Source of the DNA: Acorus gramineus
Lineage: Eukaryota > Streptophyta > Magnoliopsida > Acorales > Acoraceae
Reading direction: 5' to 3'
Assembly: GCA_030737835.1 (NCBI GenBank)
Contig: CM060855.1
Location: forward strand, 4,520,478 to 4,584,477
DNA length: 64,000 nt
The translations under genes and the position numbers were made by a program. Of this stretch, positions 1 through 64,000 are shown one piece after another. Numbering within the stretch: the stretch's first letter is position 1; every line of letters begins with the position of its first letter. Below the pieces are notes generated by a model. It saw only the letters and a list, made by a program, of their open reading frames with translations, had not been told where the DNA came from and ran no database searches.

Positions 1-743
1 CAGCCTGAACCAGGGAAGGTTGCGTTGGCGGCCTGAGAATTCCTTGTTAACTCTTCGAAAAGCTTTTCGACTATCTTTCATGTTCTTTGTTATTCTTGTT
101 CCCGGACCACAATGGGGTTGAGATAGTGTTTGGAAATATGTTTTAGTTGATCAAATGAATCGAACGTTCAACAATCTAACAAATGTATTTTTTCTTCTGT
201 AAATCTAATTTCACTTGAAACTTTGAGTGAAAATTTACTTTTCATTCCTTGTGAATTTGCACAAAAGCAGGGTTAAGGTAGTGTTTGAAAACAAGTTCTG
301 ATTGATTTTGTGTTGGTGGCCAATATTCTATATTTCTGTGTGAACTCTGAACTCTTTGAAAAGCCATTTCTACTAGCCTTTCATGTTCTTTGTAGTTCTT
401 CTTCCCGATTAAAACGGGGGCTCAAGCAGTGTTTGAAAACAAGTTTTTTTTTTTATTGATTCTATCAGAAGAATCAAAATTAATGTCCCAAAGGATCACA
501 TATTTTTAAGAATTTAGTTATAGGTAGAAAAAAAATTTCTTCCATGAATCTAACAAATATATTATTTTTGTCAAACCATTTCTATAGTACAACTTTGAGT
601 GTGAAAAATGAGAAGTCTGCATTTTAAAAAAAATGAGAATTTTTTAAACGTGGATCCAAACATATTTAGACACATTTTCTTTGTTAAATTTCTAGTGTAC
701 TAAAATATGTGAACAACATTTTGAAAAGCGGCAAACAAGATAA
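1..743. repeat. Non-coding stretch with a diverged direct repeat
   Basis: No gene is visible. Two segments about 300 bases apart resemble each other, roughly 51-140 and 349-440. Both run from an 'aactctt(c/t)gaaaagc' start through 'tttcatgttctttgt' to 'agtgtttg(g/a)aaa'. A third partial match ('agtgtttgaaaacaagtt') lies near 275-295. This looks like an old local duplication or pieces of one transposon family. Near 760-783 the text 'cctacatccaaatgcgcctta' resembles the right end of the Tourist-like MITE at 29032-29253, but no matching left end was found. Confidence 0.5.
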
Positions 744-910
744 TTGGAATTCAAGCATTTGAATCCTACATCCAAATGCGCCTTAGAGAGAGAGGGGGTT
801 GGGGAGGGGGCAGTAGGGTGGAGGTGGGCGGTGGGCGCATTAAAGCATTTGAATCCTCCGCCTGCCTTGCCGCCCTCTTCGCCCCCATCGTCCCCTTCTC
901 AGTTAGCGCG

Positions 911-932
911 CTCTCTCTCTCTCTCTCTCTCT
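911..932. repeat. (CT)n microsatellite upstream of the first gene
   Basis: An uninterrupted CT run about 410 bases before the start codon at 1345, in a locally GC-rich patch (780-1020). Pyrimidine tracts of this kind are common in plant 5' leaders and core promoters. The open frames around it on both strands are low-complexity and are not taken as genes. Confidence 0.8.
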
Positions 933-1344
933 CCTCAATGTCCTTCAACGCCTTCCATCCGCCGCCGGCCGCCCTCCCCTGCCTCCTACCGTCCTGTTCC
1001 ACCCTACCCCCTCCTCTCTTCCATCCCCACCAACCAAAAAAAAAAAAAAATTGATTGGTAGGAACAAGTGAGTTGGTTGGCTGGAGAGGACATTCCCAAT
1101 ACAAAAAAGAAGACATTTTCAGGGGTTATTTTGCCAATTATGTACATGGACCCTATTGTCATTATCCAATTTTCTTTTCAAAGGCTTTCCCAACTCCCAA
1201 GCACATGAAACTTATCCAAATCATTTCCATCACCCAAAAAAACTTCAAAAAAAAAAAAAAAAAACAAAAAACCATTCCACTTGAAAAATCACTCTCTTTA
1301 CACATAAGAAATCCATCCAGACCAAACCAAAACAAGCCCCAAAC

Positions 1345-4300
1345 ATGGCATGTTCAAATCAGATACTACACGCCATGCACGTCCATCAAACCACCCCATC
1401 TCAACCTCACCTCCTCTCCTCCTCCTCCTCCACCACACTTGTGGCCCTCCACAGGCCACCCAGTCATCAAGGACTCTCCGCCCGCCACCGCACGTCGTCA
1501 TCGTCGACCGTCGCAAAAGCTTCACCGGGGAGCGGCGGCGCTGAAGAGTCCGGCGATGATGGAGATGGGGTCTCGCTCGGGACGATGAGGCTGCCGGCGA
1601 ACATCGACGTCGACAGGTTCGAATTGCTGCTCTTCCAGGTAGGGTGGTTGGGAATTTTGGTTTTTTTTGGAGTTGTTACACAAAGCTCATTTTACATAAC
1701 CATTTACAGTCTCATTTAACACGTTAGCTTTTAAAAAACTATAATAAAATATATACACGCAATAATATGAGTTTTAGGATTTTGTTAAGGACACACGCGA
1801 AAAAGATAGTTTATTAGTACAATTTTTTCGAACCAATCATAAATGTTTGTTTCTTGGCTGATTTCTAATATCATTGTTCATATCTACTGAATGTAAAAAT
1901 TAACATTAATGATGATTTTTTTTAAGGCAAAGGTAGTCCATATATAACCTAATTTCAAAATTGCATCGGTCGGAAGATTGAAAAAGCAAGAAAACAGGGG
2001 AGAACAAAACAGAGGCTATTTTTTTTGAGAAGAAGTTAGACTGTATATAACTTTTTAAGCAATGTTACATAAGTCTGAATCTTGCTCGGGTCGCAAGAGA
2101 GGAGAGAAGAGAAGAACAAAGAAACACATGAAAAAGAGGGTAAACCCACAAGTTGTGAGCTCAACCTCCTCTCCAAAGAAAAACAAAAAAGCTAAAAGAA
2201 GAGAGCAGGGATCCTCTTCGCAGCCGCCTGCCCACTGTTAGAATCAGAAATAAGAGAATGAATCAAGAATATTATTAGGGTTTGTATCCAATATTTATAG
2301 TATAAAAAGGAAAACCAGGAAATGACTAATCTACCCTTAATCCTAACATATAAATACATTTAACACCCACGACCAGAAAAACTCCAATGTGATTAGCCCG
2401 GGTCGATTTGAAACACTCCTCCTACCAGGCAAACACTACCGGCACCTGCGAGAGTGCGTCCCCATATCAAGATGAAGTGTTGGGTGTCCTCCCAAACATT
2501 TTCAATGTATAACCGCTGCCTGGAGAATACTTTCTGATTTCAGTTCAGCCAGATGGCCCAAAGTGCGGTTGGAACTATGATTTTATGCACCCTGGCTTGA
2601 ACCCGTGTGCAACCTTGGATATTGCAGTGCTGTAGTCGATTACACAGTTCATCACTGGTTGCGAATGTAGATGGCGTGCCTGATGCGATCCCGATCAGAG
2701 CCCACAATCATAGTAATAAAGTACTCTGTACTTATCCGAATATTCGTTAAAGTACTCTGATTAGACATCAAACCTACAAAACGTACCGTACCGAACATAA
2801 TGCATATTAAATTCATTAATACATATTAATGCTTAAATTATCTAGAAAATAGTCTAATTATCCCCGTACTTTTTCGTATTTATTCTGTATGATTTACGAA
2901 TATACACGTACTGTACCGAATATGACACTGGCTGAATATTTACCGTACACGAACTTTGTTACTATGCCCACAACCCTGAGAGAGTCGGGCATTGGTAGAA
3001 GAGATGCTCGCAGACAATAGGTGCGCTTGGTTGTCACGTAGCCCTGTACGCCTTGGTGAGGATGCGGCCTTGCAAGGTCATCCATAAGGGTTCAGCCTCA
3101 CTGATTGAGTGCATGCCATCATTTGAGCAATCTCTTCCACCTCCGCCTCAGACGATATGCGTCGCAAGCGCAACCGCCACTCACCCGAGTCCGCCCAACA
3201 GTCAATCAACTTGCATCTTTTGTTTTCAGCCACCCGGAACAGCCTAGGAAATATTGCGCATAGTGGTCTGTCGCCACACCATCGGTCCTCCCAAAACCTC
3301 ACTCGGTCACCTTTGCTCACCTTCCATATTAGTGCTGGTTTTAGCTCCGCTGCCAGATTAAACCAGCCTTTGCACATACAGGACATGCCGGGGTATGGAA
3401 GTGGAAATAGACCAGCACCGTATCTCGCTTTGAATAGGCGCACCCACAAAAGGTTCGGTTGAGCACACCATCTCCAAAGGTGTGGTCTTGTGGGCCCTCG
3501 GACTGATCTGTTCCAAAAGAACCGGCGTCGAATGGCGTCAATCTTTGCTAGAATTGTTCGGGGTATGCGAAAGATCGACAGGAAGAATGTGAGGAGGCTC
3601 GATAGGATCGACTGCAATAAGATCAGCTTGCCCCTTGAACTCAGACAGCGGTTTTGCCAACCGTCTAGCCGTCGTTCGAACCTCTCAATCAGTGGAATCC
3701 AGTCTTTCCTGAGAATTCTTTTTTGCACCAGCGAGAGCCCGAGGTGTTTTGTTTGTGCTTGCTGTACTCCACACCCTATGATGCCAGCCAGCCTTTCCGC
3801 CTGCGTGCGCTCGACGTTAATCGCCCACAGTGAACTCTTTGCCCAGTTGATTTTCAGCCCTGACATCATCGAGAAGCAGCATAAAATGAATCTTCCTCCG
3901 GGTTGGCGAAAATCATAGTGTCGTCTGCGTATTGGAGGTGGGTAGTCGGGGTTCCCCCCCCTCGCGCACGCGATTCCCATGATCCATCCCGCTCGCTCCG
4001 CCTTCAGGCACATACGGCTTAGAACGTTCGCTCCGATCGCGAATAGCAGGGGAGATAGCGGATCTCCTTGGCGGAGACCGCGGTTCAGAGGAAAGAACCC
4101 GCACTGACGCCTTCGCAGTCCCGGTGCATGCTTTGATCATCCTCAGCCAATTATTGCTGAACCCGTGTAAAGTCACCACTTGTAAAAGGAAATTCCATGC
4201 CTTTGCAAAGTTCAATTTACATATAATTCAGCTCCGGTTGTCCTTGTGGAGACTAGCAATGATTTCCTGGGAAATGTCCAACCCTTCTTGCAAACCACGG

Positions 4301-5549
4301 CAAAAAAAAAAAGAGTTGATCACAGGAGGTTTGGGACCAAACTCAAAGAAGATGAACCAAGAGCTGGAAGGCAAAAATCAAAAGCAGAACCGTTCAATAA
4401 ACATGAAAAATCAGCGGGTCAATCAGATTTGAACCGAGGCATAATTATAATATAATAAATTTATATTAATTATCAACACTAAATAAAAATATGAAATATT
4501 TTTAAAAAAATTTGCATAAAATTTGTCATAACATGATTTTAGTATATAAAATCTAATTTTTTTAAATTAAATTTCATATTTTAACAAATAAATAATCATA
4601 ATTTATATGAATAAAGAATCAATTGATTTAATCAACTCGTGTCGGTTCACAAAAACCGTCAGTTCAATCAGTGGGTTGATTGGATTTTACTGATTTTTTA
4701 TATTATTAGGTTTTAAGAATAAATCGAATCGGAATTTAAAACGGATGAAGATTTAACCGGTTCTTCAGGCTCGGTCTGAGTCGGATTTTAAAACACTGCT
4801 TTTAACTACATGAATGATTCTCCCTGATATTTTTTGTTGTTTTTGTTTAAATAGTGGGCTAATAGTCTGTGCCAAGGAGCAAACCTGCCACTTCCAACTC
4901 CTTTGAAGGTTGGTTTTTCTGATTAAACTCATTTGATTCAAATCATATTTTGATTGAAGTTCTCATCATCAATGGTGCACAAATTGCTCTTTTGAGTTCT
5001 GTATCTTCAACTTAAATACTAATGTAATTGTTATTATTTCTAAGGATAACGTTATGTACAGGCACAATCTCTCAAATTTTTCTAAAAATAGTACACCTCA
5101 TTAGATGAGGTATATACTTTTATAAAAAATGAAAAATATGCTCCAATGAATTGCATGGATGCATTTATAGAAAATGTAAAAAAAAATTATCAAAAAATAT
5201 ATCTCATTAATGTGAGTATATACCCCGTTAATTTTTTCTATCGACGCATATGAGACTGAAATTAAGATCGAAAAAAAAAACTGTGTAACAACACTCTATT
5301 GTAAACATTGAATAGGTGGATAGAGTGAAAGGAGGAGCTCGACTGGGCTTTACAACGGTAGGCGATGACAAGGTGGATGTCTCGGTGTATATAGACTGTC
5401 TGGTGTTTCCGGCGACTGGAGATTCTGGTCCGATGTTTCGAGCCATTCGGAATGGGAGTCAGAAAGACGATCCGCCTCTAGGGGAGCCCAGAATCATGAG
5501 AAGCCTTCTTCAAGCTCTCCAGAAATCCATCCAGATTGCAAGAACGTAG
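1345..5549 (+). CDS. Small conserved plant protein, probably plastid-targeted, function unknown (3 exons, 193 aa)
   Basis: Exons are 1345-1638, 4855-4908 and 5316-5549; all junctions are GT-AG and phase 0, giving 193 residues. The first ~65 residues are rich in Ser, Thr, Ala and His with few acidic residues, as in a chloroplast transit peptide. The rest is compact: exon 1 ends in DRFELLLFQ, the 18-codon exon 2 adds WANSLCQGANLPLP-TPLK, and exon 3 carries GGARLGFTT, VYIDCLVFPATGDSGPMFRAIRNG and GEPRIMRSLLQALQ. I recall this WANSL...GEPRIMRSLL pattern in uncharacterised plant proteins (possibly DUF7148), but I cannot name a function. Intron 1 is 3.2 kb and filled with transposon debris; intron 2 has a dispersed repeat. 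The start is the first ATG in frame and gives a plausible targeting sequence. The splice model is inferred from sequence alone, but unbroken phases and a coherent C-terminus support it. Confidence 0.8.
2236..2365. mobile_element. 130-bp solo LTR inserted in the LINE
   Basis: The segment begins TGTTAGAATC and ends in TTTAACA, so it has TG...CA ends and the short inverted repeat TGTTA/TAACA. It is flanked by the 5-bp duplication CCCAC at 2231-2235 and 2366-2370. These are the hallmarks of an LTR-retrotransposon insertion reduced to one LTR. An internal 'tatttatagtataaaaag' could be its TATA region. The length fits a small Copia or TRIM LTR; no internal domain is present, so the superfamily stays open. 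Confidence 0.8.
2709..2966. mobile_element. 258-bp MITE (hAT-like) inserted in the LINE
   Basis: The ends are CATAGTAATAAAGT and ACTTTGTTACTATG, inverted repeats matching at 13 of 14 positions. The flanks are CCCACAAT (2701-2708) and CCCACAAC (2967-2974), an 8-bp duplication with one mismatch, the size expected for hAT. Removing the element and one flank copy joins the two parts of the LINE reading frame (…SLRVVG to SDRDRIRHA…), which supports the borders. It has no coding capacity. Confidence 0.8.
4430..4798. mobile_element. Right end of a degenerate Ac-like hAT element
   Basis: The segment ends in TTTTAAAACACTG (4786-4798), the reverse complement of the CAGTGTTTTAAAA end common to plant hAT elements. 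The adjacent sequence has diverged 'aaccggttc' and 'gaaccg' motifs, as in non-autonomous hATs. A matching left end was not found, so the left border is approximate and the element is probably truncated. It ends about 55 bases before exon 2 of the host gene. Confidence 0.5.
5060..5240. repeat. Dispersed AT-rich repeat, related to 34990-35160 in inverse orientation
   Basis: Within intron 2 of the first gene. The motifs 'cctcattagatgagg', 'attgcatggatgcatttata' and 'aaaaaaaattatc' recur as their reverse complement at about 35000-35150, and in weaker form near 29870-30010. The family is not recognised and no coding is visible. Confidence 0.55.
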
Positions 5550-7038
5550 AATTTCTGAATCTTTCGTGGCTTATCTGATGCACATGATTTGTCAACTATT
5601 TTGCCCCGAGTCATAGTTTTATCAATAGTGATTATTGGGGTTCTTCCACTTGTGCCTCAGCTATTTATCAATATATCATATATCACATTGTTAATTATTG
5701 AAAAATGTTTTTGATTGATTTTATGTATATGTAATTATATGATTGGTTTGTCGTGATGAACCAATGATTCATTGCAATATATTGTCTGCTTTGTTCACGT
5801 GATGACATCTAACCTATTTCAATGCGCTTGGGATTCAATCCTATTAGTTTTAATCAACCTCTAATATAAAAAAACACATGTAAGCTCATCACCTTAAATT
5901 GACAAACAATATTAATCCTTCACTTTCTCTAGTAAAGTGTAACACTTTCTAATACAAAAGGATTATAAATATTTTAAAATTCTTATAATGGAACAAGTAC
6001 AAGGAAGATCAAAATTAATGACAAATTAAGTCATTCCTAAATTGGAATTATTATTGTTATTATTATTATTATGTGCGCGTGAAATAAGATGGCATTACAT
6101 GTTACTTGTCCTCACACATTCCTTCACTGACGATTGACTTGATACAAGCACAACAATTTATCACAATATAATAACTAGACACACCTTCTCTGTTCATAAA
6201 ACTTGAAAAACTACTCCTAATCATGAGTTCATGACTAATAAATAAAAATCAAATAAACCCTACCTTGGAATTTCATGATAAATCCAAGCAAATGTCTAAG
6301 AATGATCATTACCACCCTCAAACACCCACTTAAAAACCAACTTAATATTCCTTCTCATTCATTTTTTAATGACAAAAAAAAAATTCATTCATTCCTGGAT
6401 ATCTCAAATAAAGTTTTTCATTCCCACGTAACTTATTAAAACTGTGATGTGTTTTTTTAATGCGTTAAACTGGATTGTTGAAATAATTTCTCCTTGTATA
6501 CTAAAGTTATTAAAATTATCATAAATATAAAAATATATCTATAAGAAACTTATTTTCTTGTTTTGTTTGTAATTTTGTTATTTTATTTTATCTTACCTCT
6601 TTCAGTGTTGTATTTTAAAATCTTCAATGAAATCGTGATAGAAATATTTATTTATTTTTTAAATAAAAGAACTTATTAAATATGGAATAACTAATCGTAC
6701 TGATCAAACATCATTAAAAATCCAAGATATGAATTTAAACAGAAAAAAAAAAGTTATTTCAGGATGAGTTTAATGAAAATCACTCACCACAAAAGGAATC
6801 ATTGGAATAAAAATTCTGTTTCACAAGTCCTAGGTTTTAGAATAAAAACACGTTACACGTTTACCTCTCTGAGATGGACGGCTATGATTCGATAAGGACT
6901 ATTGTTTGTCCGGATCTTCTTCTTCTTCCGGCCTTTGATTCTCCTCGAGATTCGCAACCCAAAAAAACATTTTTTTTTACATAAAACCCCCGAATTTTTT
7001 TTTTTTTACTCTCTCTCTCGAGCTTCGAAGCTCGATCA
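5550..7038. other. Intergenic stretch between the first gene and OR
   Basis: AT-rich sequence with no supported gene. It should hold the 3' flank of the first gene and the OR promoter. A short (TTA)n run lies at about 6050-6072, and pyrimidine-rich leader-like sequence (several T-runs and CTCTCTCTC) just precedes the OR start codon. No transposon ends were recognised. Confidence 0.6.
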
Positions 7039-9493
7039 ATGGCTTCTCTGATTTTCAACCCTCTGTTTGCCTCGAATCCCCTCAAATCTCGCCCGTCCGA
7101 TCGTGCCCTGCTTATCTTCTCCAGTAATCGACGGACCGGAAGGCGCCGTCCCGTCCAGGTCCGTTGCTCGGGAGGGGAGAGCCCCCCAGGCCCGAATCCC
7201 AATGGAGACAACAGTGCCTCGAAGTTCGTGCTCGAATTTCTCGATTTTGGTTTCCTTTATTGAGTTTTTCGGTTTTTGGTGGTGTGGATAAGCGAGACCC
7301 GTTTCGACCGTAACTTCAAAATTTGTGTTTTCTAAAGCACAATCGATTGTTTGTCGCGTTTGAATGAGACACATGTCTTCTTCGACTTCGAATCATGTTA
7401 TTTCACAAGAAAAAATGAATCTTTATTGTGTTTGAATGAGACCCTATTCAATTGCCCTTTAAATTCTGTGTTTTCTAGACAAAAGCATTTTTTTTTTTTG
7501 TATGAATGAGATCCGTTTCAATTTTGGGACTAATTCTATGTTTTATAGAAGCATGGTTTGATATTGAGATTTTGGACTTGTTTGATGTTGTGTATAAATG
7601 AGACCCATTTCTGTTTTAATATCAAATTCTGTGTTTTTTAAAATTTATTTTTGTTGTGTTTTAAGATTGAGGTTTGCTTGTTTGATGTAATGTAAAAAAT
7701 AATTCTAATTTTATTGCAATTTCAATTGTGGGTCAGTTTTTGCATCATAGAAGGACCAGAGACCGTTCAAGATTTCATGCAAATGCAGCTCCAAGAGATC
7801 CAAGACAACATCAAGAGCCGAAGAAACAAGATTTTTCTTCTCATGGAGGAGGTGATTCTCATTAAAGGCTTCTATTATAAAGTTTTTAACTTTTTTGTAT
7901 TGGTTTGTCAATTTAGAATCAAATTTGATGTAGGTTAGGAGATTGCGAGTGCAACAACGCATAAAATGTTCTATTGGTGAGGATGGTGAGGAGGAAAGCG
8001 AAATGCCCGACATTCCTTCGACAATCCCATTCCTCCCAAACATGGTAATTATTTGAATTAATTTGGTCCTTCGTGTTTAGTTTTGTTTCATCTTAATGAA
8101 GCTGTCTGCTCTTGATTGTTGAAACAGACACAGAAGACTTTGAAGCAATTATATCTTACATGCTTTTCATTAATATCTGGGGTGATTGTCTTTGGAGGCC
8201 TACTTGCACCAATTGTAAGTTGATTTTTGTGCTTTCTCTGAACCTTAATTTTATGTTGTACACAAAAAAGGGGATTGTGAAGGACTAATCCAAATGCTGC
8301 CATCACTTTATTCTTTTTCATCTGTGTCTTTTTATTTATCAAAATTGTATAGGATGTGTAATATAGGAAATTAGGCATGTTTAGCGTGCAATGCTACATA
8401 TGTTGCAATGACAGAATCTTGCACATGCCATTATTAGATAATACGTACTTTATAAAGTTTTCATAGAATCATTAAATTGTAAAATCAGGGACTTTATGGT
8501 GTAGACATTGGGTGAGTTTTATTTCCGGAAACTGATCTAAATGTACACATGAAAGAAAGAAAAACATGAAATGTACGCTTGGGTGAACTTTCCATATTCA
8601 TTTAAGTTCCATATATAATTACAAAGTTAGTGTATGACAAATATTCGGCACAATTTATGTTTGGCAAAGTAAGCGTGTTTTCATAAATCATACGGGATAA
8701 GTATGATTGAAGTATGGAAATAATTAAACTGTTTTTAGGTTTTTACCAATTTTAAGTATCAGAAATGCATGCAAATTTTTTATGTTGGGTGTGAAGGCGG
8801 TGATGACAATTAGGGCTAGTTTTTTAATGATGAAGAATGTGGTAGACTATCCAAATTAAATGGATGCACAATTCGATGAGTTCAGTCAATAGATGTGGAG
8901 GTATCCATTATCCGTTCTTTTTTTTTTACTGGAACGGTAGGCTTTGTATTAATAAAAGGCAAAAGCCCAAAATAAAAGTACATAATCTGAAGGAAAAAGC
9001 TAAGCAAAGGAAAGATAAACTCAGACCCCACGATTTAGGCAGCACGAAAAACTAGAGTTCCACTGGTGGAAGAGACGTCTACTTGTAGAATGCTAACAGT
9101 TTCCATCCCAAGCCCAGACAAGCCCTGGTCTATCAGATCTCCACATTGCCTACCAGCACCATCATCCATGCTACCCCTCCACAGAACCCACCCCACATTC
9201 ACCAAAATTTTGGAACATGCGGAAACGTTTAGAGTATTTTCTGACTATGGTTCTATAAATTGCTTGTGTGTTTGCCAGTTGATTAAAATTAGTGCAACAC
9301 ATAAAAATTCTAAGTTTTCATATACAGAGAAAAGAAAGCTTTAATGGGAATGCACTCATTGAATCCTTATTTCTCCCGTATAAATTATATATATATATAT
9401 AATAATAACCTGAAACAGATGAATGTGGGAACCAAAAAAAAGAAAAGAAAAAGGATCACTTCTCGATTTTTGTGTCATCCTTGCACAAGGGCC

Positions 9494-9525
<32 letters not shown>

Positions 9526-11366
9526 TAGGATGTCCCCGAATTACACTGATTCAAGGTGCACATCTTTATTTCTCCCTAATAATTAACCAGTTAGCTAATT
9601 AGTTGACCAGATGAGACAAAGGGTTATCTAGTTTAAGAAGAAACTAATGGAATATTATCATATACAATAACGGAGGCCGAAAGGGCTCTTATATAGATAC
9701 AAGATGTACAAAACCTTAGAAATAGAAAAAGACCTAAAAGCCCATGAGAAAAATTCGAGTCCCGTGGGCCCAATCGTCGATTCCCCAGCAATAAGCCCAA
9801 AAGGCCTATTCCACTTAAATAACTCCAATAGTTTATGCATTACCTCTTTCCACTAGAGCATTTTGAACATTCAATTATAATAATTTGTTTGATGCACATG
9901 TCATTGACTTATATTCTTTGGTGGACACATAGTTTCAAGTCGATTTAGATGAGATAAAAAATTGAATAACACTTTGCTTCAGCTGGAGCTTAAACTAGGA
10001 TTGGGAGGTACCTCTTATGAAGATTTCATTCGGAGTCTGCATCTTCCACTGCAATTGAGGTATGCATTACAATATAATAGTATATGTTTTGTGTTTGTCC
10101 AATTTAATCAATGATGTGTGCCGGGAATAAATTTCATTGTGAAATGCCCTGAATTTCAATTGTTTAATGATCCAGTCAGGTAGACCCTATTGTGGCTTCC
10201 TTTTCAGGAGGAGCTGTGGGTGTTATTTCAGCATTGATGTTGGTTGAGGTCAATAATGTCGAGCAACAGGAAAAGAAGAGATGCAAATATTGTAATGGAA
10301 CTGGTATGTATCTGATCACTTCAAGTACTCTTTCATGGTGAACTGAAAATGATATGCAATTAGTACCAATAAACTTTGCATGCAGAGGTCCCCTCTCTTC
10401 ACTGAGGGGTCCTGTCCTGGGATCGAGTTTTTCTCCTGCTAATCAGAGTTAACCAGGGAATGAGTTAAAAAGCAAATATACATATATATATTAAAAATCA
10501 TCTGGATTCCAAATCTGTGTCTCTTATACCTGTTTTGTCAGTATGCGCGTCTATCTACATATTGTTGCAAATATCTAGCATTTTTGCTGCAGATAAACCA
10601 TAGGAATCTGACTTTTAGCCCCGTTTGGAACCATTTATCAAACTGATTCATCTTTTGCCAAATCAGTTTTTCAGATAAATGGTTCCAAAACGGGTATTTT
10701 TATATTCAGCTTTTGATTGCAAATTTTGATTTTTATGTGTTAAAAAGTCAACAAAACAACTTTTATTGGAAAAACAGGTTGATAGTAACTTTTATGAAAA
10801 AAACGGTTGAGAGCAGCTTCGTATGAAAAAGTTGTTTTTGATTTCCAAACATGACATTAATAAAATGGAGTGCTAGTCAGAAATCTTAGAAACCATTATT
10901 ACTTAGCAGTACATGACATTGTCCAACAATGAATGGTTTCACATTAACAAACCAATTCTTTATGTTAGACTTCTGAAAAATAAGGGAGCACTGGTGACAT
11001 ATGTTGTTATCTTTCTGGTTTCTCCACAGGATATCTGGCTTGCGCCCTTTGTTCAGCAAGTGGTGTTTGTTTGAAAATTGAACCATTTTCGATTTCAAGT
11101 GCTACTACTCGTCCCTTGCGCGCACCCACAACTAGAAGGTGCCCAAATTGTTCAGGTGCAGGGAAGGTATGAAAAATCAAATGATTTGCTCCATCACCAT
11201 ATAATCAAACACTACAACCAATCATAAACATTGATTAGTCTATATATTGTATTGATGCGATTCATCTTCCATGGCTTATGTTCTCCAGGTTATGTGCCCC
11301 ACCTGCCTCTGCACTGGAATGGTTATGGCAAGCGAGCACGACCCACGTATTGACCCATTTGATTAA
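7039..11366 (+). CDS. OR: ORANGE (OR) plastid DnaJ-like zinc-finger protein, complete (8 exons, 305 aa)
   Basis: Exons: 7039-7223, 7737-7851, 7934-8044, 8128-8214, 9983-10059, 10176-10303, 11030-11166, 11289-11366, all GT-AG with matching phases. OR stabilises phytoene synthase after translation and promotes carotenoid build-up and chromoplast formation. Residues 1-61 form a Ser/Arg-rich transit peptide. From FCIIEGPETVQDF the protein follows the family: a charged helix (QLQEIQDNIKSRRNKIFLL), two hydrophobic segments (about 133-150 and 198-215), then four Cys repeats of DnaJ zinc-finger type (CKYCNGTG, CALCSASG, CPNCSGAG, CPTCLCTG) and the conserved end EHDPRIDPFD. The Arg of 'SRRN' (residue 91), which I align with the site changed to His in orange-fruited melon, is Arg here, the ordinary allele. 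Intron 4 (1.8 kb) contains LINE and U6 debris. Exons 2-8 are repeated at 50831-54464. Length matches the family (about 300-310 aa). Confidence 0.96.
8921..9215 (-). mobile_element. 3' end of a LINE, in OR intron 4
   Basis: On the minus strand the segment ends 'gcctaccgttccagt' followed by a short A-run (plus-strand T-run near 8922-8930), preceded by 'ttttattaatac', a form typical of plant LINE 3' ends. Upstream, the minus strand has 'ggtctgagtttatc' and 'cttgtctgggcttggg', with no open frame. The 5' border is approximate. The equivalent lies at about 52014-52310, so it predates the large duplication. Confidence 0.5.
9453..9540 (-). pseudogene. U6 snRNA pseudogene in OR intron 4
   Basis: The minus strand reads GGGGACATCC, AAAATTGGAACGATACAGAG, AAGATTAGCATGGCCC, AAGGATGACAC and AAATCGAGAAGTGATCC, which follows U6 snRNA through its ACAGAG core, catalytic region and 3' stem. 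The 5' hairpin is damaged: the bases before GGGGACAT diverge. No upstream sequence element or correctly placed TATA is seen beyond 9545. A T-run follows the 3' end. I therefore call it a pseudogene. A second copy is at 52544-52629. Confidence 0.8.
9650..9840 (-). mobile_element. Possible LTR-like fragment in OR intron 4
   Basis: The minus strand has 'ttgggcttattgctgggg', 'gggcttttaggtc' and a TATA-like 'ctatataagagcc', reminiscent of plant Copia LTRs. No clear TG...CA ends or target duplication were found. The equivalent region of copy 2 is near 52740-52931. Identity is uncertain. Confidence 0.3.
10619..10694. repeat. Foldback (inverted repeat) in OR intron 6
   Basis: CCCGTTTGGAACCATTTATC near 10620 is mirrored by GATAAATGGTTCCAAAACGGG ending at 10694, so this ~76-base piece can fold into a hairpin with a small loop. 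It resembles a MITE end or a compact foldback element. The matching hairpin in copy 2 is at about 53718-53795. Confidence 0.6.
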
Positions 11367-11978
11367 GTCACCAAGCAGCGACACGTTTCAACTTGCAAAG
11401 CACGACGACTCTATGGAAGGCTTTATAACCAAAAGAGATCTGAACCCTTTTGGTATGTGTATTTAGTGTCTTTTTGTTAAACGAACTTTCCTTAGCTGGT
11501 AAGCACTACCCACCTCTGGACGTGCGCACAGGACATCTATTTCATGGGAAAAAAACAAAAGAAAAAGTGCAACGTATATCAATTTAGATGCACCTATATC
11601 ACTGAAAGTTCTCTTATAGAGGTTTTTTTGTCTCACAGCTAGTGTATCTATTAGGTTTATTGTTAGGTCTAAGCCACTGTGATGAAAATTGTCTGTCCTC
11701 TTTTGGTGTATTGTTGTGTTGTTTCCTACCAAAATTTAATCTGTATCAGTTAAACCACTTGATGTAACTCATACATCAAGGAAGCAAAACCTGATAGTCA
11801 TAAATATGTGTATGAGAGGTCTCTATTCATTGGGGGATAAAACACTACTCTCTCATGTCATTGTTGATATGCTTTGACTTCTCTTTGTATATGTTTATGT
11901 GGGCAGGCATGCATGCAGTCTCTCACTTTGATTCTATGGATTGATTTGATGATCTGATAAGGAAATTTGTGTTGCCAC

Positions 11979-12695
11979 AGAGGTGTAAATCGGGCCGTGC
12001 CGTGCCGGCCCGGCCAGCTAAACAACCGGGCTAACGGGCCGGCCTGGCCGGGCCCGTTTCATGTGACCGTGCCGTGCCGGCACGGCACGCGCCGCAGGGG
12101 GTCGGCCCAGCACGGCCCTCCGTGCCAGCCCGGCGGGCCACCGTGCCGTGCCGTGCTAGCCCGGCGGGCCAAACGGGCCGGGCCCATTGACGGGCCAACG
12201 GGCCGGCCCATTAAAATGTCCATTTTTTTTTAATTTTTAAAGTTTAATATTTAATTCCATGTTTAATTTACTAGCTCCTTTAAATTAAAAAATAAAACAA
12301 ATATACATAAGTCATTCATAAAAATTGAAAACTAAAAAGAATTAAGAATACAAATATTTATTTTATTGAATATTGAATTTCTTGAGTACATGAACAATAA
12401 TTAAATAAATGATAAAATGAATAAAAAATACATAAATAGTACATTGATGAATAAAAATAAATTATACAATTCTTAAAAAATACATTGAAACGGGCTAGTT
12501 GGACTAGCCGTTGGTGGAGGTGGGGCCCGCGGCACAAACCGTGCCGCGGGCCTAGCGGGCCGTGCCAGAAACGGCACGCGGGCCGGATGTCAGGCCCAGC
12601 CCGCGTCGCCACCCAAACGTGCCGGCCCACGGCCCGGCCCGTGCCGTGCCGTGCCACGGGCCGTGCCGGGCCGGCTCGCCCGTCTGACACCTCTA
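11979..12695. mobile_element. 717-bp GC-rich hAT-type element, present in copy 1 only
   Basis: The ends are AGAGGTGTAAAT and CTGACACCTCTA, short inverted repeats. Each is followed inward by about 220 bases of inverted GC-rich sequence built on GGGCCG/CCGTGCC motifs, around an AT-rich centre. It is flanked by GCCAC at 11974-11978 and 12696-12700. Copy 2 has the uninterrupted site with a single GCCAC (55072-55076), which fixes the borders exactly. The ends fit the hAT pattern, whose duplications are 5-8 bp. No transposase is encoded; the open frames across it are by-products of the GC repeats. Confidence 0.85.
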
Positions 12696-12874
12696 GCCAC
12701 CCATCACTAAAATGCTGGACATCAATCACATCATGTGCTGGAGGGGAACTTGCAAACAAGGTTTTATCTCGTGTAAGAAACAGAACCTTGTGTCAGTTGT
12801 GTGCACCAGTGAAAAGATGTATACAAACTCACTTTCAACTATAATATTATCACTTTTACTTTTCATAACTAAAA

Positions 12875-13389
12875 GGGAAAAATCCAAATAACCCCCTGTA
12901 AAATGCTTGAGATTTATACAACCTCCTGACTTTTTTTAAAGTTCATATAACCCCCTGAAAACACATATGTAAATCCAAATACCCCTCAGTTAAATTTCAT
13001 TGATAGATTATTATTATTCTGTTAATATTCTTTCTGGTTAATCTTTGTTGAAAACATAGTATACCAAAATGTCGTGTTAAAAATATAAAAAATCGATCTT
13101 ATCTCTTCGGATTGGGTTTTATATTCTACATGGAGGGGTAAATTTATCATGTACATAAAGTTTTTCATATTTTTAACAAATTATAGTTTTTTTTTAGTAT
13201 ATTGTGTTTTTAGTGAGGGTCAACAAAACGGAATATTCTTCGAATATTCTTTAATTGTCAATGGAAGATTAACTCAATGGGTTATTTGGATTTATATAGA
13301 TGTTTAGAGGGGGTTATATGGACTTTAGGAAAAGTCAAAGGGTTGTATGGATTTCAAGCAGTTTGTAGGTTCTTATTTGGTTTTTTTCC
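12875..13389. mobile_element. 515-bp MULE-type MITE
   Basis: The ends are GGGAAAAATCCAAATAA and TTATTTGGTTTTTTTCC (inverted). The 9-bp duplication TAACTAAAA flanks it exactly (12866-12874, 13390-13398). Unit B of the local tandem repeat has a single TAACTAAAA at the equivalent place (about 15248), an empty site confirming the insertion. The copy 2 equivalent is 55251-55782. Non-coding. Confidence 0.88.
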
Positions 13390-13640
13390 TAACTAAAAAT
13401 ATCATGCATGAACTCCTTAAAAAATGATTATATTGTTGCACCCAATTATCCTAAGAACCTATCTTAACAATTAATGATCAGACAGCCACTCTAGAATAAC
13501 TCAAATGGTGTTGGCTCTCTAGATAGATTTATACCTGGTTCATTCGCTTTCACATGTCTTGAATCCTTTGGACCAAAAAATATATATATATACATTCAAA
13601 ATTTGCTCTAAACATTTATAATATTATGTCAAATTTTATA

Positions 13641-14279
13641 GAGATTTTTGTATATATGCTCCTGTTACAACTCAATATTGTGAAAATATCCATGTTAAAT
13701 CCCACAGTGTAAAAATGCTCCTCGAAAACCTATAAATTGTGCAACCGTGCCCCTATCACTGACGCCGTTAAAAATCTTAGTTTATCTATGGTTAGAAATC
13801 CTAACCTAACATAAGAAATGACTTAAATAGCATAACTAATGTAAAAAAAGAAAAATTAACTCTATTTCACCACAAACTCTAGCTCCTATTTGAACCTTTT
13901 GAGAAGAAGAAGATGAGAGATTTGTGAATAGGTGTTCATTGTTGGACCTTTTAGAAAGAAGAGAATGAAGGATTTGATGAAAAATGAATATGCAATGTGT
14001 TTGAGAGGTTTTAGAGAAAAATGAAATGGTAGAGAAGAAGAAGAAGAAGAGAGGTTTTGAAGATAGGGTGTTTGAGATGTTAAAATCGACTACAAATAAA
14101 GGTAAAAAAGTTGATGGAATTGAGCAAAAGGTGAATATCGGGTAGAGTTGATGGAATTTTAACCCAGGGGCATGGTTGCACAACTTAAAGGTTTTCGAGG
14201 GATATTTTTGTACTGTAGGATTTAATAGGGATATTTTCATAATATTGAGTTTTGACATGGGTATATATACAAAAATTCC
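13641..14279. mobile_element. 639-bp MULE-type MITE with ~110-bp terminal inverted repeats
   Basis: The outer ends are GAGATTTTTGTATATATGC and the inverse of GGAATTTTTGTATATATAC, and the similarity runs inward about 110 bases ('caactcaatatt', 'aaaacctataa', 'gtgcaaccgtgcccct'). The flanks are the 9-bp AATTTTATA at 13632-13640 and 14280-14288, typical of Mutator-like elements. Copy 2 equivalent is 56032-56632. The 176-codon open frame across it is low-complexity and is not taken as a gene. Confidence 0.87.
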
Positions 14280-14874
14280 AATTTTATATCCAACTTGAGA
14301 TACCAAAAATTCAGAATTTGTCCCATCCAATTCAATGATGGAACTTTTGTTGGTTATAAAATACATACTATAAATAAGTTATTTTTAAATAATAAAAAGA
14401 ACATGATTCATTACTTTTATTGATGAATTTTCCCCCAACGTGTCAGTTATGTATCTAAGATTTTTTGGCCTTTAGCTTTGTATTTAATTTAATAGAAAAT
14501 CGAGAGGGACTTATGAAACACAGATTGAATTAGGGATCGAAGCGGGATGGGATAAATGAAAAACTCGTCTTCACCTGACACTATTGAGATGAATTTAGTA
14601 TCTTTAATGTCAAATTTAAGCTCGATCTATCCCAACCAGATAAAGATATGGAATAGATTTAAATATTCAAAAACAAAACCCAATTTGTCTCAATCTATCT
14701 CATCTAAATTGTTCATATCATTCAAAATTAATATTATATTTTAAAAAAACTAATCTATCATATAATATAAATATCTAAACATGTATTAAATAAAAATAAT
14801 TATATTTAATTTATAATTTATAAACTAAAAAAATTGAATGGTCACAAGATTTAATTAAAAAAAACTAAAATAAA

Positions 14875-14917
14875 TGACAGCCGTTGGATTTGAACCCACA
14901 CCCTTTCGGACCAGAGT

Positions 14918-14954
<37 letters not shown>
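14875..14954 (-). tRNA. tRNA-Leu (anticodon UAG), possibly weakened
   Basis: An 80-base tRNA on the minus strand, starting GACAGTTTGGCCGAGTGG and ending CTGTC plus A. The D-arm, the anticodon stem-loop CCAGA-TTTAGAC-TCTGG, the long class II variable arm and the T-loop TTCAAAT are all present. Compared with the copy at 16858 it has A instead of G just 3' of the anticodon, a G-A mismatch in the T stem and a change in the variable arm. An A-run at 14857-14864 gives a T-run terminator downstream. It may be a decaying gene. Confidence 0.88.
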
Positions 14955-15518
14955 CTCATTTGAAAGTGTGTTGAAAGAGACTAATTCATCCTTTTTTTAT
15001 TGTAGAAAATGACACATCTCATCGTCCATTTTTCTAAATTAAATTGATCAAATGATTTATATACTCTCTTTGGATGAGAGCTCTAAGCAATTGTCTTGGT
15101 GACCTTATCCTAAGATCGGCTTGATCACATTATGTGGAGGAGAGGAATTTGCAAACAAGTTCTGATATCTTGTGTGGACCAGTGAAAAGGTGTAGACACA
15201 TGCAATTTCACTTTCAACTAAAGTATTATCAATTTTACTATTGTTAACTAAAAATATCATGCATGAACTCCTTTATGTTGTTGTACCCAATATCCTAAGA
15301 ACCTATCTAAATAAAAATCATACTGCACTTTAGTATAACTCACATGTTATTGACTCTTTGGATAGAGTTGTACATGGTTCACTTTTCATAGGTTTGAATT
15401 CGAATCCTCCGGACTCGGATGACAAAAAAAAAAGATGTACATTCAAAATGCACTCTAAACATTTGTGATATTATGTTAAATTTTATTATATCTATAAAAA
15501 TGCAACTTAGAGATTCCC

Positions 15519-15651
15519 GGAATGGGGTTGTGCCTTGCCTTGTTATTATATCCCGATGAATCCCTTTTAGGGTATTATGGGTCTTGTGTCCTGTTATGTA
15601 TTGCTGCTCCTTGTGGGCTTTCTTACAGGGAAAAAAACTAAAAAAACCTTG
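15519..15651 (+). mobile_element. 133-bp retroposon with A-rich tail
   Basis: Flanked by GAGATTCCC at 15510-15518 and 15652-15660 and ending 'gggaaaaaaactaaaaaaacc', so it looks like a short retroposed 3' fragment (LINE or SINE type). Unit A of the local repeat lacks it. The copy 2 equivalent is 57879-58003. Its source is not recognised. Confidence 0.65.
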
Positions 15652-15878
15652 GAGATTCCCAATTTTTTGTCTCATCCAATCCAATGATGGAACTTTTGTT
15701 GATCAAACTACACATTAAAAACAAATTTTTTTTTTTAAGTAAAAAAACAAAATCATACATTCATTACTTTTATTTTGATGATTTTTTTCCCGGTGTTAGT
15801 GGGTGATTATGTATATCTATGATTTTTTATCATCAAATTTGTATATGATTTGATGGAAAATCGAGAGTGACTTATTAA

Positions 15879-16107
15879 GGGTGTGTTTGATTGCGCGATT
15901 GTGCATCTTTTACGAATACAGGAAGCTGCTTTTGCAATCGTGCAACCAAACAGTTTTAATATAGCAGTTTCTAACAAACAGATTTTAGATAAATAATACC
16001 CAAAAGCTACAATTTGAAAAAGTTGGGGGGTGAGCTTCCTACAGAATCAGTTTTAAAACTTAGATTTATGTAGAATCAGTTTTGCAATCGCGCAACCAAA
16101 TGCACCC
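15879..16107. mobile_element. 229-bp Tourist-like MITE (PIF/Harbinger type)
   Basis: The ends are GGGTGTGTTTGATTGCGCGATTG and the inverse of its partner near 16085-16107 (CAATCGCGCAACCAAATGCACCC). It is flanked by TAA on both sides (15876-15878, 16108-16110), the usual 3-bp target of this group. Copy 2 equivalent: 58231-58467, where an internal G-run has grown to 14. Confidence 0.85.
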
Positions 16108-16232
16108 TAAGAGTTGAGACGAATTTGATATCTTAAATATCAAATCTCAGTCTAATTCATGATAGATTTGAGATTCAAATACAAAATTTGCCTCGCCTCG
16201 TTTACCCCATCTAAATTACTTATATCATTCAA

Positions 16233-16680
16233 AATTAATATGGACTGCCCATCCATTGAGGAGTTATGGCAAGAGGGCAAAAGTTTTTCCGCGCATCAGG
16301 ACAAGAGTGCTGGAGCTAAGATATCATAGATCTTGATCCTTGCGGTGACTTGGGCAATTTGGCTCGCTCGCAATCACTTGGTTTTTAGAGGCACTCTAGT
16401 ATATGAGAAGAACATTTGGGAATTGATTGAGAACTTTATTAAAGTGTGGGGTCTTTCTTGCATGTGCGAAGAGGATATCTTTTATTATGGAGAGATTATA
16501 TGTTGAGGAATAGTTTGGATTGAGTTTTTTTTTTTTTCTTTTACCAAAAGATAGAGTAGACACATTCTCTACTCTTATTCCTTTGGTGGATCTTTTGTAT
16601 TTATGTTCTTTTACTTAGGCGCCCCTTTCTTTGAAATATAATTAAGGGTGTATGCCTACTATTTCATAAAAAAAATAAAA
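16233..16680 (+). mobile_element. 3' fragment of a LINE
   Basis: The plus strand encodes CPSIEELWQEGKSF and, after a stop, 'TWAIWLARNHLVFRG' and 'KNIWELIENFIKVWGL', the tail of a plant L1-type ORF2 (compare 'ALWAIWL' in the LINE at 2021-4306). It ends with 'ttttaccaaaagatagag' and, after 'ataattaagggtgtatgcctactatttca', an A-rich tail. It contains stop codons and is dead. Copy 2 equivalent begins near 58620. Confidence 0.75.
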
Positions 16681-16857
16681 ATATTAATATGATATATAAA
16701 AAAAAATAACTTATCATATATGTTATTGTTACAATTGATAAAAATATTTAAATATGTATTAAATAAAATAATTCTTATTTAATTATAAACTAAAAAAATC
16801 AAAGGGTCACAATTCATGATTTTTAATAATTAAAAATAAAAAAAAAACTAAAACAAA

Positions 16858-16937
<80 letters not shown>
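16858..16937 (-). tRNA. tRNA-Leu (anticodon UAG)
   Basis: 80 bases on the minus strand: acceptor GACAGTT..., D-arm GCCGAGTGGTCTAAGGC, anticodon arm CCAGA-TTTAGGC-TCTGG (UAG, reading CUA and other CUN codons), class II variable arm CCGAAAGGGC, and a fully paired T arm GTGGG-TTCAAAT-CCCAC. No intron. The downstream terminator is the T-run equivalent to the A-run at about 16840-16849. It ends 194 bases before the ubiquitin-eL40 start codon, on the opposite strand. Confidence 0.95.
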
Positions 16938-16943
16938 GTTACT

Positions 16944-19955
<3,012 letters not shown>

Positions 19956-21209
19956 ACTTTGCTCGATCGAGGATCTTCGCCACATCGCAAATCAGAACTT
20001 CTTGTAGTTTTTATTTGGGTCCATTTAGGACTAAAACCCTAGTGATGATGGTCTCTTTTTTAGTTGCTCAAATTTTGCTTTGAACAATTTGGATGTCTTA
20101 CAAGGCAATCTTGTCTACCTTCTAAAAATATGCTTTGATGGATTTGGAACTTCATCAGTATTTTTTATTTACTTTGCCATTATTTATTAGTGAAATCGTA
20201 ACCTTCAGCATCTAGCCATCTACTAGTCAGAACCCATGCATAAAGTGCATGAAAATGAGAATAATATTAATAAACCATATGATATGTTAAAACTCTTAAT
20301 ACTGGTGGTGTAATTTGGTTAGTTTGGTTCAGTTTATTGTAAATCTAAATTGAATCGAAAACCTAAAATTGAATCAAACTTGTTTGATTAGCTTGAACTA
20401 CAATGAACTGAATTGTTAAAAGAGCACTTTTCTTTTTACTTCTTCTCAACTTGTGTTGGTTAGAATTTTTTTGAGAGTTAGTTTATAACTTTACATGATT
20501 ATTTAAAAAATATGTTAGGGTCAATGATATAAATTTGTCATTTTTGTCAATTTTTTTATGAATGATAACAGTATAACAGCTTAGTTTTTAATATAAAAAT
20601 AATAATCTAAATGAATATGGATTATTAATAATCATGAATTTAAATTTAATTCGATCCAGTTCGGTTCATTCACGAACTTATTCAAATGTTTAAGTGAAAA
20701 CCCACACTAAAGTTCCATACCTACATAGTATAATCAATTTGGAGAATTTTGAATTTATTCAATAAGTGAGATTGCAATTCGATTGTAAAAAAGATTGTGC
20801 AATACAATCTTTATCTTGCTTGTAGTCTCATTTCATGAACATGGTAGTGCGTTATTTGCTTTTGTTAGATAAGTGTTTTTTTCTTTGGGTCTATAAGTGG
20901 ACTTATGTAATTCAATTCATTTTCATGAACATATTTCATCATTCAAATGAAAAATGTTAAGAAAAAAAAAAAAAAAAAACCACAAGTCATATCATGCATC
21001 TCAAAATATTCACAATAACCAGGAACAGCTCTTGATACAATTAAAATGTGTAAAATGATTCACCAAAGCCAATAATGGTGATCCTTTTATTTCTCTGATG
21101 GTGAAGCAATGCAAATAACCTTATTTGAGCCTCTCTGAATCCTAGTCTCTAACTCTGATGCATCTATCTCTTCAATACTCTCTCTCTCTCTATAAATCCC
21201 TCTGTGTGT
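19956..21209. other. Intergenic stretch between ubiquitin-eL40 and invertase (tail to tail)
   Basis: Contains the 3' untranslated regions of both genes and AT-rich sequence with no supported gene. An A-run lies at about 20961-20980 and a short CT run at 21179-21192. The match to copy 2 is still visible at about 20990, where copy 2 reaches the end of the window. Confidence 0.65.
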
Positions 21210-24200
21210 TCAGTTCATTTTTGGTCTCCCCATCTCCCATGCATTCAACTCAGTCACCTTCACATCCTCCAATCCATTGTTAAACACAAACAGATGCGCC
21301 TTCTCTCCCACCGCCTTCAACGGGTAGATCCTCGACGTCATGCAGGTCTTCCCTCCCCCGCCGAAGCTCTCCACCACCGAATGATCAATCTGCACAATTG
21401 CAGTATATGAAATCTCTAATAGAAAAACACTAGTGAGTACAAGAACATAATGCATTCCAAGTATACACTACAAAATGACTCAAAAGTGTGAACATACCAG
21501 TGTTCTCAAAGAGATCTTCCCTTCCTTCTTGATGTCCACATCCACAAATCCTCCATAGTATGGTATGTACATTTCATTTCTCAATGAAGACCTGTTACAA
21601 ATTTCATAATCAAAATATAGTACCACCCACCATGAAATATCAATTGACTTTTTTTCTTTTTCAAGTGACTTAAAGAGACTATATACTAGACCTGCTGGGG
21701 TCATGGCACATGAGCACAACATGCTTGTCTACAGCCCTGAAGACCTGGAAGGACACAGCAGTTCCCTCGTCCATCTTCTCCGACGACAGCACGAACAATC
21801 CGAATGGTCCGACGCCGCTCGTCATGTTGGCCCTCTTCTTGCTACAGAGGATCTGCGGGTCCGTCCACAGTGGGTCGAACGGCTCGGCGTCTTCTAGGCT
21901 TGGAAGATCAAACGTCACCTCTACGTCAGCCTGTCATGGTAGCGTTTGCAAAGATTTTTGAAAAATAAGATTTTAAATAAAATAATTTAATTAAACTCGA
22001 TTACTAGAAAACACGTATTTTATATGTTTTTTAAAAGGCAACATTTTTGTACTAAAAGCTAGCTGTAAGTAATTTTTTTAATTAAGTATGCTTTCTAGGA
22101 GACATTTGGTAACATGTTTAATCTTTTAACTTTATTAAAAAGCAGAAGCGCTTTATAAAGTGTTTCCAAATACAAAAAGCAGCTTTTAGCTTTTTATGGA
22201 ATCGATGAATATAAGCTGTTTTTGAAAATTGATTCCAGAGGAACACAGACCTGGGAAGTGAGTATCCCTTTCACTTCGAACATGCCGCCCCTCTTGAGCA
22301 CCATGTTGTCCAGACCAACTTGCTTTCCCCGTAGGGTCTCCAGCTCCTTGATCGGCCACTGCACCAGCTGCCGCCCGCTCGTGTCGAGCCACAAAGACCT
22401 TGGAATCGTCTATTGATTAAAACAAATCCAACAATGAATCACACACATGATAATCCAAATAACATCAATGTTCATTAGTCCCCAATTAGGAACTGAGACA
22501 CGTGTTAGCCATGTGTCACAGTGTCAGTCTCTCATTAAAAAATGCAAACCTGAATTCCAGCCCAGCCCTTCGCGACATCATCAACGACGCTATCAGACTC
22601 ATTGGACCAGCCCCAGAGGATCCTCCGGTGCTTCGCCGGGTCGTAGAACGTCTTCGACGCGTAGAAGTTCCCGTAATCATACCTAAGCCCCGTGTGATCG
22701 TCGGCCGAGGTATTGTCCGGTACGTATTTTTCCAACTCAGTAAGGTATCTCCCCACCGTATAATACTCGTATCGCGTCACGTCGAGGCTGACTTTGAGCA
22801 CGTGCTTCAGGCCCGGCCCATTCGCTGATGTGTCCAGCCCATTCTGGCCCTGTAGGGAGACTGGGAAGAAGTCTGGGCATTCCCACATCCCTGTTGTGGC
22901 TGATGAGTGCAATGGGTGAGCAGTCTTGACCCACCTCTTGAAATCCTTGCTCCTGTAGAGGTATGCCATCCCCCGGTCACCCCTCCGAGACCCGACCACC
23001 ACCCTCCAGTATCTGTCCTTGGGGTTGTACCTGTTTGGGGTGGAACATAAGCAGTGAATAGAGAGGAATACATGAGAATAACAAAAAAAAAAAAAATTAA
23101 TTGTTTGATTTGCTAAAATAAACCTTGATAGCTATGCTTTTAATAAGTTAGTATAAAGTCTGATAACTATTCTAATGAAGTGTTTTAGATGTTTGTTTAA
23201 TAATTAGCTTTTCCTCAAAAGATGAGTTTAAAAATGAGTTTGCAGGAAATTCTCTCTCCACATATTATGAAAAAGATAACTTTTGGTCACTTAAAGTTTA
23301 TTTTCTGTTTGAAAACGGGTCTGAAAAAATCATATCATATCATTTAAATTTTTCTGTGTTATTTTTTTTTATAAAAAATTATCTCACCCAACACTCACAC
23401 ACATTCCAAAAAATGTACATCTATCATATCACATACACATCTTAAACTTATTCTAAAAACAAACCATTTAAGCAAGAGTATATTTATTATTTAAAAAGTC
23501 ATAAACTTTTATTTATTACCTATCATTACTTTATCCAAAGTGAATGAAACAATAAAAAAATCAGTTTTATGTTTTCCAATTCAACGAGAATAATAAAAAA
23601 GGCAATCAAACAAAAATTTGCTTATTCTGCATGAATTGTTATTTATTTTGATATAACTATGTAGGGATGAATAATCCTACGTCATACCTCAAACGGTGGG
23701 TTCAGGGTCCAATATTTAGATGTGGATATGTTACACAGATGACATCATTTTGTTATTTCTCCCAGGCAATTCAATTTTATTTTCACTTCAAATCTCAAAA
23801 TAATGTCACACTTTTCATATGTAAAATGTTTATGTAGCAATCAATGAAGATGTGATATGTGATATCATTTTTGTAGTTTAGTCCACGTCATACTTTAATT
23901 CTAACACATGAAAACATTGATCAAATCCTAAGATTTGTTTATAACAAGTTGTTAGAATGTCACATATAAAACTTTCATGTAATGGTGACTTACTTATGTA
24001 CTTTTCTTTAAAAAATTTCACTTTCATCACTCAAACGAGATCCTACGACGTCAAATATCAATTTCTTCTCCGACAATCAAACAATCAATCAATTCTTAAC
24101 AAGTGATATCATTTCATTTTTATAAAACATAATGTCACATATCATGTGATGATGATGAAATTAATTACCATGCCGTGGTGGGATCACGAAAGGCGGAGGC

Positions 24201-25317
24201 ATTGACACCGTTGGTGTTGATGACCGGGTTGTAGTCTGGTTTGACCCACTCGATGAGGTACGGGTCCGAGAGGTTCTTAGGGTATGCGACGTTCTGGATT
24301 TGGTCGGTCTGGGCGTCGATCCCGGTGTAGAGGATAGCAGGGGTGCCATCATGGAGGATCGTGGCAGACCCAGACCAGCACCCGTTGACGTCGAAGGGCT
24401 TCGACGGGTAGATCGCAGGCTCAACCGGGGTCCAATTGATCAGGTCAGTTGAGACTGAGTGAGCCCAGACTATGTTGCCCCAAACAGACCCATAGGGGTT
24501 GTATTGATAGAAGAGGTGGTAGATGCCTTTGTAATACATTGGTCCTGTGTTGAAAAATTGTGGTTAATTTTTTAAACATTGATTATATTGTATTGTAGAT
24601 TTTTGTCAATTAATGGAAAAGAAAACTTACCATTTGGGTCTGATTAGATTGTGGATTTGTTGAGTGGATTTGAAGGAGCCATCCATGCAAAATAGAAAAA
24701 TATTAGAACAAAAAAATAGTATTTAGTAATGCAAATTTTGATTAAACCATTACTATAAGAAAAATGCTACACCCATTTTGATCAAACATTATATCTATGA
24801 ATATATATATATATATATAATTATGATTTAGGCTGCATGTAAGGAAAACCTTGTAATAATCTATCATCATATTATAAATCTATGTATGAAAATTAAACTT
24901 CTTTTTTTTAATCTATCTTGTATAAACAAAATTAACACATCCGGGACAAAATTATGAATATTTTATGCCATAATGACATTAAATTTTTCCTATGAAAATT
25001 AGATGGACATTGCTATAAAAAGAATGGTTTTTTAGTCTCAATTTTTGTAATGGGATTATACACCTTCATTTAAGAGGTATGTGCATCTGGGAAGAAAAAT
25101 AAAATTAAATCTGATATTGTTTAGAACATTATCAAATTTTTTTTTCTTCCAATTAATTTTATATACTCAATTTAAGGTCTCCCTGTGTGTGTGTGTGTGT
25201 GTAATTTTCTACATTTAACTTAATTCAACACCTATTTTTATTACACAAAAAAAAAACACCTATTTATTGTCCATTATTGGTATAATAGTCTGGACTAAAT
25301 TATTCCTGTGTACCTTC

Positions 25318-25355
<38 letters not shown>

Positions 25356-26751
25356 TGTAAAGGAATTCACTTTAGAATTTTGTCCAAGATACTACCTAAC
25401 TCAGATTCAAGACTGCCCCATTGTACATACCTAACTGATTGTATATTTATAACCCGATTTGTCAGTGCAACATAAACTTATCCAGGATAAATTATTATTA
25501 CAAGGCACATACCTGTATAATTATATTTTCTTATTCTGTCATTATTTTCAAATTCCTTTTTTGTCTAATACATTTATAACTTCCTCTAACTAATTCAAAA
25601 CATAATTGTCTAATACATATGCGCTTTATTATTCTAGTACTATCCGACCTTTATTCTGCACCCCAAACAGGAGGCAAATGGTTAGCTAACAAACTAGAAT
25701 TAAAAGGCAAAATAACAAAAAGTTTTTAAAAGGGTGGAGTTTGTAAACAATAAATTTGTATTTGATGTTATTTGATTTTCGGTTGGTGGTCCAACCAACT
25801 TTATAATTTTCATTTGGCCCCTCTTATCTGAATAAAATGTTGCCTATTTTTTCTTTCCAAAAAAAAAAAAAAGAGTTTTGAAAAACTTTACAAATTTTTT
25901 TTTTATTGATTATGACAACCAAGAAAAATTGGGCGACTTCAGCGATGTAGAGCCGCCAAAGATGACAAATAATTTTCTTTTTTAAAAAAATCCAAAATGG
26001 AGAGTCTCATCCAAAAAAAACACAAAAAAAGAATCCAAACAGATGAGCCAATACAACATGTCAAGTTATCTTTATAAAGAACAACTTGGATCTGAAAATG
26101 CTCTCAACACATGTTCATTCACCCCATTGAAAGTGATGAAACATGTGAACTTCATTCAATAAAAAAATAAAAATATATTTTATATAAATTTAAAAGACAG
26201 ATAATCATCAGAATTAAATGTGTGTGGATAATGTGACCTACTTTCACATGGTCCTTAATTGTCCAATGCGATCAAAGAATTATTATAATATGGGTTATCC
26301 ATCTGTGCAAAAAAAATCCATTTTAAGAAACTTTAAAATCCATTTATTGACACATTGATGAGGATAAATCATAAATGGATGGTTTTTAATGGCAAAGATT
26401 TAAATCGATTTGGAATAAAAATAATTATTAAGATATTTAATGCACAGAAGATAAAATCACAAAAACAATCAAAATAAATGAATTCTATTAAGATCAACAT
26501 ATGTGTAAATTTTTTTTTAAAATCCATAAATTAAAAAATTAAAAAAAATTAAAAAATTAAAAAAAAAACATACCATTGATCCAGTGTCTAGGGGGTTGGA
26601 AATGATAGGCAGTTCTATAGAGGTTGCTGATCAAAGGAGGAGCTTGGTGGGATTTGAGATGAACATGGACCTTGTGAGATGCCTCAACCTTCAATCCACA
26701 CATAAAAAACAAGAAGAACAACAACACCCATTGAAGGTTTTTGTTGGCCAT
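21210..26751 (-). CDS. CWINV: Cell-wall (acid) invertase, GH32 beta-fructofuranosidase (8 exons, 571 aa)
   Basis: Exons in reading order: 26751-26574, 24639-24631 (9 nt), 24544-24169, 23030-22550, 22409-22251, 21930-21692, 21591-21498, 21389-21210. It cleaves apoplastic sucrose to glucose and fructose and so sets sink strength. Residues 1-24 are a signal peptide (hydrophobic core [13 protein letters not shown]). NDPNG at 59-63 carries the nucleophile Asp60, FRDP at 181-184 the transition-state Asp183, and WECPD at 237-241 the acid/base Glu238. Pro240 in that motif marks the cell-wall rather than the vacuolar class. The 9-nt exon coding DPN is the classic plant invertase mini-exon. I start at the ATG at 26751, since the frame upstream has only a TTG. 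No damage is visible. Introns 1 (1.9 kb) and 3 (1.1 kb) are long and AT-rich. Confidence 0.96.
22075..22200. repeat. Small foldback/MITE-like segment in an invertase intron
   Basis: 'ctaggagacatttggtaac' on the left and 'gtgtttccaaatac' with 'aaaaagcagc' on the right form a weak inverted arrangement around 'aaaaagcagaagcgctt', a style seen in small plant MITEs. Borders are uncertain. Confidence 0.3.
25183..25354. repeat. Microsatellites in invertase intron 1: (GT)n and (AAT)n
   Basis: A GT run occupies about 25184-25201 and an AAT/TAA run of roughly 12 repeats 25318-25354. An AT run is nearby at about 24800-24818. All are in the first intron and likely to vary in length between individuals. 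Confidence 0.9.
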
Positions 26752-26945
26752 TGTGAATAACAAAGCCAAAAAGAAAGAAGAAATAAAATCCCCCCAGAAG
26801 AGGAGAAGAAGAAAAAGAGAAAGAGAGAGAGATAGAGAGAGAGAGTAAGAGAGGGTCCAAATGAATATATAGGGAGTGGGGAGAGATGTGGGTGGTTTGA
26901 AAAGACTTGGGAAAATTTAAGAGAGAGAGAGAGAGAGAGAGAGGT
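26752..26945 (-). promoter_or_regulatory. Invertase core promoter / 5' leader with TATA box and GA tracts
   Basis: On the minus strand a TATATATTC stretch (plus-strand 26864-26873, 'gaatatatag') lies about 115 bases before the start codon, a workable TATA position. GA/CT tracts occur at about 26820-26850 (leader) and 26920-26942 (upstream of TATA). Start site not determined. Confidence 0.5.
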
Positions 26946-29031
26946 GGGGAGGAAAAATAGGAGTGGATGTGTGTTTGACTATTTAAGATATTTTTGAATT
27001 GGAGGTGATTTGGAGAAAATCGATTGGATTGTATATCATATGCCCTTGATTTTTCTCATGATCTAGGGATATTGGTGAAATCTGACCATCCATCCATTTT
27101 GAATGTAAATGGTAAAATAATAAAATGTGGGACAGAGTAATTGTAATGGTTGAAATTTCCGAATTTGTTTTTGACCATTGACTAACAATTGAATGTTCAA
27201 AATTTAGTTAATCCATTTTAAAAATAGATGAATCCGATTTATATTACCTTACTTAATTTTCATTTCCATTTTTACCCACCATAAATTTAATAATTACTTC
27301 ATATATATTTATCCAAAATTGAATATTAAATAAATAATAAATATATTTTGAGGTTTAAAATCAGATTTAAAGAAATAAAAAATAACCAAAAAATAAAAAA
27401 AATGTGAATAAAGAATTAGAATATTAAAATATCTTCTGCTGCATTGGAACACAACACAGATTTAAATTACATATTATTATTATACACAATAAAAAATGAT
27501 AAACAATATCATGTAATATATATATATAACACACAATATGGTATATAATAACAAAACCTCTAAGAGGATTGATTTTCGTCATATATAGAGAGATTGTTGT
27601 TTTAGAAAAAATAGGTTTTTAGTTTAAAATAAAGAATGATACTAAAGATTTAATTACATAAAGGCAGATTAGTCTTTTGTGTTTCCAAAACTATTAAAGG
27701 AAACTTTTTTAGGTATAATTTTAAAAAATGTTTGATTTGGGTATTTCTAATTCTTAAGATATTTTTTAATCATTTTTCCTTTAAAGAAATCATATCAATA
27801 TATTCAAATTTTAAAATTAAAAATTAAAGGACTTCATTAAATCTATCACAATTTGAATTCAAATATTAATGTCCACAACAAAAAATTAGAAGCGGATTCT
27901 TATCAGTGGATAAAAGAATTATTCAAAGTCAAAAAAATTCTGTGGTTAAAAAAATTATGAGATAGTTAAGCTATACTTTCTTCTTTATTGATAATGTCAT
28001 GAGTTTCAAAGCTAAAACAAATATTTATTTATTTATTAAAAAAATTGCCAACCCTGAAAGTGACCTTGATCAGAATCAAATAAAGCTTTTGTCACGCATG
28101 CTTGTTTTTTTTGTCACCTTGCCTTTGCACCTCATAATAAACTTGCCCCTGTGTCCCCCCTCCCTCCTCCCATGGTTTCTGCAAAAATAAATAAATAAAT
28201 ATATACATCAAATATTTTTGATAAATTATTTCTTCATCTTCTATCTCGATATTATTTGGAGGGGTTGAAAATTTAAAGATAATTTAGTCATTTTATAGTA
28301 AGAGTTAGAGTTAATTAAGATAATTTGAATTATGAATAAAATTTTATTTAGGATATGGATGTATATAGGTTTTTGTGAGTTTTCAAGAACTTATACGTCT
28401 GCCTCAATTTTTATAGGAATTTATACGGGATCATCTATATTTACATGAATTTAAATGTCTTTAACCCGTAACTTTTTAAGTCTCTTATCATTACAGGAAA
28501 TTTATATTATCCAGCTGGGTTGAAGATAACTATGTCAACCTTTTGTTTTGTTTTTGTGAGAAATTGGTCACTTCATTGTGGTAGGTAAGAAAGCTATCCA
28601 TTGGCAACAAGTCAAAAAGAAAGAAACATCACAAACTGAAAGAAATGAAATACTTGATGGATATCCCATTAATTCTTGATATCCATACTTGATATGGATA
28701 TCCCATTAATTCTTGATATCCATACTTGATATGGATATCCAAATTATTAGGAGAGAATGCAATCCATTGAATTTTTTTGTGTAATGATGGCCCCCAAAAG
28801 CAACGATTTCATCTCCTGAACTGCTCGGTCTAGACTATGTTAGTATGTTTCATAGTTGAATTTTTTTTTCATTTTTCAAACATGATCGTCCAAATGCACA
28901 TAGAAAATAAAGATAGAGGGACTATAATATAGTTTCTATTATGCTGTCATAAATCTGATCTCCATTGAGAGGTTTTACACAGCAATTTTACTTACTTCAA
29001 AAGTTGAACAACTAGACCTTTCAAAGATTAA
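26946..29031. other. Gene-free AT-rich stretch
   Basis: No supported gene; the region is AT-rich, with many short A/T runs. The only defined structure is the tandem repeat at 28651-28740. The 63-codon frame at 27999 has no features of a real protein. Confidence 0.55.
28651..28740. repeat. Tandem repeat of ~36 bp with internal palindromes
   Basis: Two and a half units (28651-28685, 28686-28722, 28723-28740), each built from 'tacttgat(at)ggatatccc' and 'attaattcttgatatcca'. Because 'ggatatcc' and 'tggatatc/gatatcca' are self-complementary, the array can also fold. No family recognised. Confidence 0.85.
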
Positions 29032-29253
29032 GGGTCCGTTTAGATATGAGTTTAGGTGGATTCTGCGTTTGAAAATTTTCAAACTTAGATCCAAACACAT
29101 TTTTAGCGTTTAACTTTTCAAACCACAATCTTCATTTTTAAGTCAAAAAATCTTACGGTTAAAAATCTAATAAAACATAGCTTTTCAAAAGCTGAGTTTG
29201 AAACATAAGATTTTAAGAATCTCAGTATTTCAATCTTACATCCAAATGCACCT
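29032..29253. mobile_element. 222-bp Tourist-like MITE
   Basis: The left end GGGTCCGTTTAGATATGAG and the right end 'cttacatccaaatgcacct' (inverse AGGTGCATTTGGATGTAAG) are imperfect inverted repeats flanked by TAA (29029-29031, 29254-29256). Inner parts also pair ('aaacttagatccaaacac'). Non-coding. It is related in style to the right end seen near 760-783. Confidence 0.65.
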
Positions 29254-30252
29254 TAAATATAATTCCTAAAAAAATAAAAAAAACTCTAAAGTTGTTTCTT
29301 TTGTGCACACAAGATTATTTGGATGTGAAGAAAAGTTTATAAATTAGGGTCCACAAAAACAGATGGCAAGATAGGGAATGCATTTGGTCATCTATTGATG
29401 CACATTTCCAGCTACCAAGGACCATGTGTGACCATGAGAAAACTTTGCTGCTACTGTAATTCTTTCTTATTATTCCAAAAATCACAATGCAAGACATAAA
29501 CAACAACAACAAGCTACATGGTTTTGTTAGTGCAATCAAGATTAGATTTACTGGGGGACCTACTATAACATATTGGAAGATGGGGGATACAGATGTGTCT
29601 CAATTTAATGGATACAAGTTGTGTTAGATGATGAGTCTTTTCTAACTACATTAATTTTAGTACATATATCATAGGTGTCACATGTAAGTAATAGACATGA
29701 TCTATTGCCTGTAACTATCTTAATTATTTGGGTCACCCGTATCATGCCTAAACTTATTAACATTAACTCTTTTTTGTGTTTTTATCATCAATATATAATA
29801 TATATACAGGAGAGATAAGGTTAGGTACATAGATAATTTTAAGTACAATTTCAAATGCAGTCTCACATGCAGTTTGTATGTGTTTAATTTTTTTTAAAAT
29901 AATATATTTTAATGGAATATATATATAGCTTCATTTCGAATTGAATAAATTTATTTTTAACAAGTGTAAAAAAAAATTACGAGATACATATCTCACTTTA
30001 AAAAGTATATATATTGTTGTAGGGTTAATGGATGGCTAATAAGGTATATATGGCTGCATTTGAGGTTGTAAAAAGAATCATGTAACAGCGCTATATTATA
30101 TTGTAGTGTATATTATAAACTATTCAATTAAGCTGACAAAGTGGCTCATCTCCGATTAGGTTTCCAGCTTTTGAGCCGTGATATAACAAAAAGAACAAAG
30201 AATAAACTTTAATTTTTTTTTCACTTGAGTTAGACTCAGATGTTTTTAAAAA
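29254..30252. other. Gene-free stretch
   Basis: AT-rich. The segment about 29870-30010 resembles the dispersed repeat of 5060-5240. No gene or complete transposon was recognised. Confidence 0.5.
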
Positions 30253-30977
30253 GGAAAAAATTGGTATAACTCCCTTGAAAGTTAGCTAAATCGATTTTAG
30301 TCCTTATAAAATTAAAAATCATCACAAATTCTCATAAAATATATAAGTTAACGGATTTAATCCCGAGTTAAATTTTTTTAATAAATATATTCAAATAAAT
30401 CCCTACAAAATATGAAAATTCTGATTTAGTCCTTTTTATGTCAAAAATGCTCACGCCTTTTCTTAAAAATTCTCTTGATATTCTATACTCACCAAGGGTA
30501 AAAAGGGAAAAAATTAATACAACTCCTTAAAAACTTGTGAAAATCAAAAAATGTCTCAGTAAAATAAGTAAGTACATTTCAAGTCAATCACAAATCTGAT
30601 TAGTGTATTATAGTAATTTATTATGTATAGTTAGAGTCAACTATAGATTTGGTTAATTTCAGTTATATGAATGACTAAAATAAATATTGTCTAATCAGAT
30701 AGGGACCTAAGGGGATTTTTTTATTTTATGTGGACCTTTTTTTTATTTTCATAATTTTCTAGGGAGCTATATTGATTTTTCAAAAATAAGGAGTGAGGAA
30801 ATTTTGGTAAATTTTAATGTATAGTTAATATTATTCATGTACATGGTTAGTTGAGGGTGATAGTAGGGACTGAAACAATATTTTTCTAATAACCTAGGGA
30901 CCTATGATGATTTTTTAATTTTATAGGGACTAAAATCAATTTAGCTAACTTTGTAGGGAGTTAGAGCAATTTTTCCC
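30253..30977. mobile_element. 725-bp MULE-type MITE
   Basis: The ends GGAAAAAATTGGTATAACTCCC and the inverse of the right end (GGGAAAAATTGCTCTAACTCCC) continue as inverted repeats for about 75 bases ('gttagctaaat', 'gattttagtcc', 'aaatcatc'). The 9-bp duplication TTTTAAAAA flanks it at 30244-30252 and 30978-30986. No coding region; the centre includes degenerate repeats of the arms. Confidence 0.88.
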
Positions 30978-31445
30978 TTTTAAAAATAATAATAAGATTA
31001 AGGATCACTTGCTCAATCTTGATATCATCATTCGACAATAACATATTAAAAAGTATAGAAAAGATTTAGTAAGATTTTAGAAAAGTATTTTTTTGACTAA
31101 TGACTAATGACCATTGTTACTTATAATTTAAAAAAGGGATCAGTTTAAACAATCCGTGCTCAATTCTCAAAAATTGCATTTTCAACCAATGGATTGATCA
31201 GTTCTTGAATTTTATTTCGATTCTTGCTAATCACATGGTTTTGAAGGTTAATCAGATTAGTAGATGATTTACCAACTCAAATTAACTAATCAGCTTGGTT
31301 TTTAAGCATTGGATAGAATCATGGGTTGAATTTGTCATTATAGATGTTTCAGGGGGTTAGACACAAAATCTACCCTTTAAATACCACCAATGACATTGTT
31401 ATGATATTGGAGGTATAGCTTTCTCCATCGTTGTATTAAAAAGAA

Positions 31446-32585
31446 GGGTTAAATGCATATAAACCCCTTAAAGTTAACGTATATCCAAAAAAACCCTCAT
31501 TTATTCGAATATCCATATAACCCCTCAAAATTGACATGGTTAAGCATTTAGCCCCATGGTTAACTTTCCGTTAAAAAAAAAGAATATTATGAGAATATTC
31601 CGTCAGCTGTTAATTTACATATTCATATAACCCCCTGATTTGTTTAATAAATTTAAAAGGATCCAAATCTATGATGAAAATACCTTTGTGTTATTGGAAA
31701 CTATGTAAAATATTCATATAACCCCCTGATTTGTGCTATAAATCCAAAATGACCCACTTTCTGATTTCACATATTCATATAATCCCCTACTTTATACAAA
31801 AAAATACAAAAGGACTCATTGTTCTTCTTTTTCTTTTTCTTTTTCTTCTTCTTCTGTAGTCATTTTTTTTTGGGCAACTAGTTTTTTTGCAGCCATTTTA
31901 TTTGTGGGTGAGGATGATTTGGGGGAAAAAAGCAGAGGGGCATGTTGGTTTGAGGGTTGCCCTTTCCACTGTGTTCTTTTATTTTCTCTCTTAGCCAGTG
32001 ATCCTCACGTTATTTAGAGACAATGATGATCATAGTGTTTAATTTCTATGTATGTGTTTATATATCCATTCATGGCAGGGCAAAAAAATTGATTGGCCTG
32101 ATTCTTTATTTCAAGGAACCCCTTTTTTTTTGCAGTCACTGATTTGGGTGTGGTTGAAGTTTAAGTTCTGATTCAAATCTGTCCATTACCCAAAATCACA
32201 TCCACTTCCTCCATTTAACCATATCAAAGTTCATTGTAACTAAATACATTCTCAATGGATGTAAAAACACAGAGGAACATGGTTCATGGAGATGAGGCGG
32301 TGGAGGCAGAGTTCGTGGAAAAAGGGGTGGGACTGGCGATGGAGGGGGTTTTCAATTTGGGAGAGATGGGAGAGAAGGGAGAGAAGTTAGGTTAAAGTGG
32401 GGGAGGGGTGTATTGGTAATTTTATTATGTTGAGTTAACTTAACCACCGTAGTTACTTGACAAGATAACGGTAATGGGATATTTGTATTAATCGATAACT
32501 TTAATGGGGTTATATAAATATTTGAATAAATGAATGTTTTTTTTATATATACACTAACTTTCAGGGGGTTATATGCATTTAACCC
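31446..32585. mobile_element. 1140-bp MULE-type element with G/A-rich cargo
   Basis: The inverted ends are GGGTTAAATGCATATAACCCC-like on both sides (left 'gggttaaatgcatataaacc', right 'ggttatatgcatttaaccc'). The 9-bp duplication TAAAAAGAA is exact (31437-31445, 32586-32594). The interior is less AT-rich than its surroundings, with pyrimidine tracts near 31820-31860 and a G-rich part at about 32280-32410. No protein family was recognised in it. Confidence 0.87.
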
Positions 32586-32594
32586 TAAAAAGAA

Positions 32595-33735
32595 TAACAT
32601 AGTGTTTGAAAGCAAACTTGAATAATAGTTTTTTTTCTTCTTTATATTTAAAGTAGCTTTTGAAATATTTTTTGAGAAAGCATGCTTTTGATGTACTTCT
32701 ATTTTTTTTTTTAATAATTAAAAACATTTTTTCACTTTCTTCAAATGTTATGACTGCAAGGGCATTTGAAAACAAGCTTGAAGTAGGTCTAATTCTTACG
32801 AAAATAGAATTCTAAAAGATGCTCAAAGTCATCTTCAAATGCTGTCTAATAAGACAATAAATCCAATAAATCAGAAGATTATCGCTTTTGTCATTCTCTC
32901 ATGAAAATTAACTCTCAAATTGCATTATGAAAATTAGCCATAGAATAGGAAAACTTCATACAACTTTTTAATTGTTTGTTTATTGCATAATTTGGTGCTT
33001 TCAATTGGGTATGTAGCATCAATTCAGCTAATAAAAACAACAATGATCAAGTAGGAGGGGGGAAAGATAAAATTGAGGTGAAGGTTTAATTTGTTGTCTT
33101 TTAATCCTAAGATATCATAGGATATAATAAGATATCATAGGATATCATCATGATATCATCATATTATTATTGCTTTACTATCGACAAACGGATGTACAGC
33201 TTATCATGATCAAGACAGCATTAGTTGCTCAATACAGCAAGAATTTATAGAAAGTTATTACTAATTTCTTTCAATGAAATTGATTTTTTATACTCTCTGA
33301 AATCTAAGGGATTATTTTTTTAATTATAAAGATCTACTTTAATTACTACATTTATGATAACAATGCTAATTTATATATATATATTATTCTAGGAATTTAG
33401 TTACACTACTACTTCTTCTGTCGCTATTCACTAAAAAATCACAAACAAAATTCATTATATTTTGATACTCACAAAATATTTCAATTCAATTATACTAGAC
33501 GAAAATAGAGGATAGGGCAAAAGAGAGATTACATTTGTAAAGGTTTAACTGAAAAAGCACCTAAAGATATTGATTTTGAACTTGATCTCATTTCAACATT
33601 ATGCTATGATGAACAAAGTAATACATGGACTCAAAACATACACTGAGGTACACAATTTTGAGATATCTTTTAGACATCCTTTGATACTCCAAACATATCA
33701 AACAATGCACTCAATTGCTAAACATTAGAGCACCA
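32595..33735. other. Gene-free stretch
   Basis: AT-rich. A cluster of 'gatatcatagg' repeats lies at about 33108-33165. No supported gene. Confidence 0.5.
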
Positions 33736-33897
33736 CCACTCACTTGGTGAGATGATTGAGATACACATTTCTATTTCCAGAGGGGTCAAGGATTCAAACA
33801 CACAGTGGGCTTGGTTTATGGGCCTTGCGCCATGTTATTGTACTCACCAAAAAAAAAAAATTAAAATTTTCTTATAAAAAAAAAAAAAAAAAAAAAA
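33736..33897 (+). mobile_element. SINE-like element with two A-runs
   Basis: 'cactcacttggtgagatgattgag' resembles a tRNA-derived box A region and 'ggattcaaacac' a box B. The segment then ends in an A-run (33849-33859) and, after 'ttaaaattttcttat', a second A-run (33875-33897). Features fit a plant SINE; no target duplication was defined. Confidence 0.45.
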
Positions 33898-34075
33898 ACT
33901 AGACAATAGAGGGCAGAAAAGAAGAGATTGATACTTCGCCAAATATTTCAAACTACGCACTCAGTTGCACGTAAATGTATTGATTTTGAACTTAAAACCA
34001 TTTCAACATGGAAAATGTTAAAACTCAGTTATTTTTATAGTTTAAAATGTTAAAAATAGTAAATATTATCTAAAT

Positions 34076-34698
34076 TAGGTCTATCAATAGGTCGGGTCAA
34101 GATGGATATGGACCCAACCTGTTTGGATTGTTAAATTCTTTGGGTTGGGTCGGGGTGGACCGGGATCTGACCCATTTTGATTGTCAGGTCCTTCGTGTCA
34201 AGCACTTTACACTTTTTATAAGATCTTGATCGGTCTGGGTCGACCCATTGATATGCCTAAGTTGTTCCAGAAAAGACCGGATTTGGAGAGGTCGAGGGAT
34301 GTAAATGGAAATAACATATATATGCCTAGACCCATTGACAGACATATGTCAAACCATTTAAATAAATTAGCATAAAGACATAAATATTAGATCTACTAAA
34401 GTCTTACAAACTGCAACACCCAAAATAAATCATGTAACAAATCAACCAAATTATATAAATTCCAAAGTTAATTGTTAAAAACACTTAAATACGTTAATTA
34501 AAGTTACACAAATACATTGCATTACTCAGTTTACTATATATTAAACATCAAATTCTTGCAATATGGATTTATATATATAAAAAAAAATCGGGTCTCAAAT
34601 CCATGGGATCGGGTCTGGGAGAACCCAGACCCGACCTGACTTTATGTTCAGGTCCACGGGTCTGGTCCAGATCTTGACCCAACCCATTCATAAGCCTA
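34076..34698. mobile_element. 623-bp hAT-like element with GGGTC-rich inverted ends
   Basis: The left end TAGGTCTATCAATAGGTCGGG is mirrored by the right end (inverse TAGGCTTATGAATGGGTTGGG). Both arms continue with 'gggtc/gaccc' motifs around an AT-rich centre. The build resembles the 11979-12695 element, but the sequence differs. No clear target duplication. Confidence 0.6.
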
Positions 34699-34727
34699 AT
34701 ATGAATGAACCCATTTTTAGGAAGGAA

Positions 34728-36411
34728 AAATTCTATACCCCATGCAAACTGTCCGATATCCATATAACCCCCTACGAACCTATATGTATATAATATCAAA
34801 ATAGGCTATTCTATCAGTCAAAATAACTATTGGGTGATTAACCTTTAACCCCCACATGCAAATTAATTTTTGCCACCATATAAACACAATTGAACTCTTC
34901 CACGATTTTATTTTGACTGCTGTTGCATTGTTTTTTTTACAACCCTTATTCCAGTCTCATATCTTTCCATAAAAATTTAAAGGCGTATACAGTCACATTA
35001 ATAAGGTATATGTTTCGATAATTTTTTTTATATTTTCTATAAATGCATCCATGCAATTTATTGAAATATATATATATTTTTTTATAAAATCATGTACCTC
35101 ATCAGATGAATATGAGATATACTATTTTTAAAAAATTTAAAACACATACAAACCGTAAATAGTGATGGAAATGGGCTTGTAGTAATTTTTTTTTATATCG
35201 GAAGGACTCTTTATGACTGATTTTATGGTCAAGCTGAAAAAGCTATCTTTGCATGTTTGTCCCTAGTCCCACAGAAATTTTTTTTAAATTTCACATAACA
35301 AACAGGAGGTGTAACACAGCGTTAAGACTCGAACCAAGACTCACCCTTAATACAAATAAACTCTGAACCGCTTATACATAATATTATACTTTTTTTTTGT
35401 CATTCCCATATAACAAAATCACATTCACCCTTCTCTCTCTCTCTCTCTCTCTCTTTGTGGCCTGCGTGGGTCTGTGTGATCCAACTGAAAAAAGAAAACC
35501 CAAAAGTCTGATGCCCTTTTCCCCATTGAACCGTTGAAACCAACCTCTCTCAGTTTGATCAAACAATAAAGAAGCAAAGGAAGCTGTAGTGGTGGTGGGT
35601 GGTGTGGGTGCTCATCCACAATGGAAACCCAACAACCAACATTTCCAGGTGGGTAAGTCAGTCCTTAGTGATCATAGCACAACGGTTCAAGGTTTAACAG
35701 TATTATCGATAGATCCTGGGTTTGAGTCTTGACGTTAATTATTCGAAAGAATTTTATGTGGGACCGGAACAAACAGACGGAGGTAACCTTCCCAGCTCGA
35801 CCGTAAAGTCAACTACAGAGGATCCCTCCGATATCAAAAAAAAAAAAAAAAAAAACGAACATCCCCACAACAAGGACTTAAAGGTGCCCCAAAACCACCA
35901 CCACCACAACAAGGCTTCAAAGGTGGATGAGAAGAGAAGAACAGATTGGGTTTTTGTGTTTTTTTACATATATATATTTTTTGGTTCTCTAGTGATCCAT
36001 AGAAGGTGTTTTAGTTGAATGTAATGGCTAATTTGAAGTTTGGAAGGGTTTTGATGTATGGTTGAAGAGGGTTCGTTCAAGAGGAATGGGGATCGCTGAG
36101 TTGATGATGAAGAGATGGTGGAAGGATGTGAGTTTTTGTGTTATGTGTGGAGGGGTTAAATTGTCATATAGAGGGAGGTATTTGAATTATTCTTAAATGG
36201 TAGGGGGTTTGTAGCATATTGAGTTTTCAGCTTGGGTTAAGCTAACTAAGTATTCTAAGAATATTCATAATATGTTAATAGAATTTTAACTCAAGCGTAT
36301 ATTTAGATATACATATGAGTTTATAAGGGATTATATGAACGTCAAGAAAAAACAAGGAGTTATATGAATATTGAACAGTTTACAAAGGGTTATACAGATT
36401 TTTTTCTTTAA
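34728..36411. mobile_element. MULE-type element (~1.7 kb) containing a SINE-like piece
   Basis: The left part 'aaggaaaaattctatacccc', 'gcaaactgtcc', 'tatccatataaccccct' is mirrored at the right end by 'gttatatgaatattgaacagtttacaaagggttatacagattttttt', the same theme as the ends at 12875 and 31446. No exact 9-bp duplication was found, so the borders are approximate. Inside are a copy of the dispersed repeat (34990-35160, inverse of 5060-5240), a CT run (35431-35454) and the SINE-like piece. Confidence 0.55.
35655..35851 (+). mobile_element. SINE-like element
   Basis: 'gtgatcatagcacaacggttcaagg' looks like a box A region and 'gggtttgagtcttgac' a box B of a tRNA-derived SINE. It ends in an A-run (about 35837-35855) after 'gatccctccgatatc'. 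Left border approximate. Confidence 0.5.
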
Positions 36412-36844
36412 ATAAATGTAAAAAAAAAAATTAATAAAGTATATCTCACTTAACAATTTATATATTTTATTAGATTTTTAACGGTCTACAATTTAAACTA
36501 TAAAAATATTGAGTATAACAACACTTTATAAATATACTCCAAAGTACACTGACTACTCTTTATGGCACTACTGCTAAGTTCTAAACGTCTGAAATGACAC
36601 ATTTTATGAACCCAAACCAAATCAAGTGGGCTAGATCTAAACTACTCTCTTCAAATCTGGGCCACTTTTCGAGCTTCCATTATCAACTCCAATACAACCC
36701 AACCCACCCAAAAACCTCACCAAGCCCAGATAACCCCCCAAACTCATCCAAGCCATATATTAGTAAAAACCCAATCCTAAAAAAAAAAAAATATCAAAAC
36801 CTCACTCTTCTCCCACCCCAAACAGACAAAAAACAAAACAAGAG

Positions 36845-37414
36845 ATGGGCAATAGATGGAGCTGGACCTCAGCCATGATAGGGGCAGCAACAGCCACAGC
36901 AGCAACCACTCTCCTCCTCTCCAAACCCAAAGACCCAACCTTCCACCTCATCTCCATCTCCCTCTCCTCCTTCCACCTCTCCCTCCCCGCCCGCCTCGAC
37001 CTCGACCTCCTCCTCACCGTCCACGTCACCAACCCCAACCCCCTCCCCATCTCCTACATTCCCACCACCCTCTCCATCTCCTACCGCGGCTCCCCCCTCG
37101 CCTCCGCCACCGTCTGCGCCGGCTCCCAACCCCCCCAATCCTGCCAAATCCTCCACCTCCCCGCCCGCCTCCACGGGGTCGACCTCGCCCACCACGCCAT
37201 CGACTTCCTGTCCGACGCAGCAAAGCGCGAGGTGGTGTTCGAGGCATCGGTCAACATCGAGGGCTCTGCGGGCTTGCTGTGGTGGTCGCACCGCTTCTGC
37301 GTGCACGTCAACAGTCATGTGGTCATCGATCCCGTGTTCCTCAGTGTCGTCGAGCAGGAGAACCGGTCGGAGATGGAGGTTTCGATGTTACCTGACTTGG
37401 CTGGTGAGTTTTAG
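36845..37414 (+). CDS. LEA-2 / NDR1-HIN1-like protein (189 aa, single exon)
   Basis: Starts MGNRWSWTSAMIG with a short hydrophobic, Ala/Thr-rich segment (about 9-26) that could be a membrane anchor. Then follows a beta-rich LEA-2 (WHy-type) domain: FHLISISLSSFHLSLPARLDLDLLLTVHVTNPNPLPISY, YRGSPLASATV, and later REVVFEASVNIEG and VHVNSHVVIDP. Such proteins are linked to membrane-associated defence or stress roles. The coding start is strikingly C-rich (many CCC, CTC and TCC codons) beside AT-rich flanks. A strong donor-like 'ctggtgagttt' lies five codons before the stop, so a spliced C-terminus is possible; I see no clear next exon before the kinesin gene. The overlapping open frames on both strands come from the C-rich composition. 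Confidence 0.82.
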   Translation: MGNRWSWTSAMIGAATATAATTLLLSKPKDPTFHLISISLSSFHLSLPARLDLDLLLTVHVTNPNPLPISYIPTTLSISYRGSPLASATVCAGSQPPQSCQILHLPARLHGVDLAHHAIDFLSDAAKREVVFEASVNIEGSAGLLWWSHRFCVHVNSHVVIDPVFLSVVEQENRSEMEVSMLPDLAGEF

Positions 37415-37504
37415 TTGTACATGTGAATTACAACAAACACTTATACTACAATAATAAAGGAACAAAATTTACAAAGGAATCAGTGTTTTATTGATTGAGT
37501 GGGA

Positions 37505-40500
37505 TCAATTGAGTTGAATGAGGGGGAAGCGTGGTATGAGCGAAGGCTTCAGTTCCTTCGATGACTCGTATGGGTTGTTCTCTCGGAACTCTTCGAGTAG
37601 GGCTTCCATTGGCTGCGATCGGAGCGATTCGATCGTGCCTTTGCTAGGCACGTCTGTTTCGGACCTTGTCGGGGTGTCCCCGCTTGGTTCGTCATCCTGG
37701 TTTGAAATGTTTCATGTAATCGAGCAAAATCGATTGACCGTAATGGGGTGAAAGAAAATTGGGTTGATTGAATTACCATGTATGTGTTTTGGAAGGTGCT
37801 TTGCGTGTGTCGAACAATGTCTGTTGTTCGCCCTGCGTGGTCGTCTTTGAGGTCCTTCAGTGTTCCTAAATGAGTCTTCACATTTGCTATGATTCCTGAG
37901 GCGGCCTCTGTTTCGTGCTCGGTTAACCCTGTCAGGGTAGATAATGTGTCTTGCATCAAAACTATCACATTGGTTTCCAAGTGTTTAGAGAGTTAAATCT
38001 ACTCACTGTCAATGTGCCGCCTGATATCATCACTGTCCTTGACCGCATTTTCCATCGCTTCAGTCCCTGAAGATCCTACCTCAAGATCATGCTGTTCACT
38101 GCTCTCAACAGCATTCCTGAAATTTAAGAAAAACATATGATAAAAGTGAGTTGTTTTTTCAGAGAAAGTGTCCCCAGATTATATTAATGCAAAAGAAGGT
38201 ATCCCAAAATCACCTGACGGTGACCTCCACAGCTGTGACATGTTCACTGCTCATCTCATTGATTGATTCATGGGTCTTCTTCCAGTGTTTAGAAGCACCA
38301 TCCACAGTATTAACACTACAAAATGAATGGAAATTGTAGATAAATATTGGTCAGTGAGGAAATTCTGAATGATCCAATGACAAGAAAATGCCAGAGATTC
38401 GAAGCCTATATGAATACTGACCATTGTTGGAGTAAAAGTTCCATCCGACAATGTTTCGCTGCGGAAAAGTCTGCACTATCTTTGGAATAGTTTTCTGCTT
38501 GAGCGGAAAAGGCTTGCCACTTTCTCTTGGCATCAGAAGTTGCACATTCCATAATGGATTTATGCTTATCCAAAAACGCCTTGTTTTCAGTCGAGGCATC
38601 TCTTAGTCCAACCAGTCTTACATCAACCTGCAGTCCAGTAACACCATTAGACAAGAAGTTGTTGAGAAGTTGTAGGTTGGCATTCAGTGATCCAAGACAA
38701 ACCAGTTCTTTCTGCCTTTGCATGTGGTTGGACACTAGATTTGTTAGATCCACCAAAAGCTTCTCTGTTTCAAACTGCGTCTGTTCCTGCAAATTGTGAA
38801 TGGATGGTACATTATAATTTTTCATTCAAAGACTTGTAAATTGTAACCGCATCATCCTACACTAAGACATATATCAAGTAGCTTCAGTATGCAACCTCAT
38901 AGGCCTTCTGAAAATCAGCAATGCTGGTTGTCTGAGCTTCATGTGCCCTAGCTGCATGGCAGTCGAGCTTGTGTGTCTCTTCCTCGATCTTGTCAAGAAG
39001 TTCAACAATGAACTTAGACATCTCAGAGGTATGTTCCCGGCTATCATGAAATTTCTGCATTGCATCATTGAAGAAAACCTTAGAGTTGAATTAACAAAAA
39101 AAATTCTAATTAATAGTTTTATCAGCTGAACAAATGTAAACTCAACTAACCAACCTCACGTAGTTTGTGAGCAAAAACAGCAATCTCTGCCTGGTAGTCT
39201 GATAGGGATTTTTGAAGATCCCCAAAGATAAGGTCTGCTTCTACAGTCATAGAATCTTGTAGCTATTCCAGGGGGGGGGGGGGGGGGGGGGGGGGGAACA
39301 GTTATATCGACAATAAAATAAATGAGGATGCAGGACATTTCAATATAATGAAAATGTTTTCAGCTGAGATTACATACTTGTCCTAAAGATGAAAAATTGG
39401 ACGAAACCATCGACAACATGTCTTCTACACTGGCCTTAATGCCAGCCTTGTTCAAATGCACCATGTTTCGCATGGCTTCTATGTGTGAAACATATAAAAC
39501 CCTTGTTGCTGCAACTTTGTCTTTCAGATCCATTGCAGACTACAGGCACATTATCATGACAAGAGAAATGATAAGAACCAAGGTAATGTACACTATTCAC
39601 AGTTTAATTATCTGGCAACAGTTTTGTCTCCTAGACATAGGCATACCTTATTGTGGACCTCTAAACATGAATGACAGAGCTTTTCAACACACTGCAACTG
39701 TTCATTTTGTCGAGCTATGGATGCAACAATAATACTCGACAGAGACCCAATCTTCTCCGCAAGGTCTGCCTGAAAACCATTCACAACAGACCTGTTGACA
39801 GCACTCAATCTATCTTCTCTGGCTGCAATGTAAAAATAGTTAAGAGGAAAAACAATGTCATTTTTCTAATTATGATAAAACAAAAGATCCTGAATTGTAT
39901 TTGCAACCTACCTATTTTTGAAAATAATGAAGCATTATCCTGAACAGACTTCTCCAGATCAGTTCTCAAGACAAATGCTTGATGTGTCAATGCGTTTTCT
40001 GCTCCAAAGAAACTAGAAAGTAAGGAAGAAACCATCCCTCAATATTACCAGAAAAATCACATGATTGATAATTCAAACCTGCTTTTTTCTGTTCATCAAT
40101 AATAAAATCCTTCTCCGTCAACGTGTACTGATATGCCTTAATATCTTCTTTTGCTGTAGCTAACAGTTTGCATGTTTGGTCCAAGTTTTTCTGCATTTTT
40201 TTAAAAAATAAATGAGTCTCAAAAACCTTCAAAAAACAAATGCAAAAGAAAATGATCCAACCTCTGTGTTGTTTAGTTTAATTCCCAAATCCGATGATAG
40301 TTGGATCTGAGCATCTAATTTGGCTTGCAGTTCCTCAAGTTGCTGTTAATCAGTTGAAAAGGCGCATAAGCTTAGCATGTCTCAGTCACCCAGAGCAGCA
40401 TTTCACATCCAAAAACATTCTAGCTTAAACTCACCTTCTGATTATTTTCGATCTGATCTGCCATTGCCTTGAGCCAACCAAAAAGCAAAGTTATATGAGC

Positions 40501-43500
40501 ATCTAACATGAAAAGATGGATCAAATGCAGAAAGCAAATAAACCTCTTCCAAGTTGGAAATGGTAATTTGTACTCCATGAATTTTAGTTTTAAAAAAAGT
40601 TCAAAGGATCTGACAACATGGAATATTATGTCCAGGAATAAAAATGTGGGTAACAGAGCACAAGGTTTATACCTTCCTCTCACTCTCCTCTTGATAATAA
40701 CGTTCCTTTGGAATGTAAACTCCATTTTTCTCACGAGCAGCATATACCTCTGGTGAACAAATGGTATTATTAGCGACGAGAATCAAAATGTACATGGGTG
40801 GTGTAATCAATTTTTGCAAAAAATACCCTCTTAGAAAAGAAGAGGTGATGAAATCCAACATGACAATCATATACCTGCTTTCATCCGATCAATTTCAGAG
40901 TAAAGGTCCTTTATCAATGTCGATTTCATCAACTTTTGGTTCACCTAAGTATGTCAGTCAAAAAATATTTTGAAGTCAATCGTTTATAGCCATATATATT
41001 AAACCAGTAGAAGTACCAGTGAATCATAAGACTCATAACTAATGAAAACAATAATCAAAAGAATGCAATCACAACTGGATAATTAAAAAGATTGCCAACG
41101 TATAGACAAAATGCAACATATTAATAGTCAGCAATAAGTAGGCCTGAATGCTGGGGCAACAAAAAGCATCATTTTTTAACCCCTTGTCCCAATGCTCATT
41201 AAAAACTTGTCATTCAAGGAAACAAACGCAATGAAATACTCAAATGTAAGAACATATAGCATCATTCATCCAAATTTTCTAAGGGAAAAAGGTAACAATT
41301 AGCTCAGTCTAGTAGACCACATGGAACCTCATACACCATAAGATATCATAAATTATAGGAAATCAGACTTCATAAAATAATATGCATAGCGTTTATGAAA
41401 ATAAAAGAGTGGAACAGAAAATACAAACCTCAGGCCTATTCTTTATATTTTTTGCTCTGTGAGCATAATCTAATGTACTAAGAGTCTCATCAAGACAGTG
41501 AACAGATGGTGAAACAGTAGCAATTATGCATGTCTTTGTCCTCCCACCCAATGAATCTCGAAGAAGGCGTGTCAACTTGCTGTCCCTGCATAACAAAAAC
41601 TTGAAAGAAAAATTAAAGGAAAGAATATGATAGTATATCAGTCAGTATCTAATAAACATGTAATCAATAGATCATTTGCAGTCAAACCTATAGGGAATGT
41701 GTCCAAGATGCTCAACAAGTGCAGTTATAACACGTCCTAAAGTAAGCAGACTTTTGTTAATTTCTCCAGCTTCTCTTGCCCGGCCCTACATGTTCACACC
41801 AAAAAGAGAAATATCACCATTAATAGAGGTAGGAAGCAAAGAATAAAAGATAACCATGGAGTGAAATGAAAAGGGAACTGGTAAAAATTGAATTTGTAGG
41901 TGACTTAAAAACAATGTTATTACCTCTCTGGCACCTGAGCGTGAGATATTCTCAGACCCTGCCAAGTCGACCAAATTTAACTTGCCACATTTGATAAGTT
42001 CTTCACCCTCTGGTGTGGCTTCCTTTATGTGAATTGTTATTGAAAAAAGTGAATGTGAACGGCTGGAAATGCATTACACGGTGTCAAAAACCAGAAGATA
42101 TCATGCATGTTGAAAGAAAATCTTGCAGAAGAGGAAGAGCTATATGAATTATGCATCATAATCACTACAGAATATGTCAACCTATGAAGCATGATGGCAT
42201 TGAACAATTCATGACCTGGATTGCTTGTTTAGCAATGTCTCTGCGGTTCGACGCTTCGAAGAACCCCTCTCTAACAAAGTAAAAATCTCATTAGCACTGG
42301 TTACAATTTCCTCTTCTAACCCCCTCACAAGAACTCCCCCTTTTCCATCCTCCATCAGAGGAAGAGTCTTCTTCTGTTTCTCCTCTAAAATAACCTTTGA
42401 TATCTCCTCATGACCAAGCAAATCAGTGATTTCCTCATTATAAAGCTCCAAGAAAGTAACCTTGACACTGTATTCAGCATTCTGACTTTCCAATGTGTCG
42501 AATATCTGCTTGACAGCCCTTGGGATGACACCTGCATCTGGGGGAAGTTGTCCATTCGGTCCACTCTGTGATACATTATGCATAACTAGCTATATCATAT
42601 GCTTCAACAGATCAAATCAGCGAAGCTATAGCAAGTCTTACCTTTGCCCTTTTGCATTCTCCTTCCATTGTATACGTTTTCCCTGTCCCCGTTTGGCCAT
42701 AAGCAAAAATTGTACAATTAAAACCATCTAATACTTCATTTACAATGGGAATTACAGCCTGATCATACAGGTCTTTTTGCTGTGCCGAGGGCCCAAAGAC
42801 CTGTGAATATCGTCCGGTGTTAATATCAAAGTATTCAAAGTCCATAAACACCCAACATGCACATAATGATTTTAAAAAAGTAATCTACATAATACAACCA
42901 CCAATCTAGAAAACCCATCTCCTCGACCTGCTAATCGTAACAGATTCATCTATGTTTCTTATGCATTTCCCAAATTTATATATAATTTGGCATTTGAGCA
43001 GTCTCTTAAACATTTTACAATATTTTCGGCGGAAGCTCATCAATGTTAGAGAGAAAACAAGTAACTAGTGAATTATGAAACACACAAAAAAAAAAGATCC
43101 AAAAGGGTACTGATCCACATAACATTATAACCACCACCAATCAAAAACCCACCTTTCTCATCAATTCCGCAAATCCTCTGATCACAAAAACAGGGTCATG
43201 TGTGATTCTGATCATTTGAACAGTTCACATTAGACCTGAACCCTCACCAATAAAAAGAAAGAACATATTTTTCTGAAGAACAAACAAAAGGCTAAGGGCG
43301 ACGTTTCAAGAAATTGAGAGCTTACATTTGAACAGTTCACAATAGACACGAAAACCTCACAAAAAAAAAAATCCGCCAAACTATTGCAATACTTTGAGGC
43401 AAAAACCAAATGCATCGGAAACACCAAATCGCAAACTTTCCCCAAACAAAATCCGCGACAGTCAAATCAAACCGATCAAACCAGAACCCAAAGAAACCCT

Positions 43501-43834
43501 AATTTCAACCGAAAAGAAAGAAGAAGAAGCTTCGCCGGACCTTGTCAAAGGTGAAGACGCGGTCGATTTGCTTGCCGGCGATGCTCTGGGAGACGGCGAC
43601 CTCTCTCTGGTACTCATTGCAGGTCACCACCTGCGGCGCGTTGTTCCTCAACTCATCCTCATTGAAAGGCCTTCCCTCACAAATAAAAAAACATACAAAA
43701 AACCCCAAATTTAACGTGTTCTAATGTCAACGGATCGAAACGAAAAAAACCAAATCCCTAAATCAGTGGAATCCTCACCTGCAACGCAGAAGGACCTGAA
43801 CGTTCACCGCCTTCTCCGCCTTCTCTCTCGACAT
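37505..43834 (-). CDS. KIN5: Kinesin-5 (BimC/Eg5 class) mitotic motor, 22 exons, 1043 aa
   Basis: Exons, high to low: 43834-43779, 43670-43541, 42800-42642, 42565-42216, 42062-41924, 41785-41688, 41585-41429, 40944-40875, 40749-40673, 40467-40435, 40342-40262, 40190-40079, 39998-39912, 39822-39647, 39539-39378, 39262-39155, 39078-38896, 38786-38422, 38315-38214, 38116-38007, 37961-37777, 37696-37505. Phases agree throughout. The plus-end motor is N-terminal: P-loop GQTGTGKT (97-104), switch I SSRSHS (about 231-236), switch II DLAGSE (264-269), then neck linker and long coiled coils. The tail has a BimC box ([13 protein letters not shown]) with a TP site for cyclin-dependent kinase, and ends [23 protein letters not shown]. 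Kinesin-5 tetramers crosslink and slide spindle and phragmoplast microtubules. Length is normal for plants (about 1040). A 26-base G-run sits beside the exon 16 acceptor. Confidence 0.95.
39271..39296. repeat. 26-base G homopolymer in a kinesin-5 intron
   Basis: On the coding (minus) strand this is C26, ending eight bases before exon 16 ('...cctggaatag' then the exon). It therefore takes the place of the polypyrimidine tract. Such runs are unstable and hard to sequence, so the exact length is uncertain. Confidence 0.9.
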
Positions 43835-43842
43835 TTCAAACC

Positions 43843-43975
43843 AGAGAGAGAGAGAGAGAGAGAGAGGTTATTCAGATTTATATATGTATTTTCATGGGGT
43901 TATATAAACTTTAAAAAAAGTTAAGGGTTATATGAATTTCACGCAGTTTACAGTGGATTATTTAGATATTTCCCT
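43843..43975. mobile_element. GA tract plus truncated MULE-type MITE end just upstream of the kinesin-5 start codon
   Basis: A GA run (43843-43866) is followed by 'catggggttatataaac', 'aagggttatatgaatttcacgcagtttacagtgg' and 'tttagatatttccc'. This matches the right arm of the MITE at 12875-13389 ('gggggttatatgg...caagcagtttgtaggttcttatttgg'). No left arm or target duplication is seen. It lies 10-140 bases before the start codon, so it must form part of the 5' leader or core promoter; on the coding strand it supplies TATA-like 'tatataac' and 'atatataaat'. Confidence 0.6.
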
Positions 43976-44427
43976 TTTTTTTAATACATTTTAAAAAATT
44001 TCAAGGGTGTACGTTATGAAAAATTTGTTTGTCATACATGCAATTTTTTTCTCATTATACAAAAAAATGGTAAATTTTTACAGAGCAACACAAATTGGGA
44101 TTACACGATGCCCCTAGAAAAGGCCTGTCCACATTGTTTCATTTTTTGTATGAATACCATACTTGGTTTTCCATTTGATTCAAAACTCTCATCATATTAT
44201 ATTCCCATAAGAGGCTTCATAATTCTCAAAACTGTTTTGACAAATAATTCAAGTACCTCAAAACAACCAAAATCTACAATCTTTAACACCCACAACAAAC
44301 TGTGTTTGCATCAGTCTTTTCTCAGCACAACATGGAAGGCACGAAAACAGATAGGCAAAAAAAGAACATGTAATCTACACTGCTGATGCTCCAGAAAGTA
44401 CGCAATAAGCTGAAATTTATGAAATGC
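43976..44427. other. Intergenic stretch between kinesin-5 and the DUF3353 gene
   Basis: AT-rich; no supported gene or element. It holds the 3' flank of the DUF3353 gene and upstream sequence of kinesin-5. Confidence 0.55.
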
Positions 44428-46143
44428 TCATTTCAGATATGTAGATGAGATCCAGAGTAGCACATAAGTTAACAATGAGGTGGTCACTTCCAGACTCCTT
44501 GGACCGTGGAGCAGAGGCGGAATGACTGACACCATCAAGAAGGTCCCCAGCAGCCAAGATCCAAAGAAAGTCCCTATCCTGCACATCATTTTTTAAAGAA
44601 AATGAGGATTCATGTAATTCAGAAAGGAAACAAGGAATTAAATGGAAATCATGATCACTGTTTGATCTGCAAGCACATGTGAAATTTAAATTTCGCGCAA
44701 AACAAGCGGGTATTCTTAATCTTCAGTTTTTGATTTTGGATTTTTGGCTCTCAAGTGTTCCAAGTCCACTTAACAACTACTTTTATGGAGCTTTTTCCGG
44801 AATTTTGATTGTTTTAATCAATTTAGAGCATAACCTATTTGTTAAAACTGGTTCCAAATGGAGCCAAAGAGAAATGGTTCACATCTCCGTTTCACCGGAA
44901 ATATTATTTGGAGTGCAACGTCAAATTCACTGGTAATCATGATGTGAATCTACTGTTTTGCTATAATGGATGAATTATATGCCTACCAACAGGTACTGGT
45001 TTTGATTTTATTCATACTCTAGGTCAATTTCAAGATGAAATAAAAAAGAAAGAGAGGACGCATACCCATACAAGAAAGCTCGTAATCTGCTCTTAAGTCT
45101 TTGGTAAATGAAATATATTGATGCGATCAAAGAAATGGCCACTTGAAGGGTTGGGCCTTCCTCCGTGGGAAACAGGACAGTGAGAACTCCGAGTGCTATG
45201 AATGGAATGGCTGTCTTGATAATGAATGTTGTCGATGGAGCTTCAAACCTATTTGTGATGGCCTTCACAACGGATGATTGTGTAACATCCCTTACCTTTT
45301 TCTTGATGTTAAGCTTTGGCTTTCTCCTCTCATGAAACCACTGCATTATTATCTTGTCATGTGCCGATTCAATTGCATCCACACTTGGCTTATGCCCAGC
45401 ATATTTGTTTATCAAGTAGTTTCGTGCCGCTTGAATTTCTTCTTCAGAAGCCTCCTTGCTGATGCCAAGTCGTTTATGAGGGTCCTTTACGTTTATCCTA
45501 GGAAAGATAGCTGAAACAATGATCACAGGTTATCAATAATTTCAGACAATAATTAAAAAAACTCGAAAGTATGAAAGTAAGAATGTTGAGTGAGTGTAAA
45601 TGTTTGAGAAAGGTGGGGGAAGGATACACACAATGAACTTTCAACATAACTGCATTTAGGTTAAAGCTCAGCAGATGTTATTACTAACAAAAGAAAGTTT
45701 ACCGGTTGAATCATCAGATGTACCACTGAATGAAGCATTCATTGAACTCTTGACAATGCAAATTTGTCTAAACTGGTATCTCTGCCTCAGAATGGTACGA
45801 TTGCTGCGTCAAGAGACATCATTAGTAGCCAGAAAAAAATAAAGTGTTGCAGGACTCAGGAATGAGAAACTACATTGAAAGTTACCAAGCCATCAAGCAA
45901 TCAGAACTCTGAAGTTAGAAATTTTCAAAGATACCTGTCCATGTGATACATAAGGTTCAGCTTTTCCCAAAAGCCCCCATTGCATGATGGAGATGAAACT
46001 CGTCTGAGTAACGAACTTGAACTTTGCTTTGGTTTCACAAATAAAGGAGGACCAGGGTGACAACAATTCGATCCCAATACTGACATATTGAGGACAGCCA
46101 AAGTAGATGTCGTAACAGTAGTAGACAGTTTGTAAAATAGCAC
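44428..46143 (-). CDS. Chloroplast J-domain-like membrane protein, DUF3353 / CPP1-related (4 exons, ~301 aa)
   Basis: Exons: 46143-45935, 45803-45703, 45510-45066, 44578-44428, phases consistent. Residues 1 to ~95 are Ser/Thr/Val/Leu-rich and low in acids, as in a transit peptide. Next is a degenerate J-like helical segment (DPHKRLGISKEASEEEIQAARNYL... SAHDKIIMQWFHERRK) without the HPD motif. Then come several membrane spans (about FIIKTAIPFIALGVLTVLF, LQVAISLIASIYFIY, and SWLLGTFLMVSVIPPLL with LLTYVLLWISSTYLK in the last exon). This is the DUF3353 pattern, which includes CPP1, a chaperone-like protein for protochlorophyllide oxidoreductase. The exact role of this member is unknown. The start could instead be the Met 19 codons downstream (MSVLGSN, 46086). 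Intron 3 holds an unassigned AT-rich stretch. Confidence 0.88.
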
Positions 46144-46635
46144 GATAGAGATGCTTGATCACGTTGATGATAATAATATATTGCAATATATCATAATTTA
46201 GCTGCATTAGATTATGTGACATAGGTCAGTAGAGATTATGAGAATAATCATTGACATGTTAATGGCACTAAACCAATAATGATCATTCATAATCCAAAAG
46301 AAAAGGAGAAGAAAACTAGTTGCATCAGAAACATAATAATGAGAGGGAGAAGAAGAAAAAATGAAATAACTGAAGACTATCATGAGATATCCGGTGCCTG
46401 GTCCAATAAAACATGGCAACATGCTAACACACAACTGCTTATCAAATTTATTAAATCATGTTGATGGCTATGACGAGTTGCTTTTATTCAATCAGAGATG
46501 AATATAATCCATATGGACACATGATGAATCAATTCAGACATATGGAACAGAGGAAGTCGATAAATCGAGAGTATAGAAGCTTCATAGTACCTTGACATAC
46601 ATCAATTCTCATACAAATTCCACTATAGTTTCCAT
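46144..46635. other. Intergenic stretch between DUF3353 and PPR genes
   Basis: No gene is supported. It should contain the DUF3353 promoter and the PPR 3' untranslated region. Confidence 0.55.
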
Positions 46636-49095
46636 TCACCAATAATCGCCGCAAGAGCACTCGCCATCACGAAAATGGTGGAACCTCCTCCCATCTCTCA
46701 CAACAATCTCCCTCTCGACCGCCCTTGATATGAACTTGATCGCATTGTGACAATCCCCACAAATTCTCAAGTTTTTCAAAACCCTAACAGTGGCTCCAAC
46801 AGGTAGCTTCAAGAGCCCATACCCAACAGCTAATTTTTCACTATGCACAGACAAAGCGTACTCCTTCAAGTTAGGCTCAAAATTGTGCAAGACATGCTTG
46901 GTATCAGGTACATATCCCAACTTCCTCATTTTCGCACCCAATTGTGCAAGCAAATCATAGACCAGCTGGACTTCGGGGTGAGCTTTATCATCAACAACGA
47001 AGGAGTGAACCTTACCCAAGACCTCAATCCAACTGCAACCTGGTTCCTTCTTCACACCACGCTCTTTCATTGTCCACCGTACCCTCGCTGCATCCTTCCA
47101 CTGCCCTAAATCAGAGTACATGTTTGAAAGTTGCACATATGTTCCATCATTCATTGGTGTCTTCTCAAGGATTTGTTGAGCTGCATGAATCCCAAGTTCC
47201 ATGTGTCCATGGATCCGACAACCAACAAGGATAGCCTCCCACACTGGTGGGCCTGGCTCAAAGGGCATCATTTTAATCATGTGCTCTGCCTCTTTTATTA
47301 GCCCAGCTCGACCCAACAAATCAATAACAAGGGCATAGTGGTCCTCACCAGGCGATATGCCATATATTTGTTCCATTGAATCAAAATACTTGCGCCCTTC
47401 TTCTACTAGACCCGCATGGCTACAAGCCGAAAGGATGGTCAAGAAGGTGAGCCTATCAGGCAGGATATTTTCAGCCAACATTTGTTGGAAGAAAACCAAT
47501 GCCTCGTGGCCATACCCATGTTGTCCAAAGGCAGCAATCATAGCGTTCCAAGACACAGAGTCCACATTGGGCATCGTCAGGAATACACGATGGGCGGCCT
47601 CAACATCCCCACACCTAGCATACATCGTCAAAAGTGCATTACCTGAAGAATTACTTGACTCGAAACCAATCCGTATGACTTGTCCATGAAGTTGCCTACC
47701 GATCCCCAATGCTCCAAGGCTTGAGCATGCTGAGAGCACCCCAGAATAAACAAAGTCACATGGTTCAAGCACATCCTCCTCCAACCTCATCTGATTGAAC
47801 AGCTTTAATGCCTCCTCCGCAAGCCCATTTTGTGTGAACCCTGAGATCATCACTGTCCATGATAGACGATTCCTTCTTGGCATCTTTTCAAAGATCGCCC
47901 GAGCCTCATCTATCAAATTAGAGTCCATATAACCTGACATGATTGCATTCCAAGAAACGACATCCCTCTCCCCCATCTCTTCAAAAACCCGCCTTGCTAA
48001 TTTGACATCACTGCTCTTTGAGTACATCGCGATTAGTGCATTATGGACAGGCAAATAAGCTTTACTGTCAATATCTGGTGCATTGCGTAACAAATAAGCA
48101 TGCATCTGCTTGCCATGACCAAAAAGCCCGGCATCCACACAACCACTGATCATATTCGTGTACGTAAACTCATCAAGGGTGATCTTATTATTGACCATCT
48201 GTCTAAATATTGCCAGTGCCTCCAAAGTAAGCCCATGGTGTAAATACCCTGATATCATTGCATTCCACAAAACACAAATCTTCTTTCCCTTTGACCCCTC
48301 AAAGAGCTCATGTGCCGCCTCAAGATTGCCACATCTGATATAGCCAAAAATCATGGTAGTCCATGTGAGCTCATCCCTCTCCATCATTCTATCGAAGACA
48401 TCACGAGCAAAGCCTAGTGCAAGCTTCGATGCACATCTTGAATAAAGGCAAACAAGGGCATTGGAGACAGGGAGAAAAGACTCTGTTCCCGATTTAACAA
48501 CAGCACAATGGATCTGAAAACATTGTCGCTCATCCTCAGCAGGCCAAGCGCTGAGGAGACTCGAGAACGTATAATTATCTGGGAGAAATCGGTGCTTTCT
48601 CATATCACGAAAGAGATTAATGGCAGAATAACCATTACCATTGCGCGCATAACCAGAAATCATGGCATTGTATGATATAGTATCGCGCATGCTTAATGGC
48701 GTCCCATTAAATGTCTCTCTAGCGAGCTTCATGTCACCAATATCAGAGTATGCCACAATCAATGTGGTCCTCGCAAGAATGTCAGGATGAGAAGCTGAGT
48801 CAAATAAGCGACGAGCAGAAATAAGATCACCATGTTTGCAATAGATTCCTATTAGGCGATTGAGAATGAGGGACCGTGGCTTGAACCCTGAGGTTATCAT
48901 GTGAGCATGGAGGACGCGATGGTGGAGGTGAACGAAAGAGGAGTGACGAGATAAGCCACGAGATTGGGCCTGTTGGAAGCAAAGATGGAGTTGATTGGCA
49001 TAGCTGTTGACAATATCTCGAACATCTAATCGTTGACAAAGGGTCTCCGGGATAGATGCGACATATGATGAAGATAAGGCGTTCATCATGTCCAA
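46636..49095 (-). CDS. PLS-class PPR protein with E, E+ and DYW domains (819 aa, intronless), At1g25360-like
   Basis: One uninterrupted frame. After ~65 N-terminal residues (possible organelle targeting) there are about fifteen P/L/S repeats, e.g. RTTLIVAYSDIGDMKLARETF, SYNAMISGYARNGNGYSAINLF and VSWNAMIAAFGQHGYGHEALVFF. Then come the E/E+ region with the PG box KKEPGCSWIE and a full DYW deaminase domain: HSEK (about 751-754, the HxE zinc and catalytic motif), CGDCH (about 779-783) and the terminal CSCGDYW. DYW proteins bind specific organelle transcripts and convert C to U. The sequence follows Arabidopsis At1g25360, which I recall as the mitochondrial editing factor OTP90, closely along its length. 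All catalytic residues are present. The long gap to the probable promoter (about 50300) suggests 5'-leader introns. The second OR copy starts 1.3 kb upstream on the other strand. Confidence 0.95.
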   Translation of the reverse strand: MDMMNALSSSYVASIPETLCQRLDVRDIVNSYANQLHLCFQQAQSRGLSRHSSFVHLHHRVLHAHMITSGFKPRSLILNRLIGIYCKHGDLISARRLFDSASHPDILARTTLIVAYSDIGDMKLARETFNGTPLSMRDTISYNAMISGYARNGNGYSAINLFRDMRKHRFLPDNYTFSSLLSAWPAEDERQCFQIHCAVVKSGTESFLPVSNALVCLYSRCASKLALGFARDVFDRMMERDELTWTTMIFGYIRCGNLEAAHELFEGSKGKKICVLWNAMISGYLHHGLTLEALAIFRQMVNNKITLDEFTYTNMISGCVDAGLFGHGKQMHAYLLRNAPDIDSKAYLPVHNALIAMYSKSSDVKLARRVFEEMGERDVVSWNAIMSGYMDSNLIDEARAIFEKMPRRNRLSWTVMISGFTQNGLAEEALKLFNQMRLEEDVLEPCDFVYSGVLSACSSLGALGIGRQLHGQVIRIGFESSNSSGNALLTMYARCGDVEAAHRVFLTMPNVDSVSWNAMIAAFGQHGYGHEALVFFQQMLAENILPDRLTFLTILSACSHAGLVEEGRKYFDSMEQIYGISPGEDHYALVIDLLGRAGLIKEAEHMIKMMPFEPGPPVWEAILVGCRIHGHMELGIHAAQQILEKTPMNDGTYVQLSNMYSDLGQWKDAARVRWTMKERGVKKEPGCSWIEVLGKVHSFVVDDKAHPEVQLVYDLLAQLGAKMRKLGYVPDTKHVLHNFEPNLKEYALSVHSEKLAVGYGLLKLPVGATVRVLKNLRICGDCHNAIKFISRAVEREIVVRDGRRFHHFRDGECSCGDYW

Positions 49096-50383
49096 AATGA
49101 ATCATGATTCCTCAACACACCAAATAGATCATCCTAGCTTCATCTGACAGGAAAAAATGAAGCAACTAAGCTGAGCACACTAGTGATTAATCTTGGAAAG
49201 AAGAAGATTCAAAAGGCAATAGTAAATCAAAATAACACGATGAGCTTCACAGATTATAGGTCTAAGTGGGATGATGTGCAGAAAGTATTGTACAAATAAA
49301 AGAAATTGAAAAACTCATGAGGCACCTTCCAAAAAGGACAGCTTAAAGTTTCAAAACTGAGCGAACTAAATCGAAAGCCAAGATGCACTCCATTTAGGAA
49401 ATCTAAGAACAACTATTGCATGACATGGAGAGGGATAGGGTCCTAGATTCCAAAAAGGGAACGGGGGAATTTCACTTGGAAAGGGAACAAGGAAGGAAAT
49501 ATACAGAGACATGAAGTTAAAGAAACCAGAATGTAAACCTGGATTTGTAAACCAAACATGAATACCTCATACACTATGTCCCATTTAGAGCATGGTAGTT
49601 CAAAAATACAACAAATATATAACCAATATGAGTAAACTCAAGCAAAATAACAAAAAAAAAAAAACATAAATCCACAAAATACTTAAACTCCATGAAACAT
49701 TAAACCCATTTAGAAAATGTTATTTACAAGAAAAAAAAATTCATAAAACAGGACTCTGCTGATTCTCTTTTAGAAACCCTAATTCCGGCCAAATTAAAGA
49801 ACGCAACTTTAAAAAGCTTCAGACCATTAAATCAAGGAACGAAAAAGAGAGAAGCCTCACCTTAAAAGCAGTGGTTTTTGAGGCCGTAAGAGAGATGAAG
49901 CAGGATAACGAAACCCTAATTTCAGAACAGAAAAGCAGCCATTAGAGGAAAACTAAACAACATACAGACAAGAAAAAACAGCATTAACAGTTCCCGAATG
50001 ATCCAAATCTCCAGACGCTCTCCCTCTTCGTCAAATTTTTTTTTATTTTTCAATTCATTCCCTGAAAGAAAAAAAAAAAAACACCACAAACAACAACAAC
50101 AGACGAAGAAAAAGAAAAAAAAAAAAAAGAGATAAAGAGAGAGAGAGAGAGAGAGGAAGATTTGGGAGAAAAAAAAAAGCTATTGAACTAAAGAGAAGAA
50201 GATTTGATCGTCCCCTTCTAGGGTTTTTTTTTTTTTTTTTTCTCTCCCTTCGATTCGCGCTTTCGAGAGCGATACGAGTGTCCCTCATTAATTGATAACT
50301 TACATTGCTTCGTGGGCCATTTAAACGGGTCAAATTTCATCATATCTGGATCCGATTATTCACACGGAGTAACGCCCCTTCAT
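49096..50383 (-). promoter_or_regulatory. Upstream region of the PPR gene, ending at the duplication junction
   Basis: No coding gene. On the plus strand it has 'agaaaccctaattcc' (about 49775) and 'gaaaccctaattt' (about 49910), a GA run (50138-50155), a 20-base T-run (about 50222-50242) and TGGGCC (about 50312), a site II motif. These suggest the PPR leader and promoter lie at 49.8-50.35 kb. The region stops abruptly at 50383/50384, where sequence matching OR intron 1 begins. Confidence 0.5.
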
Positions 50384-52013
50384 AGCGAGACCCGTTTCGA
50401 CCGTAACTTCAAAATTTGTGTTTTCTAAAGCACAATCGATTGTTTGTCGCGTTTGAATGAGACACATGTCTTCTTCGACTTCGAATCATGTTATTTCACA
50501 AGAAAAAATGAATCTTTATTGTGTTTGAATGAGACCCTATTCAATTGCCCTTTAAATTCTGTGTTTTCTAGACAAAAGCATTTTTTTTTTTTTGTATGAA
50601 TGAGATCCGTTTCAATTTTGGGACTAATTCTATGTTTTATAGAAGCATGGTTTGATATTGAGATTTTGGACTTGTTTGATGTTGTGTATAAATGAGACCC
50701 ATTTCTGTTTTAATATCAAATTCTGTGTTTTTTAAAATTTATTTTTGTTGTGTTTTAAGATTGAGGTTTGCTTGTTTGATGTAATGTAAAAAATAATTCT
50801 AATTTTATTGCAATTTCAATTGTGGGTCAGTTTTTGCATCATAGAAGGACCAGAGACCGTTCAAGATTTCATGCAAATGCAGCTCCAAGAGATCCAAGAC
50901 AACATCAAGAGCCGAAGAAACAAGATTTTTCTTCTCATGGAGGAGGTGATTCTCATTAAAGGCTTCTATTATAAAGTTTTTAACTTTTTTGTATTGGTTT
51001 GTCAATTTAGAATCAAATTTGATGTAGGTTAGGAGATTGCGAGTGCAACAACGCATAAAATGTTCTATTGGTGAGGATGGTGAGGAGGAAAGCGAAATGC
51101 CCGACATTCCTTCGACAATCCCATTCCTCCCAAACATGGTAATTATTTGAATTAATTTGGTCCTTCGTGTTTAGTTTTGTTTCATCTTAATGAAGCTGCC
51201 TGCTCTTGATTGTTGAAACAGACACAGAAGACTTTGAAGCAATTATATCTTACATGCTTTTCATTAATATCTGGGGTGATTGTCTTTGGAGGCCTACTTG
51301 CACCAATTGTAAGTTGATTTTTGTGCTTTCTCTGAACCTTAATTTTATGTTGTACACAAAAAAGGGGATTGTGAAGGACTAATCCAAATGCTGCCATCAC
51401 TTTATTCTTTTTCATCTGTGTCTTTTTATTTATCAAAATCGTATAGGATGTGTAATATAGGAACTTAGGCATGTTTAGCATGCAGTGCTACATATGTTGC
51501 AATGACAGAATCTTGCACATGCCATTATTAGATAATATGTACTTTATAAAGTTTTCATAGAATCATTAAATTGTAAAATCAGGGACTTTATGGTGTAGAC
51601 ATTGGGTGAGTTTTATTTCCGGAAACTGATCTAAATGTACACATGAAAGAAAGAAAAACATGAAATGTACGCTTGGGTGAACTTTCCATATTCCATTTAA
51701 GTTCCATATATAATTACAAAGTTAGTGTATGACAAATATTCGGCACAATTTATGTTTGGCAAAGTAAGCGTGTTTTCATAAATCATACGGGATAAGTATG
51801 ATTGAAGTATGGAAATAATTAAACTGTTTTTAGGTTTTTACCAATTTTAAGTATCAGAAATGCATGCAAATTTTTTATGTTGGGTGTGAAGGCGGTGATG
51901 ACAATTAGGGCTAGTTTTTTAATGATGAAGAATGTGGTAGACTATCCAAATTAAATGGATGCACAATTCGACGAGTTCAGTCAATAGATGTGGAGGTATC
52001 CATTATCCCTTCT

Positions 52014-52310
52014 TTTTTTTTTACTGGAACGGTAGGCTTTGTATTAATAAAAGGCAAAAGCCCAAAATAAAAGTACATAATCTGAAGGAAAAAGCTAAGC
52101 AAAGGAAAGATAAACTCAGACCCCACGATTTAGGCAGCACGAAAAACTAGAGTTCCACTGGTGGAAGAGACGTCTACTTGTAGAATGCTAACAGTTTCCA
52201 TCCCAAGCCCAGACAAGCCCTGGTCTATCCGATCTCCACATTGCCTACCAGCACCCTCATCCATGCTACCCCTCCACAGAACCCACCCCACATTCACCAA
52301 AATTTTGGAA
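52014..52310 (-). mobile_element. LINE 3' fragment, copy 2
   Basis: Equivalent of 8921-9215, with the same T-run and 'actggaacggtaggc' end. Few substitutions. Confidence 0.45.
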
Positions 52311-52543
52311 CATGCGGAAACGTTTGGAGTATTTTCTGACTATGGTTCTATAAATTGCTTGTGTGTTTGCCAGTTGATTAAAATTAGTGCAACACATAAA
52401 AATTCTAAGTTTTCATATACAGAGAAAAGAAAGCTTTAATGGGAATGCACTCATTGAATCCTTATTTCTCCCGTATAAATTATATATATATATATAATAA
52501 TAACCTGAAACAGATGAATGTGGGAACCAAAAAAAAAAAAAAA

Positions 52544-52629
52544 GGATTGCTTCTCGATTTGTGTGTCATCCTTGCACAAGGGCCATGCTAATCTTCTCCG
52601 TATCGTTCCAATTTTATAGGATGTCCCCG
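52544..52629 (-). pseudogene. U6 snRNA pseudogene, copy 2
   Basis: Same U6 core as at 9453-9540 (GATACGGAGAAGATTAGCATG here versus ACAGAG there, so the invariant ACAGAG is also altered), same damaged 5' end, and a T-run after the 3' end. Confidence 0.8.
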
Positions 52630-53563
52630 AATTACACTGATTCAAGGTGCACATCTTTATTTCTCCCTAATAATTAACCAGTTAGCTAATTAGTTGACCA
52701 GATGAGACAAAGGGTTATCTAGTTTAAGAAGAAACTAATGGAATATTATCATATACAATAACGGAGGCCGAAAGGTCTCTTATATAGATACAAGATGTAC
52801 AAAACCTTATAAATAGAAAAAGACCTAAAAGCCCATGAGAAAAATTCGAGTCCCGTGGGCCCAATCGTCGATTCCCCAGCAATAAGCCCAAAAGGCCTAT
52901 TCCACTTAAATAACTCCAATAGTTTATGCATTACCTCTTTCCACTAGAGCATTTTGAACATTCAATTATAATAATTTGTTTGATGCACATGTCATTGACT
53001 TATATTCTTTGGTGGACACATAGTTTCAAGTCGATTTAGATGAGATAAAAAATTGAATAACACTTTGCTTCAGCTGGAGCTTAAACTAGGATTGGGAGGT
53101 ACCTCTTATGAAGATTTCATTCGGAGTCTGCATCTTCCACTGCAATTGAGGTATGCATTACAATATAATAGTATATGTTTTGTGTTTGTCCAATTTAATC
53201 AATGATGTGTGCCGGGAATAAATTTCATTGTGAAATGCCCTGAATTTCAATTGTTTAATGATCCAGTCAGGTAGACCCTATTGTGGCTTCCTTTTCAGGA
53301 GGAGCTGTGGGTGTTATTTCAGCATTGATGTTGGTTGAGGTCAATAATGTCGAGCAACAGGAAAAGAAGAGATGCAAATATTGTAATGGAACTGGTATGT
53401 ATCTGATCACTTCAAGTACTCTTTCATGGTGAACTGAAAATGATATGCAATTAGTACCAATAAACTTTGCATGCAGAGGTCCCCTCTCTTCACTGAGGGG
53501 TCCTGTCCTGGGATCGAGTTTTTCTCCTGCTAATCAGAGTTAACCAGGGAATGAGTTAAAAAG

Positions 53564-53568
<5 letters not shown>

Positions 53569-53594
<26 letters not shown>
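53569..53594. repeat. (AT)n microsatellite expanded in copy 2
   Basis: In OR intron 6 of copy 2 the AT run is about 13 repeats, against a short interrupted 'atacatatatatatt' in copy 1 (about 10479-10492). Confidence 0.85.
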
Positions 53595-53600
<6 letters not shown>

Positions 53601-55071
53601 TCATCTGGATTCCAAATCTGTGTCTCTTATACCTGTTTTGTCAGTATGCGCGTCTATCTACATATTGTTGCAAATATCTAGCATTTGCTGCAGATAAACA
53701 ATAGGAATCTGACTTTTAGCCCCGTTTGGAACCATTTATCAAACTGATTCATCTTTTGCCAAATCAGTTTTTCAGATAAATGGTTCCAAAACGGGTATTT
53801 TTATATTCAGCTTTTGATTGCAAATTTTGATTTTTATGTGTTAAAAAGTCAACAAAACAACTTTTATTGGAAAAACAGGTTGATAGTAACTTTTATGAAA
53901 AAAACGGTTGAGAGCAGCTTCGTATGAAAAAGTTGTTTTTGATTTCCAAACATGACATTAATAAAATGGAGTGCTAGTCAGAAATCTTAGAAACCATTAT
54001 TACTTAGCAGTACATGACATTGTCCAACAATGAATGGTTTCACATTAACAAACCAATTCTTTATGTTAGACTTCTGAAAAATAAGGGAGCACTGGTGACA
54101 TATGTTATCTTTCTGGTTTCTCCACAGGATATCTGGCTTGCGCCCTTTGTTCAGCAAGTGGTGTTTGTTTGAAAATTGAACCATTTTCGATTTCAAGTGC
54201 TACTACTCGTCCCTTGCGCGCACCCACAACTAGAAGGTGCCCAAATTGTTCAGGTGCAGGGAAGGTATGAAAAATCAAATGATTTGCTCCATCATCATAT
54301 AATCAAACAGTACAACCAATCATAAACATTGATTAGTCTATATATTGTATTGATGTGATTCATCTTCCATGGCTTATGTTCTCCAGGTTATGTGCCCCAC
54401 CTGCCTCTGCACTGGAATGGTTATGGCAAGCGAGCACGACCCACGTATTGACCCATTTGATTAAGTCACCAAGCAGCGACACGTTTCAACTTGCAAAGCA
54501 CGACGACTCTATGGAAGGCTTTATAACCAAAAGAGATCTGAACCCTTTTGGTATGTGTATTTAGTGTCTTTTTGTTAAACGAACTTTCCTTAGCCGGTAA
54601 GCACTACCCACCTCTGGACGTGCGCACAGGACATCTATTTCATGGGAAAAAAACAAAAGAAAAAGTGCAACGTATATCAATTTAGATGCACCTATATCAC
54701 TGAAAGTTCTCTTATAGAGGTTTTTTTGTCTCACAGCTAGTGTATCTATTAGGTTTATTGTTAGGTCTAAGCCACTGTGATGAAAATTGTCTGTCCTCTT
54801 TTGGTGTATTGTTGTGTTGTTTCCTACCAAAATTTAATCTGTATCAGTTAAACCACTTGATGTAACTCGTACATCAAGGAAGCAAAACCTGATAGTCATA
54901 AATATGTGTGTGAAGGGTCTCTATTCATTGGGGGATAAAACACTACTCTCTCATGTCATTGTTGATATGATTTGACTTCTCTTTGTATATGTTTATGTGG
55001 GCAGGCATGCATGCAGTCTCTCACTTTGATTCTATGGATTGATTTGATGATCTGATAAGGAAATTTGTGTT

Positions 55072-55076
55072 GCCAC
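55072..55076. other. Empty target site of the copy 1 hAT insertion
   Basis: Copy 2 reads 'tgttGCCACccatcac' without interruption and with a single GCCAC; copy 1 has GCCAC on both sides of 717 extra bases. There is no excision footprint here, so insertion in copy 1 after the duplication is the simpler reading. Confidence 0.9.
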
Positions 55077-55250
55077 CCATCACTAAAATGCTGGACATCA
55101 ATCACATCATGTGCTGGAGGGGAACTTGCAAACAAGGTTTTATCTCGTGTAAGAAACAGAACCTTGTGTCAGTTGTGTGCACCAGTGAAAAGATGTATAC
55201 AAACTCACTTTCAACTATAATATTATCACTTTCACTTTTCATAACTAAAA

Positions 55251-55782
55251 GGGAAAAATCCAAATAACCCCCTATAAAATGCTTGAAATTCATACAACTT
55301 CCTGACTTTTTCTAAAGTTCATATAACCTCTTGGAAACATATATGTAAATCCAAATACCTCTCAGTTAAATTTCATTGACAGATTATTATTATTATGCTA
55401 ATATTCTTTCTGGTTAATTCTTTCTGGTTAATTTTTATTGAAAACATAATATACCAAAATGTCGTGTTAAAAATATAAAAAATCGATCTTATCTCTTCGG
55501 ATTGGGTTTTATATTCTACATGGAGGGGTAAATTTATCATGTATATAAAGTTTTTCATATTTTTAACAAATTATAGTTTTTTTTTTTAGTATATTATGTT
55601 TTTAGTGAGGGTCAACAAAACGGAATATTCGCTGAATATTCTTTAATTGTCAATGGAAGATTAACTCAATGGGTTATTTGGATTTATATAGATGTTTAGA
55701 GGGGGTTATATGGACTTTAGGAAAAATCAAAATGTTAGAATGGATTTCAAGCAGTTTGTAGGTTCTTATTTGGTTTTTTTCC
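55251..55782. mobile_element. MULE-type MITE, copy 2 of 12875-13389
   Basis: Flanked by TAACTAAAA (55242-55250, 55783-55791). Slightly longer than copy 1, because of a small repeat of 'tctttctggttaat' near 55400-55430. Confidence 0.87.
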
Positions 55783-56031
55783 TAACTAAAAATATCATGC
55801 ATGAACTCCTTAAAAAATGATTATATTGTTGCACCCAATTATCCTAAGAACCTATCTTAACAATTAATGATCAGACAGCCACTCTAGAATAACTCAAATG
55901 GTGTTGGCTCTCTAGATAGATTTATACCTGGTTCATTCGCTTTCACATGTCTTGAATCCTTTGGACCAAAAAATATATATATACATTCAAAATTTGCTCT
56001 AAACATTTATAATATTATGTCAAATTTTATA

Positions 56032-56632
56032 GAGATTTTTGCATATATGCCCCTATTACAACTCAATATTGTAAAAATATCCATGTTAAATCCTACAATG
56101 CAAAAATACTCCTCGAAAACCTATAAATTATGCAACCGTGCCCCTATCACTGACGCCGTTAAAAATCCTAGTTTACCTATGGTTAGAAATCCTAACCTAA
56201 CATAAAAAATAACTTAAATAGTATAATTAATGTAAAAAAAGAAAAATTAACTCTTCTTCACCATAAACTCTAGCCTCTATTTGAACCTTTTGAGAAGAAG
56301 AAGATGAGGGATTTGTGAATAGGTGCTCATTGTTGGACCTTTTAGGAAGAAGAGAATGAAGGATTTGATGAAAAATGAATATGCAATGTGTTTGATAGGT
56401 TTTGGAGAGGAATGAAATGGTAGAGAAGAAGAAGAAGAGAGGTTTTGAATATAGGATAAAAAAATTGATGGAATTGAGCAAACGGCGAATATCGGGTAGA
56501 GTTGATGAAATTTTAATCCAGGGGCATGGTTGCACAACTTAAAGGTTTTCAGGGATATTTTTGTACTGTGGAATTTAATAAAAATATTTTTATAATATTA
56601 AGTTTTGACAAGGGTATATATACAAAAATCCC
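56032..56632. mobile_element. MULE-type MITE, copy 2 of 13641-14279
   Basis: Flanked by AATTTTATA (56023-56031, 56633-56641). Shorter than copy 1 by about 38 bases in the interior, and more diverged than the OR part of the duplication. Confidence 0.85.
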
Positions 56633-57234
56633 AATTTTATATCCAACTCGTGGAGATACCAAAAATTTAGAATTTGTCCCATCCAATTCAATGATGGAAC
56701 TTTTGTTGGTTATAAACTACATATTATAAGTAAGAAGTTATTTTTAAATAATAAAAAGAACATGATTCATTACTTTTTATTGATGTATTTTCCCCAATGT
56801 GTCAGTGGGTGATTTTATGTATCTAAAGATTTTTTTTGGTCTTTAGCTTTGTATTTAATTTAATGGAAAATCGAGAGTGATTTATGAAACATAGATTGAA
56901 TTAGGGATCGAAGCGGGATGGGATAAATGAAAAACTCGTCTTGACCTGATACTATTGAGACGAATTTAATATCTTAAATGTCAAATTTAAGCTCGATCTA
57001 TCCCAACCAGATAAAGATATGGAATAGATTTGGAGATTCAAAAACAAAACCCAATTTGCCTCAATGAAATTACTCGTATCATTCAAAATTAATATTATAT
57101 TTTAAAAAAACTAATCTATCATATAATATAAATATCTAAACATGTATTAAATAAAAATAATTATATTTAATTTATAATTTATAAACTAAAAAATTGAATG
57201 GTCACACGATTTAATTAAAAAAAACTAAAATAAA

Positions 57235-57266
<32 letters not shown>

Positions 57267-57274
57267 TGGACCAA

Positions 57275-57314
<40 letters not shown>
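57235..57314 (-). tRNA. tRNA-Leu (UAG), copy 2 of 14875, with altered anticodon stem
   Basis: 80 bases, same fold as 16858-16937. The T arm is fully paired here, unlike copy 1. The anticodon stem reads CCAGA / TTTGG, giving one G-U pair, and the variable arm has CCAAAAGGGC. Probably still able to fold; function uncertain. Confidence 0.88.
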
Positions 57315-57878
57315 CTCATTTGAAAGCGTGTTGAAAGAGACTAATTCATCCTTTTTTTTTATTGTAAAAAGTGACATATCTCACCGTCCATTTCTCTAAA
57401 TTAAATTGATCAAATGATTTATAGACTCTCTTTGGATGAGAGCTCTAAACAATTGTCTTGGTGGTCTTAACCTAGGATCGACTTGATTACATTATGTGGA
57501 GGAGAGGAATTTGCAAACAAGTTCTGATATCTTGTGTGGACTAGTGAAAAGGTGGAGACACATGCAATTTCACTTTCAACTAAAGTATTATCAATTTTAC
57601 TATTGTTAACTAAAAATATCATGCATGAACTCCTTTATGTTGTTGTACCCAATATCCTAAGAACCTATCTAAATAAAAATCATACTGCACTTTAGTATGA
57701 CTCACATGCTATTGACTCTTTGGATAGAGTTGTACATGGTTCACTTTTCATAGGTTTGAATTCGAATCCTCCGGACTCGGATGACAAAAAAAAGATGTAC
57801 ATTCAAAATGCACTCTAAACATTTGTGATATTATGTTAAATTTTATTATATCTATAAAAATGCAACTTGGAGATTCCC

Positions 57879-58003
57879 GAAATGGGCTTGTGCCTTGCCT
57901 TGTTATTATATCCCGATGAATCCCTTTTGGGGTATTATAGGTCCTATGCCCTGTTATGTATTGTTGCTTTCTTACATGAAAAAAAAAAAAAAAAAAAAAC
58001 TTG
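57879..58003 (+). mobile_element. Short retroposon with A-tail, copy 2 of 15519-15651
   Basis: Bounded by AGATTCCC at 57871-57878 and GAGATTCCC at 58004-58012. It ends in an uninterrupted A-run of about 20, against an interrupted tail in copy 1. Confidence 0.65.
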
Positions 58004-58230
58004 GAGATTCCCAATTTTTTGTCTCATCCAATCCAATGATGGAACTTTTGTTGATCAAACTACACATTAAAAACAAATTTTTTTTTTTAAGTAAAAAAAC
58101 AAAATCATACATTCATTACTTTTATTTTGATGATTTTTTTCCCGGTGTTAGTGGGTGATTACGTATATCTATGATTTTTTATCATCAAATTTGTATATGA
58201 TTTGATGGAAAATCGAGAGTGACTTATTAA

Positions 58231-58467
58231 GAATGTGTTTGGTTGCGCGATTGTGCATCTTTTACGAATGCAGGAAGCTGTTTTTGCAATCGTGCAACCA
58301 AACAGTTTTAATATAGCAGTTTCTAGCAGACAGATTTCAGACAAATAATACCCAAAAGCTATAATTTGAAAAAGCTGGGGGGGGGGGGGGTGAGCTCCCT
58401 ACAGAATCAGTTTTAAAACTTAGATTTATGTAGAATCAGTTTTGCAATCGTGCAACCAAATGCACCC
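58231..58467. mobile_element. Tourist-like MITE, copy 2 of 15879-16107
   Basis: TAA flanks at 58228-58230 and 58468-58470. Left end GAATGTGTTTGGTTGCGCG, right end inverse intact. Contains G14 at 58377-58390. Confidence 0.8.
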
Positions 58468-58619
58468 TAAGAGTTGAGACGAATTTGATATCTTAAATAT
58501 CAAATCTCAGCCTAATTCATCTCAACCTAATAAAGATACATGATAGATTTGAGATTCAAATACAAAATTTGACTCACCTCGTTTACCCCATCTAAATTAC
58601 TTATATCATTCAAAATTAA

Positions 58620-59060
58620 TATGGACTGCCCATCCATTGAGGAGTTATGGCAAGAAGGCAAAAGTCTTTGCGCGCATCGGGACAAGAGTGCTGGAGCTAA
58701 GATATCATAGATCTTGATCCTTGCGGTGATTTGGGCAATTTGGCTCGCTCCCAATCACTTGGTTTTTAGAGACACTCCAATATATGAGAAGAACATTTGA
58801 GAATTGGTTGAGAACTTCATTAAAGTGTGGGGCCTTTCTTGCATGTGCGAAGAGGATGTCTTTTATGATGGAGAGATTATATGTTGAGGAACAGTTTGTA
58901 TTGAGTTTTTTTTTTTCCTTTTACCAAAAGATAGAGTAGACACCTCATCTACTCTTATTCCTTTGGTGGATCTTTTGTATTGCTCTTTTACTTGGACGCC
59001 CCTTTCTTTGAAATATAATTAAAGGTGTATGCCTACTATTTCATAAAAAAAATAAAAAAT
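58620..59060 (+). mobile_element. LINE 3' fragment, copy 2 of 16233-16680
   Basis: Encodes the same 'CPSIEELWQEGKS' and 'IWAIWLAPNHLVFRDT' tail and ends in the A-rich run near 59045-59060. Confidence 0.7.
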
Positions 59061-59233
59061 TAATATGATATATATATAAAAAAAAACTTATCATATATGT
59101 TATTGTTACAATTGATAAAAATATTTAAATATGTATTAAATAAAATAATTATTATTTAATTATAAACTACAAAAATCAAAGGGTCACAATCCATGATTTT
59201 TAATAATTAAAAATTTAAAAAAACTAAAATAAA

Positions 59234-59942
59234 TGACAGCTGTGGGTAATTTGGCTCGCTCGCAATCACTTAGTTTTTAGAGGCACTCCAATATATGAGA
59301 AGAACATTTGAGAATTGGTTGAGAACTTCATTAAAGTGTGGGGCCTTTCTTGCATGTGCGAAGAGGATGTCTTTTATGATGGAGAGATTATATGTTGAGG
59401 AACAGTTTGTATTGAGTTTTTTTTTTTTACCAAAAGATAGAGTAGACACCTCATCTACTCTTATTCCTTTGGTGGATCTTTTGTATTGCTCTTTTACTTG
59501 GGCACTCCTTTCTTCGAAATATAATTAAGGGTGTATGCTTATTATTTCATAAAAAAAATAAAAATAAAAAATTAATATGATATATATAAAAAAAAAACTT
59601 ATCATATATGTTATTGTTACAATTGATAAAAGGGATTTTTAGTTTTAAGTTCTCACATACCATCATATTTAGGGGTGATTGATCCCTTCATTCTTCGTAT
59701 TTAGATTTTAATACTCAGATTTAAATAATAGTTCCTTTTTACTCCTTGAGAGGGACCTATCCATAAATATTTAATTTACTTTTTAGTCCCTGTGAGGGAC
59801 CTATCCATGAATTAAATATTTAAACATGTATTAAATAAAATAATTCTTATTTAATTATAAACTAAAAAAATCAAAGGGTCACCATTCATTCATGATTTGT
59901 AATAATTATAATTAATTAAAAATTAAAAAAAACTAAAATAAA
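59234..59942. repeat. Copy-2-specific expansion: tRNA stub plus second LINE tail
   Basis: TGACAGCTGTGGG (59234-59246) is the first 13 bases of the tRNA-Leu 3' side. It is joined directly to 'aatttggctcgctcgcaatcac', which repeats the LINE tail from about 58736. The LINE tail and A-rich segment then run again to about 59628. Next come about 180 bases not in copy 1 (with 'gagggacctatccat' twice), then the normal flank of the intact tRNA. It looks like unequal exchange or slippage at a short GGG match. Confidence 0.75.

Positions 59943-60022
<80 letters not shown>
59943..60022 (-). tRNA. tRNA-Leu (UAG), copy 2 of 16858
   Basis: 80 bases, reading the same as 16858-16937: canonical D, anticodon (TTTAGGC loop), class II variable and T arms. 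T-run terminator downstream on the minus strand. Likely functional. Confidence 0.95.
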
Positions 60023-60027
60023 GTTAC

Positions 60028-63040
<3,013 letters not shown>

Positions 63041-64000
63041 ACTTTGCTCGATCTGAGGATCTTCGCCACATCGCAAATCAGAACTTCTTGTAGTTTTTAT
63101 TTGGGTCCATTTAGGACTAAAACCCTAGTGATGATGGTCTCTTTTTTAGTTGCTCAAATTTTGCTTTGAACAATTTGGATGTCTTACAAGGCAATCTTGT
63201 CTACCTTCTAAAAATATGCTTTGATGGATTTGGAACTTCATCAGTATTTTTTATTTACTTTGCCATTATTTATTAGTGAAATGGTAACCTTCAGCATCTA
63301 GCCATCTACTAGTCAGAACCCATGCATAAAGTGCATGAAAATGAGAATAATATTAATAAACCATATGATATGTTAAAACTCTTAATACTGGTGGTGTAAT
63401 TTGGTTGATTTGGTTTAGTTTATTGTAAATTTAAACTGAATCGAAAATCCAAAATTGAATCAAACTTGTTTGATTAGCTTGAACTACACTGAACTGAATT
63501 GTTAAAAGAGCACTTTTCTTTTTTACTTCTTCTCAACTTGTGTTGGTTATAGTTTTTTTGAGAGTTAGTTTTTAACTTTACATGATTATTTAAAAAATAT
63601 GTTAGGGTCAATGATATAAATTTGTGTCATTTTTGTCAATTTTTAATGAATGTTAACAGTATAACAGCATGGTTTTTAATATAAAAATGATAATTTTAAT
63701 GAATATGGATTATTAATAATCATGAGTTTAAATTTAATTCGAGCCAGTTTTGCTCATTCACGAACTTATTCAATAAGTGAAAACCCACACTAAAGTTCCA
63801 TCCAAGATTGTGCAATACAATCTTTATCTTGCTTGTAGTCTCATTTCATGAACATGGTAGTGTGTTATTTGCTTTTGTTAGATAAGTGTTTTTTTCTTTG
63901 GGTCTATAAGTGGACTTATGTAATTCAATTCATTTTCATGAACATATTTCATCATGCAAAAGAAAAATGTTAAGAAAAAAAAAACAAAAACACAAGTCAT

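Follow-up and report, generated by a model that had tools for sequence, protein, structure and literature searches.

The window analysed here is a stretch of 64,000 nucleotides of the Acorus gramineus genome (C9:4520478–4584477 in GCA_030737835.1, an assembly of 398.6 Mb in 137 contigs), and positions are counted from its first nucleotide. On the forward strand lies a putative ORANGE-like (OR) gene, named by its sequence, at 7039–11366; the ATG is at 7039 and the stop is near 11366, limits which come from exon translations. Pfam gives no hit on OR above the cut-off, and below it are DnaJ_CXXCXGXG, BSD2_CRD and others. The ubiquitin-eL40 gene (17132–17602, forward strand) contains two exon stretches, the first of them with Pfam ubiquitin; the rest is presumably eL40, named from a motif. 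It is followed by the exons of a GH32 invertase gene (21213–26682, reverse strand), a LEA_2 gene (36845–37411, forward strand), and a gene with its first coding exon at 43784–43834 on the reverse strand. The Pfam Kinesin motor domain is seen in three exon stretches of this gene, which we take, by its sequence, to be kinesin-5. An exon of a CPP1-like gene (45065–45499, reverse strand; Pfam CPP1-like, presumably the newer name of DUF3353) and a PPR-DYW gene (46636–49089, reverse strand; Pfam PPR, E_motif, and DYW_deaminase) come next. Then a segment of 886 bp (49498–50383), here called the filler, separates the PPR-DYW gene from a second OR gene at 50829–54464 on the forward strand (the end is approximate). 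This OR gene is truncated at the 5' end: it has no exon 1 and begins within intron 1. The window also contains four tRNA-Leu genes, two in each of the two copies described below.

Self-BLAST of the window confirmed that the sequence from 7291 onward is repeated, nearly identical and in the same orientation, from 50384 onward, as the preliminary description had reported. The nucleotides just before these starts, 7290 and 50383, do differ (A and T, respectively). The direct match between 7291–11978 and 50384–55076 spans 4,702 columns at 98.9%, and more colinear blocks continue to the window end. In a self-alignment of 264 kb with 0 N (the window, 80 kb upstream, and 120 kb downstream), the copies stay colinear to 49497 and 94044, where the match ends. 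Copy 1 is 7291–49497 (42,207 bp) and copy 2 is 50384–94044 (43,661 bp; its end is C9:4,614,521, and its first 13,617 bp are inside the window), both on the forward strand. Their main colinear blocks show 92.5–99.8% identity (BLAST, gaps counted), and the lengths of the matches are far beyond chance. The two copies have the same orientation and different flanks, and they are adjacent, with 886 bp between them, as in a direct tandem segmental duplication. Beyond the window, the invertase, LEA-2, kinesin, CPP1-like (DUF3353 in the preliminary description), and PPR genes each occur a second time, as had been predicted. The earlier proposal of a tandem duplication of 7291–50383 is right about the duplication and its direct arrangement and wrong about the right end: the unit stops at 49497, and the last 886 bp match another contig, C2. 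Among matches of at least 300 bp in the 264 kb, there is no third copy of the unit. In a search of its own genome, the CPP1-like gene, the one searched of the seven named protein genes, has two near-identical sites, both in the duplication, and a 41% match on C4.

The OR gene reads on across 7290|7291, and the left edge is therefore ancestral. The boundary 94044|94045 is taken as the ancestral edge on the other side, by parsimony. The stretches holding these outer edges, 6300–7400 and 93900–96000, show no BLAST match to each other at E 1e-6, and the only matches of 6300–7400 are to itself and to the beginning of copy 2. Since there is no such match, repeat-mediated recombination (NAHR) is not indicated, and NAHR between repeats is ruled against as the origin of the duplication, as the unit ends are without homologous repeats. 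End joining had earlier been preferred to recombination between repeats. The lack of homology between the unit ends agrees with this; the simple junction does not stand, as two joins flank an 886-bp templated insert.

The filler is in inverse orientation relative to the C2 numbering and has no partner in copy 2. It matches C2 twice, at C2:11493136–11493999 (96%) and C2:11229628–11230489 (95%). The limits assigned to its counterparts there are C2:11493139–11493996 and, for the duplicate, C2:11229631–11230486. Compared with the nearer C2 copy, it shows three substitutions in 859 aligned bases (0.35%) and four indel events, one of which is a 28-bp stretch absent from both C2 copies. Compared with the other C2 copy, it shows eight substitutions in 858 bases, five of them inside a GA-rich run. 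The remaining matches in the genome, C9 itself aside, are weaker: those on C7 and C10 are at 69–74%, and others are short, covering 36–89 query bases. Both joins were compared with both parents. At the left join, the trinucleotide GGA (49495–49497, forward strand) is common to the end of copy 1 and the C2 donor, and at the right join (50383|50384) no bases are shared. The ectopic donor is thus identifiable and still in place, as expected for filler DNA. No N is present at the seam, and copy 2 begins within an intron, exactly at the filler end.

The donor on C2 sits between two divergent genes and is contiguous with both. On one side, there is a frame with a SAP domain, and a frame with the RSB_motif lies ~6 kb further on the same strand (Pfam). 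The two frames probably belong to one gene, which we take to be Acinus-like from the pairing of SAP and RSB motif domains. Its ATG (L028:1703) is ~700 bp beyond the left end of the filler. On the other side, a ribosomal L7/L12 protein of 164 aa (Ribosomal_L12) is encoded, with the ATG ~100 bp beyond the right end of the filler; its N-terminal extension suggests an organelle form. The content of the filler is the upstream region between these two genes, and by eye it includes a first exon that is non-coding and has a GT donor pattern at ~49861. The donor locus is itself duplicated (C2:11220001–11239580 and C2:11483539–11503000; L025–L028), in the same orientation and ~263.5 kb apart. This pair covers at least 19.2 kb at 99.1% and runs to the edge of the compared sequence on both sides. 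A 263-kb tandem duplication on C2 finds no support in two sampled 1.5-kb pairs at that offset, which do not match, and larger indels could hide one; because of these samples the C2 pair may be dispersed. One of the samples (L030) matched itself in the genome search, and its last ~830 bases matched a common repeat.

The arrangement is very probably the result of a real and fairly recent direct tandem duplication of 7291–49497, in which 886 bp copied from the C2 locus closed the novel seam. The seam resembles the scar that break repair or template switching would leave after copying an ectopic template, more than it resembles a join between haplotypes made during assembly. Repair with copying from the template on C2 would have sealed the tandem seam. 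We infer that the filler and the duplication come from one event; which repair pathway acted, which chromatid was the partner, and whether expression is affected are inferred likewise. This is a natural large tandem duplication, and how it was closed can be read at base resolution from its seam, namely with a long template from another contig.

An assembly artefact is quite improbable as the alternative. Two haplotypes of one locus would have been placed in tandem, and the seam would be a chimeric read or a bad join. Allelic variation would suit the patchy differences between the copies (1.73%), and the C2 pair could be a retained haplotig in the same assembly. However, the seam is free of N and contains sequence from a third locus, the filler carries 28 bp and three substitutions that the nearer C2 copy does not have, with 3-bp microhomology at one join, and the filler end coincides exactly with the start of copy 2 inside an intron. 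A plain join of haplotypes is unlikely because it would not introduce an altered third-locus sequence with one-sided microhomology.

It is very improbable that a simple end-joining duplication of 7291–50383 took place and that copy 2 later lost its last 886 bp. Copy 2 does begin at 50384, as it would in this case, but the match to C2 extends over all 886 bp between the joins. Because this piece is contiguous at C2 with the two donor genes, it is derived and not native beside PPR. The present seam would result equally from two events, the insertion of a C2 fragment upstream of PPR followed by a tandem duplication breaking exactly at the insert end. Such a history is highly unlikely, being less economical: the second break must hit the insert edge, and copy 2 must lose the insert. 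That the filler is a mobile element insertion has next to no chance: it does have more than one genomic copy, but the near-identical sites are only those of the duplicated C2 locus, its flanks derive from different unit ends, and terminal repeats are absent by eye at the joins.

Copy 1 and copy 2 differ by 713 substitutions in 41,146 aligned bases (1.73%). The divergence is a mosaic of six segments, which from left to right show 0.60, 4.57, 1.20, 2.67, 7.50, and 0.43%, with the lowest values at both ends; a shuffled control for the segmentation gave one segment in five out of five runs. The earlier estimate of about five substitutions in the first 1.1 kb has to be replaced by one substitution and one inserted base in the first 1,000, with 10 substitutions in the next 1,000. 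The suggestion that the event is recent agrees with the low divergence at the ends of the copies. The divergence between the filler and its donor (0.35%, from only three changes, perhaps under constraint) is near the 0.60% and 0.43% of the end segments. The filler serves as a second clock that does not depend on the two copies, and its reading fits the end segments, which are the least diverged. The middle segments are 1.2–7.5% diverged, more than the filler, and this speaks against the duplication with a copied filler as proposed above.

The two most diverged segments show an excess of transitions (ratios 3.47 and 3.84). This excess explains the pattern only in part, because transversions vary too (0.17–1.55% by segment, about a ninefold spread), and allelic exchange or conversion must therefore be added. 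Ectopic conversion behind the 7.5% segment was rejected: with the two C9 copies aside, the query 34496–36535 shows partial repeats at 66–85% and no donor among the best 40 of 5,298 candidates scored. The event is presumably about as old as the end segments indicate, and the middle would carry older allelic differences. These could have been present from the start, if each unit derives from a different homologue, or have entered later, when sequence was exchanged with single-copy chromosomes. A higher rate of change in repeats would add to the divergence of the middle.

All compared coding stretches of OR (five), ubiquitin-eL40 (two), invertase (seven), CPP1-like (one), LEA_2 (one), and PPR (one) are open and free of indels in both copies. 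So are six of the seven kinesin stretches tried; the peptide used for the seventh was not located. The coding comparison covers these named stretches, which are a part of the exons, above all in the kinesin gene. The two copies are identical in the five OR stretches (192 codons) and in the two stretches of ubiquitin-eL40 (69 codons), and PPR shows three nonsynonymous differences and one synonymous difference in 817 codons. Copy 2 contains 1,452 bp (86899–88350) that copy 1 does not have, ~30 bp upstream of the kinesin ATG. This piece holds a repeat of ~270–330 bp seen at many genome sites (a lower bound, with the best 40 of 6,831 candidates scored). Outside the repeat, it has one other match only among the matches listed (95 bases, 76%). 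This lone weak match and a GAG overlap at the copy-1 site disfavour a transposon. The short GAG overlap, observed by eye, favours a deletion in copy 1 but does not prove it.

The Acinus side of the filler faces the copy-1 PPR-DYW gene, which has its ATG at a distance of 408 bp, and the L7/L12 side faces the OR gene of copy 2. Beyond these 408 bp, the upstream region of the copy-1 PPR gene is that of the C2 gene, pointing at PPR. The breakpoint 7291 falls in the first intron of the copy-1 OR gene. It can be speculated that the filler is a working two-way promoter, which would drive the copy-1 PPR gene leftward and transcribe the exon-1-less OR gene rightward, the latter maybe giving an OR without a transit peptide. 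Together with the 1.45 kb absent upstream of the copy-1 kinesin gene, neither copy would then have the full set of intact gene starts, and both might be kept by complementary damage. This joint reading, drawn from the sequence, is doubtful. Rightward, 13 ATGs are present from 50340 to the first in-frame Met of OR exon 2 (50871), with an in-frame stop at 50787, and an unspliced transcript should therefore be translated poorly. Leftward, there are 28 ATGs from 50383 to the PPR ATG, seven of them in the 408 bp native to PPR, and the last of these seven opens a frame of 92 codons overlapping the PPR start. The ATGs on both sides and the stop count against this joint reading. According to a review (PMC12063368), OR occurs both in plastids and in nuclei, and its nuclear signal follows the transit peptide. 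The idea of a nuclear OR form is weakened because a protein starting in exon 2 might also lack the nuclear signal. Should the upstream region carried by the filler be functional, a single repair event would have rewired both genes together.

Tandem duplications with a templated filler form a known class; this one is unusual in that its filler is so long, derives from another contig, and carries gene-start sequence. In maize, filler DNA at double-strand-break repair in p2/p1, bz1, wx, and R-r is reported as 1–131 bp copied from near the break (PMC2686159). As at the Acorus seam, the insert is copied from elsewhere, little or no homology is needed, and chimeric genes are possible, whereas the Acorus filler is 886 bp, comes from another contig, and lies at the seam of a 42-kb tandem duplication. 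Direct tandem duplications in rice are likewise ascribed to repair, as patch-repair, for which Vaughn and Bennetzen 2014 is cited. The longest perfect one reported there is 4.9 kb, in contrast to the Acorus unit of 42 kb with its ectopic insert (PMC7971508). Template insertion in wheat (SD-MMEJ) is similar in short-homology priming, template copying, and joining; the wheat templates seem more often to be in cis, whereas the Acorus donor is on another contig (PMC7156093). Breakpoints of non-co-linear copy-number genes in rice also have microhomology or no homology, which in 14 of 27 cases was interpreted as end joining, but ectopic filler is not described in the main text, where the word "filler" occurs 0 times (PMC4812662). 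A narrow literature search joining bidirectional promoter, templated insertion, double-strand break, and plant returned none, and no claim is made that such a seam is unreported. In chimeric genes of Drosophila yakuba (PMC5460883) and promoter substitution in human cancers (PMC7584658), rearrangement puts new upstream sequence beside a gene, as it does here. Unlike in those cases, the source of the Acorus sequence is a third locus, and the genes on its two sides both start or run on in the direction leading away from it.

Several repeats and indels were also observed in and around the copies. Near the tRNA-Leu genes, copy 2 has a local tandem repeat of ~390 bp (58732–59120 and 59243–59631) with one listed counterpart in copy 1 (16351–16743). 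A piece of 722 bp (11975–12696) is present in copy 1 only. It has GC-rich ends with, by eye, a terminal inverted repeat, AGAGGTGT..., and presumably resembles a non-autonomous hAT-type element. Upstream of the window, a dense repeat cluster spans −72242 to −19137 (C9:4448235–4501340, L005–L011), with units of up to several kb, mostly direct and 75–98% alike. Downstream of the duplication, an inverted repeat is located at 121102–152719 (L018–L021), with arms of ~6–7 kb whose main blocks are 96–98% alike.
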